In this document: positions 1 to 64,000 of the stretch, piece by piece
How the letters are laid out: each line of letters begins with the position of its first letter
Numbering within the stretch: position 1 is the first letter of the stretch
Origin: Phycisphaerae bacterium
GTDB lineage: Bacteria; Planctomycetota; Phycisphaerae; UBA1845
Assembly (NCBI GenBank): GCA_029260075.1
Contig: JAJDDY010000027.1
Location: 62,001-126,000 of the forward strand
Direction: 5' to 3'
DNA length: 64,000 bases
Made by a program: the position numbers and the translations under genes
The notes under the pieces: model-generated
What the model saw: only the letters and a program-made list of their open reading frames with translations
What the model was told of the DNA's origin: nothing
Database searches by the model: none

Positions 1-759
1 TCGCCGATACGGTCAGCTACGAAACCGTTCGACGCACGCTTAAAAAAACGGCATGACCAACCGCAAGATTGAGTACTGGGTTATTCCGCCGGAATCCGAT
101 GCGGAGTTTGCGGCGAGCATGGAAGAGGTGCTTGAAACGTATGAAAAGCCTTACAATCCAGCGATTCCAGTGCTTTGCATGGACGAACAGCCGGTTCAGT
201 TGGTCAAGGAAACAAGGGCTCCGATCGAGCCAACACTTCATCACGGTAAGCGAGTGGACTACGAGTACGAGCGTGCTGGAACAGCCAACATCTTTATGTT
301 CACGGAACCTCTGGCGGGCTGGCGAGAGGTTGCCGTACGGGAGCGAAAGACCAAGATCGATTGGGCCATCGAAATGGCCCGCCTGCTTGAAGGCCGGTTT
401 GCCGGTACCGAAAAAGTGATCCTTGTTTGTGACAACCTCAACACGCACACGAAGGGCGCGTTCTACGAGGCCTTCGAGCCCGAGCGGGCAAGGCGGTTGG
501 TGCAACACATAGAGTTTTGCTACACGCCGAAGCACGGCAGTTGGCTGAACATCGCAGAGAATGAACTGAGTTCGGTAACGCGTCAGTGTGTAGCCGGGCG
601 GCGAATCGGCGACATCAAAACGCTTCGCGATGAAACGGCTGCCTGGTCAACAGATGTGAACGCATCGCAACGAGGCGTTGATTGGCAAATGAAAATCGAA
701 GACGCACGATGCAAACTGAAGACCGTGTACCCTAAAATTAAGCTGTGACAAAGCACTAG
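1..759 (+). mobile_element. IS630-family insertion sequence, right part
   Basis: The transposase reading frames run to the outer right end GTGACAAAGCACTAG (745-759), which closes on CTAG. IS630/Tc1-mariner elements insert at TA, so CTAG fits the target. The left end lies outside the window. The same end sequence recurs in a small element at 20514-20668 and as remnants near 19411-19425 and 36828-36840, which supports reading it as a terminal inverted repeat. Confidence 0.75.
3..748 (+). CDS. IS630 family transposase, partial, split by a -1 frameshift
   Basis: DDE transposase that would cut and paste the element. Frame 3 from base 3 reads ADTVSYETVRRTLKK, typical of the IS630 helix-turn-helix region, and stops at 54-56. 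Slipping back one base on the run of seven A (42-48) continues as NGMTNRKIEYWVIPPE and then the catalytic domain. The three acidic sites are visible: Asp in VLCMDEQP, Asp in LVCDNLNTHT and Glu in SWLNIAENE. A free-standing start at the ATG at 53 is possible but would lack the DNA-binding domain. The 5' part is off the window. Whether the shift is programmed or a decay mutation cannot be told from one copy; A-runs are known frameshift sites in insertion sequences. Confidence 0.8.
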
Positions 760-943
760 GAGCATGTTCGTCACTCGCGCGAAAACCGTCGGTACGTGAA
801 GAGCCCGCGACGGGGACGCCAAGCAGCGGTACTGAAGCGCAGGCTCTCGATACAACAGCAGGAACAGCTCAACTCAAATGCGTGGCGGGCGTCCGGAGTC
901 CGGGCGACGCTGTGTTGTCGCCGAAATGAAAGGGAGAAGACGT

Positions 944-1825
944 ATGAGATTCTCATTATGTGTCGTAGCTGCCGCATCGCTGGCCAGCCCGCTGGCGGCG
1001 GAAACATTGGTCGATCAGCTTTGGATTGTTGACGACTTTGCGTATGAACAGGGGGTCATAGTGAGCGCGATTGGTGGCAGGCTTGCCGGTGCAGACTACG
1101 ACTCACAGGTGGTCGATGACTTTACGGTGCCGGACCCTGGCTATACCATCACCGACGTCTGGTTCGACTACTTGTGTTTCTTGGGTGGTGAGGCACCTCC
1201 GGCATCGCTGATCGAAGTGTTTCCCGACATCGGTGGTCGTCCCGGTGAGATTGCCGTGGCCCATGCGTTCGCCCAGACCACTTCGGAAGGGTGGACACCC
1301 ACGATCCCTGGTCTCAAGGGCGAGCGCCATCATGCCTCTGATCTCAACGTTAGACTACCCGCCGGCCACTATTGGATCAGCATGCAGCCAATTACCCTTG
1401 CGGTCTTCCAGGGTGGACACGCGAACGGTGACATCTACTACCCCTTACAGGACACCAGCGTCGCGCCAGTGTTTCAGACGTTCTTCCGGGAACCGGGCAT
1501 CGATCCGGACGTGAACCACGACGGCGCTCTGGGCTTTGGCCCGTTACTGGACGCCCGTAGAGTACCCGATTTCATTAGTACGCAAGAGGAAGGACTGGAC
1601 GCAGGCGATACGTCCTTCCGCGTTGACGGCGTCGTATCACCGCCTCTCTTAGGCGACTGCGACGGAGACGGCGATGTGGATCGGGTTGACTATGGCGGAT
1701 TGTACTCGTGCTTGCTCGGCCCCGGCGCCGAGGTAGCCACCGGATGCGAGTGCTTCGATCTGGACATCAACGGCGACATCGACGTGCACGATTTCGCGGC
1801 GCTGCAAATATCGTTTTCGAACTGA
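944..1825 (+). CDS. exported protein with C-terminal dockerin-like module
   Basis: A protein of 293 residues, probably secreted. The start at 944 is chosen over an upstream in-frame start at 878 because AGGGAGAAG sits just before it and it opens directly on a signal peptide (MRFSLCVVAAASLASPLAAE). The middle, about residues 25-220, is rich in Gly, Asp and aromatics with no domain I recognise. The C-terminus holds two Ca-binding dockerin-type loops, DCDGDGDVDRVDYGG and DLDINGDIDVHDFA, separated by a Cys-containing linker (TGCEC). Such tails are common in planctomycete exported proteins, where no matching cohesin is usually known. It stands alone, with 118 bases separating it from the end of the insertion sequence. 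Function unknown. Confidence 0.75.
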   Translation: MRFSLCVVAAASLASPLAAETLVDQLWIVDDFAYEQGVIVSAIGGRLAGADYDSQVVDDFTVPDPGYTITDVWFDYLCFLGGEAPPASLIEVFPDIGGRPGEIAVAHAFAQTTSEGWTPTIPGLKGERHHASDLNVRLPAGHYWISMQPITLAVFQGGHANGDIYYPLQDTSVAPVFQTFFREPGIDPDVNHDGALGFGPLLDARRVPDFISTQEEGLDAGDTSFRVDGVVSPPLLGDCDGDGDVDRVDYGGLYSCLLGPGAEVATGCECFDLDINGDIDVHDFAALQISFSN

Positions 1826-2037
1826 TACGGATTCTGCGAACGAGTCGAGCCAAAGTTGTCGGTAAGATTGGCCACTGAGCCCGTCGCGGCAGCCCCGCGG
1901 CCGCGCCATCCTACTATGTCGACTCGATGATACAGTAGCAACAGGGCTCACGCTTGCCATTGGCGGAGGGAGGGCATAGAACTTCCCGGACTGGAATACG
2001 AACTGGGCTGTGGAGCAGTCCGAAGCGGAGATGAACG

Positions 2038-2829
2038 ATGAAGCGCCGATTTGCCATTGGAAACTCAAGTGCGGTCATACTTAGCCTTCTTTGTGGCTGC
2101 AGCAGTATGCAGCCGACCATCAAGTCTGTCACACCGCGGATCAGCCACATCGGTTTCGATGCGGTGACGCTCGCATTCGATATCGAGGTCTACAATCCCC
2201 TTCCGATGAAACTCCGCGTACCCGCATATCGTTACGCGGTCGACATCGCGGACTCCCCGTTTTTCTCAAGCGATTCCGACGCTCCGCTGGAGTTACCGAG
2301 CGTTGGTACGGGGACCGTCATGTTGCCTGCGCGAATCGGATACGCCGACCTATGGAATACCTTTCGCAATCTTGCCGATGAGACCGAAGTGGCGTATCGC
2401 CTTCGCGGGGCACTTCCAATTGATCTTCCGACCGGCATGGTCGAGTTGCCGTTTTCGTACGAGGGCACACTGCCTGTGCTGAAGGTGCCGCACATCAGCG
2501 TTACGAAGGTCGAAACGCCCGGTATCTCGTTGACCGGCGCAGAGGTTGCCATCGAAGGCCAAATCGTCAATCCGAACGTCTTCGCGCTGGGCATTTCGAA
2601 GCTGGGCTACATGCTGAGACTCGGTGAGATCGATGTGGGGCACGTAGAGGTCAATACGGACGATTCCGTGGCGGCTGGGGCTACGGGCGTGCTGACTCTG
2701 CGCTGCCGACTGGACGCCAAGTCAGCGGCGAAGAGCGTTCTCGGCGGCGGCAAAATCGGTGCGGCCAAGCTGGTCGCGCGTGGCGAAATCGATACGCCGT
2801 ATGGCTCGGTGAGCCTGTCCGGCGAGTAG
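2038..2829 (+). CDS. LEA14-like (WHy domain) lipoprotein
   Basis: A protein of 263 residues with a lipoprotein signal: basic N-terminus, hydrophobic run and lipobox LLCGC, so the mature protein starts at Cys21 or Cys22. The rest resembles LEA type 2 / LEA14 desiccation-related proteins, with two WHy-like halves. FDAVTLAFDIEVYNPLPMKL (about 40-60) and GAEVAIEGQIVNPNVFALGI (about 162-181) each carry the family's N-P motif after a beta strand. Bacterial relatives are membrane-anchored beta-sandwich proteins of uncertain role. A purine-rich stretch (GGAGATGAACG) precedes the ATG. No operon partner; the next gene begins 440 bases on. Confidence 0.8.
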   Translation: MKRRFAIGNSSAVILSLLCGCSSMQPTIKSVTPRISHIGFDAVTLAFDIEVYNPLPMKLRVPAYRYAVDIADSPFFSSDSDAPLELPSVGTGTVMLPARIGYADLWNTFRNLADETEVAYRLRGALPIDLPTGMVELPFSYEGTLPVLKVPHISVTKVETPGISLTGAEVAIEGQIVNPNVFALGISKLGYMLRLGEIDVGHVEVNTDDSVAAGATGVLTLRCRLDAKSAAKSVLGGGKIGAAKLVARGEIDTPYGSVSLSGE

Positions 2830-3271
2830 TGGCAGCGGAAACTTTGTGTGGGACTAGCGTGTATTGCGCCGTCGAAGTCCCGCCGTATCCGAACCGACCG
2901 GCCGCGAGCGTTGCTACTGAAAGCCCGTGCCGGGGTCGCCGGCCTGACGTCGAACGATTCCGAGTCCGCAAGGGCAAGACCCCTTGCTTGCCTAGTCGCC
3001 GCGCAGTGACCTACCTATCTCTCTCGAACCGCAACCGGCCCGCAACGTCCGTCGACAGGCCCGACTTGGCTTTGTGGCATCGTTGGCGACGCCCATGGTG
3101 TGGGCATCACCCGCCGCAATGATCCACCGAAGCGGGTGGAACCCGCACCACCCTTGGCGAGCTACGGCTTTTTGTCACACTCGGCGCCACAGATGTTGTA
3201 CAATCGGGTAGGCCAGAGGTGGCGCCGGGCCGGACACGTCCAGCGCCGCCGTGTGCCCCGGGGGACATGTC
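2830..3271. other. intergenic region, possible promoter for the next gene
   Basis: No convincing gene. The open frame across 2829-3122 has no recognisable domain and low-complexity Arg/Pro composition. A short hairpin GCGGGT-GGA-ACCCGC lies near 3133-3147. A TACAAT (3199-3204) about 70 bases before the following gene could be a -10 element, but no good -35 sits at the right spacing. Confidence 0.35.
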
Positions 3272-4723
3272 ATGCAACAGCTCCACAGCAGCGCGCGATC
3301 GTCGGCTAATGCGCTCAAGCAGCCGGAATTCGCCCTACCGCGTCGGATCGCCCGTCTCGTAGCGAGCCTCGCCTTGGCTGTCGCGACGACGGTCACCTAC
3401 GGACAACAGCACCCCACCATTTCGCTTCAGGCTGTCAAGCATAATCCCACCTGTGTTGACGGCGACGACGATGGAGCACCGTGCATTCACGACTGCGACT
3501 GCGACTCCGGCGTTTGCGGCGGAAACATCGATCCAACCAACGACCTCATCGCCAACCCCGGAGACGTCATTGTGGCTGACTTCTTCGCACGCGAATGGTC
3601 ACCGCTCGGCGAGGGGCTGCGCAGTTGGCAAGTCGAGACCGCATTGAGCCTGTCCGGGGGTGGTGAAGACATCGCCGGCGATCGAGGCACGCTTCGAGTT
3701 CTCGAGTGGCCGCGATGTTGTAGGACCTCGGCCGACTGCAGCCTGCTCTCTCCCACGGCGCGCTGCGTTGCAGGAGCTTGTCAGGATGTGCCCGAGCTGT
3801 TCCCGTACGCGGGCAGCCTGTTTATTGACTCGGAAAGGGAAGATTACGTGTTTCCAGGCGTCCCTCAGATTGCCGGCCATACAAATGTTGAAACTCCGGG
3901 CGTGATTCGGTGGGCGGCCGTCGTCTTTAACCCGGACGATTCGCCTATCTACGTCCCGCCGCAAAAATACTTGGCCACGATCGCTCTGGTTGTGTCGGAC
4001 GACTCGTGCGGAACGTTTGCTGTGACGATGGTCCTAGGAATCTCTGGAACAAGTCTACGGCCCAGTCTTGATCCCGATTCGACCCCAATCGGCCCAGTCG
4101 CGCTCGAAAACCTTACCGTGACCATGGCGTCACCCGAATGCCCCTGCACGCAGATCATCGCGTCCGACCCGCCGAACTGTGCGATCGATGCCCGACCGCC
4201 TGCGACGGGCGCCGGTTGGAACACGTTCGACCTTACGTACAACTGTCCGGACACAACCGGCGCGGCTGGGTTCGAGCAATACTCGGTCGGATCAATCCCC
4301 CGTGCCATCCCGTTGACAATCGGCTCGATTCGTTCGTCCGGGGATCACGTGTCGATCGAACTTGTTGGTGAATCGCCGCTCGAAAGCTGGACGTGCATCG
4401 CCTTCTCCGACGCAGTACCGGCAAATTCAGGCCGCGTATGTTTCGCCCGGCTTCCCGGCGACGTGGATCAAAACTCAACCACCGACCCGAATGACATTGC
4501 TGGACTTATCGATTGCGTGCGCCGACCAACGAACGATCAGTGCCACATCTCGCAGTGCGACATGAACCGCACCGACCTCTGCACGCCATCCGACTTACTC
4601 ACCCTCATCGACATGCTCAACGGCGCCGGTGATTTCAGCGAATGGAACGGCGCCACAATTCCCGGACCACTGAGCGGAACGCTCGCGTGCCCGAGCGCCG
4701 GCGAGATCCGTGGCGGGCAATAG
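3272..4723 (+). CDS. exported Cys-rich protein with dockerin-like tail
   Basis: A protein of 483 residues. The ATG at 3272 is preferred to the GTG at 3251 because GGGGGA lies just before it. The N-terminus is long and basic, then hydrophobic (LVASLALAVATTVTYGQ), consistent with a signal peptide ending near residue 45. A Cys-rich segment follows (CVDGDDDGAPCIHDCDCDSG), a pattern seen in planctomycete surface proteins, then a beta-rich body with paired Cys. Near the C-terminus, GDVDQNSTTDPNDIAGLIDC and DMNRTDLCTPSDLLTLIDML look like two degenerate dockerin repeats. I do not recognise a catalytic domain. It converges on glmS. Confidence 0.7.
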   Translation: MQQLHSSARSSANALKQPEFALPRRIARLVASLALAVATTVTYGQQHPTISLQAVKHNPTCVDGDDDGAPCIHDCDCDSGVCGGNIDPTNDLIANPGDVIVADFFAREWSPLGEGLRSWQVETALSLSGGGEDIAGDRGTLRVLEWPRCCRTSADCSLLSPTARCVAGACQDVPELFPYAGSLFIDSEREDYVFPGVPQIAGHTNVETPGVIRWAAVVFNPDDSPIYVPPQKYLATIALVVSDDSCGTFAVTMVLGISGTSLRPSLDPDSTPIGPVALENLTVTMASPECPCTQIIASDPPNCAIDARPPATGAGWNTFDLTYNCPDTTGAAGFEQYSVGSIPRAIPLTIGSIRSSGDHVSIELVGESPLESWTCIAFSDAVPANSGRVCFARLPGDVDQNSTTDPNDIAGLIDCVRRPTNDQCHISQCDMNRTDLCTPSDLLTLIDMLNGAGDFSEWNGATIPGPLSGTLACPSAGEIRGGQ

Positions 4724-4812
4724 CTCGCGCGATACGTCCTAGCAGACTCTTGAGGAACAGGAAGTTATTGTAGGACCGTCGAGCATCGTCCCACTACTGA
4801 CCGCCCGCACCG

Positions 4813-6636
4813 TTATTCCACCGTCACGCTCTTGGCCAGGTTGCGCGGTTTGTCGACGTTGCACCCGCGAAGGACGGCCGCGTGGTAGGCGATGAGCTGT
4901 AGCGGAATTGACGTCAGCAGTGGCTGCAGTGGTTCAATCGTGTCGGGGACGTAGAGCACGTGCTCGGCGATCTTGGCGATTTCCCGGTCGCCCTCCGTCG
5001 CGATCGCGATCACACGCCCGCCGCGCGTTCTCACCTCGGAGATGTTGTTCATGATCTTCTGATACTGACTCCCAGCCGTGGCGATAACCACAACGGGCAT
5101 GGCCTCGGTGATGAGCGCGATCGGCCCGTGCTTCATTTCCGCAGCGGGCAATCCTTCCGCGTGGATGTAGCTGATTTCTTTGAGCTTCAGCGCGCCCTCC
5201 AGCGCAACCGGATAGTTGTTGCCGCGACCCAAGTACAGCCAGTTGTCCTTCTTGCAGTAAGCCTCTGCAACAACTTCGGCTTTGTCCGCCTGCGCAAGAA
5301 TCGCTGCAACTTGCTCCGGGATTTTTTCGAGGGCGTCGATAAACTGGCTCGCCGCCGCCGGGGACATGTGCTTGCGGCGTCCGAGGTAGCAGGCGATTAA
5401 TGCGAGCACAGTCACTTGCCCGGTGAACGCTTTCGTACTGGCCACACCGATCTCCGGACCGACGTGCAGGTAAACACCCGCGTCGGTGGCGCGGGCCAGG
5501 GTAGACCCGACCACGTTGACCACACCGAGCGTTAACGCCCCGCGCTGATTGGCCTCTTTCAATGCGGCGAGCGTGTCGGCGGTCTCGCCGCTTTGCGATA
5601 CGGCGATCACCACAGTGCCGTCGTCGATAATGGGGTTGCGATAGCGAAATTCGCTGGCGTACTCGACTTCGGTAGGCACGCGAACCAGTTCCTCGAAGAG
5701 GTATTCGCCGACTAGCGCCGCATGCCAGGCTGTGCCGCAACCGGTCAGTATGATTCGCTTCGCCCGAACAAGATCGCGTGCGCAATCGACCAAACCGCCG
5801 AGGTGTACCACACCCTCGCGCGTATCCACCCGGCCGCGCAAGCATGTTTCGAGCGACGCCGGCTGTTCGTGAATCTCCTTCTTCATGAAGTGGTCGTAGC
5901 CGGCGAGTTCGATCTCATCGAGCGACCACTCAATCTTCTCGACGTCGTTGGCGACGGGCATGGCGTCTAGCGTGGTCAACTTCAAGTCGTCCGGCGTGAT
6001 GCGTGCCATCTGACCGTCACCGAGGAACACAACCTGTGTCGTGTGTGCGAGTATCGCCGCGGCGTCTGACGCCAAGATGTGCTCATTCTTTCCCACGCCA
6101 ACAATAAGCGGACTGCCTTGCCTTGCAGCCACGATTACGTTCGGCTCATCCGCACACACCACAGCCATTCCGTACGTGCCGGTAATTTCGCGGAGGGCTT
6201 CGCGTACGGCTTGTTCAAGATCACCGTCGTACAGTTGACCAATGAGTTGGGCAAGCACCTCCGTGTCGGTTTCACTCGTGAAAACAACGCCCTTTCGTTC
6301 GAGGTACGTGCGCAAAGCGCGATCGTTTTCGATGATGCCATTGTGGATCACCGCGATGCGTCCGGAACTATCGGCGTGGGGATGGGCGTTGATGTCCGTC
6401 GGGGCACCGTGCGTCGCCCATCGTGTGTGGCCTATGCCGAGACTCTGTGGAGCATCCAGGTCGATGACTTGCTCAAGTGCGGAAATTCGACCGGCCGCCT
6501 TGGCAATGCTCAGGCCACCGGAACCGACGAGCGCCACGCCGGACGAATCGTATCCTCGGTATTCCAAACGCTTGAGCCCTTCGACAAGGATGGGCACAGC
6601 CGCACGCGATCCTACATACCCGATGATTCCGCACAT
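4813..6636 (-). CDS. glmS: glutamine--fructose-6-phosphate aminotransferase (isomerizing)
   Basis: Makes glucosamine-6-phosphate from fructose-6-phosphate and glutamine, the entry step to UDP-GlcNAc for peptidoglycan, LPS and surface glycans. Length 607 residues matches the family (about 609). It begins MCGIIGYVG, so Cys2 is the N-terminal nucleophile of the glutaminase domain (about 1-240). Two SIS sugar-isomerase domains follow (about 285-425 and 455-595), with ILTGCGTAWHAAL and the C-terminal NLAKSVTVE. The gene is alone on this strand. A 121-base repeat element (6659-6779) occupies the region where its promoter would be expected. I saw no glmS ribozyme. Confidence 0.97.
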   Translation of the reverse strand: MCGIIGYVGSRAAVPILVEGLKRLEYRGYDSSGVALVGSGGLSIAKAAGRISALEQVIDLDAPQSLGIGHTRWATHGAPTDINAHPHADSSGRIAVIHNGIIENDRALRTYLERKGVVFTSETDTEVLAQLIGQLYDGDLEQAVREALREITGTYGMAVVCADEPNVIVAARQGSPLIVGVGKNEHILASDAAAILAHTTQVVFLGDGQMARITPDDLKLTTLDAMPVANDVEKIEWSLDEIELAGYDHFMKKEIHEQPASLETCLRGRVDTREGVVHLGGLVDCARDLVRAKRIILTGCGTAWHAALVGEYLFEELVRVPTEVEYASEFRYRNPIIDDGTVVIAVSQSGETADTLAALKEANQRGALTLGVVNVVGSTLARATDAGVYLHVGPEIGVASTKAFTGQVTVLALIACYLGRRKHMSPAAASQFIDALEKIPEQVAAILAQADKAEVVAEAYCKKDNWLYLGRGNNYPVALEGALKLKEISYIHAEGLPAAEMKHGPIALITEAMPVVVIATAGSQYQKIMNNISEVRTRGGRVIAIATEGDREIAKIAEHVLYVPDTIEPLQPLLTSIPLQLIAYHAAVLRGCNVDKPRNLAKSVTVE

Positions 6637-6658
6637 ATTGTCTTACCTCATAGAGGGC

Positions 6659-6779
6659 GTCTAAGAAGGGTTGCTTCAAACCAAGCCGCGACTGTCAGGA
6701 AGCGGTTGTCGCACCTGAGATCGGACCGCTACCTTTCGGGCGCGACTCTGATCGAGACTTCCTAGACACATTCTTAGAC
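6659..6779. repeat. family A palindromic element (about 121 bp)
   Basis: Bounded by perfect 9-base inverted repeats GTCTAAGAA (6659-6667) and TTCTTAGAC (6771-6779). Inside is a degraded copy of the GC-rich inverted arms AGCCGCGACTGTCAGGAAGC and GACCGCTACCTTTCGGGCGC. Better copies lie at 22371-22490 and 36975-37096 with the same ends and almost the same length, so this looks like a miniature mobile element or a structured repeat. It lies 22 bases upstream of glmS. Confidence 0.65.
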
Positions 6780-7136
6780 AAACTCTTCAACCGTCGACCA
6801 ATAATCAGGCCGGACTCGACCTGCACCGGAGAACGCCACTGCGCTCAATGCTACGTACCGCACCCAGAACAGGGTTCCGGACGCTCGACGTAATTATCGG
6901 TACTTTCCCGTCGATGCGAAAGGTCTGGCCACAGCAGACGTGCGATCGTGTGCAATCGGCGGTCTCGAACGATACAGGCCACATTCCGTCCGCTGCGAAC
7001 CAGACCGACCATGCCCTGAATGGTCATCCGTGCTAGACTCCACTCAGTTACAGGACGTTCCCGACGCCAATAAGTAGGCAACGACGGACGAAAACGAGGC
7101 GCAGGAACAAGCCGCCGAAGGGGAAATGAGCACGCG
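6780..7136. other. intergenic, no feature recognised
   Basis: About 360 bases between the repeat upstream of glmS and rarA. I see no gene, RNA or clear promoter. AAGGGGAAATGAGCACGCG just before 7137 provides a weak ribosome binding site for rarA. Confidence 0.4.
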
Positions 7137-8477
7137 ATGGATCTCTTCGAAGGACAACGTCAGAGCAACCGCGACCGCGTCGAACCGCTCGCCGTTCGCA
7201 TGCGTCCTCGAACGCTAGGCGAGTTTCTAGGCCAGCAAAGCTTCGTGGGCGAAGGCAGGCTGCTTCGGCGGATGCTCGACTCAGACCGAATCACCAGCGC
7301 CCTGTTCTACGGTCCGCCGGGGACAGGAAAGACCACGCTGGCGTTGATCATCGCAGCGTCGACCAAGGCCCACTTCGCATCAGTCAACGCCGCCGCTGTC
7401 GGCGTCAAGGAAGTTCGAGCGATCCTTACTGAGGCGCGCGAGCGACTGGAATCTGGTGGCGGACGTACCATCCTGTTCGTCGACGAACTGCACCGTTTCA
7501 ACAAGGGACAACAAGACGTGTTGCTGGGCGACGTCGAAAACGGCATCGTCATTCTTATCGGAGCCACCACGGAAAACCCGTTTTTCGCCGTGAACACGCC
7601 GCTGATTTCTAGAAGCCAGATCTTTCAATTTGAAGCCCTCAGCGAGGACGACATCAAATCGTTGCTGTTCCGCGCTGTCGCCGACAAGGAGCGAGGATTC
7701 GGCGATCGAAACGTAACCCTTACTGACGAAGCTGCCGAGCATCTGGCCACCATTTGCGACGGTGACGCCCGCCGAGCACTGACCGCGCTCGAGGTGGCCG
7801 TGCTGTCACAAGGTGCGGCAGACACTCCAGCGGATGACGTCGTCGTAGACCTACAAACCGCCGCCGACTCGATTCAGCGCAAAGCCATTCAATACGATTC
7901 CAACGGCGACACGCATTACGACGCGATCAGTGCCATGATCAAATCGATCCGCGGCGGTGACCCGGATGCGACCGTCTACTGGTTAGCCCGGATGCTCGAA
8001 GCTGGCGAAGACCCGCGATTCGTCGCGCGGCGCATTGTGATTAGCGCGGCGGAAGACATCGGCAACGCCGACCCGCAAGGTTTGGTTCTGGCCCAGGCGG
8101 CGGCCGACGCGACACTGTTCATAGGGCTCCCGGAATGTCAGTTGCCCCTCGCCCAGGCGGCTATCTATCTCGCTTGCGCACCCAAATCGAACGCCTGCGC
8201 CAGCGCCATCTGGTCCGCGGCTGAGGACGTGCGCGAGGGGCGCACGATTCCCGTTCCGAAGCACCTCAAATCCACAGGATACCCCGGAGCAAAAAAGCTT
8301 GGATCCGGGGAGGGCTACCGGTATCCACACGACACATCAGACGATATAGTTGCGCAGGACTACCTTGGGGTGGACAAGGCGTACTACACCCCTACCGGCC
8401 GCGGTGCCGAAGCAACCATACGCGAGTACTTGGCGCAGGCCCGCCGATCAGCGGCGGACACGTCAGACATCAAGTAG
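7137..8477 (+). CDS. rarA: replication-associated recombination protein A (AAA+ ATPase)
   Basis: RarA/MgsA/WRNIP1-family clamp-loader-like ATPase that acts at stalled replication forks and DNA ends. The 446 residues match the family. Walker A GPPGTGKTT is at 59-67, Walker B TILFVDELHRF at about 111-121, and the sensor 1 region has ATTENP near 147. The C-terminal half carries the RarA tetramerisation part, including IKSIRGGDPDATVYWLARML and the conserved YPGAKKLGSGEGYRYPHD segment. Its stop is followed within a few bases by the folate gene, so the two are probably co-transcribed. Confidence 0.95.
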   Translation: MDLFEGQRQSNRDRVEPLAVRMRPRTLGEFLGQQSFVGEGRLLRRMLDSDRITSALFYGPPGTGKTTLALIIAASTKAHFASVNAAAVGVKEVRAILTEARERLESGGGRTILFVDELHRFNKGQQDVLLGDVENGIVILIGATTENPFFAVNTPLISRSQIFQFEALSEDDIKSLLFRAVADKERGFGDRNVTLTDEAAEHLATICDGDARRALTALEVAVLSQGAADTPADDVVVDLQTAADSIQRKAIQYDSNGDTHYDAISAMIKSIRGGDPDATVYWLARMLEAGEDPRFVARRIVISAAEDIGNADPQGLVLAQAAADATLFIGLPECQLPLAQAAIYLACAPKSNACASAIWSAAEDVREGRTIPVPKHLKSTGYPGAKKLGSGEGYRYPHDTSDDIVAQDYLGVDKAYYTPTGRGAEATIREYLAQARRSAADTSDIK

Positions 8478-8489
8478 AGATTGTGGCGC

Positions 8490-9092
8490 GTGCGAGCAGA
8501 CGACTTGTCCGCGAAAAAACAACTTCGACAACGGCTTCGACAGGTCCTGGCCGAGATACCCAACGACCAGGTCGAAACCAAATCTCTGCGCGCCTGCCAC
8601 CGGCTCTTCGAGCAACCGGAATACGTCAAAGCCGAGGTGATCATGGTCTTCCTTCCGCTGCCGACGGAACTCGATACGTCGCCCATCGTGCTCCGCGCCT
8701 GGCAAGATCGCAAACGTGTGTTGGCGCCTAAAGTGAGTTGGAGTCAGCGGCGTATCACGGCGATGGAAATACGATCACTTCGCGACGATCTGGCTGTCTC
8801 ACCGACCGGAATTCGCGAACCCGTCTCGGGCATACCGTTTCTAGCTTCCCTGATCGACATGGTGATCGTTCCCGGGTTGGCGTTCGATCAATACGGCCAC
8901 CGCCTCGGCCGAGGTCGTGGGTTTTACGACCGCTTCCTCGCGCACCCCGACTTCGCCGGCGTTAGCTGCGGCATGGGCTTTGAAGAACAAGTCACCCCGT
9001 CCGTCCCCTTCGGCCCGCTCGATCAATGTGTCAACATGCTGATCACCGACGACAAAGTCCGCCGCTTCGAGCCCGACAAACCCGTCGACTGA
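8490..9092 (+). CDS. 5-formyltetrahydrofolate cyclo-ligase
   Basis: ATP-dependent conversion of 5-formyl-THF to 5,10-methenyl-THF (MTHFS, YgfA/FAU1 family). The body is typical: KKQLRQRLRQVL at the start, VIMVFLPLPTELDTSPI in the middle, and the signature VPGLAFDQYGHRLGRGRGFY (about 126-145) that binds ATP and phosphate. About 200 residues, the usual size. No ATG exists near the start. The GTG at 8490 is chosen; TTG at 8481 or 8505 is equally possible, and 8505 would match the usual N-terminus best. It directly follows rarA, an arrangement that suggests co-expression rather than shared function. Confidence 0.9.
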   Translation: MRADDLSAKKQLRQRLRQVLAEIPNDQVETKSLRACHRLFEQPEYVKAEVIMVFLPLPTELDTSPIVLRAWQDRKRVLAPKVSWSQRRITAMEIRSLRDDLAVSPTGIREPVSGIPFLASLIDMVIVPGLAFDQYGHRLGRGRGFYDRFLAHPDFAGVSCGMGFEEQVTPSVPFGPLDQCVNMLITDDKVRRFEPDKPVD

Positions 9093-9754
9093 CAGAACAG
9101 TGAACAACAGCGGATTGCTGTGGGATCGACCTTCCAATAACGGTGGGACTAAATTCCCAATCGGTCGTTTCTCGGAGCGTCAGCCGCGCTCGTGCTCCAT
9201 CACATATCGAACGACGGGTTACGGAGCCGCGCCCGTAAGGAAGCGAACGTTTGAAATCCGGTCGAGACTGCTTGAATGAGATCCCTCACAGTCGCGGCTC
9301 GGTTCGTCGCAAACCCTCTAATACGTCTTCTCACACACGTTCTTGAAGTCAGTTGGACAACGCTTGTATTCGGGCACATCGCCCATGGGACGGCCGGCCT
9401 GACAAGACACTGCTTTGAACCGCGCCGCCGACCAACGACCAACATACCGCAGGTGCCATTTTCTTGACTTGGTCCCATATTGCGCTACACTTGGGCATAC
9501 GGTATAGGGATCGGTCAATTGAGGAAAGTTCGGCGTGAGCGGGAGTCTGCCTCATTTTGTTTGCCTCGTTATCATAATATTGTTTCATTAAGACCCGCTT
9601 CGATTCTCCTTTCGCTCGCCCCTGATAGCCTCTCTCAACGTACTCGGCCGACAGCACCCGTACGCCTTCAACGGCACGTTCACCGGATCCGCGCATCGCA
9701 CGGCCTGCGATGCCGCGTGCCGGTGCCTACAGACTGGCTACGAAGGGAGCCGCA
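9093..9754. other. intergenic with a family A repeat, no gene
   Basis: About 660 bases. A family A repeat lies at 9215-9310. The rest has no coding frame I can support. The AT-richer stretch at 9555-9590 may hold the promoter of the next gene, but no confident -35/-10 pair was found. Confidence 0.4.
9215..9310. repeat. family A palindromic repeat
   Basis: Inverted arms GAGCCGCGCCCGTAAGGAAG (from 9224) and CTCACAGTCGCGGCTCGG (to 9302) separated by about 50 bases. The arms match those at 13520, 20540, 22395 and 37000. No GTCTAAGAA or CTAG ends are recognisable here. Confidence 0.6.
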
Positions 9755-12700
9755 ATGCCAACACAGATGCACAACGAACGTACGAGCGCAACCCGTCGCG
9801 GAGTTGACGCATTGGTGCTTGCGCTGTGTTTGACCACAGCCGTGCGCGCTGAGCCGAGCCCAAGAGACTGCAAACGCCTCGGCCTGGTTCCACACGTCAT
9901 CTCTACCGACGCCGTGGGTCATCAGTCCCTCACTGGCGCCGACCTTGACGGCGACGGCGACATGGACGTTCTCGGTGCGTTCGCCAACGCCGACAAGATC
10001 GTGTGGCACGAGAACACGGACGGTTTGGGCACGTTCGGATCGCAGCGGATTATCGACGTGGGGGCGGACGGCGCCTCTTCCGTTTTCACTGCGGACCTGG
10101 ACGGCGACGGAGACATCGACGTGCTCGCGGTGCTCTCGAAGTCGTTCGGTGACGACAAGATCGCGTGGTACGAAAACATGGACGGAGGGGGTACGTTCGG
10201 CCCCCAGCGAATCATCACGACTGAATTGAATGCCCTGCCGTCCGTCTTTGCCGCCGACCTGGACGGCGACGGGGACATGGACGTCCTGTCCTCGTCACTG
10301 TTCGACAGCAAGATCGCATGGTACGAGAACACCGACGGGCTGGGCACCTTCGGACCGCAACAAACAATTACTACCAACGCCGCGGGTGCTCGTTCCGTCT
10401 TCTCCGCGGACCTGGATGGTGACGGTGATGCGGACGTACTCTCGGCGTCGTTCGGTGACAACAAGATTGCATGGTACGAAAACATTGACGGACGAGGCAC
10501 CTTCGGTCCGCAGCGGGTCATCACCACCGCCGCCAATCAAGCGGCGACCGTCTTCGCCGCAGACATGGATGGTGACGGTGACATCGACGTACTCTCGACT
10601 CACGAACGCGAGGGGCGTACGCGTGGTGGGATCACTTGGTACGAAAACATCGACGGACTGGGCACCTTCGGTCCACAACGTGTGATCATCGAAATATTTG
10701 GCGAACGCGTGGTCGCCTTGGCGTCGGATCTGGACGGTGACGGGGACACCGATGTCCTATCGGTACCCCAAGGAACCGGAGGAATGGCGTGGTACGAAAA
10801 CATCTGCAATACGGGCACCTTCGGATCGCAATGTGTCATCCCGAACAACGCATCGAGTGCCTTGGCCATCTTCGCAGCAGACCTGGACGGTGACGGTGAC
10901 AAAGACATCATCGCAGCGTTTCGCGGCAAGGTCGCCTGGTTCGAGAACAAGGTCGACGGCAAAGGGAGCGACTGCAACGCCAACGACATCAACGACGACT
11001 GCGACATCGTCGACCACACAAGTCCTGACTGCAACGCCAACATCGTGCCGGACGAATGTGAGGTGGCTGATCTGACGAGCCCCGATTGCAACGGCAACAC
11101 CCGACCGGATGAATGCGATGTCGATGACGGAAGGAGTCAGGATTGCAACCGCAACGCGATCCCCGACCAATGCGACGTAGCCGATCAGACAAGCGCTGAC
11201 TGCAACGACAACGGCCGTCCGGACGAATGCGACATCCGGCAAACTGGCCAAGACGAAATAGACCGAGACGGCGACGACAACGGAATCCTAGACGAATGCG
11301 AACTTGCCGACATGCCGAGCCGAGACTGCAACGGCAATGGCCGACTGGACAAATGCGATATCGCTGCGAGATCGAGTCAGGATTGCAACCTCAACGCAAG
11401 CCCTGACGAATGTGACCTGAACGACCAGACAAGCACCGATTGCAACGGCAACGGCCGGCCGGACGAATGCGACGCGGGTCGATTTGGTGACGGTTCAAGT
11501 CAAGACTGCAACAGCAACTTCGTCCCCGACGAATGCGACCTTGCCGACCAATCAAGCGCGGACTGCAACGCCAATGAGCGGCCTGATGAGTGCGACCTCG
11601 CCGCCCGAGAGTTCGAGAATTCCTCTATCATCACCCGCGCCGACCGTCCCCGTTCCGTCTTCGCCGCCGACCTGGACGGCGACGGAGACATCGACGTCCT
11701 TTCTGCGTCCAGTGCTGACGACAAGATCGCATGGTACCAAAACACCAACGGACTGGGAACGTTCGGACCGCCGCGGGTCATCACGACCGAGGCCGACGGG
11801 GCCTTCTCCGTATTCGCTGCGGACCTGGACGGCGACGGAGATGTCGACGTCCTTTCGGCATCAATCGGTGACAACAAAATCACATGGTACGAAAACAGCG
11901 ACGGCCTCGGTATGTTTGAACCACGGCTCATCACCGACACCGCCTACGCTCCCCAATCCGTCTTCGCAGCAGACCTGGACCGCGACGGCGACATCGACGT
12001 CCTCTCGGCATCGTTTGGACTCAACATGATCGCCTGGTACGAAAACTCCGACGGGCGCGGCGCCTTCGACCCGCTACACATTATCAGCTTGGGACCCGAC
12101 GGGTACGCAGCCGTTTTCGCGGCAGATCTGGACGGCGACGGAGACATCGATGTCCTTTCGTCGTCGTGGGGTGACGGCGAGGTGGCTTGGTACGAGAACA
12201 TAGACGGCCTTGGACGGTTTGGACCGCGACGAGTTATCACTACCGACGCACCCGGTGCCCGTTCCGTTTTCGCTATTGACCTTGACGGCGATGGGGCCAT
12301 CGACGTCCTTTCGGCGTCCAGCACTGAACGCAAGATCGCATGGTACAAAAACACGGACGGACTGGGCATGTTCGGACCACCGCGGGTCATTACAACCGAC
12401 GCCAATGGGGCCCGCTCCGTCTTTGCGGCAGACCTGGATAGCGACGGAGACATCGACGTCCTTTCGGCATCAAATGGTGACGACAAGATCGCGTGGTACG
12501 AGAACATTGACGGCCTTGGCCTGTTTGTACGACGGGTCATCACGACCAGCGCCAATGGTGCCGAATCCGTCTTCGCCGCCGACGTGGATGGCGACGGAGA
12601 CCTTGATGTCCTCTCGGCGTCTGCGAACGACGACAAGATCGCGTGGTACCAGAACAATCCGGTCAGCTACGACTGCAACGGCAACGGCATTCCCGACGAA

Positions 12701-13021
12701 TGCGAACCTGATGACGACGGCGACGCCGACGACGTTACCGATATCTGCGACTTGTGCGTCGACTCTTTGACCGATGAATTCCTAACCGTGGTAAGCTGTG
12801 TGACCACGATCGACAACGTACTGTTCGACGATGGCTGCACGATGGCCGACCTAATTGCTGAGTGTGAAGACGCACCGCGCCGTCGCGGGGACTTGCTACG
12901 ATGCGTCAAGGATATCGCTGGTCAGTGGCTTGCGGATGGCATCATTTCCGGCAGAGAGCATGGGCGAATCGTTTCGTGCGCTGCGATTGGGAAGAAGCGT
13001 CCGATGCGAATCGACCGGTAG
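9755..13021 (+). CDS. large exported FG-GAP/VCBS repeat protein with DCN repeats
   Basis: A protein of 1088 residues from the ATG at 9755. GAAGGG seven bases before it favours this over an upstream in-frame start at 9710. A signal peptide ends near VRAEP. Seven FG-GAP-like units (core VFAADLDGDGDIDVL, each followed by KIAWYENxDGLGTFGPxRVI) fill roughly the first third. Then come about eleven Cys-containing units of the form DCNGNGRPDECD, then seven more FG-GAP-like units, then one last DCNGNGIPDECE and a Cys-rich tail. Each FG-GAP unit has a DxDGDGDxD loop, so the protein should bind many Ca ions and fold as beta-propellers joined by a disulfide- or Ca-stabilised stalk. Function unknown; cell-surface or extracellular is the likely location. 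Confidence 0.85.
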   Translation: MPTQMHNERTSATRRGVDALVLALCLTTAVRAEPSPRDCKRLGLVPHVISTDAVGHQSLTGADLDGDGDMDVLGAFANADKIVWHENTDGLGTFGSQRIIDVGADGASSVFTADLDGDGDIDVLAVLSKSFGDDKIAWYENMDGGGTFGPQRIITTELNALPSVFAADLDGDGDMDVLSSSLFDSKIAWYENTDGLGTFGPQQTITTNAAGARSVFSADLDGDGDADVLSASFGDNKIAWYENIDGRGTFGPQRVITTAANQAATVFAADMDGDGDIDVLSTHEREGRTRGGITWYENIDGLGTFGPQRVIIEIFGERVVALASDLDGDGDTDVLSVPQGTGGMAWYENICNTGTFGSQCVIPNNASSALAIFAADLDGDGDKDIIAAFRGKVAWFENKVDGKGSDCNANDINDDCDIVDHTSPDCNANIVPDECEVADLTSPDCNGNTRPDECDVDDGRSQDCNRNAIPDQCDVADQTSADCNDNGRPDECDIRQTGQDEIDRDGDDNGILDECELADMPSRDCNGNGRLDKCDIAARSSQDCNLNASPDECDLNDQTSTDCNGNGRPDECDAGRFGDGSSQDCNSNFVPDECDLADQSSADCNANERPDECDLAAREFENSSIITRADRPRSVFAADLDGDGDIDVLSASSADDKIAWYQNTNGLGTFGPPRVITTEADGAFSVFAADLDGDGDVDVLSASIGDNKITWYENSDGLGMFEPRLITDTAYAPQSVFAADLDRDGDIDVLSASFGLNMIAWYENSDGRGAFDPLHIISLGPDGYAAVFAADLDGDGDIDVLSSSWGDGEVAWYENIDGLGRFGPRRVITTDAPGARSVFAIDLDGDGAIDVLSASSTERKIAWYKNTDGLGMFGPPRVITTDANGARSVFAADLDSDGDIDVLSASNGDDKIAWYENIDGLGLFVRRVITTSANGAESVFAADVDGDGDLDVLSASANDDKIAWYQNNPVSYDCNGNGIPDECEPDDDGDADDVTDICDLCVDSLTDEFLTVVSCVTTIDNVLFDDGCTMADLIAECEDAPRRRGDLLRCVKDIAGQWLADGIISGREHGRIVSCAAIGKKRPMRIDR

Positions 13022-13171
13022 TTTGTAGGCTTGTCGGGTTCGTGTGTGAGTCGCGTGTCGACGGCTATGACCCCAACAGTCTGTTGAACAAGGCTGGTAT
13101 CCACGCGACGTTGCGAACCCACCTCGGCAGCGGAAAGTGTCTCCGTCAGACGGAAGAAATCGCCTACGGAT

Positions 13172-13190
13172 CACCGGCTGGAATCCGGTG
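13172..13190. repeat. family B hairpin repeat, degenerate copy
   Basis: CACCGGCTGGAATCCGGTG, one mismatch from the perfect family B stem-loop (CACCGGCT/AGCCGGTG around a 3-base loop). Flanks GATCA and GCCACACTT match the other copies. It lies between the FG-GAP gene and the IF2_N gene. Confidence 0.55.
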
Positions 13191-13235
13191 CCACACTTCT
13201 TCAACGGGATGCTATGACCCCGACACACGAACAGT

Positions 13236-13406
13236 TCAGTCGGACGCGGCGATCTTCGCTCGAACGAGACGCTCGGCGTCGGCGTTGAGCTTGGCGATGC
13301 TGTTTTGAATCGGGATGCCAGCCTCACGACACAGATCGATAACTCGGCGCGAGGTGACGCCCAGTTCTTTGGCTAGCTGCTTGACTTTGATGGGCTTGGT
13401 GGTCAT
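13236..13406 (-). CDS. stand-alone IF2_N-type small protein (56 aa)
   Basis: A 56-residue protein, MTTKPIKVKQLAKELGVTSR and onward through RVIDLCREAGIPIQNSIAKL to the end IAASD. This matches the N-terminal small domain of translation initiation factor IF-2 (IF2_N, a winged-helix-like fold: KVxxLAKELGVxxxxVIxLCxxxGI). AAGGAAG lies four bases before the ATG, a strong ribosome binding site. It is too short for most gene callers. The CvpA gene lies upstream on the same strand, 227 bases away with a family A repeat between. IF2_N domains outside IF-2 are found in some planctomycete proteins; here the domain is the whole protein. Role unknown, possibly nucleic acid binding. Confidence 0.75.
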   Translation of the reverse strand: MTTKPIKVKQLAKELGVTSRRVIDLCREAGIPIQNSIAKLNADAERLVRAKIAASD

Positions 13407-13519
13407 GGTCTTCCTTGTTGATTGTCATCCGTTGGTCTTCGACTGCACCGTCTACGTGGTCGACGCCGTCAGAGGCCTGAACGCAAAACCGCGAATGATT
13501 CGACTCCCCCACGCAGACG

Positions 13520-13602
13520 ATCCGAGCCGCGACCGCAAGGGAGCGACCTTAGGTCGCCACACCGGATTTCAAACGTCCGCTTCCTTACGGGCGCGGCTCC
13601 GT
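13520..13602. repeat. family A palindromic repeat
   Basis: Arms GAGCCGCGACCGCAAGGGAG and CGCTTCCTTACGGGCGCGGC, inverted, with a 30-40 base spacer containing GGATTTCAAACGTC, which also occurs inverted in the copy at 9215-9310. Lies between the CvpA gene and the IF2_N gene. Confidence 0.6.
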
Positions 13603-13632
13603 ATGCCCGTCAATGCAATGTGTGACGGAGCG

Positions 13633-15456
13633 CTAGTCCGGCGCGGTCAGGTTTTGACTTGTCAGATCGTCAGCCCGTGTGGCCGCGCCCCCCGTGCTGA
13701 AGCGAACGATAGTCGCACCCGGATCGACGAGGAAGAGCAGGACGAAACGGTCGTCGCGTTTCAGTGTCTTCTCGTTGATCTTGCTGAACTTGCCCATGCC
13801 ACCGATGGCTCCGACCGGGTTGCTGAAGTATTGGACTTCTATGGTCTTCGTACCGTTCACGTCGGCGATCGCGTACTTGCCCGTCACCTTGTAGCGGCGC
13901 CCTCGTTCATCCTGCACGAAGTAGTTCTGCAACGTCGCCACCGCGAAGCTGAGCGCCTTACCCAGCGTGCTCCCCGCCTGAAGCTTCTCACCCTCGAACT
14001 GCAACAGACGCTTGTCGGCGGGTACGTGAAACTTGGCGACGGGCGGGTCGGAACCCTCAGCCTGATTGTTATAGTCGGCGATCAGATGGCCTGAGACCAT
14101 CGCCCCGCGCTTGACGTCGGCATTCTTGAGTCCACGGTAGGAAGTCAGTGTAATCGGCAGCTCGTCACTGAATCGCGTGCCGCCTTCTTTGACGGTTACG
14201 CCACGAACGTTCCCCTTCCGCCGCCGCGTGGGCGGCGCGTCGGATGATGTCGATCGGTGCGAACGCCGCGAGGCGCGACGCGACGCGGGCGGCGGCGTAT
14301 CCGACGCTTTCGAACTGGTTGGTATCACCGGCGCCGTTGCGGATGAATCCGACGACGACTTCGCTTCGGCCGGACCAATCGCCTGGCGGGCTGACCGCTT
14401 GTACTCCAAGAACGTCGGCAAAAATGACTCCGGCAGCTCGAAAACCATCTCGATCTCCATACCGCCACCGCGAGGCGCAAAAACTTCATCTATGACCGGT
14501 GTCGCCTTGTACAGTCCCTTGAGGCGAATATGCCGGTTCGTGGGGTCGTTGGCGTCTTCTTGTTGAATGGCCACGGGGAAGTACTGCTCCAGAGGTCCGG
14601 ACTTGCCCTGTCGACCGACCATCCGGAATTGGCGAAGCGTAAAGTTGACGGTCTTGTTTTCATCGCGGGCTTTGTTGGACAACCTGACGCGCACCATGCG
14701 CAACGTCTTCCCAGCCGTCGGCGGAATGGGCTCATAGGTCGGCCCCTCCCCGCTGCGCGCGTCGCCCGGCTTGAGGCGGTAAACCGTGTCCACCTCTTGC
14801 GTAGCTATTATGGACATGGAACCGGGCGGAGCGTAGCGAGACACCCCGCCGTGCGTCGCCCCAACCCACCCGATCACCTGCGTAAGATTCGGATTGTGCT
14901 CGTGAAAATCGAGCTCGCTGCTGAAGATACCGGCGGAAAGCATTGCGGCGACTTTGACTACAAACTTGTCAGGGCTCAAGAGCAGCGATCGCTCCTCCGC
15001 CGATTCGCTCGCCGACGAATCGGCACCGGTCGGATCCGGTCTGATCGGGGTCACGCGCGAGAAACCGAGTATCGATCCGTCGTGAAAGGGAAGCATCTGC
15101 AGGGCGAGCGCAAGCACGCCGACGATGGTCATCGCGGTGATCACGCCACAGATACCCGCCCCCGCGCGATCGACAATGGCCGGCAGCAAACAGGCTCGCT
15201 TGATCACCTTATCGAAGAGCAAACGGAGCACGATAAGCGGAACGGCGAAGGCCAAGGCGAGGGAGATCGACATGGCGAAACTCGGTCGCCACATGGGCGC
15301 CACCCACTGAATGGCGATCCATTCATACGTTCCGACAGCCGTCGCCGCACAGGAGAGCGTCAGCACGAGCATGATCAGCGAACTGAAAAGCCCCTGCGTC
15401 GCTTGCCGAATGCTGATGCCTATGATCAATGCGACCAGCAGCAGTGATAACCACAT
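13633..15456 (-). CDS. CvpA-family membrane protein with large C-terminal domain
   Basis: A protein of 607 residues. The first 125 or so form about four membrane segments, starting MWLSLLLVALIIGISIRQAT, with the CvpA (colicin V production) family look. The remaining 480 residues are soluble. They include a beta-rich part (LRMVRVRLSNKARDENKTVN), a low-complexity Ser/Arg/Pro linker (about 375-415) and a final beta-rich segment. CvpA proteins usually have about 160-250 residues, so this is a much enlarged form. It starts 15 bases after the PilB-like gene, so the two are almost certainly co-transcribed and may act together at the membrane. Function unknown. Confidence 0.75.
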   Translation of the reverse strand: MWLSLLLVALIIGISIRQATQGLFSSLIMLVLTLSCAATAVGTYEWIAIQWVAPMWRPSFAMSISLALAFAVPLIVLRLLFDKVIKRACLLPAIVDRAGAGICGVITAMTIVGVLALALQMLPFHDGSILGFSRVTPIRPDPTGADSSASESAEERSLLLSPDKFVVKVAAMLSAGIFSSELDFHEHNPNLTQVIGWVGATHGGVSRYAPPGSMSIIATQEVDTVYRLKPGDARSGEGPTYEPIPPTAGKTLRMVRVRLSNKARDENKTVNFTLRQFRMVGRQGKSGPLEQYFPVAIQQEDANDPTNRHIRLKGLYKATPVIDEVFAPRGGGMEIEMVFELPESFLPTFLEYKRSARQAIGPAEAKSSSDSSATAPVIPTSSKASDTPPPASRRASRRSHRSTSSDAPPTRRRKGNVRGVTVKEGGTRFSDELPITLTSYRGLKNADVKRGAMVSGHLIADYNNQAEGSDPPVAKFHVPADKRLLQFEGEKLQAGSTLGKALSFAVATLQNYFVQDERGRRYKVTGKYAIADVNGTKTIEVQYFSNPVGAIGGMGKFSKINEKTLKRDDRFVLLFLVDPGATIVRFSTGGAATRADDLTSQNLTAPD

Positions 15457-15471
15457 GGTGTCTTTCTCGCC

Positions 15472-17142
15472 CTATTTGTCGCCCTGTTTGAGGCAGCGGA
15501 GGATTTCGTTCATGCTCGTCGTACCGTCAATCACCTTCAACAAGCCCTCTTCCTGCATGTAGAACATTCTGTTCTTTCGAGCCTGGGCCTTGATCTTGGC
15601 GACCGGCGCCCCCTCCGCGAGGAGTTCCTTCAGGGACGCGTCCACAATTAACAACTCGAAGATTCCGGTACGACCTTTGTACGAGGTGCCTTGACATTCG
15701 ACGCACGGTATGACGCGACCCCTTCGGTCCACCTTGGGCTCCGACGGCGGCCTGTAAAAACACTCGATCTTGTCCGCCGACATGTTCAGCTTCTTGAGCG
15801 TGGCGGCGTCGGGCTCGAACGCTTCCCGACACTCCTTGCACAGCACGCGCACAAGACGTTGATTCACAACGCCAATCAGCGACTTCGCCACGAGGGAGTT
15901 TTTCCCCACAAACGTTATGTACTTGCTGAGGGCGTCCATACTATCCTTCGCCGTCAGGCCAAGATAAATCTTGCGGTCATCGGCGGCTGCTCGCGCGGCG
16001 ATCTGGGCTGTTTCACGATCCTCGCACTCGCCGACCATGACAATGTCCGGTTCTTTGCGCAGCACGGTCTGCAGCATGCGTGCGTAATTCACGTCCGAAT
16101 TGGCGCCCTCGTATTGATGCTGGGTGATGTTGTCCACTTCTGTGAGCGGACGGCGCTCCAACGCGTGGATGTTGTTCATGTACGCATCGTGGCTGCGAAG
16201 GATGGCGTATTGCGTCGTCGTCAAGCCCTGGTGTTCCGGCGCGCTGATGAGAAACAGACCGTGCGACTGACCGAGTATTTTCTTAATACCCCCCAGCCGC
16301 GACGACGCCAGACCGAGTTCGTGCAGTCGCATCACCCGCGGGTCGGCGTTGATATTAAGCCGCATCCGCTCTCCAGCGGTCGTCCCCGACGTGTATACGT
16401 CCGTCTTGCCGGGGTTTCCGGATGCGCTGAGCAACGCCGCTTCGATTGACCCGTGCTGTGGTCGCCGAATTTCTTCTACCTTCAGACCGGCTATTTGCTT
16501 GAGAAATCGAACCAATCGCTCGCCAATCTCAGGCTCGATGCCCTCTTCCCGCTCGGTCGAGACGCCGTCGATCCGGTAGACGAGTCGATACTTCTCCTTG
16601 CCGGCGACGATGTCGGCGGCGCAAGCGCGACGCCAAAGCAAATCGTATAAGAACTCCTGCACGTCCTGAAACGCCTGGGCGTCGTCGGGATCGTCAGGGA
16701 GTTCAACGAACTTGTCGTCATGATCTGTGAGCTTGACGCGGAGACCCTTATCCTTGATGCGTTTTCTGCCGTCGCCGCGGGAAAGGACTCGCTTAACGTG
16801 CCCGATCGTCAGCACCTTGGCCGACGCCACCATGCGACTGTTGCGATGCACGACATACGCGAGCATGGCGCCGCCCGCGAGTGATACCCAAGCGGTGATG
16901 CCGACGGCGAACATCGAACCGTGCCACATGGGGACCATGAACAGCACGAAGGTGGCCACACAGGCGCCGGCCAACACGACCATGTTCCACTGCTCGCGGC
17001 GTGTCTTGACCACATTAGTATCGCGATCGACCCACTGAGCCGCGAAGGCCCACAGAAGCAGCATCACCACGACGACGGCGACTTTGACCACGCTGACATA
17101 CGGTCCTGAGTCAACCGATAAGGCAAGCAACGGTGTTATCAC
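15472..17142 (-). CDS. membrane-anchored PilB/GspE-like protein lacking a Walker A lysine
   Basis: A protein of 556 residues. Three hydrophobic segments (about 18-37, 53-71, 77-97) precede a type II/IV secretion ATPase-like region. PDIVMVGECEDRETAQIAAR (about 365-384) matches the Walker B block of PilB/GspE. Cys pairs CKEC (435-438) and CVEC (480-483) match the family's zinc site. At the P-loop position the protein reads SAPEHQGLTTTQYA (about 300-313), where the family has GPTGSGKTTTLYA: the lysine and first glycines are gone. The His box is also altered. It therefore probably does not hydrolyse ATP in the usual way. Known PilB/GspE proteins are cytosolic and lack membrane segments. The CvpA-like gene follows 15 bases downstream. 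Confidence 0.85.
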   Translation of the reverse strand: MITPLLALSVDSGPYVSVVKVAVVVVMLLLWAFAAQWVDRDTNVVKTRREQWNMVVLAGACVATFVLFMVPMWHGSMFAVGITAWVSLAGGAMLAYVVHRNSRMVASAKVLTIGHVKRVLSRGDGRKRIKDKGLRVKLTDHDDKFVELPDDPDDAQAFQDVQEFLYDLLWRRACAADIVAGKEKYRLVYRIDGVSTEREEGIEPEIGERLVRFLKQIAGLKVEEIRRPQHGSIEAALLSASGNPGKTDVYTSGTTAGERMRLNINADPRVMRLHELGLASSRLGGIKKILGQSHGLFLISAPEHQGLTTTQYAILRSHDAYMNNIHALERRPLTEVDNITQHQYEGANSDVNYARMLQTVLRKEPDIVMVGECEDRETAQIAARAAADDRKIYLGLTAKDSMDALSKYITFVGKNSLVAKSLIGVVNQRLVRVLCKECREAFEPDAATLKKLNMSADKIECFYRPPSEPKVDRRGRVIPCVECQGTSYKGRTGIFELLIVDASLKELLAEGAPVAKIKAQARKNRMFYMQEEGLLKVIDGTTSMNEILRCLKQGDK

Positions 17143-17460
17143 TTACATTCCTTCAATGGATACGCGGACGGAGCCACCCTGGGCGCCGCGACAATCTCAA
17201 GTTTGGCGATCGCATATATCGCTGCAAACGCCGGGAACCACTCGGCCTACGCGCGCGGCCACGCCAATCAAACGGAGCGCGATGGCCCCGCAAGGCCGTT
17301 CGAACGCCCGCCGGAGACCAAGAGCATCCTTCGCTGCGGCGAAACGCAGCCCCAGCGTGGCGTGCGTTGGCCACAGCCGCTCAATTCTAGGCCCTGCGAC
17401 AACGTTCGCAACCGCCCGTCCTGCCGCCCGATCAGGTCGGGTGCATGACACCTTCGGCGG

Positions 17461-17598
17461 GTGCGCCATTCTTCGCCGTAGGCGAAGGGTGGGAGACGGA
17501 TAGTTCACGAAAAAACCAGCATTCCCCCACCTTCGCGTCACAGGGCGGTTGTTCTTCCATGTGGTGCGTTACGCGGTGACGCGAAGAATGGGGCACCG
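17461..17598. repeat. family E inverted pair of hairpins
   Basis: Forward copy: GCGCCATT, stem CTTCGCC-GTA-GGCGAAG (17471-17487), then GGTGGGAGACG. Inverted copy: CCCCCAC, stem arms CTTCGCGTCAC (17531-17541) and GTGACGCGAAG (17576-17586), then AATGGGGCACC. The outer flanks of the two are themselves complementary. The same arrangement, with other stem sequences, is at 32180-32287. Confidence 0.6.
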
Positions 17599-17765
17599 AC
17601 ATCTGTTCTCACGCCGCCGAATCCCGTCTTGCACCCGACCAAGTCTCTAATGGATTTACGACTGGCCGACGTAATAGTTCGAGGTTGGCGCACCCCACGG
17701 TCGCCGCGCAGCCGCCCGTGACAACGGGACTTGTCCCCGTCAAGAGGTGAAAATCGCTAACGGAT

Positions 17766-17784
17766 CACCGGCTGGAAGCCGGTG
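17766..17784. repeat. family B hairpin repeat
   Basis: Perfect 8-base stem CACCGGCT / AGCCGGTG around GGA (TCC on the other strand), with flanks GATCA and CCACACTTGTTCAAC. It sits 22 bases downstream of the stop of the SDR gene. There is no T-run, so it is not a classical terminator. Confidence 0.65.
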
Positions 17785-17806
17785 CCACACTTGTTCAACT
17801 GTGCTG

Positions 17807-18550
17807 CTAGGCGATAGATCGACCGCCGTCGATGGGGATGATCTGACCGGTGATGTAGTCACCCGACTCGACAAGATAGCGAACGAGACCCGCGACCTCC
17901 TCGGCTGAGCCCTCCCTCTGGAGCGGCACTTTCGCCCGCAGATCGCTACGCACCTGCTCGGAGTAATCCGCCGGGAACATGGCGATGCCCGGGGCGATAC
18001 CGTTCACTTGGACGGCGGGGGCGAGTGTCTTGGCTAGCCCCTTGGTGAGCGCCGAAAGACCGGCCTTCGACACGCTGTAGACCAAATGGTCGACCAACGG
18101 CCTGTCGCCCCAAATGTCGCAGAGATTGACGATCTTTCCGGATCCGCCGCGTGCGAGATGACCGGCCGCTTGCTTGCAGAGACCGAGCGGAGCTACGAGA
18201 TTCGTCCGCAACATGCCTTCCGCCTGTTCGAGATCGAAACCGTCGAGCGTGTCCGAGCCCGCCACCTCGAACTGCGACGCGTTGTTGATGAGCACGTCCA
18301 ACCCGCCGAGTTCCGCGACCGTCTGTTCGACGATGTCGGACCAGACCGACGGGTTGGTCAAGTCGCCGCCGACCGCCTTGCCCTGACCACCGCGTCGCGA
18401 TATCACGTCGACGAGCTCCGCCGCCTCTGCCCCTGAGTTGTGGTAGTGGATCGCCACGCGGCAGCCGGCGTCCGCCAGCTCGAGCACGATCGCCCGCCCC
18501 ACGCGCCTGGCGCCCCCCGTCACCAACGCTACCGCGCCGTCAAGTTTCAC
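17807..18550 (-). CDS. pteridine reductase-like short-chain dehydrogenase
   Basis: A protein of 247 residues, a classical SDR with Rossmann motif TGGARRVG (11-18) and NNAS (89-92). The active site is not the common Ser-Tyr-Lys: the motif reads VNLCDIWGDRPLVDHLVYSV followed by SK, giving Asp145, Tyr158 and Lys162. The Asp-Tyr spacing of 13 and the TGxxRR nucleotide loop match pteridine reductase (PTR1) and FolM-type dihydromonapterin reductases, which use NADPH to reduce pterins. The C-terminus GQIIPIDGGRSI is typical. I infer a pterin or folate substrate; FabG-like reduction is less likely because the Ser is missing. Confidence 0.8.
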   Translation of the reverse strand: MKLDGAVALVTGGARRVGRAIVLELADAGCRVAIHYHNSGAEAAELVDVISRRGGQGKAVGGDLTNPSVWSDIVEQTVAELGGLDVLINNASQFEVAGSDTLDGFDLEQAEGMLRTNLVAPLGLCKQAAGHLARGGSGKIVNLCDIWGDRPLVDHLVYSVSKAGLSALTKGLAKTLAPAVQVNGIAPGIAMFPADYSEQVRSDLRAKVPLQREGSAEEVAGLVRYLVESGDYITGQIIPIDGGRSIA

Positions 18551-18557
18551 ATTGATA

Positions 18558-18720
18558 CTCCCAACAGCCTGTTGAAAAAGTGTGGCATGTGACCGTAGCG
18601 CGCTATTAACAAAGTGTGGCCCCGGCTTCCAACCAGTGATCCTTGAGCAATTTCCGTCCCTTGACGGTAACGCGGCCCGCTGTCACGGGCGGGCTCACGG
18701 CGACGCGATTGAATACGTGC
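18558..18720. repeat. degenerate family B repeat region
   Basis: Contains CCCAACAGCCTGTTGAAAAA (a palindrome around CAGCCTGTTG that recurs at 13077, 19198, 19431 and 22621) followed by a damaged family B hairpin (GGCCCCGGCTTCCAACCAGTG near 18618-18638). No gene is visible between 18551 and 18789. Confidence 0.45.
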
Positions 18721-18789
18721 CTTGTCCGACAGGCTGCGAGGTATTTCCTGGATCAGGCGTGACGCGCCCACTGCGGGGACTGGCCCAAA

Positions 18790-19152
18790 CTATTCGAGCC
18801 CATTGTCATCATGCACGTCGGGCACTTTGCTCTTCGACCAAATGTCATCCGACGGTGTGGCCTCCGGTCGACGGCGTAGCAGCCACTGCCGATACCGTCG
18901 CGAAGATCGCAAGTACAAGAAAGCAATCGCCACAAACAGGAGTACGCCGACACCAACGACGAGTAGAACGAGCAATCGCGCCGCAGCAGATCTCGCGGTA
19001 CTTGCGGCGCCACTATCGGCCGTCTGCCACGCGGCTCGGACCGGTGCGGAAACAAGAATGGCTCCGAGCGCAACGATCGAGCAACGCCAACCGAGCCGGC
19101 GAGCACGGTATCGGCCCCGCCGTTGCATCCGACACACACGCTTGTTCCTCAT
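18790..19152 (-). CDS. small membrane protein of unknown function
   Basis: About 120 residues from the ATG at 19152; a GTG at 19176 would add eight. The N-terminus is strongly basic and is followed by a hydrophobic run (CSIVALGAILVSAPVRAAWQ) that looks like a signal peptide. A second hydrophobic segment (LLVLLVVGVGVLLFVAIAFL) is followed by a basic cluster (RSSRRYRQWLLRRR) and an acidic tail. The layout suggests an exported N-terminal loop with one membrane anchor and a short cytosolic tail. I do not recognise a family. The frame, composition and topology look like a real gene, but there is no homology evidence from sequence alone. Confidence 0.5.
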   Translation of the reverse strand: MRNKRVCRMQRRGRYRARRLGWRCSIVALGAILVSAPVRAAWQTADSGAASTARSAAARLLVLLVVGVGVLLFVAIAFLYLRSSRRYRQWLLRRRPEATPSDDIWSKSKVPDVHDDNGLE

Positions 19153-19197
19153 CCCAGTCACCGAATCGAATCCCACAACACGTTCGCACCGGCCCCT

Positions 19198-19446
19198 AAC
19201 AGCCTGCTAGTAAAGCGTGGCACCGGCTTTCAGCCGGTGATCCCTTGGCGACTCCCCCCGTTGATGGGGCCGCAGCCCATCGTCACCGGCGACATCGCTG
19301 TGGCACGATCGAAAGCTACCGCTCCGTCACACCTTATTGTTCGGGTTGGCAATGTTCACTCCCTCACGGTCGCGGCTCGGATTGGACAAACCAAACCCGA
19401 AGTCTTAGCTGTAACAAAGCACTAGCCTTCTTCAACAGGCTGCAAA
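19198..19446. repeat. composite repeat: family B, half family A and an IS630-like end
   Basis: Begins with AACAGCCTG and ends with CAACAGGCTG (to 19444), possible terminal inverted repeats. Inside are a perfect family B hairpin with loop TTC (19221-19239), the right arm of family A (CTCACGGTCGCGGCTCGG, about 19361-19378) and GTAACAAAGCACTAG (19411-19425), which is one base different from the right end of the IS630 element at 745-759. It looks like nested insertion or recombination of several repeat families. Confidence 0.5.
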
Positions 19447-19512
19447 CCAACCTGCTCGCCGCGGCATGTTGACGCCGCGCGCAACGTCGCCACCGACTCA
19501 CGACCACCGGCG

Positions 19513-20490
19513 TCAAGCGGAAGCGCTCCACGCGCACCCGCTCCTTGGATCGTAGGCATGCTCATCCCGCAATGTCTCTAGCAAACGACGTTGCTCGTCG
19601 GTCACCGACTCGGGTGGGACGATCATTACCACAACATATTGGTCGCCGCGCGCCGATCCGCCGGGACGGGTCATCCCGTGACCCGAAAGCCTTAGCTTCG
19701 TTCCAGACGGCGTTCCCGCAGGAATGGTAACTGTAGCCCGACCTTCGGGCGTGGGCACATCTATGCGTGCGCCGAGGGCGGCTTCGGTGATGGAAATGGG
19801 CACGTCCAGGTAAACGTCGGCGTCGCGTCGCACAAGGTACGGATGAGGCTGCACCGCACACACTAGGTAGAAATCGCCGGCAGGACCACCATAGCGCCCG
19901 GGATGACCCCGACCAGCCAAGCGAATCCGCTGACCATCCTTCACGCCGGCGGGAATCTGCACGTCCAGCTTTTCCGCCGCGCCACGACGCCCGCCACCAA
20001 TCGAAGCCGTCACGACAGCGCCCTTGAACGCCTGATCAAACGAGAGCGAGATTCGCCGCTCGGCATCTCGACCGCGCTCGGGAGCGGCTTGACGCGGACG
20101 CCGCGATCCGCCGAACAGGTTATCGAATATGCTCGGTCCGCCGGCGCCGCCGCCGCGCTGACCACCGAACGCGCCGAACAGACTCTCCAAATCGTCGCCG
20201 TCGATGCTCGAGTCAGCCCCCCACTGATAGACGCGCTGTCCGCGCGGGTTCGTCGCCCACTGACCGACACCGGCTGCTCCATATTGGTCGTATTCAGACC
20301 GCTTCGCCTCGTCACTCAGCACGTCATATGCCTTCTGCACCTCTTTGAACTTGCGCTCCGCGCTCGGGTCGTCGGGATTTCGATCGGGATGGAACTTCTT
20401 GGCGAGGACGCGGTAGGCGCGCTTGAGTTTGTCTTTGGAAACGTTGCGATCAACGCCGAGGACGGAATAGTAATCTGGTGGTTTCGACAT
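19513..20490 (-). CDS. DnaJ/CbpA-like co-chaperone without zinc finger
   Basis: A protein of 325 residues. The J domain starts at [20 protein letters not shown] with HPD in [11 protein letters not shown] (about 33-43), needed to stimulate DnaK. A Gly-rich stretch (about 105-125) follows, then two beta-sandwich substrate-binding domains ([20 protein letters not shown] and [20 protein letters not shown]). The CxxCxGxG zinc domain of DnaJ is absent, which is the CbpA/DnaJ-like layout. An in-frame start 42 bases upstream is rejected because those codons lie in the terminal repeat of the element at 20514-20668; AAGGG precedes the chosen ATG. Confidence 0.9.
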
Positions 20491-20513
20491 ATACGGTCGG
20501 CCCTTCAAGCGAC

Positions 20514-20668
20514 CTAGTGCTCTGTCACACATCAGCTGATGGGGTTACCGAGCCGCACCCGCAAGGAAGCGGACGCTTGCCAGCCGGTCGTGACAGCTTG
20601 AAAGCGCGTCCTCACGGTCGCGGCTCGGATCGGATGAACCCGTCACTTGAGTCGTGACAACGCACTAG
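20514..20668. mobile_element. miniature element with IS630-type ends around a family A core
   Basis: Length 155 bp. Left end CTAGTGCTCTGTCAC (20514-20528) and right end GTGACAACGCACTAG (20654-20668) are inverted repeats matching at 13 of 15 positions. They match the right end of the IS630 element at 745-759 (GTGACAAAGCACTAG). The inside carries the family A arms GAGCCGCACCCGCAAGGAAG and CTCACGGTCGCGGCTCGG. It has the form of a MITE that an IS630 transposase could move. It lies between the MazG-like gene and the DnaJ-like gene. Confidence 0.7.
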
Positions 20669-20671
20669 AAC

Positions 20672-20980
20672 CTACGGTTTGGTATTGCACTCGCAAACTA
20701 TCGACCCACAGCCCGGACATCCATGGCCATACTTAGTCGCCACGGCATCGGTTAGGTTCACGCCGCTAATGTTCGCCAGCGTCACCAACCACGCAAGCAC
20801 GTCCGCGAACTCCGCCGCCAGTTCTTCTGGCGAGCCCTCGCGCAGCGCCGAGGCGAGCTCACCCACCTCTTCGCTGAACCACATGAACGTAGGCGCCACG
20901 CCGCGCTCGCGGTCCTTATCACTATACATCTTCTCGATCATCGCCTGAAGATCGCTAAGAGTCGTCGCATTCGCAGTCAT
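20672..20980 (-). CDS. MazG-like nucleotide pyrophosphohydrolase domain protein
   Basis: About 102 residues from the ATG at 20980 (MTANATTLSDLQAMIEKMYS); ATGs at 20992 and an in-frame start at 21010 are alternatives. The MazG-type metal site is visible: EEVGELASAL and, one helix later, EFADVLAWLVTLA, the ExxE...ExxD pattern that binds Mg for NTP hydrolysis to NMP and PPi. An unusual C-terminal CPGCGSIVCEC could bind zinc. Small single-domain MazG proteins act in nucleotide-pool clean-up. No operon partner is obvious; the mobile element at 20514-20668 lies just downstream. Confidence 0.85.
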   Translation of the reverse strand: MTANATTLSDLQAMIEKMYSDKDRERGVAPTFMWFSEEVGELASALREGSPEELAAEFADVLAWLVTLANISGVNLTDAVATKYGHGCPGCGSIVCECNTKP

Positions 20981-21094
20981 TGGTTTGCCCATTTGTTGCC
21001 TGATCCGCACGCACCCAGTGCGCCATGCTTATCCTACACACCACCATAAACCCTGTTCGACACCACGAGAATGCCACTTGTACTGTGCCGTGAA

Positions 21095-21320
21095 TCCTCC
21101 CGCATGCTGTGCCGTGAATCCTTTCTCGGCACCAAAGAAGGAGCGAGAAAGGATTCACGCTCCAGCGGTCTCGACACCAACGAAGGAGCGAGAAAGGATT
21201 CACGCTCCAGCGGTCTCGGCACCAACGGAGGAGCGAGAAGGGATTCACGCTCCAGCGGTTCACGCTCCAGCGGTTCACGCTCCAGCGGTTCACGCTCCGG
21301 CGGTTCACGCTCCGGCGGCA
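21095..21320. repeat. tandem repeats of 45 bp and 15 bp (family C hairpins)
   Basis: Two full and one partial copy of a 45-base unit begin at 21137, 21182 and 21227. Each contains GGAGCGAGAAAGGATTCACG plus CTCC, a hairpin with GGAGCG/CGCTCC arms, inner GAA/TTC pairs and an AGGA (or GGGA) loop. They run into about five copies of a 15-base unit (GGTTCACGCTCCAGC) to 21318. Upstream inverted copies (GTGAATCCTTTCTCG, 21113-21127) can pair with CGAGAAAGGATTCAC in the first unit. All frames are open but low in complexity. I do not call a gene here. Confidence 0.7.
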
Positions 21321-21342
21321 TGCGCCCGTCCGCGTCGCCGAG

Positions 21343-22287
21343 TCAGTCCGTCGACGTGACCGAACGGTAGTACTCGATCGCCAGCGCCAGCCCCTGTTCA
21401 AACGATACTTTCGGAGCAAACCCCAGAAGTTTCCGAGCCAGCGAGATGTCCGCTGAGGAGTGACGCACGTCGCCCGGTCGCTCAGCGGTGTAGTTGGGTT
21501 CGATGTCGGTGCCGAGGGCTTTGTTGATCGCTTCGAGCACGCGGTTGATGGTAATCGGTTCGCCGCACGCCACGTTGACCACGTTGCCCACGGCCTTGTC
21601 GACGTTCATCGCCAGTTCGTTGGCCAGCACGACGTTGTCGATGTACGTAAAATCGCGCGTCTGCTCGCCGTCACCGAAGACCGTAGGCCGCTCGCCGCGA
21701 AGCATGGCCGTCACAAACGCCGGAATCGCAGCGGCATAACCGCTGGATGGATCCTGCCGCACGCCGAACACATTGAAGTAACGCAGCGAAAGCGTCTGCA
21801 AACCGTAACACTCGTAAAAAGCACGGGCGTAGTGCTCGCAGGTGCATTTTTGCACGGCGTAGGGACTGAGCGGCTCGGGACGAATGCCTTCGTGCTTGGG
21901 CGACTCAACCGTTTCACCATAGGCCGAACTGCTGGCTGCGAAGATAAACCGGCGCACCTTCGCATGCACGCAGGCGTTGAGTACATTGAACGTACCATTG
22001 ATGTTGGCTGCGTGGCTACGTTCCGGATCCTTAACCGACTTGGGCACTGATGGGATGGCGGCTTGGTGGAACACGATTTCGACGTCTCGGCATGCATCCT
22101 TGCACACTTTCGGGTCGCACATGTCACCTTCGATCAGCGTGTAACGATCTCCAAGATGGGTCAGGTTTTCGCGGTGACCGGTTGAAAGGTCATCCAACAC
22201 CGTAACGCGATGATCGAGCTCGACCATGCGCGTCGCCAAGTGAGAACCGATGAACCCCGCCCCGCCGGTGATCAATATGTTCGTCAT
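21343..22287 (-). CDS. NAD-dependent sugar epimerase/dehydratase
   Basis: A protein of 314 residues, extended SDR. Starts MTNILITGGAGFIGSHL with the NAD motif TGGAGFIG (about 8-15). An ATG 36 bases upstream is in frame but the chosen one gives the normal family N-terminus and has GAGAG before it. The catalytic region has SSSAYGE and YAVQKCTCEHYARA, giving the YxxxK pair. RYFNVFGVRQDPSSGYAAAI and VFGDGEQTRDFTYIDNV are typical of the UDP-glucose/UDP-GlcNAc/UDP-glucuronate 4-epimerase group. It probably supplies a nucleotide sugar for surface polysaccharide. The exact substrate cannot be read from sequence. Confidence 0.88.
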   Translation of the reverse strand: MTNILITGGAGFIGSHLATRMVELDHRVTVLDDLSTGHRENLTHLGDRYTLIEGDMCDPKVCKDACRDVEIVFHQAAIPSVPKSVKDPERSHAANINGTFNVLNACVHAKVRRFIFAASSSAYGETVESPKHEGIRPEPLSPYAVQKCTCEHYARAFYECYGLQTLSLRYFNVFGVRQDPSSGYAAAIPAFVTAMLRGERPTVFGDGEQTRDFTYIDNVVLANELAMNVDKAVGNVVNVACGEPITINRVLEAINKALGTDIEPNYTAERPGDVRHSSADISLARKLLGFAPKVSFEQGLALAIEYYRSVTSTD

Positions 22288-22370
22288 AATGCTCTCAAAT
22301 CCGTCCATCGAGACACCGACCACATCAAACGTGGTCCACGTTAGTCAAAAATGCCGAGTTTCGCGCTACG

Positions 22371-22490
22371 GGAGTGTCTAAGAAGTCTCTTTCCGAGCCG
22401 CGACCGTAAGGAAGCGGTCCATGTGCAAGGCGAACTACCGCTCCCTGACGGTCGCGGCTCGGTTCGAAGCACCCCTTCTTGAATACCCTC
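22371..22490. repeat. family A palindromic element (about 120 bp)
   Basis: Starts GAGTGTCTAAGAAGTCTCTT (from 22372) and ends with CCCTTCTTGAATACCCTC, imperfect inverted ends. Inside are the arms GAGCCGCGACCGTAAGGAAG and CTCCCTGACGGTCGCGGCTC. The first 25 bases after the end are identical to the copy at 36979. It lies upstream of the epimerase gene. Confidence 0.65.
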
Positions 22491-22593
22491 TACGGAAAAT
22501 CAGCAACAAACAGAGCCCAAGACGCAACCGCCGAGGGCACGTCGACTCCGCACACGGTACCCCACTCAGCCCTAGCGAACAACGCTAATGAAT

Positions 22594-22634
22594 CACCGGC
22601 TGGAAGCCGGTGCCACGCTTTAGTGAACAGGCTG
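22594..22634. repeat. family B hairpin repeat overlapping a gene end
   Basis: Perfect stem CACCGGCT-GGA-AGCCGGTG (22594-22612), then CCACGCTTTAGTGAACAGGC and TG. The adjoining lipoprotein gene on the minus strand takes its last codons (QPVH) and its TAA stop (22620-22622) from this repeat. Confidence 0.65.
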
Positions 22635-23762
22635 CGAAGACTCTACTACTCTCGAAACCGGTTGGTTGCGCCGAAACACTATCTCAAAAAGAGTCGCGTG
22701 ATCGAAACGTAGGTCTACGTCCAGCATCACCCTTCCATCGCGAGGTCGAAACACCCGCCCCGGTCCGCCGCTGGGAACAGGTGGAATCTCGACCGCCCGA
22801 TCCACGCCGCGATCGGCGACGGTCTCCGGAAACCAGACGGCGCCGCCCGCGACCGCTATGTCGGTGCTGCTCACTAGGACATAACATCGTTTCGCATCGC
22901 TCATCAGCGACACCCGAACGTTGCCATCGGACGTTTGAGCCCCGGGCATTGGCTCGACCGGAAGACCCGAAAGCCTCGGTCCCCACTGGCGCGCCCGGAC
23001 CACGATGGCCGCGATTCCGGCCGCCTGTGCGGGGTCGAGACCGCCGTCGGCATGCCAGACCGCCTGCGGCTGATCAGGCGGCCTGTAGAACCGGTCCACC
23101 AAGAGACCGGTATTTCGCCCCTGCTGCAAGTGCTCGTGGAACTGTGCAAGCATCAGACTGATGGCCGATCGGGCTTCCGCCGGTTCATCCCCCGCAACGA
23201 ACTCCGAAGACGCTATGGTCGCCAGCCCGCCAATGTCCCCGGCCATACCTCGCGAGCCGGCCACGACCCACGGCATACCCCACCGCCGCAGTTCGGTGAC
23301 GACGGCGCTTGCTCGTCCGGCAGATTGCAACGTCGAACCGGGATCGACCAGAATGGCCGCGAACCCGACGCCATCCGTGACGTAGCTCGGAATCCCGCGA
23401 GTCATGCTGCGGACGCTGAGAAACTGACCGGGGATGATCCCGCGATCGATATACGCCTCGATGGTCTGATCGCCAACGCACACAGTCAGGCCCTCATCTT
23501 GAGCGATTCGCATGATGGCGGTCCGGTCCACGTCTTCCACGTGCCAAAGGAGCACGCTCTCAAAACCGAGATCGTGAATCACGCCGAAGTCTCGACGGAC
23601 GGTGGTAAGCACGTCGCCACTCGCGACGTCGACCAATCTGGGCTCGACGTCGTAGCGCATCGCGAGCATGTATGGCTCTCGCTGCGATGGATGGGGTGTT
23701 GCACACCCGGAAACCAAGATCGCGGCCACGAATCCGCAGGCAAGTACGCGTTGCATCAGCAT
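22620..23762 (-). CDS. lipoprotein of unknown function
   Basis: About 380 residues from ATG 23762 (another ATG at 23756). The N-terminus MLMQRVLACGFVAAILVSGC is a lipoprotein signal with the lipobox ending at Cys20. The body has alternating strands and helices (FGVIHDLGFESVLLWHVEDV, GVGFAAILVDPGSTLQSAGR, GMPWVVAGSRGMAGDIG) in a way that suggests a TIM-barrel or glycoside hydrolase-like fold, which is inference. GGAGGG lies 13 bases before the ATG. The gene is divergent from the next lipoprotein gene. Its C-terminus falls within a family B repeat, so the natural end may have been altered. Confidence 0.7.
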   Translation of the reverse strand: MLMQRVLACGFVAAILVSGCATPHPSQREPYMLAMRYDVEPRLVDVASGDVLTTVRRDFGVIHDLGFESVLLWHVEDVDRTAIMRIAQDEGLTVCVGDQTIEAYIDRGIIPGQFLSVRSMTRGIPSYVTDGVGFAAILVDPGSTLQSAGRASAVVTELRRWGMPWVVAGSRGMAGDIGGLATIASSEFVAGDEPAEARSAISLMLAQFHEHLQQGRNTGLLVDRFYRPPDQPQAVWHADGGLDPAQAAGIAAIVVRARQWGPRLSGLPVEPMPGAQTSDGNVRVSLMSDAKRCYVLVSSTDIAVAGGAVWFPETVADRGVDRAVEIPPVPSGGPGRVFRPRDGRVMLDVDLRFDHATLFEIVFRRNQPVSRVVESSQPVH

Positions 23763-23867
23763 GAGTGGATCTATTCCCTCCGCCTCGGTTGACGGTCGAG
23801 GCAAAATGACATAATCCTGACCGTGCGCACACGGTGTGGACGTCCGCACGCGAACACGGTAGCCATC

Positions 23868-24509
23868 ATGAAGCTAATCCCCCGAGCGATTCTACACCGA
23901 ACTTCGTCGCCGCCAACCTTCCCTGCCGGCACCGGGTCCGATTTGGCGTCGGACAAACGCGGACGTTCGCAGGCCGGCGTTCGCGGCGCCCGTGCGTTCC
24001 CACTCGTCGCAGGCGTCGTAGCGGCCATCTGCTCGGGATGCGTGAGCCCTTCACCAACCGTGAATGACCCGATGCAACGGGATATGTTGTCGCTCCTGAT
24101 GCCCCGGCGAATTGAAATCGTCGAGCCGTTCACGCGCGTCGCCAGCTTCGACAAGGACGACACGCCCGACGGAATCCAACTCTTGCTACAGGCGGTCAAC
24201 TACCTCGATAACCCCGGGCTGATGATCGCCGGCGATGTTCGAGTCGGGCTGTTCGAGTTCGTACCCGCCAGCGGCGAGCGCCGGGGCAAGCGATTGGACC
24301 ACTGGGACATCCACCTTGAGACCGAAAAACAGCAGCGGGGTTATTGGAACGGCGTGACGCAAATGTACGAATTCCAGTTGGCGGTCCATTCGGTGGACCT
24401 TGCTGACGGCAAGCGGTACGTGCTTGCCGTGAGCTATCACTCACCGCTCGGTGATCGACTCACGGACGACTTCGTTCTGCGATTCGGCCCGCGAAAGCCG
24501 CGCGGCTGA
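23868..24509 (+). CDS. lipoprotein of unknown function
   Basis: About 213 residues from the ATG at 23868; starts at 23823 or a TTG near 23943 are possible. The hydrophobic run AFPLVAGVVAAICSGCVSP contains a lipobox, but from 23868 it sits about 45 residues in, so the true start may be later. After it, a compact domain of about 150 residues: RIEIVEPFTRVASFDKDDTP, NPGLMIAGDVRVGLFEF, and LADGKRYVLAVSYHSPLGDR near the end, which reads like a beta-sandwich. No family recognised. Divergent from the gene at 22620-23762. Confidence 0.65.
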   Translation: MKLIPRAILHRTSSPPTFPAGTGSDLASDKRGRSQAGVRGARAFPLVAGVVAAICSGCVSPSPTVNDPMQRDMLSLLMPRRIEIVEPFTRVASFDKDDTPDGIQLLLQAVNYLDNPGLMIAGDVRVGLFEFVPASGERRGKRLDHWDIHLETEKQQRGYWNGVTQMYEFQLAVHSVDLADGKRYVLAVSYHSPLGDRLTDDFVLRFGPRKPRG

Positions 24510-25053
24510 TCCACGCCCATCGCCCGAACACCATATCCAACCGGTCCGACTGACGACGGATATCCCAAGAAGTTGGCCATCGGCGCTTAACCTTTTCTCA
24601 GCCACAAGTCGATAAGCGTCCTTAATAGGAAAGTTTTCACAAGTCGAGTTGATTATGGACTCGCGATGGTGTATCCTTCGTGACTGCCAAGCGGGATCAG
24701 CCATTCGCCGTAGAATGCCGCTCTTGCCCCCTGGTGTGATTATTATCGCTACAGAGCAAGGCGTTTCGGCCCCCCACGGTGGGTGCGGTCTTCGCCCACG
24801 GACGGGGGTTTGGGGGGTGTATTCACTCCTAATCGGCTGCGGTCTTATGTAACCAGACGGCCAAATAGTAGTTTTCGGGCGCACATCTCACACCAGAGTT
24901 TGTCGGAAACCAATGGTTTTTCGGTATCGATACTTTCGGTGAGGTGGGCTTTCTTGGCACATGCGGGCGGTCCGCATTGCCTTTGTGTGGATTAGTGTTC
25001 AAAAAGTAGATCGACCGGGCGGTGATCGCCGTACCGGTGGCGACAACAAAATC
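24510..25053. other. long leader region before the first EF-G gene
   Basis: About 540 bases. A candidate promoter is at 24649-24677. Downstream there is a G/C-rich stretch (CCCCCCACGGTGGG, 24768-24781, a short inverted repeat, and GGGGGTTTGGGGGG near 24804-24817). No small reading frame is convincing. The region may hold a 5' untranslated leader of more than 300 bases. Confidence 0.35.
24649..24677 (+). promoter_or_regulatory. candidate sigma-70 type promoter for EF-G
   Basis: TTGATT (24649-24654), a 17-base spacer, then TATCCT (24672-24677). The surrounding DNA is AT-richer than the window average. Position and orientation fit the EF-G gene at 25054. Low confidence because such matches occur by chance. 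Confidence 0.3.
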
Positions 25054-27204
25054 ATGGCATCGAACGAAGTTCATCGTACCCAAGACGGCGGTGTTTCAGA
25101 CCTCAGCAATATCAGGAACATCGGAATCTCCGCGCACATCGACTCCGGCAAGACCACGCTGACTGAGCGGATACTCTTCTACACCGGCCGGATCCACCGC
25201 ATCCAAGAGATCAAAGCCAAAGACGGCGGCGGCGCGACGATGGACTTCATGGAGTTGGAAAAAGAACGTGGCATCACGATCACCTCGGCGGCGACGACGG
25301 TGGCGTGGGACCACCGCGAGATCAACATCATCGATACGCCGGGGCACGTGGACTTCACCGTCGAGGTCGAGCGCTCGCTGAGGGTGCTTGATGGCGCCGT
25401 GCTCGTGCTCTGTGCCGTCGGCGGCGTACAGTCTCAGTCGATCACGGTAGATCGCCAGATGCGGCGTTACCGCGTACCGCGCATCGCCTTCATCAATAAG
25501 ATGGACCGCATTGGCGCCGACCCGGGACAGGTGGTCTCCGAGCTAGAGACCAAGCTCGGACTCGTCGCCGTCCCGATGCAGGTGCCCATCGGCGCCGGTG
25601 AAGATTTCGAAGGTGTGGTCGATCTGATCACCATGCAGGCGTTCTATTACGACGGACCCAAGGGAGAAACGGTCCGTGTCGAGGATATCCCGGCCGCGCT
25701 TGTTGAGGATGCTGATCGCGCACGACATGGCATGCTCGACACCCTAAGCCTATATGACGACGCGCTGATGGAAGTGCTTCTCGAAGGCGAAGATCCGACA
25801 CACGACCAGATTCACCACGCCGTGCGCCAAGCGACCCTAAGTCGCGAGATCGTCCCGGTACTTGTTGGCACGGCCTTTAAGAACAAGGGCGTCCAAAGCC
25901 TACTCGACGCCATCACGCAATATCTACCGTCACCCATCGACCGCATGGCCTACGCCTGCGACAACGACAACGACGGCGCCGAGGTCACGCTTTCCGCCGA
26001 TACTGAGGGTCCGCTCGTGGCCATGGCATTCAAGATTTGTGACGAGCCGTTCGGGCAGGTCACGTATGCGCGCGTGTATCAAGGCCGGATGAAGCGCGGC
26101 GGGCGATATACCATCTCGCGCACCGGAAAGCAGCAGCGCATCGGACGCATCTATCGCATTCACGCCGACAAACGAGACGATGTCGAATACGCCTACGCCG
26201 GCGATATTGTCGCGGTCATGGGCATCGACTGCGTATCGGGCGACACGCTCTGCGACCCGTCGATCAACCTATCGCTGGAAAGCATGCACTGCCCGGACCC
26301 GGTGATCTCGATCGCCATTCAACCGGAGCGCAACGAAGACCGCGAAGCCATGTCCAAGGCCCTCAACCGATTCGTCAAGGAAGACCCGACGTTCCACGCC
26401 CATTTCGATGAAGCCATCAGTCAGACGATCATCTCCGGTATGGGCGAATTGCACCTCGAAGTCTACGTCGAGCGCATGCGACGCGAATACAAGGCCAACG
26501 TCACGATCGGTCTGCCCAGGGTGCAATATCGCGAGTCGCCAAGCAACGAAACGCCCTTCAACTACAAGCACAAGAAGCAAACAGGCGGTTCAGGACAGTA
26601 TGCCCACGTCGTCGGCAAGCTCGTTCCGATTGACCCCGAAGACGGCGAGGACTACGTGTTTGAGAACAACGTAACCGGTGGGCGTATTCCGACGGAGTAC
26701 ATCAGCTCGGTCGACAAGGGTTTCCAAATGGCACGGGCCAACGGGCCGCTTGCCGGCTATGAGGTGGTCGGCACGAAAATGGTGCTCGAAGACGGATCTT
26801 CGCACGCCGTAGACTCCTCGGATATGGCGTTCCAAGTGTGTGCACGATCCGCGTTCAGACAGGCTATGCGCGAATCGAAGCCCGCGTTGCTCGAACCGAT
26901 CATGAAGTTGGAAATCGAAGTGCCCACGGCATTCCAAGGCAGCGTCGTCGGCGACCTTTCCTCCCGACGCGGATTCGTCACTGCCACCGACATGAAGACC
27001 AACGTAGTCATCATCACCGGCGAGGTGCCGCTGGCCAACATGTTCGGCTATTCGACCGACCTGCGATCCATGACCCAAGGTCAAGCCACGTTCTCCATGG
27101 AGTTCTCTGCCTACCGCCGCTGCCCGAAGACCATTCAGGAAGAGATTGTCGAAGCAGCCCGAGAGAAGGAAGCAGGCAACAAGAAGCCCACGCCCACGAA
27201 GTGA
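25054..27204 (+). CDS. elongation factor G, spdEFG1/mtEFG1-like type
   Basis: A protein of 716 residues; a five-domain translocase GTPase. G1 [10 protein letters not shown]2 region [21 protein letters not shown]3 DTPGHVDFT and G4 NKMD are all intact. The segment [20 protein letters not shown] resembles mitochondrial EFG1 and the spdEFG1 group of spirochaetes, planctomycetes and delta-proteobacteria rather than standard EF-G. That group acts in translocation. The ATG at 25054 is chosen; an in-frame start at 24961 would add 31 residues unlike any EF-G. The second EF-G of this genome is at 55761-57827. A strong terminator follows, so this gene is a single transcription unit. Confidence 0.93.
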
Positions 27205-27244
27205 TAGAGACTGCACCTTCGCGGAACGAAACTCATAAGACATG

Positions 27245-27287
27245 CGAAGGCATGCCCGTCATCCGACAGGGCATGCCTTCGTTCTTT
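27245..27287 (+). terminator. rho-independent terminator after EF-G
   Basis: Perfect 13-base stem CGAAGGCATGCCC (27245-27257) and GGGCATGCCTTCG (27269-27281), an 11-base loop, then TTCTTT. It lies 41 bases after the EF-G stop. Confidence 0.85.
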
Positions 27288-27419
27288 AGGAACGTGCGCG
27301 AGAAGCGCGTAGAGTGCGTCCCGGCCGCACCTTCAGCCGGACGCTCGCGATGCATAGAGACCTGCCGACCATCGGATGCAGCAAGAACGGTGCGTCCGGG
27401 ACGCACCCTACCCTCTCAT

Positions 27420-27462
27420 GGGTGACAACCGCTTCCTCAGGGGCGCGGCTCGGTTCGTCGCG
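27420..27462. repeat. half copy of family A repeat overlapping a gene end
   Basis: ACCGCTTCCTCAGGGGCGCG followed by GCTCGGTTCGTCGCGCGTCG matches the right arm of the family A elements. The symporter gene ends inside it: its last codons (RRTEPRP) and stop come from the repeat. Confidence 0.55.
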
Positions 27463-28954
27463 CGTCGCGCGTCCGAAAGCATGCCCCCACGCCGAACGTC
27501 CAGCCCGTACCAATCACCACCCACCAAGGCCAAGCGATGTACACTACGCTCGTGGCTTCTTGATAATGCTTGATCAGCACAAGCCCGATCACGGACGTGA
27601 GCATCGCGGCGACGTTGGCGACGTCGTGCCCCCTATGCTTCGTGGTCACACCAAGCAGAAATACGCCAAGCATCCCGCCGACGATTAACCCGACCCACTT
27701 GAACGCTTCCCACAGCAAGTCGTCGTGTTCTTGGAAGGCAATAGCAACGCACGCCAACACCACGCCGAAGAACAACGTCAGCCCTCGCGCGATCAGCAAC
27801 TCGCGTTCGTCCGATCCGTTCGCGCCAGCCGGCGCAACCCGCCCCCTTCGCATAAATCGATTGAGCGGTCGATAGAAGTCCGTGACCGCGGTCGACGACA
27901 TCGCACCGAGTGCAGAGTCTAGACTGGACATAGCGGCCGCAAATATTCCCGCCACAAGCAACCCTTTGATTCCGTAACCACGTGGCAAGACGTGGGCAAT
28001 GAAGTGTGGGAAGATTTGGTTCCTAGATTTGATCACGTCGGGAGGAAGCACAACACCCGCCTGCTCGAAGTAGCTCCAGATTAACGAACCGATCAGCAGG
28101 AACAGGCAAACGATCGGAAGTCCCATGAACGCATTCAACAAGAGCGACCGCTGTCCGCGACGAAGATCGGGGCACGTCAGCATCCGCTGCGTCAAGTCTT
28201 GATCCGTACCGAGTGCGGCCATGTTCAAGATCGTGGCGTGAATGGTCAGCACCCAGAACGACCGCACGTTGTTCGGATCCAGCGACCACGTGACGACGTG
28301 CAGCTTTTCGGACTCGCTCGCCCGTGAAACCAGGGCGGACAACCCTCCGTCCGTCGACAACGCGAAGAAGAGGACAACCGCTACGCCTCCGCCGAGGAAC
28401 ACGAACGCCTGCAACGCGTCGGTCCAGATGATCGCCTTGATGCCCCCGAACGTCGTATACGCAATCGCTACCGCAGCGCAACCGATAATCACCCACGTGA
28501 GCGACCATTGGAACACGACGGCAATGGCGATCGAAGCCGCCAGAAGTCGAATGCCGCTACCAAGTATTCGCGATGCGAAGAACATGAGCGAGGCGGTCGT
28601 TCGCGTCCCCGGTCCGAACCGCTGTCCTAGGTATTCATAGACCGTCGTCACGGAGCCACCGTAGAACGCGGGCAGCAGCAACCAGATGATCAACATGCGC
28701 CCGAGAAAGGCGCCGGCGTACATCTGCAGGTAGCTCCAATCGCCGTTGAAGGCGTCGGCTGGCACGCCGATGAAGGTGAGTGCGCTGACCTCCGTCGCGA
28801 CAATGGACAACCCGACGATGAGCCAAGGCTGTCGCCGACCGCCGAGGAAGAAGTCGTCCGTCGTGCGTTCGCCGCGTCCGAACCATACTCCTACCGCGAG
28901 AATGGCTAGGAAATACCCGCCGAGAACGCACAAATCCGCCGCACCGAATGCCAT
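27437..28954 (-). CDS. sodium:solute symporter family protein
   Basis: A protein of 505 residues, SSS/SLC5 family (LeuT fold, 13 or so membrane segments). TM1 is LCVLGGYFLAILAVGVWFGR. The following DDFFLGGRRQPWLIVGLSIV contains the FFLGGR element that marks the family, and ALTFIGVPADAF and AAMSSLDSALGAMSSTAVTDF (the TM8 region with the Na2-site SSLxSxxxxxS pattern) are present. It imports an organic solute with Na+; the substrate, perhaps a sugar or sialic acid-type compound, is inference only. The last residues (ARRTEPRP) are encoded in a family A repeat, so the C-terminal tail is probably not conserved. It is transcribed toward the EF-G terminator. Confidence 0.88.
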   Translation of the reverse strand: MAFGAADLCVLGGYFLAILAVGVWFGRGERTTDDFFLGGRRQPWLIVGLSIVATEVSALTFIGVPADAFNGDWSYLQMYAGAFLGRMLIIWLLLPAFYGGSVTTVYEYLGQRFGPGTRTTASLMFFASRILGSGIRLLAASIAIAVVFQWSLTWVIIGCAAVAIAYTTFGGIKAIIWTDALQAFVFLGGGVAVVLFFALSTDGGLSALVSRASESEKLHVVTWSLDPNNVRSFWVLTIHATILNMAALGTDQDLTQRMLTCPDLRRGQRSLLLNAFMGLPIVCLFLLIGSLIWSYFEQAGVVLPPDVIKSRNQIFPHFIAHVLPRGYGIKGLLVAGIFAAAMSSLDSALGAMSSTAVTDFYRPLNRFMRRGRVAPAGANGSDERELLIARGLTLFFGVVLACVAIAFQEHDDLLWEAFKWVGLIVGGMLGVFLLGVTTKHRGHDVANVAAMLTSVIGLVLIKHYQEATSVVYIAWPWWVVIGTGWTFGVGACFRTRDARRTEPRP

Positions 28955-29373
28955 GCGCCGATCCTACTACGATTCTCGACCCTCGGCGCCTGTGGCAACC
29001 GCTATGCGACGGGTGCGTGACAGACTAGGCGGGTCGTTCAACCACGTTTGAAGGCGGCACGCACTGTCAGAGCTGTGGGCGCTAGCCCACTGACATGATA
29101 CGAGCGAGCACCGCGCTTCTTCGATACCAGACCGGACACAGGGCTCGCGTCCTATGCTCTGATAAATGAACGCCGATTCCGTCTTGCATCCCGCTGTAAC
29201 GAGCCCCCAGTTTTCCCAGATCAGGCCTCTACGCTATAATTTCTCGTACGGTCCAGCGCGCGATGTCAGATTGTTGGGGTCAGTGGCGTAGTACCCATGA
29301 CAGGGTGGACGAGGCGTAAGTGCGTGCCACCGCATCGAGTACGTCTTACGTCGGGAAGGATTGTCCACGAGTA
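28955..29373. other. divergent intergenic region
   Basis: About 420 bases between the symporter (minus) and the CRTAC1 gene (plus), so it must hold both promoters. A consensus TATAAT lies at 29235-29240. GGGCGCTAGCCC at 29069-29080 is a short palindrome. No gene. Confidence 0.4.
29212..29240 (+). promoter_or_regulatory. candidate promoter with consensus -10
   Basis: TATAAT (29235-29240) is a perfect -10 element; the -35 position (TTTCCC, 29212-29217, 17-base spacer) is poor. It lies 134 bases before the chosen start of the CRTAC1 lipoprotein gene. Confidence 0.35.
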
Positions 29374-31962
29374 ATGCGAATCATCACCCGACTGCGATCG
29401 CCACACCTCTTCATTCTCGTTGCCGGCACGATATTGTGGGCCATCGGATGCAAGCGTAGCGATCCCGCGCCGACACCGGCGGCACCAGTTGTCGGCGAGA
29501 CCACAACCTTTACCGACGTGACCGCTCGCGCCGGGATTACGCACAAGCACCACCCGCCCGTGTTGGATCACAAACTCGACCATATCATGACGTGGATGGC
29601 CAGTGTCGGCGCGGCGGCTGCTACGGCGGACTTCGATCGTGACGGTTGGCTGGACTTGTACGTCACCAATTCACGCAAGGGTCAACCCAACTTCCTCTAC
29701 CGAAACAACCACGACGGCACGTTTACCGACGTCGCTGAGTCCGCCGGAGTCGCCAACCTTAACGGCGATGACGGTACGAGCATGGACTGCGTCTGGGCGG
29801 ACTACGACAACGACGGATGGAGCGACCTTTACGTCGTTCGCTGGGGGCGCGACGTGCTGTTTCGCAACAACGGGGACGGCACGTTTCGCGACGTCACCAA
29901 GGACGTGTTCACACAACCCGACGGCCGTCCGGGGACACCCTGGGCTAACGGCAACTCCGCACTATTCCTCGACGACAACCTCGACGGCCGACTCGACATC
30001 TACGTCGGCAACTACTTCGAGGAGGTCGATCTGTGGCATCTCAAGAATACGCGAATCATGCACGACGACTTCGAGAAAGCCCGCAACGGCGGGAGCAACT
30101 ACCACTACCGACAGCAAGCCGATGGCACATTCGTAGACGTGGCCAAGTCGCTCGGCATCGACGATCCGGGTTGGACGCTCTCTGTCGGATCGGCGGATGT
30201 GGACAACGATGGCTGGCCGGACCTGTACTGCGCCAATGACTTCGGACCCGATCAGTTCTTTCTCAACGACAAGAAGGGCGGATTCGTCAACGTCACCGAG
30301 CACGCCATCGGTTGGGATTCAAAGAAAGGGATGAACGTCGACTTCGGCGATTTCAATAACGACGGCTGGCTCGACATCTACGTCACCAACATCACGACCG
30401 CCGAATACCTACAAGAGGGAAACATGCTGTGGCACAACAACGGCCGCGGCGAGGACGGTCAGTTGACCTTGACCGACGTATCACTCGAAACGGTGACCTA
30501 TGACGGCGGTTGGGGATGGGGGGCGAAGTTCTTCGACGCCGACAACGACGGCGATTTGGACATCATTGCGATGAACGGCTTCATCAGCGCCGGCGAGGGC
30601 AACTTCTGGTACGACCTCGCCTCGTGGACCGTCACGGGAGAAAGCGCCGCCGACGCCGCCAATTGGCCCCCGATCGGTGATCGTTCGTTCTCAGGATACG
30701 AAGTCGTTCGTTTCTGGCGCAACGACGGATTCTATACGTTCACGGAAAGCGCGAAGGAGGTTGGCCTCGGCAGCGACCGGGACGGGCGCGGTGTCGTGAC
30801 GTTCGACTACGACAACGACGGCGACCTCGACGTGTTCATCGCCAATCAGGGTCAGGCTCCGAATCTGTTCCGCAACGATCCGGCCTCGCCGAGGCACTGG
30901 CTGATGATCGACGTGGAAGGTACCGAATCAACCGCAACCACGCGCGACGGCATCGGTGCGCGTGTGACGGTCGTCACCGAAACGGGTATGCAAATCCGTG
31001 AGCGCGACGGTGGGAACAGCTATTGCGGACAGAGCGATCCACGGATGCACTTCGGGCTTGGCGATGACAACCGCGCGACACTCGTCGAGGTGCGATGGCC
31101 CGACGGCGGGTTGCAATACGTCGAGAACGTCGCAGTCGATCGCGTTATCTCGGTCAAGCAAGACCCGAGTCAATACGCCGACCGCCTGGCCGTCGACGTC
31201 GGCGTACCCAAGCCGTGGAAAGTTTCCGAAGACGACAAAGCATTGCAACAGCCCACGATCGATCCGGCAGACATGAAACGCATGTTGACCGAAGTGGAAG
31301 ACGCCCTTCGTAAAGAGTTCCCCCCGGCTGCCGATGGAACCGACGGCGCTCCGCCGACTTTTGCACTGGCCAGCACCTACCGGGCGCGTTGCGCCCAATT
31401 CGGCCAACAGGACCGGGCCGTCAAGTTCTTTAGTGATCTGGTGAGACAGCGACCGAGCGACCTTCGACTTCGCATCGAACTGGCCTGCACATACGTCGAC
31501 AAAATCCCGACGTGCGGCGGTCTAGCGGCCATCGTAAGCAAAGGCACGCTCGCCAGAAAATCACTTACAGAACTCGACGCCGTCGTGACGCGCCGCCAGG
31601 ATCTTTGGGTCGCGCGATACTGCCGTGGGATGAACCACCTTCATTGGCCCCGCGCTCTTCGCCACTCCGACGATGCCGTGGTCGACTTCACGCAGTGCAT
31701 CAAGTTGCAGCAAACGCACGACGATGCGATTCGCCCGGACTACTATGTTCGTGCCCACATCGCCCTGGGTGATTCGTATGCGAAAATGTCGCAGTTCGAC
31801 AAAGCCCGCAAGGCGTGGCGCGAGGGGCTACGCTTGTTCCCCGAATCAGACGCACTGAAAGATCGCCTTGCCATCGCCGATGACGCCCTACTCGCATACG
31901 TCGAAGGCGTCCGAAACCTCCAGCAACCCATCGATACCGGCCTCGCGTTTCTCGACCGGTAA
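29374..31962 (+). CDS. CRTAC1-type lipoprotein: FG-GAP/VCBS propeller, ASPIC-UnbV domain, TPR-like tail
   Basis: A protein of 862 residues. From the ATG at 29374 the N-terminus (SPHLFILVAGTILWAIGC) is a lipoprotein signal; an upstream start at 29320 would spoil it. Many FG-GAP-like repeats follow (ATADFDRDGWLDLYVTNSRK, CVWADYDNDGWSDLYVVRWG, GDFNNDGWLDIYVTN), each with a Ca-loop, forming a beta-propeller. Then comes an ASPIC/UnbV-like domain (DGIGARVTVVTETGMQIRER, SDPRMHFGLGDDNRATLVEV). The last 200 residues are helical and TPR-like (AHIALGDSYAKMSQFDKARK). Such proteins are abundant in planctomycetes; their role is unknown but surface binding is inferred. No operon partner. Confidence 0.88.
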   Translation: MRIITRLRSPHLFILVAGTILWAIGCKRSDPAPTPAAPVVGETTTFTDVTARAGITHKHHPPVLDHKLDHIMTWMASVGAAAATADFDRDGWLDLYVTNSRKGQPNFLYRNNHDGTFTDVAESAGVANLNGDDGTSMDCVWADYDNDGWSDLYVVRWGRDVLFRNNGDGTFRDVTKDVFTQPDGRPGTPWANGNSALFLDDNLDGRLDIYVGNYFEEVDLWHLKNTRIMHDDFEKARNGGSNYHYRQQADGTFVDVAKSLGIDDPGWTLSVGSADVDNDGWPDLYCANDFGPDQFFLNDKKGGFVNVTEHAIGWDSKKGMNVDFGDFNNDGWLDIYVTNITTAEYLQEGNMLWHNNGRGEDGQLTLTDVSLETVTYDGGWGWGAKFFDADNDGDLDIIAMNGFISAGEGNFWYDLASWTVTGESAADAANWPPIGDRSFSGYEVVRFWRNDGFYTFTESAKEVGLGSDRDGRGVVTFDYDNDGDLDVFIANQGQAPNLFRNDPASPRHWLMIDVEGTESTATTRDGIGARVTVVTETGMQIRERDGGNSYCGQSDPRMHFGLGDDNRATLVEVRWPDGGLQYVENVAVDRVISVKQDPSQYADRLAVDVGVPKPWKVSEDDKALQQPTIDPADMKRMLTEVEDALRKEFPPAADGTDGAPPTFALASTYRARCAQFGQQDRAVKFFSDLVRQRPSDLRLRIELACTYVDKIPTCGGLAAIVSKGTLARKSLTELDAVVTRRQDLWVARYCRGMNHLHWPRALRHSDDAVVDFTQCIKLQQTHDDAIRPDYYVRAHIALGDSYAKMSQFDKARKAWREGLRLFPESDALKDRLAIADDALLAYVEGVRNLQQPIDTGLAFLDR

Positions 31963-31966
31963 GACC

Positions 31967-32440
31967 GTGTCTGAAACGCCTCTTGCCGAGCCGCGCCCGC
32001 AAGGAAGCGATCCGGTCTTGTGTGGCACCGGCTTCCAGCCGATCGTGAAACAAGTGTGGCACCGGCTTCCAGCCGGTGATCCCATTAGCTCTTATCGCAA
32101 CTACGCTGGGACGAGATTCCTATCTCGTCCCGACACCTTATCTATCCATCACCGCAAGATGTTCATGCGGCCACGCTGGGTGCCCCATTCTTCGGGTACT
32201 CCCGAAGGGTGGGGGACGAACGGCGCCGGCGACCCACCTAACGTTTCATCCGTCCCCCACCCTTGCTGCGCAAGAATGGGGCACCCGCGCCCAGCACCAC
32301 CAAAGGTGCGAGAAGGGATTCACGCACCAGCATAGAAGGGATTCACGCACCAGCGGTCTCAATATTGTGTGGCACCGGCTTCCAGCCGGTGATCCCATTA
32401 GCATGCTGGGACGAAATTACCATCTCGTCCCGACAACTTA
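31967..32440. repeat. dense cluster of hairpin repeats (families A, B, C, D, E)
   Basis: Five families are packed together in the 508-base gap. Family A left half (about 31968-32015). Family B, a truncated copy (32026-32040) and perfect copies at 32060-32078 and 32373-32391. Family D GGGACGAGAT-TCCT-ATCTCGTCCC (32108-32131) and a variant at 32408-32431. Family E pair at 32180-32216 (stem CTTCGGG-TACT-CCCGAAG) and 32253-32285 (stem CTTGC-TGC-GCAAG). Family C GGTGCG...CGCACC (32305-32328) with a partial copy after it. No gene is present. Confidence 0.7.
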
Positions 32441-32470
32441 CTTGCATATCAAAGCGGGATGATCACAAGG

Positions 32471-33595
32471 TTATGGCGTGTCGCCGGTGAATACCGTCTG
32501 GAAGAATGCGAAGTCCCAGAGGTCGATGGCTTTGTCGGCGGTGAAGTCGAAGGCGGTGCAGGTGTTGGATGCGGATTCCGCTGTGGGGCCGTTCATACAG
32601 GTTGATAGTTGGGCGTGGTCGGTGAGGGTTACTGTTCCGCTGTTGTCGAAGTCGCCGGTGGCGAAGTGGTATTCAATGACATTGACGCCGTCGACGGGCG
32701 CTGGTCCGGCGTCGGTCATGGTGAAGCGGGTGGTTTCGCCGAAGGTTACGGGTCGATCAAGCACGATCTCAACGGTGTCGGGTTCGTCGTTTTCGCGTCG
32801 TCGGGTCTGGAGTACGACGGGGGCCTCGCCTCCGGTGGATTCAACAAGAATGTCGTCTATGTAGACGTAGTTGGCAGAGTCGAACGTGACCGTGAATCGA
32901 TCGAGCGGCTTGCGTGCGTCGACGAGGCCCTGCGGTGGATCGGAGGCAATGACCTGATCGCCAAACGAAATCGTCCCGTACCGGATGAAATCCCACTCGT
33001 TGATCATGTTGGGAAACGAGTCGCCTATGCAGCCTCCTCGCCCACGAAGCGCGACCGACGTGGAGCGAAGTGGAGTATCTCCGCTTAGGCGGGCAAACAC
33101 CGTCCCATCGACGGCCAGGGTGTAATCGATCCCGTCAATGGACTCGTAGCGAAAGGTGTGGAATTCGTCTAGGTCCAACCCCGCGATCCCGAAATCCCCA
33201 CTGTCGTTGAAGGCTGCGTCTCCGTACATGTGGATTCGATCTTCAATAGGTGGAAATTGGACCTTGAAATTTGCGTCGCAGCTTATCGAAGAAGGATTTA
33301 GTGCGTGGTTGGACCGAAACCGCCACTCCACCCAGAAGTTGGGCGGCGGAGGAGGTTCTTCAATAGCGGTGATCTGAAACTGGAAATTCACCGCATCTCC
33401 GACGACCCGCCAGCGCAGCACGTAATGCCCATCCTCGACGGAGTCGCTGCACGGGTCTTCGCAGAGACTCCCGACGAGCGCTCCCGCATCGAGCGGATGC
33501 ACGTTACCCTCGTAGCGAAACAGCGTTTCATCGGCGCGCAGCCTGGCCGACGCGACGACCCACGCACAGACAACCAATAGCCCTACAGTTCTCAT
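32471..33595 (-). CDS. exported protein with dockerin-like C-terminus
   Basis: A protein of 374 residues from the ATG at 33595 (MRTVGLLVVCAWVVASARLR), a signal peptide cleaved near RADET. An upstream in-frame start at 33628 is less likely. Residues about 30-190 look like a beta-sandwich of the laminin G/concanavalin type (FWVEWRFRSNHALNPSSISC, YTLAVDGTVFARLSGDTPLR), a fold that often binds carbohydrate; this is inference. The C-terminus has GDFDNSGTVTLTDHAQLSTC and FDFTADKAIDLWDFAFFQTV, two dockerin-like Ca loops. It is flanked on both sides by repeat clusters. Confidence 0.75.
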   Translation of the reverse strand: MRTVGLLVVCAWVVASARLRADETLFRYEGNVHPLDAGALVGSLCEDPCSDSVEDGHYVLRWRVVGDAVNFQFQITAIEEPPPPPNFWVEWRFRSNHALNPSSISCDANFKVQFPPIEDRIHMYGDAAFNDSGDFGIAGLDLDEFHTFRYESIDGIDYTLAVDGTVFARLSGDTPLRSTSVALRGRGGCIGDSFPNMINEWDFIRYGTISFGDQVIASDPPQGLVDARKPLDRFTVTFDSANYVYIDDILVESTGGEAPVVLQTRRRENDEPDTVEIVLDRPVTFGETTRFTMTDAGPAPVDGVNVIEYHFATGDFDNSGTVTLTDHAQLSTCMNGPTAESASNTCTAFDFTADKAIDLWDFAFFQTVFTGDTP

Positions 33596-34187
33596 GACGT
33601 GTTGCTCGAACTCCCCCAAACCCCGCACGGCCTACACAGGATCATAGAGAACGGGCCATCGCAATTCGATGAGTAGGCGTTGGGAAGGGATTCACGCAGG
33701 CGAAGGTGCGAGAAAGGATTCACGCACCAGCGAATTCGCGGATGCGGGGGTGCGAGAAGGGATTCACGCACCAGCGATTCACGCACAAGCACGTGATGGG
33801 ATTCACGCACCAGCACGACTCACGCACCAGCGGGCGAATCGGCCATCACATGCGTCGAAGGCTTCGCATCGCTAGGACGAGATTCCTATCTCGTCCCCAA
33901 GCCATCGCAGGTTTCCTCTCCTGTTTGGACGTCCATACGCGAGTCGCGGGAGATGATTCCCGAACGCGGAGGTGCGAGAAAGGAATCACGAAGACACGGG
34001 GCGTTGCCCTGGGCCGGAATAGGACGCCCCGTTGGGGCTGTAAGATGCGCGCGTAGTCACAGCTGTCACCTATCGCAGGAAAACCGGCGGCACCTTTCGT
34101 TGGCACGCAAACTGTCTTGCGCCCGGCGATCTCGCACATCCCTTCGCCCGGTTTCCAACGACTGAACGTTGTGGTATCGTCGCCGCC
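33596..34187. repeat. repeat cluster upstream of prfB (families C and D)
   Basis: Family C hairpins GGTGCG...CGCACC at 33705-33728 and 33749-33772, a decayed one at 33971-33994, and shorter GATTCACGCACCAGC units between 33773 and 33835. One family D hairpin GGACGAGAT-TCCT-ATCTCGTCC lies at 33875-33896. No gene is visible. The prfB promoter should be near its 3' end but is not clear. Confidence 0.6.
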
Positions 34188-35301
34188 ATGATACACGAAG
34201 ACCCCGTCGCCATGTTGACCGACCTTTCGGCCCGGATTGTTGCCATCCGGGACTCTCTTTGACTTCCCCGCCAGACTAGAAGCCCTCGCGGCCGTTGAGC
34301 GCGAGATGGCCGCCACCAACTTCTGGGACAACCCGGACACCGCCAAGCAGACCGTCAGTCGACTCAAGGCCCTCAAAGCCGTCGTCGATCCGGTGTGCGC
34401 GGCGGCGGATCGGTCCGAAGATGTGCAGGCCATGCTCGAACTTCTCGCCGAGGAGGAAGATCCCGACGCGCGATCCGAGTTGAACGATGGACTCACCGCA
34501 CTCGCTCGCGAAGTCAACCACATTGAAACACTGACCTTGCTCTCCGGCCGCAACGACGACCGCCACTGCTACTTCAGCATCCAAGCCGGAACCGGCGGCG
34601 CCGACGCATGTGACTGGGCTGAAATGATGCTCCGTCTCTACCTCCGCTATTTCGAAGACAACGGCTATGGCGTGGAAGAGTTGGCCATCCGGCACGGCGA
34701 AGAAGCCGGCATCCAATCCTGCAACCTGCTCGTTCGCGGCCCCTACGCCTACGGATACCTCTCCTGCGAAGCGGGCGTTCACCGCCTCGTGCGCATCTCG
34801 CCGTTTTCAGCGCAGGGAAAGCGCGAGACGAGCTTCGCTTCCGTCGACGTCCAACCGGAACTCGACGACATCGATATCGACATCGACTGGGACGAAGACG
34901 TGCGCGAGGATACCTACCGCGCTAGTGGCAAGGGCGGTCAGCACGTCAACAAGACATCCTCCGCCGTACGCCTGACCCATCTCGCAAGTGGCATCGCGGC
35001 CCAGTGTCAGAGCGAACGCTCGCAGCACAAGAACCGGGGCACAGCCCGAAAGATGCTGCTGGCCCGGTTGTATCAAATGGAAGAAGCCAAACGCGACAGC
35101 GAATTGGCGAAAGTGTACGGCGAACGAGGACAAATCAGTTGGGGCAACGCCATCCGATCCTACTTCCTCTACCCCGAACAGCGCGTCAAAGACGCCCGCA
35201 CTGGCGAGCTGACTTCGAATACGCAGGGCGTGCTCGACGGCGAAATCCAAGCGTTCATCGATGCGGAACTGAGGCGACGGGCTGCGGCGCGGAACAAATA
35301 G
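34188..35301 (+). CDS. prfB: peptide chain release factor 2, with programmed +1 frameshift
   Basis: Terminates translation at UGA and UAA. The zero frame starts at ATG 34188 (MIHEDPVAMLTDLSARIVAI, then RDSL) and meets TGA at 34260-34262. Shifting +1 continues as DFPARLEALAAVEREMA to 35301, for 370 residues, the normal RF2 size. SPF (about 204-206), the stop-codon recognition motif of RF2, and GGQ (about 249-251), the peptidyl-tRNA hydrolysis motif, are at the expected places. A simple gene call would start at 34237 and lose the N-terminal helix. The gene converges on the cysteine desulfurase-like gene. Confidence 0.95.
34247..34263 (+). promoter_or_regulatory. prfB programmed +1 frameshift site
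   Basis: CGGGACTCTCTTTGAC: the slippery CTT TGA C heptamer occupies 34257-34263, identical to the classic bacterial prfB site, with GGGA a few bases before it acting as the internal Shine-Dalgarno-like stimulator. Low RF2 allows the ribosome to slip from CTT onto TTT and read GAC, an autoregulatory loop. Confidence 0.9.
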
Positions 35302-35427
35302 TCACCGCGTCCTTCGGCGTCCGGAAGAGGTCGGAAACCAGCGCGAGCACCATCAAACTTGATCCACCGCCGAAGACTCCAATCGCCCGTTCGGCCAATG
35401 CACCGAACGACAGCGACACAGAGTTGA

Positions 35428-36579
35428 TCACGCGGACACGGCGCGGGGCGCTTCGACCATGTGCCTAACGACGCGCGTCACTTCTTCAGATGTGTTGAAG
35501 TAGCCAAAGCTGAATCGGACCGTGCCGTCTCCCGGCAGCGTCCCGATGGTCTCATGCGAAAGCGGCGCGCAGTGGTAGCCCGCGCGAGTCGTAACCTGAT
35601 GCTCCCTAGCCAACCACGCCGCGAGCTCTTTCGGCGACGTGCCATCCATCGTGATCGAAACGTTGCCGGTGCGCTGGTCAAGATCGTCCGTGCCGTAAAC
35701 CGTCACGCCGGGGATTTCGGAAATGCCAGTGATGAACTGCCCCGCAAGCTTCCGCTCGTGGGCCCGAATGCGTTTCAGACCTGTCTTCTGGATCCACTTC
35801 ACACCGGCCGCAAGCCCGGCGATGGCAGGCAAGTTGTGCGTGCCGACCTCATAGGTAGACGGAACCTTGTGAGCCATGCCATGCTGACCCGAGTCACCGC
35901 CCGTGCCTCCTTCCGCCAACGTCTTGAGGTCGAGACCCGGCGCTACATACAACCCCCCCACGCCCGGCGGTCCAAACAAACCCTTGTGCCCGGCGAAGGC
36001 GAGCAGGTCGGCGCCGAGCTCCTCGGCGTGAACATCGAGTAGACCAGCCGCCTGAGCCGCATCGACCAAACATAGGGTGTTGTACTGATGAGCCAGCTCT
36101 ACGACGTCCGCAACCGGGAACACATCGCCCGTGACGTTGCTGGCCATCGTGCAGGCGACAAGGCGAACACGACCCTTGCGCAGAATGCGCTCCACGAAAT
36201 CGAGATCAATCGGATGACCGGGTTCATACGGCGCGACCTCGAAGCGAATACCCCGCTCTATCGCAAGCTTGCGAATCGGTCGCGAAACGGAATGATGCTC
36301 AAGCCCGCTGATGATAGCTACGTCACCCGACTTCCAGTCCAATCCGAAGATGGCCAGGTTGAGTGCGTACGTACAGCCCGGAGCGAGCACCAAACGCGTC
36401 GGGTCGGAGATACCGAGGAACGACGTGATGGTCTTGCGACACTCGGTCATCAAATCGCCGTGGACGGCACCGGACGCACTGCGCATCGGGCTGTCCATTT
36501 CGCGAAACGACTTGTCGAAGATTGCGTACACGACTTCCGGCTTAGGCCAGGTTGTTGCAGCGTTGTTCAAATAGATCAT
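35428..36579 (-). CDS. class V aminotransferase / cysteine desulfurase-like (CsdA/SufS type)
   Basis: A protein of 383 residues, PLP fold type I. It begins MIYLNNAATTWPKPEVV, the usual start of the family. The PLP lysine is Lys199 in AGHKGLFGPPG, with the Asp of LVDAAQ at about 173. A Cys lies at 337 in RAGYHCAPLSHETIG, the conserved active-site position of group II (SufS/CsdA) desulfurases, so it probably takes sulfur from cysteine as persulfide. SELENOCYSTEINE lyase activity is a family alternative. No isc or suf partner genes are nearby, so the sulfur acceptor is unknown. Length is slightly short of SufS (about 406). Confidence 0.85.
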   Translation of the reverse strand: MIYLNNAATTWPKPEVVYAIFDKSFREMDSPMRSASGAVHGDLMTECRKTITSFLGISDPTRLVLAPGCTYALNLAIFGLDWKSGDVAIISGLEHHSVSRPIRKLAIERGIRFEVAPYEPGHPIDLDFVERILRKGRVRLVACTMASNVTGDVFPVADVVELAHQYNTLCLVDAAQAAGLLDVHAEELGADLLAFAGHKGLFGPPGVGGLYVAPGLDLKTLAEGGTGGDSGQHGMAHKVPSTYEVGTHNLPAIAGLAAGVKWIQKTGLKRIRAHERKLAGQFITGISEIPGVTVYGTDDLDQRTGNVSITMDGTSPKELAAWLAREHQVTTRAGYHCAPLSHETIGTLPGDGTVRFSFGYFNTSEEVTRVVRHMVEAPRAVSA

Positions 36580-36750
36580 ATGACCACTTCTTTCGTGTTT
36601 GAAGACGGAACAGGAGAAACACCTCGCTCATTCACATCGCAGGCTGGATTGTCTTCAATTTGACCCCTCGATCAAACGAATACACCGCCAGTGCCATGCC
36701 AACGCTGCATTGACCGGTTCCAGTTGACCTGGTTGGCTCACGTCTCACAG

Positions 36751-36810
36751 GTGGGGGACTCGAATCGAATCTGGATTCGACTCCCCCACGGCTAATGCCA
36801 TGGGCCACCC
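36751..36810. repeat. long hairpin joined to a family E repeat
   Basis: GTGGGGGA-C-TCGAATC (36751-36766) pairs with GATTCGA-C-TCCCCCAC (36774-36789): a 15-base-pair stem with one C-C mismatch and a 7-base loop. The second half runs into CCCCCAC, stem GGC-TAAT-GCC (36790-36799), ATGGGCCACCC, which is the family E flank pattern with yet another stem. Confidence 0.6.
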
Positions 36811-36974
36811 AACCCGTCAATCGATCGATGACAAAGCACTACCGCGCGACAGAAAATCGATCGCCCGTTTCGGTCGGCTGTACTCCTCAGTACGCAATCG
36901 GCGGCGCGTTCAACCCTGCGCCACCACCACCGTCATCCAGACTCGCGCGCATTTTCTCTGCGACTGAGTCGCTG

Positions 36975-37096
36975 AGAGCGTGTCTAAGAAGTCTCTTTCC
37001 GAGCCGCGACCGTAAGGAAGCGGTCCGTGTGCGCGCGACCAACCGCTTCCTTACGGTCGCGGCTCGGTGTGGCGCAACCCTTCCCAAACACGCTCT
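36975..37096. repeat. family A palindromic element, best copy (122 bp)
   Basis: Perfect 9-base inverted ends AGAGCGTGT (36975-36983) and ACACGCTCT (37088-37096). The arms CCGAGCCGCGACCGTAAGGA and TCCTTACGGTCGCGGCTCGG, plus further paired bases inside, are nearly perfect complements, so the transcript would fold into a long hairpin. It shares GTGTCTAAGAAGTCTCTTTC exactly with the copy at 22371-22490. Confidence 0.7.
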
Positions 37097-37125
37097 TTCC
37101 CCTACAGCACAAAGTAACCTGTAGC

Positions 37126-37142
37126 GCAGGCTTCCAGCCTGC
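37126..37142. repeat. family B variant hairpin with compensatory stem changes
   Basis: GCAGGCT-TCC-AGCCTGC: the same TCC loop and inner GGCT/AGCC as family B, but the outer stem is changed on both sides so pairing is kept. Flanked by GTAGC and ACGACC; a partial second unit (GATGCCTGCGCTAC) follows. Confidence 0.55.
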
Positions 37143-37222
37143 ACGACCCGCGATTGCGATGCAAGCAAGATGCCTGCGCTACGGGTCCACGGCGACTTTG
37201 CGCTGTAGCGATAGACACTCGC

Positions 37223-38656
37223 CTAGAATGCGAGCTGGAATCGCCACATGAACGCGCTGACATCGCCACCATCCGACGGATTAGCCAGTACGTAGTTCCA
37301 CATCGTCTTGGCGTTCGGATTCAGATACCAATTGATTCCAAACGTCAGGTCGCGAAGTCGGCCGCCCTTGACCGTACCGTCGTTCAAGTTAAGGAAAGAT
37401 AGACGGGCGGCCAGTTCCCACGCACCCATCCCGCCATCCTTGCCGAAGTTCTTCAACGGACGGACCCGACCGAACGCTGCACTCGACGTCTTGTACGGCC
37501 GATGCTCGCCAGTCAAGAAGTAACTCGCCTGAACCGACGCCGCCCAAAAATTCGGATTACCGGCGAGTCGGCCGCTACCCTGCATCATCGCGTTAACGTA
37601 TTCACCTTGCAACGAGAACGGACCGGTCAACCACGCCGCTTCGGCACCGAAGAAATCCCCGTAGTCGGCCGCAAAGTTACCCGTATCGACGACGCGAGGG
37701 GAAAGGTGCGACTCTGGCCTGGCGCGGAAGCGAAACGTGTCATCGTCGTAGTTTTGATGCGTGTAGGCCACGCCGACGTGGAGAAGCTTTTTCCCGCCCT
37801 CTTCATACCACGGCAGGCCCGTCAACCGAACGGTGGCGTTGTAGTCGCGTCCACCACGACCGTCACCGAAGCTGTCCGTCTGACGGAACACGCCCGCCGC
37901 CCAGGTCATACGTTTGTTCAGCATCGTGTCGTAGAACATGACGCCGGTGTTGCGACCCGGAACGAACGTATTGACCAAACTCCGTTCCATGAACGTGATG
38001 TGGTTACTGCTGGTCAACTCTTCAAGGCTGAACGGCTCCTTGAACTGCCCGATACGCACGTTACGAACAAACGGCACATTCCTCATTCCCAAGTAGACGT
38101 CCTTGAAATCGGCGTCACCGCCCGCGAAGTCGTACTGGGCCTTAAAGTAAATGTCATCGTAAATCGTGCCAGCAAAATACAAGCGGGCACGCCGAAACTC
38201 AGTTCCGTCCTCGAAGTCTTCGCCCACCCTGCGCTCGACGTCACCGTCTTCAGCAAAATAACCGTAGTCGTTTAGGATGCGTCCGCCGATTTTCAGCTTG
38301 ACGGAACCGTCGTTGCCGTCGAGCCGAAGACCGTCTTTCCAGTGGGGCCAAAGCGTATTGCTGTCGTTCGCCCACTTGCTAATTTTCCTCCACTCCTCCG
38401 AGTCGGCGGCGGGAGGACGGGCCTCGTTGATTTGCTGCACGCTCCGTTCCAACTCCTCAACGCGGGATTCCGTGACCCCTGTACTCCCCTTCGCCTCAAT
38501 CTTCCCCAACCGCGATTCGAGTTGGTCGACCTTGTCGGACAACCTCCGGACGAGCTTTTCAAGCTCACGCTCCCGGGCCGAAGGCTCTTGGGCCATGACG
38601 GGAGCAGTTGCGCAAGTCACGACAACGCCAACAATCAGTACGAAAGTCCTTATCAC
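37223..38656 (-). CDS. OprP/OprO-type phosphate-selective porin
   Basis: A protein of 477 residues. The GTG start at 38656 has AAGGG seven bases before it. Signal peptide MIRTFVLIVGVVVTCATAPV ending near MAQ, then a coiled coil (about 27-75, ERELEKLVRRLSDKVDQLES) like those that trimerise porins or bind the wall. Then comes an outer-membrane barrel with repeated aromatic strands (AQYDFAGGDADFKDVYLGMR, IGQFKEPFSLEELTSSNHIT) and a C-terminal Phe, the BAM signal. The KEPFSLEELTSS block is typical of Pfam porin O/P. It is probably an anion or phosphate pore; specificity is not certain. Downstream of the HIT gene on the same strand. Confidence 0.9.
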   Translation of the reverse strand: MIRTFVLIVGVVVTCATAPVMAQEPSARERELEKLVRRLSDKVDQLESRLGKIEAKGSTGVTESRVEELERSVQQINEARPPAADSEEWRKISKWANDSNTLWPHWKDGLRLDGNDGSVKLKIGGRILNDYGYFAEDGDVERRVGEDFEDGTEFRRARLYFAGTIYDDIYFKAQYDFAGGDADFKDVYLGMRNVPFVRNVRIGQFKEPFSLEELTSSNHITFMERSLVNTFVPGRNTGVMFYDTMLNKRMTWAAGVFRQTDSFGDGRGGRDYNATVRLTGLPWYEEGGKKLLHVGVAYTHQNYDDDTFRFRARPESHLSPRVVDTGNFAADYGDFFGAEAAWLTGPFSLQGEYVNAMMQGSGRLAGNPNFWAASVQASYFLTGEHRPYKTSSAAFGRVRPLKNFGKDGGMGAWELAARLSFLNLNDGTVKGGRLRDLTFGINWYLNPNAKTMWNYVLANPSDGGDVSAFMWRFQLAF

Positions 38657-39057
38657 TTAGACGCCCTTCCATGGTTGCCCGCTTCAACAGATAGCGTTGC
38701 GTTAGCAATCTACGAAGACGGATCGTTTTCCATCCATACACCAGCGGCGAGGTTCCATGCTGAGATCGGCGAGAGTAACACACCTCGACGCGACCGGCCC
38801 AGTCGCTACCTCCGTGGTTCGAACGATGGTCACCTGACCGCGAACCCGCGTTGACGGCCCGGCCGGCCGCCCGAAACGCCGTACGCAGTATCGGCCCCGT
38901 GCCGCAGAGGTCATTAGAAATAGAAGCAGAACGCACTCGGCGAGGAAGAAGATCGCAGCGGGCTGCCGAGACTCTGCGGAGGATCCCAATTCGGGGCTGT
39001 CAGAATTGCGCGACACCGCCGCCCGATCACTCCAGAGCGACGCCGGACTTTCGCGGC
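38657..39057. other. gap between porin and HIT genes
   Basis: About 400 bases. A minus-strand frame (38702-39016, 104 residues with one hydrophobic stretch AAIFFLAECVLLLFLMTSAA) is open but has no family resemblance and no clear ribosome binding site, so it is not called. The porin promoter is expected here; none is evident. Confidence 0.35.
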
Positions 39058-39483
39058 CTATTTCGACAAGGCCTGCTGGTATGCAGCCGCGAGCTCGTCG
39101 GTGCGCCCGTCAGGATAAGTACTAGGATTCCAGCGGTAACCTAGCTCGTCGCCGTCAGAGCGTGGGATCAGATGGAAGTGTACGTGGTTAACGGCCTGAC
39201 CAGCAACGGCGCCGTTATTCTGGAGCACGTTGAACCCAGCCGCCCCCGTTACACTCAGCAACGTTCGACCGAGCATTGGCAACAGGGCACATATAGACGC
39301 GCAGACGTCGGCGGGAACGTCGGACAATGTGGCGTAGTGATCGCGCGGAACGACCAACAGGTGGCCATCGGCCAGGGGATTAATATCGAGAAACGCGATC
39401 AGCAAGTCGCCTTGGTAGACAACGACTGAAGGCAGCTCTACGGCGACGATCCTGCAGAAAATGCAGTCGGGATCACGCAGCAT
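39058..39483 (-). CDS. HIT family nucleotide-binding protein
   Basis: A protein of 141 residues. The histidine triad HVHFHL (100-105), with the third His as nucleophile, defines the family of nucleoside phosphoramidate and dinucleotide hydrolases. CIFCRIVAVELPSVVVYQGD at the N-terminus gives the CxxC zinc-binding pair of HinT-like proteins, and LLIAFLDINPLADGHLLVVP is the typical central block. It follows rplQ by about 57 bases on the same strand, so it is likely read from the ribosomal cluster transcript. Confidence 0.92.
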   Translation of the reverse strand: MLRDPDCIFCRIVAVELPSVVVYQGDLLIAFLDINPLADGHLLVVPRDHYATLSDVPADVCASICALLPMLGRTLLSVTGAAGFNVLQNNGAVAGQAVNHVHFHLIPRSDGDELGYRWNPSTYPDGRTDELAAAYQQALSK

Positions 39484-39540
39484 GGTTCGATCATCCAGCG
39501 TGTGGCCGCACTACGAATGCCGTGGCGGCACGCATCAGTC

Positions 39541-40281
39541 TTAGCCGGTTCCAGACTCTTCGCCGTTCGTCTCGGACGCGGATACGTCGGCCGAATCCTC
39601 CGGAGCATCTTCCGACACCGGTGCGGCATCGCTCTCGACGCGCGACGGGCGTTTCCCCCATGTCTTGGCGCACTTGGCCGCCAGGGCATACCGACCGTCG
39701 GCCCGACGCTTACGCGCTGTGCGGTCTGGCTTGGTCAGGGTCACCGGCGCTTCTTCGTCGCCCACAAACTGGAGCATCGCCAATTGGGAATGGTCACCGA
39801 TACGCCGATCGGCCAGACGAATCAATCGAGTATAGCCACCCGGACGATCAGTAAATCGCGGGGCCACGGTCTCTACGAGTCGATGAATCACCGACTCGGC
39901 CGTAAAAGCCAAGCGACCCTTGGGCTCGCCCGTGCGGTGACGCCGACCGCTCGCCATCTTCATCGTCTTGGCTCGCTGGGCGTCAGACATACCGCTGTAG
40001 GTTTCGCGATGGTTCTTGGGAACAATCCCACGATCACCGAGGGTTTGCTCAATCCCACGACGAACGCGAAGCGCGCCGGCATGGTCCCGCTCGCCGGCGA
40101 GCTTGCGTGTGCGCACGGCCATGGTCACCAAGCGTTCGATGTACGGGCGAAGATTTTTCGCCTTCGCCAGCGTGGTGGTGATGCGACCATGCTCGATCAA
40201 ATTCTGAGCCATATTGCGCATCAGGGCGGTACGGTGCTCCGACGTGCGGTTTAGTTTGCGATGATGAATTCGGTGTCTCAT
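39541..40281 (-). CDS. rplQ: 50S ribosomal protein L17, extended
   Basis: Large-subunit protein near the exit tunnel. It begins MRHRIHHRKLNRTSEHRTAL, the L17 signature, with NLIEHGRITTTLAKAKNLRP. At 246 residues it is about twice the usual 120-140. An insertion (about 85-120, DRGIVPKNHRETYSGMSDAQ) and a long tail rich in Arg, then Glu, Ser and Asp, account for this. Last ribosomal gene of the alpha-operon part. Confidence 0.95.
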   Translation of the reverse strand: MRHRIHHRKLNRTSEHRTALMRNMAQNLIEHGRITTTLAKAKNLRPYIERLVTMAVRTRKLAGERDHAGALRVRRGIEQTLGDRGIVPKNHRETYSGMSDAQRAKTMKMASGRRHRTGEPKGRLAFTAESVIHRLVETVAPRFTDRPGGYTRLIRLADRRIGDHSQLAMLQFVGDEEAPVTLTKPDRTARKRRADGRYALAAKCAKTWGKRPSRVESDAAPVSEDAPEDSADVSASETNGEESGTG

Positions 40282-40451
40282 ATCAACCTCAAAGACGATT
40301 CGAACGGCCCCTCTTCGCCATGAGCGAAGCGCCGCGTGCTGCCAATATTTGGTTCGGCCGACAGTACGACGGCCCGGCGGAACGCCGAACGGATCACCGT
40401 GACATAGTGATTACCACTTCGCCAACGCATCGACGAATCTCGCTCAACCGA

Positions 40452-41573
40452 TCACTGCTCGCCCATCGTAAACGCTTCCATCGGACCGGGTTCGGTGCCA
40501 ACGTTCGGGATCGCACCGGGATCCGTAATTCCAGTGCCTTCCGCCTCCGCGACGACCTCCGGTTCAGCCGCCACCAACGGAGCTACACCAGACCCGGCAC
40601 CGGGCGTGAGCGAGAGGTTGGCATCAGCCAACTTGCGATGCACCTCGCGAAGAGAGGTCATGCCAAAGCTGCGGAAACGCAGCAACTCGGCTTCACTAAG
40701 CTGCACCAACTCACGAATGGTTGAAATCTTGGCGGCGTCGAGGCAATGACTCGCGCGGACCGAAAGATTCAACGCGGAAATAGGCCGGTCGAGAAAGTCG
40801 TCGCCCTCAGTGTGTTCCGCGAGCTGCAGGTCTTCCGGCGCCTTCATGGGCATAACCGTACGATCGCCGATTTCATGGTACATTACGAATGGATTCAGGT
40901 GCTTCCGCAAGATCGTTCCGCCCTCGACCAGAGCGTCTTCGGGCCGAATCGTGCCATCGGTCCAAACTTCCAAACACAATCGGTCGAAGTTCGTGCGCTG
41001 ACCCACCCGCATATCCACGGTGCGAAAACGCACGCGCCATACGGGAGAGAACACCGAATCGACCGGAATCACGCCAATCGGCTGATCCGGCTGACGGTTC
41101 TCGCTGGACGTAACGTATCCGCGACCCTTGCCAACGGTCATCTCAATGCGAAACGGCACATCATTGCTCAACGTAGCGATCAAATGATCTTCATTGATGA
41201 TGTCCACGGAAGCATCGGTAACGATATCCCCCGCACGCACGTCGCCGGCGGTGTCCCGCTCCACGACGATCGTCTTAACCTCTTCGCTATCGCGGACAAG
41301 AACTATGCCCTTGATGTTCAGTATGATCTCAGTGACGTCCTGCATGACGCCATCGATGCTCGTAAACTCGTGCGACACACCGTCAATCTTGACGGACGTG
41401 ATGGCCGCGCCCTCAAGACTGGAAAGAAGCACGCGCCGCAAGGCATTGCCAATGGTCGTTCCAAACCCCGGCTCGAACGGCTCAATCGTAAACCGTCCGT
41501 AGGTATCCGTACTCGCAGCCTCGTCACGAACCACGCGACTGGGCAACTCTAGTCCTCGCCATCTGATACGCAT
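40452..41573 (-). CDS. rpoA: DNA-directed RNA polymerase subunit alpha
   Basis: A protein of 373 residues. N-terminal assembly domain with FTIEPFEPGFGTTIGNALRR (about 27-46) and TSVKIDGVSHEFTSIDGVMQ. Linker, then the alpha-CTD (about 265-325, RPISALNLSVRASHCLDAAK and ISTIRELVQLSEAELLRFRS) that binds UP-element DNA. A 45-residue Ala/Glu/Gly-rich C-terminal tail exceeds the E. coli length of 329. There is a 170-base gap to rplQ. Confidence 0.97.
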   Translation of the reverse strand: MRIRWRGLELPSRVVRDEAASTDTYGRFTIEPFEPGFGTTIGNALRRVLLSSLEGAAITSVKIDGVSHEFTSIDGVMQDVTEIILNIKGIVLVRDSEEVKTIVVERDTAGDVRAGDIVTDASVDIINEDHLIATLSNDVPFRIEMTVGKGRGYVTSSENRQPDQPIGVIPVDSVFSPVWRVRFRTVDMRVGQRTNFDRLCLEVWTDGTIRPEDALVEGGTILRKHLNPFVMYHEIGDRTVMPMKAPEDLQLAEHTEGDDFLDRPISALNLSVRASHCLDAAKISTIRELVQLSEAELLRFRSFGMTSLREVHRKLADANLSLTPGAGSGVAPLVAAEPEVVAEAEGTGITDPGAIPNVGTEPGPMEAFTMGEQ

Positions 41574-41654
41574 CTGGCTATTCTCCTAGATGATCTTCCT
41601 GGAACTGCACGAGCCTATATAGGTCAAAACGCGACGACCGTCCGGCGTCCGCGT

Positions 41655-42284
41655 CTACCGGCTGCACATTTCAATGATCAACTGTTCCTCGACCGGAATC
41701 TGCACGTCTTCGCGCGTCGGCAGGGCTTCGACCTCCGCTTCCAAGCGCTGGGAATCCAATTTCAGCCATGCTTGCAACGGAGGACCGCCGTCACCCAGCG
41801 CGGCGCGAATGAACTTCTGGCTTCGCTCGGCGGGCTTGATCGTAATGCGGTCGCCCTGGCGCACGAGATAACTCGGCCGGTTCAGCCGACGGTCGTTGAG
41901 GTATAAGTGGCCATGCGCGATTGCCGAGCGGGCGGCACGACGCGACGGGGCAAAACCCAACTTCCAAACGACGTTATCAAGCCGGCGCTCAAGCAAACTA
42001 AGAAGTGCATCGCCGGTGTTGCCACGCATGCGTTCCGCTTTGCGGAAGTAGAGCATGAACTGCTTTTCATACACGCCGTAGTAACGCTTAACCTTCTGCT
42101 TCTCGCGCAAGCGCACGCCGTAATCAGTACCCTTCCGCCGACGCCAGGAGTGCATTCCTGGTGGCTTGGCACGCCACTGACGCTCCATCGCACACTTGGC
42201 CGTCTCGCAACGGGCACCCTTGAGCATCAGCTTGATGCCCTCGCGCCGGCAAAGCCGACAGACTGGACCTAGATATCGTCCCAT
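41655..42284 (-). CDS. rpsD: 30S ribosomal protein S4
   Basis: A 209-residue primary 16S rRNA binder and, in many bacteria, repressor of its own operon. Starts MGRYLGPVCRLCRREGIKLM; an in-frame start 81 bases upstream is ignored. The N-terminus has four Cys (CRLC, CETAKC), the zinc-binding (C+) form. S4 RNA-binding domain at about 98-160 (RRLDNVVWKLGFAPSRRAAR). A 197-base leader lies between it and rpsK. Confidence 0.96.
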   Translation of the reverse strand: MGRYLGPVCRLCRREGIKLMLKGARCETAKCAMERQWRAKPPGMHSWRRRKGTDYGVRLREKQKVKRYYGVYEKQFMLYFRKAERMRGNTGDALLSLLERRLDNVVWKLGFAPSRRAARSAIAHGHLYLNDRRLNRPSYLVRQGDRITIKPAERSQKFIRAALGDGGPPLQAWLKLDSQRLEAEVEALPTREDVQIPVEEQLIIEMCSR

Positions 42285-42481
42285 AGCAAGTCCCAAAAAA
42301 TCCGCGACCAAGGCGGAACACCAACCGCCGAACATTCGGCAGTCAGCACCGCAGCGCCGCGGCAATCACTTCTACATTCCTAATCAGCCGGATGCTCAAG
42401 GCCGACACTTCCATACTGCACCGGCTACATGCGGTTGAAGGCACTGGCCGCCGAGCGATGTCAGTCGCGATCGACGTACCG

Positions 42482-42865
42482 CTATACGCGACGCCGCTTC
42501 TTCGGACGACATCCGTTGTGCGGCAGCGGCGTGACATCCTCGATCGAATGGATCCGCATACCCGAGCTCTGCAACGCGGTAACCGCGGCATCGCGACCGG
42601 AGCCCGGACCTTTGACGCGTACTTCCACCTCAACCACGCCGTACTTTCGCGCCGCATGTGCGACCTGCTCTACAGCACGCTGCGCCGCGAACGGCGTACT
42701 CTTTCGCGTACCCTTGAACCCGACGGTCCCAGCCGACGACTGACAAAGCACATCGCCGTTCACGTCTGTGATCGTGATCAATGTATTATTGAATGACGCC
42801 TTGATATGCACGATACCGCGAGCGATATTGCGACGTACCCGACGTTTGCCACCGCGTTTTGCCAC
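42482..42865 (-). CDS. rpsK: 30S ribosomal protein S11
   Basis: About 127 residues, platform of the 30S subunit, with [20 protein letters not shown] and the C-terminal [10 protein letters not shown]. There is no ATG in frame near the start: GTG at 42865 follows AAAGGAG at good spacing; TTG at 42868 is the alternative. Follows rpsM closely. Confidence 0.95.
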
Positions 42866-42877
42866 CAAACATCTCCT

Positions 42878-43261
42878 TTAGCGAAGCTCTTTGACGCCCT
42901 TCTTACCAGCCACCGTTCGCTTCGGACCCTTCCGGGTACGTGCGTTCGTACGCGTGCGCTGGCCTCGAACGGGCAAGTGCGCCCGATGCCTCATTCCGCG
43001 GTAGCACCGGATATCCTTGAGCCTCGCAATATTCCCCTGAACGACGCGGCGAAGCTCGCCCTCGACCGTCAGCATGCGATCGATCGCCGAAGCAATCCGA
43101 GCGATCTCCTCTTCAGTCAGATCTTTGGCTTTGACACCAACTTCAATCTGAACTTCCTTAAGCACATCAAGCGCAACCTTAGGGCCGACGCCGTAAATAT
43201 ACCGCAGGGCATATTCGATTCGCTTCCTGTCGGGAATGTCAACACCGGCGATACGAGGCAC
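42878..43261 (-). CDS. rpsM: 30S ribosomal protein S13
   Basis: A 127-residue head protein contacting the P-site tRNA and the intersubunit bridge. Starts with GTG ([20 protein letters not shown]), with GGGAGAG five bases upstream. Helix-two-turn-helix and the basic C-terminus [20 protein letters not shown] are as usual. Confidence 0.96.
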
Positions 43262-43273
43262 GTTCGCTCTCCC

Positions 43274-43387
43274 TTATCCTTGTCGCTGCTTATGGCGGGG
43301 GTTCGTACACACGATGCGAACCACGCCCTTGCGCTTAACAATCTTGCAATTCTCGCAAATGCGCTTCACGCTTGCTCGAACTTTCAT
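43274..43387 (-). CDS. rpmJ: 50S ribosomal protein L36
   Basis: A 37-residue zinc-ribbon protein, [20 protein letters not shown] then [17 protein letters not shown]. The Zn ligands C-x2-C (11, 14), Cys27 and His32 are all present, the C+ form. It lies between rpsM and map as in many spc/alpha junctions. Easily missed because of its size. Confidence 0.97.
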
Positions 43388-43414
43388 AACACCAATCCCC
43401 TTTCGGGTGCCGCA

Positions 43415-44221
43415 CTACGAACTTGTGGTTCGACCGTCGGTTAACACGTCTACGCCGTCATCGGTGATGGCCATCGTATGCTCGAAATGAGCCGCCGCCT
43501 GTCTGTCACGGGTCACAATGACCCAACAATCGTCGTCGCCGTATTCGACTTCGTGCGATCCTTGGTTCACCATCGGCTCGACGGCCAGCACCATGCCGGC
43601 CGCCAACTCGAAATCCATATGGGCCTGCTTCGGGCTCCAATAGTTCGGAACCTTGGGATCCTCATGCATTTCCTTGCCGATACCGTGACCCACAAAATCA
43701 CGAACGACGGCAAACTTCGCATCTTCGACCAGCCGCTGCATACCGCGTGCGACCTCGCTCCACATGCGACCGGGACGCATCTCGGCGATCGCCCAGGAGA
43801 GCGCCGCATCGGTCACTTCAAGTAAGCGATTCACCTCCGGCGACACCGTGCCGACAGGTATCGTCGTCGCCGAGTCTCCGCAGTAACCGCCCAACAACAC
43901 ACCGCAGTCCACGCTTATTATGTCGCCGTCCGCAAGCTTCCGGTCACCCGGAACGCCGTGGACCAATTCCTCGTTGACGCTCGTACACAGCGCACCGGGG
44001 AACGGGTCGCGCGCCTGCGGGTGGGTCACACCCTTGAACAGCGCCGTCCCGCCGGCTTCGACGATCATCGCCTCAGCCACCGTGTTGAGCTCACCGGTGG
44101 TGACACCCGGCTTGGCAAGCTCACGCATGTGCGTCAGCACCTGATGAACCACCGCGCCGGCCGCACGCATCAACTCGCGTTCGCGAGCGCTCTTCAAGAT
44201 GATGCCCGCTGTCGCCTTCAT
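43415..44221 (-). CDS. map: methionine aminopeptidase type I
   Basis: A 268-residue enzyme that removes the initiator Met co-translationally. ATG 44221 (MKATAGIILKSARERELMRA) is preferred to an ATG 45 bases upstream, which would add a basic extension; GAGGTG is just before it. The dinuclear metal ligands are visible: Asp in ISVDCGV, Asp in CGDSATT, His in VGHGIGKEMHEDP, Glu in AVEPMV and Glu in HFEHTMAI. Located after secY, its common place, but with no adk before it. Confidence 0.96.
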   Translation of the reverse strand: MKATAGIILKSARERELMRAAGAVVHQVLTHMRELAKPGVTTGELNTVAEAMIVEAGGTALFKGVTHPQARDPFPGALCTSVNEELVHGVPGDRKLADGDIISVDCGVLLGGYCGDSATTIPVGTVSPEVNRLLEVTDAALSWAIAEMRPGRMWSEVARGMQRLVEDAKFAVVRDFVGHGIGKEMHEDPKVPNYWSPKQAHMDFELAAGMVLAVEPMVNQGSHEVEYGDDDCWVIVTRDRQAAAHFEHTMAITDDGVDVLTDGRTTSS

Positions 44222-44323
44222 CGCACCTCGCCGACTCTTTCGCTTCCGACGCTTCGACCGGAGCATGCTATGACCAACCCGGAAAGCCGAAGACCAACGT
44301 TAACCCATTCGGATTGACAGGCG

Positions 44324-45682
<1,359 letters not shown>

Positions 45683-45722
45683 GTGTGTATCCGACTTGAC
45701 CGCCTCCGTGCGGCCACACTTT

Positions 45723-46172
45723 CTAGACTATGATCCGTGCTTCGCCGCCCGCGGCCTTGATCTTCTCTTCTGCCGACTTGCTGAAACGAGCCGCATCAAC
45801 CGTAAGCTTCTTGCTGAGTGACCCGTTGCCAAGCACCTTGATCGGCTGGCGCAGGTTTCGGATCAGCCCGACTTCCATCATCGACTGCAGCGTCACGTGC
45901 GAACCGGCTTCGTATCGACCCTCAAGATCTTCGAGGTTCACAATACCATAACGAACGGTGAAGTTGGCGTTACTAAAACCGCGTTTCGGAATGCGGCGGA
46001 AGGTCGGCATCTGCCCACCCTCTTGCTGCGACCGCTGACGCCAACCAGAGCGCTGACCGAAACCCTTGTGGCCCCGACCGGACGTCTTACCCGATCCGGA
46101 CCCCGCACCGCGACCCACACGCTTTCGGCGCTTATTACTGCCCGCTCTTTTGGTAATATCTGTAATATTCAT
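45723..46172 (-). CDS. rplO: 50S ribosomal protein L15
   Basis: A 149-residue protein with the Gly-rich N-terminal extension KRVGRGAGSGSGKTSGRGHK and GFGQRSGWRQRSQQEGGQMP, and the globular C-terminal half ending AAGGEARIIV. Only three bases separate it from rpsE, so rpmD (L30), which usually lies between them, is absent. Confidence 0.96.
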   Translation of the reverse strand: MNITDITKRAGSNKRRKRVGRGAGSGSGKTSGRGHKGFGQRSGWRQRSQQEGGQMPTFRRIPKRGFSNANFTVRYGIVNLEDLEGRYEAGSHVTLQSMMEVGLIRNLRQPIKVLGNGSLSKKLTVDAARFSKSAEEKIKAAGGEARIIV

Positions 46173-46175
46173 TTG

Positions 46176-46688
46176 CTAACTCGCCAACCGAACGCCGCGC
46201 AATTCCTCGACGTCGTCACGGCTCAACATTTCCATCAAACCAGCCAGCGTAGCGCCGACAAGGTTGCGTGGGTTGTTCGAGCCGAAGCTCTTGGTCAAAC
46301 AATCGTGTACGCCGGCAAGTTCCAAAACGGCTCGGACGCTCGAACCGGCGATCACACCGGTACCCGGACTGGCTGGCACCAGCACAACGTGACTGGCCCC
46401 GCAGCGGCCAACGACACGATGCGGAATCGTACCGCCGACCAGTTTCACGCGCTTTATGGCCTGCGTCGCGTTCTTCCGACCCTTTTCCACCGCGGACGGA
46501 ACCTCTTTCGACTTGCCGTAACCCACACCAACCTTGCCCTTGCGGTCACCCGCAACGACCAAGGCGCCGAAGCTAAAACGACGCCCACCACGCACGACAG
46601 CCGCGCAGCGATTGATACGGACCACGATATCGTCGATACCGGAACCGTCGGATTCAAAGAAACCTTTTGAGTTACGCGCTCCAGCCAT
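46176..46688 (-). CDS. rpsE: 30S ribosomal protein S5
   Basis: A 170-residue protein that helps decoding fidelity and mRNA unwinding. The S5 double-stranded RNA binding-like domain has VVRINRCAAVVRGGRRFSFG then ALVVAGDRKGKVGVGYGKSK, and the C-terminal domain VRAVLELAGVHDCLTKSFGS then NNPRNLVGATLAGL. Confidence 0.96.
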   Translation of the reverse strand: MAGARNSKGFFESDGSGIDDIVVRINRCAAVVRGGRRFSFGALVVAGDRKGKVGVGYGKSKEVPSAVEKGRKNATQAIKRVKLVGGTIPHRVVGRCGASHVVLVPASPGTGVIAGSSVRAVLELAGVHDCLTKSFGSNNPRNLVGATLAGLMEMLSRDDVEELRGVRLAS

Positions 46689-46731
46689 TACACTTGCCCC
46701 AATCGATCCGCGCCAATCTGCGCCAGCGGAT

Positions 46732-47100
46732 CTAGAACTTCAAACCACCCTCACGGGCAGCATCGGCCAAACCCTTAACCCGCCCGTGGAAACGGTACCC
46801 GTTGCGATCGAAACACACCGTCTCGATGTTGATCGCCTTGGCGGACTCGGCCAGCGCCAGACCAACAATTTTGGCGGCTGCGACGTTGCCGCCATAGTTT
46901 ACCTGTTCGCGAAGCGCCTTGTGCCTCGTGCTCGCGCCGCAAAGCGTTACGCCGCTATCATCATCGATGATCTGTGCGTAAATATGCTTGCTGCTACGAA
47001 ACACGGACAAACGCGGTTTGCTCGCAGTACCGAACACAGATTTACGAATGCCGCGCTTCCGCCGCGTCCGCCGCTCAGATTTTAGTTTGCTCGCTCTCAT
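46732..47100 (-). CDS. rplR: 50S ribosomal protein L18
   Basis: A 122-residue 5S rRNA-binding protein: [34 protein letters not shown] and [20 protein letters not shown], then EGGLKF at the C-terminus. ATG 47100 is used; in-frame GTG and TTG codons directly upstream are alternatives. Confidence 0.95.
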
Positions 47101-47147
47101 CACCAAGTCATCTTGTGGGCGTGCTTAGCCCGAATAGGATCATCAGC

Positions 47148-47744
47148 CTAACCGGCGCCAGCCAGCGCCTTACCCACCTTACGCCGTACCTGCTCGTCAT
47201 CGTAGCGGACGCCCTTGCCCTTATACGGCTCGGTCTTTCTCAGGCTCCGAATTTCGGCGGCAAACTGGCCAACCCGCTGTTTATCGAAACCACTGATCAC
47301 CATCGCCGCGGGCTCACTTTCGCCTCGCGCCGACTCGCGCTCGACCTTAATGGCCAAACCCTCGGGGACCGGCAATTCGAACTGTGAACCGATGCCACGG
47401 CGGCGACCGGTGAACCCCAAGCTAAGGTGCAACACGTTACCCTGAAGTTTGCAGCCGTAGCCCGTACCGAAAATCAACAGGCGCTTTTGAAAGCCTTCTG
47501 ATACGCCCTTCACCATGTTGGCGATCAGCGCCCGGGTCAACCCATGGTTGGCCCGGCTCGATTTCGTATCGTCGCTGCGCGTCACCGTGATCGTCGAACT
47601 CGACTGATCGAAACTGACCGCCGCATTGAACGGATGCGCCCAGACCGAATTCCCCTTCGGCCCCGACACACTCACATCGCGCCCGGACACTTTGACAGTC
47701 ACCCCAGAGGGGACCGTTATTGGTTTTTTTCCGATCCTTGACAT
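47148..47744 (-). CDS. rplF: 50S ribosomal protein L6
   Basis: A 198-residue protein with two L6 domains: MSRIGKKPITVPSGVTVKVS and, in the second, PEGLAIKVE and SGFDKQRVGQFAAEIRSLRK, then PEPYKGKGVRY-like text. An in-frame start 111 bases upstream, running into rpsH, is rejected. It lies near the factor-binding site of the 50S. Confidence 0.96.
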   Translation of the reverse strand: MSRIGKKPITVPSGVTVKVSGRDVSVSGPKGNSVWAHPFNAAVSFDQSSSTITVTRSDDTKSSRANHGLTRALIANMVKGVSEGFQKRLLIFGTGYGCKLQGNVLHLSLGFTGRRRGIGSQFELPVPEGLAIKVERESARGESEPAAMVISGFDKQRVGQFAAEIRSLRKTEPYKGKGVRYDDEQVRRKVGKALAGAG

Positions 47745-47806
47745 CAACAACACCCTAACGACCGATTGGCCCAAAGAGCTAGCAGCTCCGCCAAACCGAT
47801 GGCCGA

Positions 47807-48202
47807 CTAATATACCGTGCAGAGAACCTCGCCGCCGACGCTTTGTGCCCGACACGCACGATCACTGAGCACGCCCTTGTTCGTCGAAAGAATAGCGATA
47901 CCCAGTCCGTCCAACACCTTGCCCAAGTCGTTGACGCCGCGATAAACGCGACAGCCACTCTTGGACACGCGATCGATGGCGTGGATAACGTCCTCGCCCC
48001 GTGCGCCATACTTCAAGTCGATGCGGAGGATGCCTTGCTTGGTATCCTCGATAAAATCGAACCCGTTGACGTAGCCCTCGTCCTTGAGTACCTGCGCCAC
48101 ACCAATCTTGAGATTGGACGATGGCATGGACACCTGCTGATGCCGCGCACGAACACCGTTACGGATCCGCGTCAACATGTCGGCAATCGTATCAGACCAC
48201 AT
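47807..48202 (-). CDS. rpsH: 30S ribosomal protein S8
   Basis: A 131-residue central-domain 16S rRNA binder and often the translational repressor of the spc operon. Starts MWSDTIADMLTRIRNGVRAR; the C-terminal half has SKSGCRVYRGVNDLGKVLDG and ends GGEVLCTVY, the normal family end. Confidence 0.96.
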   Translation of the reverse strand: MWSDTIADMLTRIRNGVRARHQQVSMPSSNLKIGVAQVLKDEGYVNGFDFIEDTKQGILRIDLKYGARGEDVIHAIDRVSKSGCRVYRGVNDLGKVLDGLGIAILSTNKGVLSDRACRAQSVGGEVLCTVY

Positions 48203-48258
48203 AGAAGCTACACTCCGTCAATCGCGATCTGGAAGATCGCACGCAAACCGCCAGCTAC

Positions 48259-48444
48259 CTACCAGCTCGCCTTGCGAACACCGGGGATTACGCCCTCATG
48301 GGCCATGCCGCGAAAACAAATCCGACACAGACGGAACTTGCGGTACACCGCCCGAACGCGTCCACACAACTCACAACGCCGAATCTGACGACACGCGTAT
48401 TTGGGCTCTCGTTTCGCCTTTGCAATCCAAGCTTTAGTAGCCAT
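48259..48444 (-). CDS. rpsN: 30S ribosomal protein S14, zinc-binding (type Z)
   Basis: A 61-residue protein with the two CxxC pairs CELCGR and CRICFR and the C-terminal [11 protein letters not shown]. This is the short C+ form, matching the zinc forms of S4 and L36 in this cluster. Its stop is two bases from the rplE frame side, tightly packed. Confidence 0.97.
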
Positions 48445-48446
48445 AC

Positions 48447-49001
48447 TTATTCCTGTTGTTCCGTCTTGCGGAATGGAACGCCGAGCAGGGCCAACAACTC
48501 CCTCGCGTGGGCGTCCGTTCCGGCCGTAGTGACAAACGTCACGTTCATGCCGTGCGTAAAGGCCACCTTGGCCAGGTCAATCTCTGCAAAGATCGTCTGG
48601 TCCGAAATGCCCATCGAATAGTTACCCCGACCATCAAAGCTACGCGGGTTGAGGCCTCGAAAGTCGCGCATACGTGGAATAGCGGCGTTGACCAATCGGT
48701 CCACAAATTCGAACATCCGCTTGCCCCGCAACGTAACCCGACATCCGACCTCGTAACCCTTGCGGAGTTTGAAGTTGGACACCGAACGCCGAGCGCGACG
48801 AATCTGCGCTTTCTGACCGGAAATCCGACCGAGATCGGCGGCTACTTCGGGAAGTCGCTTCTTGTCGACCACGGGGGATCCCGTGCCCATCGAGATCACG
48901 ACCTTGCTTAACCGCGGCACGGCCATCGGATTCTCGATGCCCAAAGTCTCTTTCAACTTCGGGCCCAACTCCGTCTTATATTGTTCTAACAACCTAGCCA
49001 T
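48447..49001 (-). CDS. rplE: 50S ribosomal protein L5
   Basis: A 184-residue 5S rRNA-binding protein of the central protuberance, contacting P-site t[23 protein letters not shown] is the family start; an in-frame ATG 30 bases upstream is less likely. [20 protein letters not shown] and [20 protein letters not shown] are conserved blocks. Confidence 0.96.
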
Positions 49002-49039
49002 CGGCTCGCGTTCCGATCTCAAAAAACTCACTGCTGAAT

Positions 49040-49402
49040 CTATTCCGACGCACGTTCGGTCCGCGTCAGCGTGTGCAATGTCGTCCCCGACAACGCCACG
49101 CGACGCTTTTCAACGACGCGGCCGGTCTCATCGTTCCGTGTTACCTGAAAATGAACACGCTGACCCTTACCCGCGCCGGAATCGTACGCCAACACATTGG
49201 ACACATGGATCGGTGCCTCTTTCTGCAAACGTCCACCCTGCGGGTTACGCTGCGTCGGACGCACATGACGAAAGACCATGTTCACGCCCTCTACGATCAC
49301 CAAGCGACGGCGTAAATCCACACGCAACACCTTGCCACGCGCACCCCGGTGGTCGCCCGAGATCACTTCGACCATGTCGTTCTTACAAATGTGTACGGCC
49401 AT
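49040..49402 (-). CDS. rplX: 50S ribosomal protein L24
   Basis: A 120-residue assembly initiator with the KOW motif (DMVEVISGDHRGARGKVLRV) and GVNMVFRHVRPTQRNPQGGR. The usual length is about 105; the extra residues are at the C-terminus. Confidence 0.95.
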   Translation of the reverse strand: MAVHICKNDMVEVISGDHRGARGKVLRVDLRRRLVIVEGVNMVFRHVRPTQRNPQGGRLQKEAPIHVSNVLAYDSGAGKGQRVHFQVTRNDETGRVVEKRRVALSGTTLHTLTRTERASE

Positions 49403-49482
49403 GCGATATATCCAAACGAATCAGACCCACCGGTCCAACCCGGCCCCAATCTGGGGACCATGCTTCGCACTGCGAAGAGGAG

Positions 49483-49899
49483 CTAGACCACCTCTTCCGC
49501 TAGCGAAACGATCTTCATGAAATTCTTTTCGCGAAGCTCACGGGCCACAGCACCGAAGATCCGCGTACCACGCGGCTCGTTCTTATCATCCAAGAGCACG
49601 ACCGCGTTCGAATCAAAACGAACGTAGCTACCGTCAGGCCGGCGTGTCGGCATCTTCATGCGGACCACGACCGCCTTCGCTTTTCGGCGCTTGGACCGAT
49701 CCTTGCGATCCGCACCACCGCTGAACTCGCTACCCGGCAACGACTTTTTCACCGTGACCAGCACGATGTCGCCGATCCTGGCGCACTTCAGACGCTTCTT
49801 GCCGGCGCGAGACGTACTACCCTTATATACGTTGATCACCATGGCGGCTTTGGCGCCCGTGTTATCGGTCACGTCCACCACGGTTTGCATCTGGATCAT
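49483..49899 (-). CDS. rplN: 50S ribosomal protein L14 with a basic loop insertion
   Basis: A 138-residue protein at the intersubunit face. [20 protein letters not shown] and the C-terminal [20 protein letters not shown] are standard. Compared with the usual 122 residues, extra basic residues lie around 28-36 ([10 protein letters not shown]) and 60-74 ([15 protein letters not shown]). Confidence 0.95.
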
Positions 49900-49963
49900 C
49901 GTATCGACCTTACTTTGAAACTAGGCACCGGACGCCTGCCCGGTAGGGCCACAAACGCCCCTG

Positions 49964-50254
49964 CTAAGCAACCGAACGTACCACGCGAATCAAGCGCCAC
50001 GACTTCGTCTTCGAAATAGGACGACAGGCCATGACCTCGACCGTATCACCCATCGCGGCCTTGTTGGCTTCGTCATGGGCATACAACGTCGTAGAACGCT
50101 TGTAATACTTTCCGTACTTCGGATGCTTGACCATATAGTCAAAACTCACACGAATCGTCTTTTGCCCTTTGTCCGAGACCACCGTCCCGACGCGGACTTC
50201 GCGTTTGTTCCGTTCTTTGTTGCCATCTACTGCGTTTGTCACAATCGTTGCCAT
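49964..50254 (-). CDS. rpsQ: 30S ribosomal protein S17
   Basis: A 96-residue early 16S rRNA binder, OB fold: KREVRVGTVVSDKGQKTIRV, then KHPKYGKYYKRSTTLYAHDE and GDTVEVMACRPISKTKSWRL. The N-terminus has about ten extra residues. Confidence 0.96.
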   Translation of the reverse strand: MATIVTNAVDGNKERNKREVRVGTVVSDKGQKTIRVSFDYMVKHPKYGKYYKRSTTLYAHDEANKAAMGDTVEVMACRPISKTKSWRLIRVVRSVA

Positions 50255-50297
50255 CCGTCGTGGGAGCGAACAATCGCCGCCCCGAAAACATTATGCC

Positions 50298-50543
50298 TTA
50301 CTTAGCCTTGACCGCGGCGACCGCTTCCAGATGCCGTTGCGTCTGCTCAATTGCTTCCTCGCCGCGCTCATTGAGAATCGTCAAGACCCTCGCAATATCC
50401 TTGGCCGCATCCCTAATCTGATGCGGATTCTCAAGCTTCTCGGTCACCGCCTGCGATCGAAGATCGAAGGCATGCCTCCGGAGGCGCTCCAGCTCGGAGT
50501 GCAACTCCGCAGTCTTCATGGCTCGATACTCGTTCGCCTTCAC
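50298..50543 (-). CDS. rpmC: 50S ribosomal protein L29
   Basis: An 81-residue protein at the tunnel exit: KANEYRAMKTAELHSELERL, then RRHAFDLRSQAVTEKLENPH. GTG at 50543 is chosen because GGGGAG lies ten bases upstream and it gives the family N-terminus; TTG at 50561 is in frame but starts inside that site. The C-terminal helix is somewhat extended. Confidence 0.93.
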   Translation of the reverse strand: MKANEYRAMKTAELHSELERLRRHAFDLRSQAVTEKLENPHQIRDAAKDIARVLTILNERGEEAIEQTQRHLEAVAAVKAK

Positions 50544-50564
50544 AACGACAATACTCCCCAATGA

Positions 50565-50984
50565 CTACAGACCGTGGCGACGCTTCACAAAACGACACCG
50601 AAAAGGCATCTTGTGCGTTACCCGCAACAGCGCACCACGGGCAATCTCTTCCTTAACACCACCGATCTCAAAGATCATCGTGCCTTCGCGGACGCGAGCG
50701 ACCCAGTAGTCCGGCTCACCTTTTCCTTTACCCATCCGCGTTTCGAGCGGCTTGGACGAAACGGGCTTGTGCGGGAACACCCGCGTATAGACCCGTCCTT
50801 CGCGGTGGAGGTAGTGCGTCGCCGCGATTCGTCCGGCCTCCAACTGACGAGCGGTAATCCAACCGGCCGCCAGAATCTGCAAACCGTACTCACCGAACGA
50901 AACCACGTTACCCCGCGACGCCCGCCCGCACACTTTGCCGCGCTGACTTTTGCGCCACCTTACTCTCTTGGGCATCATGGCCAT
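50565..50984 (-). CDS. rplP: 50S ribosomal protein L16
   Basis: A 139-residue protein near the A-site. MPKRVRWRKSQRGKVCGRAS, GKGKGEPDYWVARVREGTMI then FEIGGV are conserved. ATG 50984 has GGTGGAG eight bases upstream; ATGs at 50978 and 50975 are alternatives. Confidence 0.96.
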   Translation of the reverse strand: MAMMPKRVRWRKSQRGKVCGRASRGNVVSFGEYGLQILAAGWITARQLEAGRIAATHYLHREGRVYTRVFPHKPVSSKPLETRMGKGKGEPDYWVARVREGTMIFEIGGVKEEIARGALLRVTHKMPFRCRFVKRRHGL

Positions 50985-51070
50985 GACGTATACTCCACCC
51001 GCCTACCGGGAATTCAACAAAACACGCCCACCAACGACGGACAACTTAACCAACCAAGCACACCACGCGA

Positions 51071-51769
51071 TCAACCGCGCTTACCGCGACGCTCACGACC
51101 GCGGGGGGCCACATCTTCCAACGCCACCTCTTCACCGTACCGACCGTGGTACAGCCAAACCTTGATACCGATGGCACCATACGTCGTTCGAGAAGTGGCC
51201 GTGCCATAGTCCACATGGGCTTGCAGCGTATGCAACGGAATAGAGCCGCGAATTTGCGTCTCCTTCCGCGCCATCTCCGCACCACCCAAACGACCCTTGC
51301 ACATGATCTTGATGCCCTTGGCACCACAGGCCATGGACGCATCGGCACGCATCTTCATCACCCGGCGAAAGCTCGTTCGCTTGCGGAGCTGCTCCGCAAT
51401 GGCCTCAGCCACAAGCTTCGCGTTGCCGTCGGGTACCTTGATCTCGACAATATTCAAATTGATCTTCCGGTCGATCAAGTCTTCAAGCTCACCCTTGAGC
51501 TTGTCGACCTCGGCGCCTTTGGCGCCGATGACCAGTCCCGGACGGGCCGTATGAAGGAACACCTTCACTTCGTCCCGCGTTCGTTCGATCTCAACACGCG
51601 CCACCGCAGCGTATGGGGGTTGACGGTTGAGCCGATGGTCCACGTAACGCCGGACCCGGGCATCCTCAATCAGAAACTCCGCGAACGCCGCCTTGGGCGC
51701 GAACCATCTGGAGCGCCAATCTTCGGTGATCCCAATCCGGAATCCCGTTGGATGAATTTTCTGTCCCAC
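51071..51769 (-). CDS. rpsC: 30S ribosomal protein S3
   Basis: A 232-residue protein at the mRNA entry, KH type 2 domain with VIGAKGAEVDKLKGELEDLI. The start is GTG at 51769 (GQKIHPTGFRIGITEDWRSR), with GGGAG six bases upstream; a longer frame to 51883 overlaps rplV and is rejected. The tail is basic (GRERRGKRG). Confidence 0.95.
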   Translation of the reverse strand: MGQKIHPTGFRIGITEDWRSRWFAPKAAFAEFLIEDARVRRYVDHRLNRQPPYAAVARVEIERTRDEVKVFLHTARPGLVIGAKGAEVDKLKGELEDLIDRKINLNIVEIKVPDGNAKLVAEAIAEQLRKRTSFRRVMKMRADASMACGAKGIKIMCKGRLGGAEMARKETQIRGSIPLHTLQAHVDYGTATSRTTYGAIGIKVWLYHGRYGEEVALEDVAPRGRERRGKRG

Positions 51770-51801
51770 GCGTAACTCCCACGCCGCTACGAAGCGACTG
51801 G

Positions 51802-52155
51802 TTAACCCTCGGCCACCGTCAAAACAATGTGACTGGTCCTCTTGGCGATCGGATGAGCCCGACCACGATCTTTCGGCCGCCACCGGCGGAAGTAAGGGCC
51901 GCCGTCGACACGGGCTTCCTTGACGATCAGGCGATGCATATCCGCCTCATGCTCGTCAGCACTCACCATCGCCGACCTCAACACAGCCTCAACCATTCGG
52001 GCAGCGCGACGCCGATTGAACCGCAGTTGGTCCATCGCATCGCTGCAACGCTGCCCGCGGATCATGTCAACCGTCAGCCGGGCCTTGCGCGGCGAAATCC
52101 GAGCAAAGCGATGCAGCGCCGTCCACAAGCGTTCCGTACTGGTTTTCGAAGCCAT
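51802..52155 (-). CDS. rplV: 50S ribosomal protein L22
   Basis: A 117-residue protein whose beta-hairpin lines the exit tunnel. RISPRKARLTVDMIRGQRCS, KEARVDGGPYFRRWRPKDRG then RAHPIAKRTSHI are conserved. ATG 52155 used; an in-frame TTG precedes it. Confidence 0.96.
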   Translation of the reverse strand: MASKTSTERLWTALHRFARISPRKARLTVDMIRGQRCSDAMDQLRFNRRRAARMVEAVLRSAMVSADEHEADMHRLIVKEARVDGGPYFRRWRPKDRGRAHPIAKRTSHIVLTVAEG

Positions 52156-52208
52156 CAAATTAACCCAACAAAACAGGAAACTCTAGCAACAGCCGCCAGG
52201 TTCCATAG

Positions 52209-52481
52209 CTACCGTTTCTTCTTGCCGCCGACGTGGCCACGAAACGTCCGCGTCGGACTGAACTCACCCAGTTTGTGACCAACCATTTCCTCGGTTACGT
52301 AAACAGAGTGAAAGACCTTGCCGTTATGCACCTCAAAACGATGCCCGACAAACTCAGGAACGATCGTACATGAGCGACACCACGTCTTGAGCGAGGTCGA
52401 CGAACCAGAGGCCTTGAGGTTCATCACCTTCCCAAAGAGCTTCTCATCGACAAAGGGGCCCTTCTTCTGCGACCGTGTCAT
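52209..52481 (-). CDS. rpsS: 30S ribosomal protein S19
   Basis: A 90-residue head protein. [40 protein letters not shown] then [18 protein letters not shown] are typical. A terminator-shaped hairpin stands between rplB and this gene (52530-52564), unusual inside an S10 operon. Confidence 0.96.
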
Positions 52482-52529
52482 TTGGAACGCTCCATCGGGA
52501 TCAACGTGCTTCGCACTCGATCACTCGCC

Positions 52530-52564
52530 AAAAAAACGGGCACCCGAAACCATCAAGTGCCCGT
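52530..52564 (-). terminator. intrinsic terminator shape between rplB and rpsS
   Basis: On the minus strand ACGGGCAC (52564-52557), a 13-base loop, GTGCCCGT (52543-52536), then a run of seven T (52536-52530, the first shared with the stem). It starts ten bases after the rplB stop. Canonical in shape; it could act as partial terminator or attenuator within the ribosomal protein operon. Confidence 0.7.
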
Positions 52565-52573
52565 AAAAAATCA

Positions 52574-53440
52574 CTATCGCTTAGGCCGCGGAAGCTGCCC
52601 ATAACGCTTACTCTTACGACGGCGCAAGATACGCCGATTCGAAATCTTATTGTTGGGACGCGTGCGTCCACCCTTGGCCAACTTGCCTGTCGGACTGCAC
52701 GGGTGACGACCACCACCGCTCCGGCCTTCACCACCACCCAGTGGGTGAGAGACCGGGTTTTGGGCCGTGCCGCGCACATGAGGCCGGCGACCGCGATGAC
52801 GGTTTCGACCGGCCTTACCCCACCGTAAACCGCGATGGTCCACGTTGCCGATCTGCCCAATCGTTCCGCGACATTCGGAGCGAACCTCTCTCATTTCACC
52901 GGAAGGCATAATGAGAATCGCCCACTTGTCGTCGCGAGACAAAAGCCTAGCCGACGCGCCGGCAGCACGGGCAATCTTCCCGCCTTGTCCGCTATTCATC
53001 TCAATATTATGAACGTCCAATCCCGGTGGAATCGAACGGAGCGGCATGGCATTGCCAACCTTGGGCTCGACCTGCGTACCGCTTTCGACCTCGTCGCCCT
53101 TAGTCAACCCTGTCGGCGCCAGAATATATCGCTTTTCACCGTCTGGGTAGTGGAGGAGGGCGATATGGCAGGAGCGATTCGGGTCATACTCAATCGCCAC
53201 CACACTACCAACAGAGCCGTCCTTATTCCGCTTGAAGTCAATACGGCGATAGATCTTGCGAGCGCCGCCACCGCGATGACGCGACGTGATCACGCCGTGG
53301 TGGTTTCGGCCACCCTTTCGGCAGATACGCTCGCACAACGACTTCTCCGGACGCTTGCGATTGCCGGTCAACTCGGAATAATCGTTGACGTTCGACGCAC
53401 GGCGTCCAGGCGACGTTGGCTTGTATGTTTTGACACCCAT
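52574..53440 (-). CDS. rplB: 50S ribosomal protein L2
   Basis: A 288-residue primary 23S rRNA binder needed for peptidyl transferase. MGVKTYKPTSPGRRASNVND, the KNSGRN-like SGQGGKIARAAGASARLL region and the C-terminal VSHPLGGGEGRSGGGRHPCS with the conserved His are present. The tail FLRRRKS/KRYG form is slightly long. Confidence 0.97.
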   Translation of the reverse strand: MGVKTYKPTSPGRRASNVNDYSELTGNRKRPEKSLCERICRKGGRNHHGVITSRHRGGGARKIYRRIDFKRNKDGSVGSVVAIEYDPNRSCHIALLHYPDGEKRYILAPTGLTKGDEVESGTQVEPKVGNAMPLRSIPPGLDVHNIEMNSGQGGKIARAAGASARLLSRDDKWAILIMPSGEMREVRSECRGTIGQIGNVDHRGLRWGKAGRNRHRGRRPHVRGTAQNPVSHPLGGGEGRSGGGRHPCSPTGKLAKGGRTRPNNKISNRRILRRRKSKRYGQLPRPKR

Positions 53441-53497
53441 CAGTCAATGGACCTTGTATCGACCGGCAGTCCAACCGCCGACCGCAACACAATCGTC

Positions 53498-53809
53498 TTA
53501 GAACAGATCTATGTGGAATTCGCCGCGCAACACGACGACAGCCTTCTTCCAATCGGGACGACGCCCCATCTTGAACTTCACCCGACGCATCTTGCCCTTA
53601 CGGGAAGAGGTTCGAACCGAACTCACCCGCACGCCGTAAATCTTCTCAATGGCCTGGCGAATCTCAGGCTTAGACGCCTTGGGGTGAACCTCAAAGGTAT
53701 ACGCCCCGCCGCGAGCACGCTCATGCCTCGTGGCTGCATGGGACTGCTGCGACTGATGCGTGCCCTTCTCGGTCACCAGGGGTCGTCGAACTACGTGATA
53801 AATATCCAT
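53498..53809 (-). CDS. rplW: 50S ribosomal protein L23
   Basis: A 103-residue protein at the tunnel exit, docking site for trigger factor and SRP. MDIYHVVRRPLVTEKGTHQS, TFEVHPKASKPEIRQAIEKI then YGVRVSSVRTSSRKGKMRR are family blocks. Only five bases separate it from rplD. Confidence 0.96.
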   Translation of the reverse strand: MDIYHVVRRPLVTEKGTHQSQQSHAATRHERARGGAYTFEVHPKASKPEIRQAIEKIYGVRVSSVRTSSRKGKMRRVKFKMGRRPDWKKAVVVLRGEFHIDLF

Positions 53810-53814
53810 GGTTA

Positions 53815-54471
53815 CTACTCGCCCGAATCGTCGCCCGCCGGGGCCGTTCCGACACCAACGAGCCGCTCAAAGGCCGGCCTCGTAAAAATGACCTTGCGAC
53901 GCCGAAGCACCTCATAGGCAGTAAGTTCATCAACCGTCCGAATGTCCGCCTTGGGGATATTGCGACCGGACAGGTAGACGTTGCGGTCACGCTCATTGAT
54001 CGCCATGAGGCAACCCCTGTCGGCACCCAACGCCGAAAACATACCCGCCATCAACTTAGTCTTGACCTCGGGACAGGAAAAACCATCTACCACCACGACG
54101 TCGTTCGCTCGAATTTTGGCGAGCAAGGCACTGTCGCGAGCCAGTCGACGCATCTTCTGCGGCATGGCCGCCACGGCGCGCGGGCCGCGCTTCGCGAACG
54201 TATGGCCGCCACCGCGACGGATCGGCGTTCTCGCCATGCCCGCACGAGCGTTACCCGTACCCTTTTGACGATAAAGCTTGCGTGTCGAACCGGAAACATC
54301 CGAACGCGACTTCGTTCTTGCACTGTGCTGGCGCTGGCGATCGAGAAAGGCCACGACCGCCTGCTTGATCAACTGATGTCGAACGCGACCGCCGAGCACG
54401 GCCGGATCGAAGGAAATCTCGCCGGCGGACTTGCCCTGCATATCAACTACGGGGACAGCATCCATCAGCAA
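53815..54471 (-). CDS. rplD: 50S ribosomal protein L4
   Basis: A 218-residue protein, in E. coli also the autorepressor of the S10 operon. The extended tunnel loop has RKLYRQKGTGNARAGMARTP and IRRGGGHTFAKRGPR. Its first codons overlap the end of rplC by seven bases, suggesting translational coupling. Confidence 0.96.
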   Translation of the reverse strand: MLMDAVPVVDMQGKSAGEISFDPAVLGGRVRHQLIKQAVVAFLDRQRQHSARTKSRSDVSGSTRKLYRQKGTGNARAGMARTPIRRGGGHTFAKRGPRAVAAMPQKMRRLARDSALLAKIRANDVVVVDGFSCPEVKTKLMAGMFSALGADRGCLMAINERDRNVYLSGRNIPKADIRTVDELTAYEVLRRRKVIFTRPAFERLVGVGTAPAGDDSGE

Positions 54472-55121
54472 CCACCCTTCTTCTTCGCTTGCTGAACGAC
54501 GACCACCGAGCCGCTAGGACCAGGGACGCTCCCGCGAATCAACATAACGTCGCTGTCGCGATCGACCGACACGAGCGAAAGGTTGGTGGCGGTACAACGC
54601 ACGTGACCCATTTGACCGGCCATCCGTTTACCCTTCTTGACGCCGCGACCAGTAGCACCGGGCGCGTCACCGCCAATACTTCCGGCGGAGCGATGCTTGC
54701 GCTCGACACCGTGCGAGGCTTCTTTACCACCAAAACCATGCCGCTTCATGACGCCCGCGAAACCAGCACCTTTGGTCGTACCAGTCACGTCGACGTAGGC
54801 GACCGAGCCGCCATCGAACTGCTCGACGGTTAGCACGTCACCCGCAGCCAGTTTCGCCGCTTCATTCAGTCGAATCTCTCGAACCGTACGCTTGGGACCG
54901 GTGCCCGCCTTGGCGGCGTGGCCGATCATGGGTCGCGTGGAACGATGCGGCTTGACGTCACCAAATGCGATCTGCACCGCGTCGTACCCGTCCGTCTCTT
55001 TGGTTCGCACCTGAAGCACAACACAGGGACCGGCCTGAACCACGGTGACAGGGATCGCCCGCCCGCGTTCGCCGAGTATCTGCGTCATGCCGATTTTCGT
55101 ACCAATCAAAGCCGGAATCAT
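54465..55121 (-). CDS. rplC: 50S ribosomal protein L3
   Basis: A 218-residue protein that reaches toward the peptidyl transferase centre. MIPALIGTKIGMTQILGERG, GTTKGAGFAGVMKRHGFGG and GRGVKKGKRMAGQMGHVRCT are conserved. A small inverted repeat (AAGCCCG/CGGGCTT, 55135-55164) lies just upstream in the 146-base gap from rpsJ. Confidence 0.96.
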   Translation of the reverse strand: MIPALIGTKIGMTQILGERGRAIPVTVVQAGPCVVLQVRTKETDGYDAVQIAFGDVKPHRSTRPMIGHAAKAGTGPKRTVREIRLNEAAKLAAGDVLTVEQFDGGSVAYVDVTGTTKGAGFAGVMKRHGFGGKEASHGVERKHRSAGSIGGDAPGATGRGVKKGKRMAGQMGHVRCTATNLSLVSVDRDSDVMLIRGSVPGPSGSVVVVQQAKKKGGC

Positions 55122-55267
55122 TTATCTATCACCCAAGCCCGCGACCACTTCGGATGACGGGCTTCATCCTGGTATTTCTTACGTGCGATAAAGCTCACAC
55201 GCCTGTTGTCGACAAAGGAGGATTAAAGAACTTGACCCACCGCCGCCTGCTTCTTACGCCACCTCGC

Positions 55268-55579
55268 CTACGTCTTGATCTTGATGAACACGCCAGCGGG
55301 CACCTGAATGCGGTTGATGGCTTCGACCGTTCGTGCAGTTGGTTCACTGATGTCAATGATGCGCTTATGAGTTCGCATTTCGAACTGCTCGCGCGATTTC
55401 TTGTCGATGTGGGGTCCACGTAGAACGGTGTATCGCTCGATGCGTGTAGGGAGGGGAATCGGACCATGGACCTTAGCACTGGTGCGCTTGGCCTGCTCGA
55501 CGATCTCGCGAGCCGCCGCATCGAGCGCACGCGTGTCGTACGCCTCCATACGAATCCGAATCCGCAACTTACTACTCAT
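55268..55579 (-). CDS. rpsJ: 30S ribosomal protein S10
   Basis: A 103-residue protein that also serves as NusE in antitermination. [40 protein letters not shown] then [19 protein letters not shown] are typical. ATG 55579 used; one 12 bases upstream is in frame. First gene after the promoter at 55649-55676. No tuf gene precedes it. Confidence 0.96.
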
Positions 55580-55648
55580 CTCGACTGACACCCAATCTCA
55601 TCGACACGCTACAGCGGCAAAAAACGAAAATTTACCGCAGACCCGGAA

Positions 55649-55701
55649 GCTTAATCCAACGCCGCCCCCTGTCAACCTCTACCGGTGGAACTTTTTTTTT
55701 G
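55649..55701 (-). promoter_or_regulatory. promoter of the S10-spc-alpha cluster with A-tract
   Basis: On the minus strand: a run of nine A (55701-55693), then TTGACA (55676-55671, consensus -35), 16 bases, TAAGCT (55654-55649, -10). It lies 70 bases before rpsJ. The A-tract 16 bases upstream of the -35 could act as an UP element, as at strong ribosomal promoters. A true start site is not proven. Confidence 0.55.
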
Positions 55702-55760
55702 AGAACTGGCCTAATCTTGTGGAGACCGGGCCTCACGGCGTCCGAGAGAACCATTCCACC

Positions 55761-57827
<2,067 letters not shown>

Positions 57828-57876
57828 GAGCCCCACCTTGCCTTGTAGCACCGGGCGTTTCGGCGCACGAACAATG

Positions 57877-57907
57877 AAAACGAGCCCGCCCGAGGTTCGG
57901 GCGGGCT
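57877..57907 (-). terminator. terminator-like hairpin between rpsG and EF-G2
   Basis: On the minus strand AGCCCGCCCG (57907-57898), loop AACCT, CGGGCGGGCT (57892-57883), then CGTTTTC. A perfect 10-base GC-rich stem with a short T-run, 27 bases after the rpsG stop. It suggests reduced read-through into EF-G2. Confidence 0.6.
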
Positions 57908-57933
57908 CTGTATGCTGGATTAAGTTTTGCGAA

Positions 57934-58410
57934 CTACCAGGCGAAGTGGGCAAACGCCTTGTTCGCATCGGCCATGCGGTGCATGTTCGTACGGGTTTGG
58001 AACGCCGTGCCCTCACCACGATACGCATCGACGATTTCCTGTGCGAGCGACATGCACGTGGGCTTGCCGCCGCGAGCTCGCGAAGCGTCACGAATCCAGC
58101 GGAACGCCAGCGACGTCTGTCGCTTGCGCGTGACCGGCATCGGCACTTGATAGTTACTTCCACCCACGCGGCGAGAACGAACCTCAACCGACGGGCGACA
58201 CTTGTTGATCGCTTCTTCGAATATTTCGTTCGGCGGTTTTTCCGGAACTCGCTTGGCGACGATCTCCAGCGCATCGTACACCATGCGTGTCGCGACGCTC
58301 TTCTTGCCGTCGTACATCATGTAATTGATGAACTTGCCGAGCAGCAGGCTCTCGAACTTCGTGTCCGGTTTCAATTGAGCCGCCGAGTTTGTGAACTTCT
58401 TGTAGGCCAT
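57934..58410 (-). CDS. rpsG: 30S ribosomal protein S7
   Basis: A 158-residue initiator of 30S head assembly. [20 protein letters not shown]; conserved [40 protein letters not shown] and [10 protein letters not shown]. An in-frame start 33 bases upstream is less likely. It lies after the bioY-like gene instead of directly after rpsL. Confidence 0.96.
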
Positions 58411-58477
58411 GATGGTTCGCCTGTCGCTCCAGTCTTGCGCCAAGCCGAAAATCGGCGGGCGTCATTATCAATTACAC

Positions 58478-59140
58478 TTAATCCGCCGGTCGATACGACC
58501 GACGACGCGGAATCAGTCGGTCGTTTCGCCACGACCACGCCGCCACGACCGCCAGGGTCATGGTCACTAGCGATTTGCCGACAAAGGGCAACAAACCGGT
58601 GAAAATCGCTTGGACAACATGCCCGCGGACACCGCCTGCGAGCAGCACCAAGCCCACGCGCCACAGCACGCCCATTGCAAAAATCGCCAGCGTGCCCGCG
58701 CACACACCGACGAAAAGTCGACCAAAGCTTCGGGTTTCAGCGCTGATCCGACTCACCAGCCACGCCGCCACCACGAAACCGAAAAGGTATCCCGCAGTCG
58801 AACCGGTCAAACCGGCGGGATGGGCAAACACGCCAAACCCGACAGCACCGCACGCGAGGTAAAGCATCGTAGCCGCCGCAGCGCGACGCGCCGGAAGGGA
58901 CAGACCGACCAGCAAGACCGCAAGGTGCTGCAGCGTCATGGGCACGTCGGTCCCGGGTACCGGAACACGAACCTGCGCAGACACACAAAGCGCCATGCAT
59001 CCCAGCGCGACACCGACCACAGCACCCAACGTCGCACGACGACCATTGACCGGCGTAACCACCACGCGGCGATCATTCGCAACCCGGAGAATGCCTGCGG
59101 TACCCGTCGCCGAAAGTCTACTTACGTCGTTTGACGCCAT
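58478..59140 (-). CDS. BioY family transporter (biotin uptake-like S component)
   Basis: About 220 residues with around six membrane segments. [20 protein letters not shown] then [40 protein letters not shown] then [11 protein letters not shown] are the BioY hallmarks (PVPxTxVPxTxQ and the GPTxGYLxGF-like block). BioY is the biotin-binding component of ECF transporters and can work alone in some bacteria. ATG 59140 overlaps the 3' end of rpsL by 23 bases; start codons further in are possible. A transporter between rpsL and rpsG is unusual. No bioM/bioN genes are nearby. Confidence 0.88.
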
Positions 59141-59507
59141 ACTTACTTCGGCTTCGATTTCGCGGATTTCCTTCCTTGTCGCCTTCAACGCCGGCAGCGT
59201 CGAGGGCACCACGGATCACATGGTAACGCACGCCGGGAAGATCCCGAACACGTCCGCCCCGGACCAGCACAATGGAGTGCTCTTGCAGGTTGTGGTCGAC
59301 GCCGGGAATATAGGCGGTCACTTCCTTCCCGTTGGTCAAGCGAACACGCGTCACCTTACGAAGAGCCGAGTTCGGCTTCTTGGGTGTCTGCGTCTTGACG
59401 ATCAGACAGACCGCACGTCGTTGCGGCGATCGCTCCAAGTCGCGAACGTTGGATTTCTTGACCACCTTCTTGCGGCCTCTTCGAACTAGTTGATTGATTG
59501 TCGGCAT
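59118..59507 (-). CDS. rpsL: 30S ribosomal protein S12
   Basis: A 129-residue decoding-centre protein, target of streptomycin resistance. [40 protein letters not shown] has Lys of the wild-type (sensitive) form, as does [20 protein letters not shown]. An in-frame start 30 bases upstream is less likely; GGTGGGC precedes the chosen ATG. It follows rpoC by about 60 bases. Confidence 0.97.
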
Positions 59508-59552
59508 TGGTTTGCCCACCACCTCTACTGCGATCATTACAACCGCTCTGTC

Positions 59553-59570
59553 GAGTCCGCGTTCGGACTC
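59553..59570 (-). promoter_or_regulatory. intercistronic hairpin between rpoC and rpsL
   Basis: Perfect stem GAGTCCG / CGGACTC with a four-base loop, right at the rpoC stop codon. There is no T-run, so it is more likely an RNA stability or processing element than a terminator. Confidence 0.45.
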
Positions 59571-62500
59571 TAGTCTTCCGTCGTAGTTACTGTATCTGAC
59601 GCCTCTGCTGGTGCAGCCACACTGGCCGACTCTGACCAGCTTGTGGCTGCGGGCGACGCGACCGCCGTCGCGCCCAAGAGATCGAGCGGCGAGCGAGGCG
59701 CCGTTATGCCCAACTCGCTACCGAGACCTAAGTCCGCTGGAACCTCGACCGGCTGCGCCAGCGGCTCGCCAAGCTGCTTGACCCGAAGCAACTGATGCTT
59801 CTTGAAACCCGTCCCCGCAGGAATCAGATGCCCCAGTATGACGTTTTCTTTCAATCCTTGCAACGTGTCGATATGACCGCCCAACGCCGCCTCGGTCAGG
59901 ACTTTCGTGGTTTCCTGGAATGACGCCGAAGATATGAAGGAATCGCTCGACAAGCTCGCCTTGGTAATTCCGAGCAACATCGTGGTAGCGGAGGCTGGCT
60001 TCGGTTTCTTGCCCTTGGCACGCTCCCCGCCCTTCTCCTCCGCAGCTTCGTTGATTTCCACAAGGTCAGCCTTGAACACGACATCACCAATTGCCAGTTT
60101 CGTGTCCCCGGCGTTGGAAATGACCACGCTCTTCGTCAGACGCACGTTCTCAGCACGGAAACGGAACTTGTCGACGACTTCGCCGGGGAGGAATTTGGAG
60201 TCGCCGGGCTGCTCGATCTTCACACGGAGCAACATTTGCCCAACGATAACTTCGAGGTGCTTGTCGGTGATGACCACGTTCTGGCTTCGGTAGACTGCCT
60301 GAACCTCCGCGAGCAAGTAGTCCTGTAGTGCCTCTTCGCCTTTGATACGCAAAATATCGTGCGGAATCATCGGCCCGTCGATCAACGGCTCGCCCGCTTC
60401 GACCGCGTCGCCCGCATGCACCAGAAGGTGCTTATCGTGCGGGACATGGTGTTCCTTCTCCATTCCACTCTCGTTGCAAATGACGATCGTCATCTTGCCG
60501 CGACGCTTGTCGGCGCGAATTTCCACCGTCCCCGAAATCTCCGCCATAACCGCAGCGTCTTTCGGACGGCGTGCTTCGAAAATTTCTGTGACACGCGGCA
60601 ATCCGCCGGTGATGTCCTGCGTACCGCCCATATCGCGAGGCTGACGGGCCAACTCCATACCTGGAAGAATCTCCTGCCCCTCTTCCACCTCGATTCGGGC
60701 TTTGGCGGGAAGATAGTGATAGTCGAGCACGTTTCCGTCTTTATCCTCGACCACAATCTGCGGGTGTTTTTCGCCCTTGTGCTCGATGACAACGAATCGC
60801 GAGCTGCCGCCCTCCTGCTCCAGCCGAACCGTCTCACCCTCAGCCACATCCTGGAACCGGACGAAACCGCCGACCTCGGCCAAGATGGGCGTCAGGTGCG
60901 GATCCCATTGGCAGATCAGTTCGCCACGCGCCACCTTTTGGCCGTCCTTCACCAAGAGAATGCCACCATATGGCACTTTGTCACGCGAAAGCTCACGCCC
61001 CTTCTCGTCCAAGAGCAAGACCTCACCGTTGCGCTTAAGCGAAACAGTATGCGTGTCCTTGCCATCGACGTTGGGCACTTCAACTGGATTAAGGTCTTGG
61101 TACTTCACTACGCCTTTTTGAGTGGCACGGAACGTATCCTCCATAGCCGTCTTCTGGGCGACGCCACCGGTATGGAACGTACGCATCGTGAGCTGCGTTC
61201 CGGGCTCACCGATGGACTGGGCGGCCAAAATTCCGACGGCCATTCCTTGCTCAACCTGTCGACCGGTTGACATGTCCATACCGTAGCAAGCGGCACAGAC
61301 ACCCACCGGCTCCTCGCACGTCAGCGGGCTTCGTACACGAATCTTGTCCAGCCCAAGTTCTTCGATCCGCGTGGCGATCACCTTCGTGATGATGTCATCC
61401 TCGGCCACAATAAGTTCGTCGGTGATGGGGTTGACGATGCCGTCACGCGCCACGCGACCGATGATGCTGTCACGCAATGGGATGTCGACTTCTTCGCCTT
61501 TGTAGATGGCACACTTGGTGACGCCGTTAATTGTGCCGCAATTGGCCGCGACCACGATCACGTTTTGTGCTACGTCGGCCAGCTTTCGCGTCAGGTAACC
61601 CGAGTCGGCGGTTTTCAACGCCGTGTCCGCCAATCCCTTGCGCGCACCGTGCGTGGAGCTGAAGTACTCGAGTACGGACAGTCCCTCACGGAAGTTGGCT
61701 TTGATCGGCGTCTCAATGATTTCGCCGGACGGCTTCGCCATCAGCGCCCGCATGCCCGCGAGCTGACGAATCTGGTCCACGCTACCACGGGCACCGGACT
61801 CGGTCATAAGATAAATCGGGTTGAGGTAGGCGTGGGCGCCCTTGTCGCCTGGCAACTTGTAGGCGTCGGCGCCGTCGCGGTAGTCCTCGCGCAGTTCCTT
61901 CATCATCGCCTGCGTAACGAGCTCTCGCGCGTGAATCCAAACGTCAATCACCTGATTGTATCGCTCAAGGCGCGTCAGCGTGCCGTCGTCGAACGCACGT
62001 TCAATCTTATCCACCTTTTCTTGAGCCACATCGATAATACCTCGCTTCTCACGAGGAATGCGCATGTCCGTCACGCCGAAGGAGAGGCCAGCCAGCGTTG
62101 CCCGTTTGAACCCGATTTCCTTGATATGGTCGAGTACGTCGATCGTCGCTGCGCGCCCCAGCAAGGCGTGGCAATCGTCCACCACACGCACCAACCCCTT
62201 TTGCGACAGTGCGCAGTTGTAATACGGCATGCCCTCGGGAAGCACATCGTTAAAGATCAGACGCCCTACGGTTGTGAGCACGCGCCGATTGTCGGCCATG
62301 GGTTCCGCGACATCGTTAACGCCGGAAACGACGTAATCGTGATCGACGCGAATCCAAATCTGATCGTGAATCGCGACCCGCCGGTGGTCGTACGCCAACA
62401 TGGCTTCAAACGGCGCGGCGAACGTAGGTACTTCGTTCGGTTCGACCTTGGGACTCACGTGACCGGTCGTCAGATAAAAGACGCCAATGACGATGTCCTG

Positions 62501-63994
62501 CGTAGGCGACATGATCGGGCTGCCGTTGGCGGGGCCGAAAATGTTGTTGGTCGACATCATCAGTACATGCGCTTCGACCTGCGCCTCCAACGAAAGCGGG
62601 AGATGGACGGCCATCTGGTCGCCGTCAAAGTCAGCGTTGAAACCACGACAAACCAGCGGGTGAACCTTGATCGCGTTGCCTTCGACGAGCACAGGCTCGA
62701 AGGCTTGAATACCCATGCGGTGAAGCGTCGGGGCGCGGTTCAATAGCACAGGGTGTTGATAAATGACCTCTTCCAAGATGTCCCAAATCGCCTGATCCTT
62801 GCGCTCAAGCATTTTTTTTGCGGACTTGATCGTATCGGCGAGGCCGCGATCCTTGAGCTTACGAATGATGAACGGCTGAAATAGCTCCAAGGCGATTTTC
62901 TTCGGCAAACCACATTGGCTCAACTTGAGACTCGGACCCACGACGATGACCGATCGCGCCGAGTAATCGACACGCTTGCCCAGAAGGTTCTCGCGGAACC
63001 GACCTTGCTTGCCCTTGATCATGTCGGTCATCGACTTGAGCGGGCGATTGCTCGACCCGAGCACGGGGCGACGACATCGACCGTTGTCGAACAGCGCGTC
63101 GACAGCCTGCTGCAACATGCGCTTTTCGTTTTGGATAATGACTTCGGGCGCGTTGAGGTCGACAAGTTTCTTGAGGCGGCTGTTCCGGTTGATGATTCTA
63201 CGATACAGGTCGTTCAGATCGCTTGTCGCGAAGTTGCCACTATCCAAGAGCACCAACGGACGCAAGTCGGGCGGAATCACCGGAATCACATCTTGAACCA
63301 TCCACGTCGCTTCGTTGGGCGAGGCACGCAGCGCCTCAACAATATTCAGACGCTTTGCCAGATCCTTCTCACGCTGCTTGCTGCCGGTCTTGGAGAGTTC
63401 ATCACGCAACTCACCGGCCAACACGACCAGATCAAGCTGACCAAGTAGCTCCTTGATGGCTTCGGCGCCCATCATGGCCGTGAACGTGCGACCGTACGTA
63501 TTGAGCGCCGTGCGGAACTCCTCTTCCGTAAGCAATTGCCTGGGCGTCAAGGCCGTGTCGCCGGGATCAACGACGACATAATCCTGAAAATAGATCACTT
63601 TCTCAAGGCTGGCCGTCTTCATATCCAACAGCGCACCGAGGCGCGACGGCATCGACTTGAAGAACCAGATGTGCACCACCGGCGCCGCAAGGTTTATGTG
63701 CCCCATGCGCTTGCGCCGCACGCGCGAGTGCGTCACCTTCACGCCGCAACGATCACAGATAATACCTTTGTGCTTCGTGCCTTTGAACTTGCCGCACGCG
63801 CACTCCCAGTCCCGCTCCGGACCGAAAATCCGTTCACAGAACAGGCCATCCTTTTCCGGACGATACGTGCGGTAGTTGATCGTCTCCGGTTTCTTGACTT
63901 CCCCAAATGACCAGCTTCGTATGTCGTTCGGCGAAGCAAGCGTAATGGTCACGCGGCTGAAGTCGTTGATACGATCGTAAATGTTATCGAGCAT
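59570..63994 (-). CDS. rpoC: DNA-directed RNA polymerase subunit beta'
   Basis: A 1474-residue largest subunit of RNA polymerase. The start [20 protein letters not shown] lies six bases from the window edge, so the gene appears complete. The N-terminal zinc site C65-x-C67...C80-x2-C83 and the catalytic NADFDGDQM (453-461) with three Asp for Mg are intact. The second zinc site has [13 protein letters not shown] near 900. The trigger loop block ([20 protein letters not shown]) and the C-terminal [20 protein letters not shown] are conserved. It is about 70 residues longer than E. coli. rpoB should lie beyond the window end. Confidence 0.97.
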
Positions 63995-64000
63995 CGCGGC

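Follow-up and report, generated by a model that had tools for sequence, protein, structure and literature searches.

Internal terminators in known operons

The rif operon of Escherichia coli contains the rplL-rpoB attenuator, a partial terminator within a ribosomal-protein operon that divides the ribosomal from the polymerase genes. In archaea, terminators termed ioTTS are found within operons of ribosomal-protein and RNA-polymerase genes, where they show partial read-through and depend on aCPSF1 (PMC10450193), and in Clostridia, ABC-importer operons carry internal intrinsic terminators after their binding-protein genes, again with partial read-through (PMC9045158). In both cases, such terminators set unequal amounts of different proteins or complexes. 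The influence of position was addressed with the tR2 terminator in an engineered E. coli reporter, in which a Rho-independent terminator located 5 bp past a stop codon dropped from approximately 90% to less than 10% efficiency, which rose again with more distance (position experiments of PMC4824070). The S10 operon of E. coli has an intrinsic terminator in its 5′ leader, upstream of rpsJ, which serves as an attenuator under L4 and NusA (account of this leader in PMC10931766). In addition, Table 1 of PMC7247131 includes an alphaproteobacterial L2 leader, whose listed genes begin with rplB, and contains no planctomycete leader.

Here, we describe a predicted intrinsic terminator between rplB and rpsS in the S10 operon of a Phycisphaerae bacterium, found in a 64,000-nt stretch of DNA that was analysed as a whole and is referred to as the window. 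Like the archaeal and Clostridia terminators, this element lies between genes of one predicted transcription unit and would give a step between upstream and downstream genes; unlike them, it has equally needed ribosomal proteins on both sides, and the dependence of the archaeal sites on aCPSF1 is a further difference. It also differs from the rplL-rpoB attenuator in that it stands between two ribosomal genes. With the tR2 experiments, it shares a hairpin a few nucleotides past a stop codon, which a close ribosome would be expected to silence; the element in the window is, however, a natural one and not an engineered reporter. The E. coli L4/NusA attenuator is likewise an intrinsic terminator of the S10 operon (here a predicted one), but the element in the window is located after rplB and does not have the leader position of the L4 type. 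A likeness to the alphaproteobacterial L2 leader is offered by R1, a structured RNA of the S10 operon near rplB and rpsS in relatives, whereas R1 precedes rpsS and is missing from the gap in the window.

Structure of the rplB-rpsS element

The source assembly comprises 4.92 Mb in 93 contigs, with the window on contig C20. The best named relatives of its rplB belong to MAGs labelled Phycisphaerae or Phycisphaerales, from which the genome, that of a planctomycete, is probably of the class Phycisphaerae. The S10 operon runs on the minus strand in the order rpsJ, rplC, rplD, rplW, rplB, rpsS, and on to secY, and all positions given for the element refer to this strand. The gap of 92 nt that holds the element is bounded by rplB (uL2; 52574..53440), which ends in a TAG stop at 52576-52574, shortly ahead of the element, and by rpsS (uS19; 52209..52481), the first gene past it, which begins with an ATG at 52481; both genes come from the list of open reading frames and their translations. 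The stop codon is followed by a spacer of 9 nt, TGATTTTTT (52565..52573), which includes six consecutive T, and then by the hairpin (52536..52564), in which the arms ACGGGCAC and GTGCCCGT form a perfect GC-rich stem of 8 bp. Four further pairs (two G-U, one G-C, and one A-U) bring the whole hairpin to 12; its loop is TGGTT (5 nt) and its dG is -20.3 kcal/mol. A run of seven T (52530..52536), located by sequence and terminator scan, completes the element, and its first T (52536) pairs in the stem. Against the stem of a typical intrinsic terminator (GC-rich, approximately 7-12 bp, with a short loop), the element has 12 pairs, 7 of them GC by the count of the tool, and a loop of 5 nt; against the typical run of 6-8 U right after the stem, it has seven T with the first one paired. 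The last T of the run is 44 nt beyond the end of rplB, and a further 48 nt separate it from rpsS. The sequence-only reading of this DNA had noted a hairpin and seven T on the coding strand just past rplB, and sequence, terminator scan, and fold all bear this out; the spacer, which it had given as ten bases, is exactly 9 nt.

Between the T-run and rpsS, a fold of the gap revealed a second, weaker hairpin, GATCGAGTGCGAAGCACGTTGATC (52499..52522); several relatives, judged by eye, have a second hairpin here too. The GGAG at 52490..52493 is likely the Shine-Dalgarno sequence of rpsS, and given this motif, rpsS can probably start translation on its own. The further downstream genes, rplV to secY, occupy 44324..52158. 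A long row of genes does follow the element, as had been stated, but the figure of eighteen more ribosomal and secretion genes does not hold, since 16 genes are found from rpsS to secY (15 ribosomal genes and secY) and these are followed by map, rpsM, rpsK, rpsD, rpoA, and rplQ, which were named from their translations.

Strength of the element relative to chance

A generic terminator scan of 18 kb revealed no surplus of terminator-like sites (20 found versus 20.4 expected), so the mere presence of such a site proves nothing and the evidence lies in its strength. The fold of the gap region has a z of -2.2, with 8 of 200 shuffles folding equally well. Strength was assessed in an own-genome sample of 460,459 bases (the window plus 396 kb), which contains six perfect-stem hairpins with a dG of -20 or lower and at least 5 T of 7, two of them being one palindrome on both strands, compared with none in four first-order resamplings of the whole sample. 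A tail with 6 or more T of 7 is found in two of the six, of which only the rplB-rpsS hairpin has six consecutive T after the stem. At a dG of -15 or lower, no perfect-stem hairpin with at least 6 T of 7 appeared in the four resamplings of the 460-kb sample, and the strongest A-tail hairpin of the real sample reached -17.0. A bulge-tolerant scan also detected a stronger element in a convergent gap (dG -39.6, seven unpaired T). The rplB-rpsS element thus ranks with the strongest terminator-like sites detected in the sample, though not as the single strongest, and it is unusual for its placement in a short gap between co-directional genes.

A functionless inverted repeat that stands beside a T-run by chance is nevertheless to be considered. 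When bulges were allowed and the threshold was loosened to a dG of -14 or lower, the rplB-rpsS site was the sole match in 53 short (20-120 nt) co-directional gaps, and the A-tail control also gave 1 of 53; in a relative with a complete genome (G046, 400 kb), such a hairpin was found in 1 of 88 short co-directional gaps and the A-tail control again gave 1, the genes in both scans having been called by a rough codon-usage method. That the sequence comes from a MAG and that the nearest relatives lack the hairpin would also fit chance. However, no hairpin of similar strength was obtained in resampled sequence, and similar elements recur above controls in the S10 operon, as described below, which makes chance hardly credible as an explanation.

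A REP-like repetitive palindrome was ruled out, as a search that allowed up to 3 mismatches found just one copy of the element in the genome. A search for an antiterminator partner in 52209-53000 found no 8-nt complement of the 5′ arm except its own partner; the longest complement was 7 nt, located 409 nt upstream. Elsewhere in the window, a strong terminator-like hairpin, GAGCCCGCCCG AACCT CGGGCGGGCTC followed by GTTTTCATTG, was observed in the rpsG-fusA gap (57882-57908, minus strand), ahead of position 57827, where fusA likely starts.

Conservation at the site and recurrence within the operon

The rplB-rpsS gap was compared in 73 genomes, namely 49 of the 51 genomes of the window's family f1 (the window included) and 24 from other families of the order. 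By a strict scan, a strong terminator is present in this gap only in the window, and two other genomes have weak forms with a dG of about -8 (G026 and G001). On a tree built from eight ribosomal proteins, the nearest relatives are G011 and three g32 genomes (genera g12 and g32), none of which has the hairpin; the copy in the window, which is the sole representative of its genus in the comparison, is therefore lineage-specific. Conservation in related genomes had been named in the sequence-only reading as a check on the element, and this check, once run, came out negative for the hairpin itself.

Three of the genomes compared (G032, G028, and G038) have strong hairpins in the rplB-rpsS gap with no T-run. 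This is what might be expected if the hairpin acted on the finished mRNA, either as a decay barrier, as a processing site, or in spacing the translation of rplB and rpsS, with an incidental T-run. Such a role is quite improbable for the element in the window, considering that perfect-stem hairpins with a rich T tail were absent from the resampled sequence at a dG of -15 or lower and that A-tail hairpins of equal strength were found in none of 912 operon gaps at a dG of -18 or lower. The G038 gap (locus L066) is filled by a palindrome with arms of approximately 26 bp and a fold of -74 kcal/mol, which resembles an inserted repeat element.

Every gap from rpsJ to secY that is covered by the loci of the 73 genomes, some of these loci being partial, was also scanned. 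A strict perfect-stem scan (dG of -8 or lower) gave a match in 13 of 1233 gaps versus 8 for the A-tail control, and with bulges tolerated (dG of -10 or lower) the sense strand had 44 matches, compared with 17 for the A-tail control and 11 for the antisense strand. Among gaps no shorter than 20 nt, which number 912, there were 29 sense, 7 A-tail, and 2 antisense matches at a dG of -14 or lower (20 shuffles: mean 4.55, maximum 10), and 16 sense matches with no A-tail or antisense match at a dG of -18 or lower (20 shuffles: mean 0.8, maximum 2). The matches at -14 or lower are mainly located in the first six gaps, from rpsJ to rplV (24 of 297, versus 5 of 615 in later gaps; Fisher p 2e-8, which is too optimistic and only a guide because the early/late split was made after an earlier scan had been viewed and because the genomes are related). 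An element of this strength is present in the early gaps of 20 of the 73 genomes, and most genomes are without one. In the window, no hairpin with a T-run and a dG of -14 or lower was found from rplV to secY in gaps of at least 20 nt.

The position of the element differs among lineages: it follows rplC in family f8, rplD in genus g5, and rplB in the window; in addition, G001 has it after rpsS, G061 after rplW, and both G032 and G065 after rpsJ. Two lineages have retained it. In f8, an rplC-rplD hairpin with energies from -16.7 to -25.8 is present in 13 of 17 genomes (13 of the loci L277-L293), and the T tail that follows has at least 5 consecutive T in 8 of the 13, four in 4, and TTCTT in 1 (G050). 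The 5′ arm GGUCG is invariant and the 3′ arm CGGCC is near-invariant, while the inner stems differ in sequence and length yet fold; since the outer pairs hardly vary, they provide little information on covariation, and the fact that GGUCG/CGGCC is kept in sequence, beyond pairing, hints at a bound protein. The four f8 genomes without the element comprise G191 (12-nt gap), G212 (9-nt gap), G256 (126-nt gap), and G260, whose gap could not be extracted. In g5, an rplD-rplW hairpin is present in all five species (L034, L062, and L230-L232), with tails such as TTTTTGTTG. Among the matches listed in the open-access literature, we found no report of terminators within the S10 operon of planctomycetes and no termination map of a planctomycete.

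A separate pattern was observed by eye in the rpsJ-rplC gap of f8 (e.g., L277, L278, L281, L285, and L290), where a GAAC...GTTCCTCTG-like sequence directly follows rpsJ.

Distance to the stop codon

The S10 elements lie close to the stop codon of the preceding gene. In a hand-picked set of 16 elements (one value per genome, dG of -16 or lower, early gaps), the start is at a median of 6 nt past the stop codon (range -6 to 83), compared with a median of 43 nt (range 28-133) for 10 other strong terminators, also hand-picked (4 from G000 and 6 from G046, dG of -18 or lower, excluding the S10 one and divergent-gap matches). For these hand-picked sets, a Mann-Whitney test of the difference gives a p of 8e-5, and of 0.0014 when each lineage contributes a single value. 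A second G004 match (13 nt) and two late-gap matches (G012, 5 nt; G038, 55 nt) are outside the S10 set, and three matches 128, 419, and 553 nt from the stop codon are excluded from the comparison set, to which their addition would widen the difference. A median of 6 nt suggests that the ribosome finishing the upstream gene could block the element. In this light, the statement that the element would normally end transcription was too strong: the hairpin and T-run are indeed strong, but at 9 nt from the stop codon they are within reach of the ribosome, a position comparable to that at which the E. coli terminator mentioned above lost most of its efficiency (PMC4824070).

The distance to the next gene is also informative. 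In f8, the T-run ends 13-19 nt before the next ATG in 9 of 12 measured genomes (among these 12 distances, the L285 value of 59 nt is wrong, having been taken from an earlier T-run, and L292 gave none). No promoter fits into such a space, so read-through is needed there, except if transcription from a promoter located further upstream evades that terminator. An operon that ends at the element, with rpsS to secY transcribed from a promoter of their own, had been put forward as one solution and would be the simplest one given a strong terminator; a site inside rplB or in the gap is conceivable, and the sigma-70 rules used in the search are an assumption from which this lineage may differ. However, no sigma-70-like site was found on the minus strand from 52564 to 52481, only the 48 nt between T-run and rpsS are available, transcription from a promoter inside rplB would meet the hairpin as well, and the loci of 57 relatives (some partial) have the same gene order with all genes on one strand. 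Together with the spacing in f8, this makes the hidden promoter the weakest functional reading, and we consider it very improbable.

Motifs R1 and R2

R1 is a covarying RNA motif found in the rplB-rpsS gap of 23 of the 49 f1 genomes, which represent 13 genera and both main branches of the family tree (carriers include L034, L038, L035, and L061). It consists of helix P1, a bulged A, 2 bp, an AA bulge, and helix P2, the first two pairs of which (C-G and G-C) are invariant. For 20 sequences, the distance from the end of the inner stem to rpsS was measured and is 48-62 nt. In a pair test on 22 aligned sequences, with the structure derived from the same sequences and relatedness uncorrected, both partners vary in 10 of the 14 pairs and 91.6% of cells pair versus a shuffled mean of 78.1%. 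The covariation score is 0.520 versus 0.260 for shuffled alignments and was reached by none of 500, and sliding the partner by 1-3 columns reduced it to 0.177 or less; further pair types were not above control (25 versus 23.1, reached by 111 of 500 shuffles). One additional sequence, L050, fits R1 by hand and was misaligned by MAFFT, so it is outside alignment A2 and the R1 model.

The motif appears to be restricted to this gap. Of 47 gaps that are 60 nt or longer, 21 matched a tight R1 signature, versus none in each of 20 shuffles; a first, loose finder, which gave 592 matches in 2350 shuffles, had been discarded. At 32 bits or more, the covariance model matched only the rplB-rpsS gap, in 22 of the 51 family genomes, which are the same 22 from which it was built, and elsewhere in these 51 genomes none of the scored candidates (128 per genome, stricter filters) exceeded 28.3 bits. 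Outside the family, a single match with an E of 0.009 was obtained in 298 class genomes (21 candidates scored per genome, stricter filters), located away from ribosomal genes and judged to be due to chance. The possibility that R1 is a copy of a 16S/23S site was also rejected, the best matches in three rRNA loci having an E of about 1. With Rfam 15, no match up to E = 5 was found in 17 relatives' loci, 10 of which have R1, and ten further loci gave two matches, one to Xoo8 in L278 (31.7 bits and E 1.9e-5, against a gathering score of 90) and one to Ysr251 in L235 (20.3 bits, against a gathering score of 100). We propose R1 as a candidate ribosomal-protein leader that is apparently undescribed.

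In the window, the terminator hairpin takes the place of R1. With filters off and E up to 10, the covariance model found no R1 in the rplB-rpsS gap, and the best match in the window (E 0.85) is elsewhere, on the plus strand; the best match in the whole genome (26.3 bits) is likewise at another place. The occurrence of R1, which resembles protein-binding leaders, in the same slot of nearly half of the family makes regulation by a ribosomal protein more plausible, and the element could then be a regulated attenuator set by such a protein, for which the L4 and NusA attenuator on the S10 operon of E. coli provides an existing example (leader described in PMC10931766). On the other hand, R1 itself is absent from the gap in the window, and no Rfam leader matches the element (Rfam 15 gave two weak matches under the gathering score in 44000-64000, neither of them at this site), so that a protein-set attenuator is distinctly unlikely here.

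A second motif, R2, is a hairpin in the rpsJ-rplC gap that is present in the window (55181-55202, minus strand) and common to 34 further genomes of the order. It has UGA/UCG closing pairs, a mostly GCNNNA-like loop, and stems that vary yet pair, and it is located 43-73 nt before rplC; matches were found in 35 of 67 gaps versus 0-6 per shuffle, a fairer control than counts of pairs, which the finder partly builds in by design. R2 is a second leader candidate, possibly for L3 or L4. R1 in the relatives and R2, which the window also has, both covary and are separate candidates for ribosomal-protein leaders.

A proposed leaky attenuator gated by translation

The explanation that we tentatively prefer, at somewhat less than an even chance, is that the element is an intrinsic terminator inside the S10 operon that acts as a leaky, conditional barrier, i.e., an intra-operon attenuator that translation of rplB would hold open. 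Such an attenuator is suggested by features that can be read directly from the genomes: its structure, its strength compared with resampled sequence, the recurrence of like elements in the S10 operon of relatives, their retention in two lineages, and the short distance to the stop codon. From these we infer that the element terminates at all, that read-through would be partial, and that the ribosome would be the switch. By the end of the T-run, the polymerase would have moved about 44 nt beyond the rplB stop codon; at this separation, a closely following ribosome could already have arrived at that codon while the polymerase crosses the T-run. If a ribosome followed closely, it would cover the base of the stem from the stop codon 9 nt away and the polymerase would pass on to rpsS and the genes up to secY, whereas if translation of rplB lagged, the hairpin would form and the transcript would end after rplB. 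The outcome would be a step between rpsJ-rplB and the downstream genes, with the operon extended only while its mRNA is translated.

The genes past the element include essential ones, which means that read-through must occur, barring another promoter. Ribosomal proteins are needed in a 1:1 ratio, so a constant strong step would be disadvantageous, which weighs against the preferred explanation. The same consideration bears on the main rival of the translation-gated attenuator, a constitutive partial terminator at which a fixed share of polymerases would stop after rplB and yield more rpsJ-rplB mRNA, with no sensing of the ribosome. The sequence evidence for this rival is identical, and its principle is known from the internal terminators of archaeal (PMC10450193) and Clostridia (PMC9045158) operons, as described there for these sites. 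However, a steady step would be odd for proteins required in equal amounts, and a fixed terminator leaves unexplained why the S10 elements mostly lie within 10 nt of a stop codon when the median elsewhere is 43 nt. We therefore regard it as unlikely.

As for the suggestion that an attenuator adjusts the ratio of upstream and downstream genes, it gains from the recurrence of like elements above controls and from their retention in f8 (13/17) and g5 (5/5), whereas the window's own copy lacks such conservation. Rho is the usual agent of polarity; it is present in the four genomes tested (G000, G034, G042, and G046), and Rho-dependent polarity is also available to the organism of the window. In the same four genomes, a second Rho-like protein was observed (in G000 on contig C83:22242-23339), scoring about 414-418 bits, under the family cut-off of 509.

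Implications for the S10 operon of Phycisphaerae

A broader hypothesis, possible but rather doubtful at present, is that Phycisphaerae have a supply check on the S10 operon, in which a ribosome-gated terminator would shift between gaps from lineage to lineage (after rpsJ, rplC, rplD, rplW, rplB, or rpsS), always a few nucleotides past a stop codon, and extend the operon only while its first genes are translated; in the lineage of the window, it would have replaced R1. Intra-operon terminators as such are already known, and the novelty would lie in the recurrent, lineage-shifting form of these predicted elements near a stop codon in the S10 operon. If this hypothesis is true, it would represent a simple tie between the length of ribosomal-protein mRNA and translation in a near-universal operon, and would provide a natural test of transcription-translation coupling in planctomycetes.
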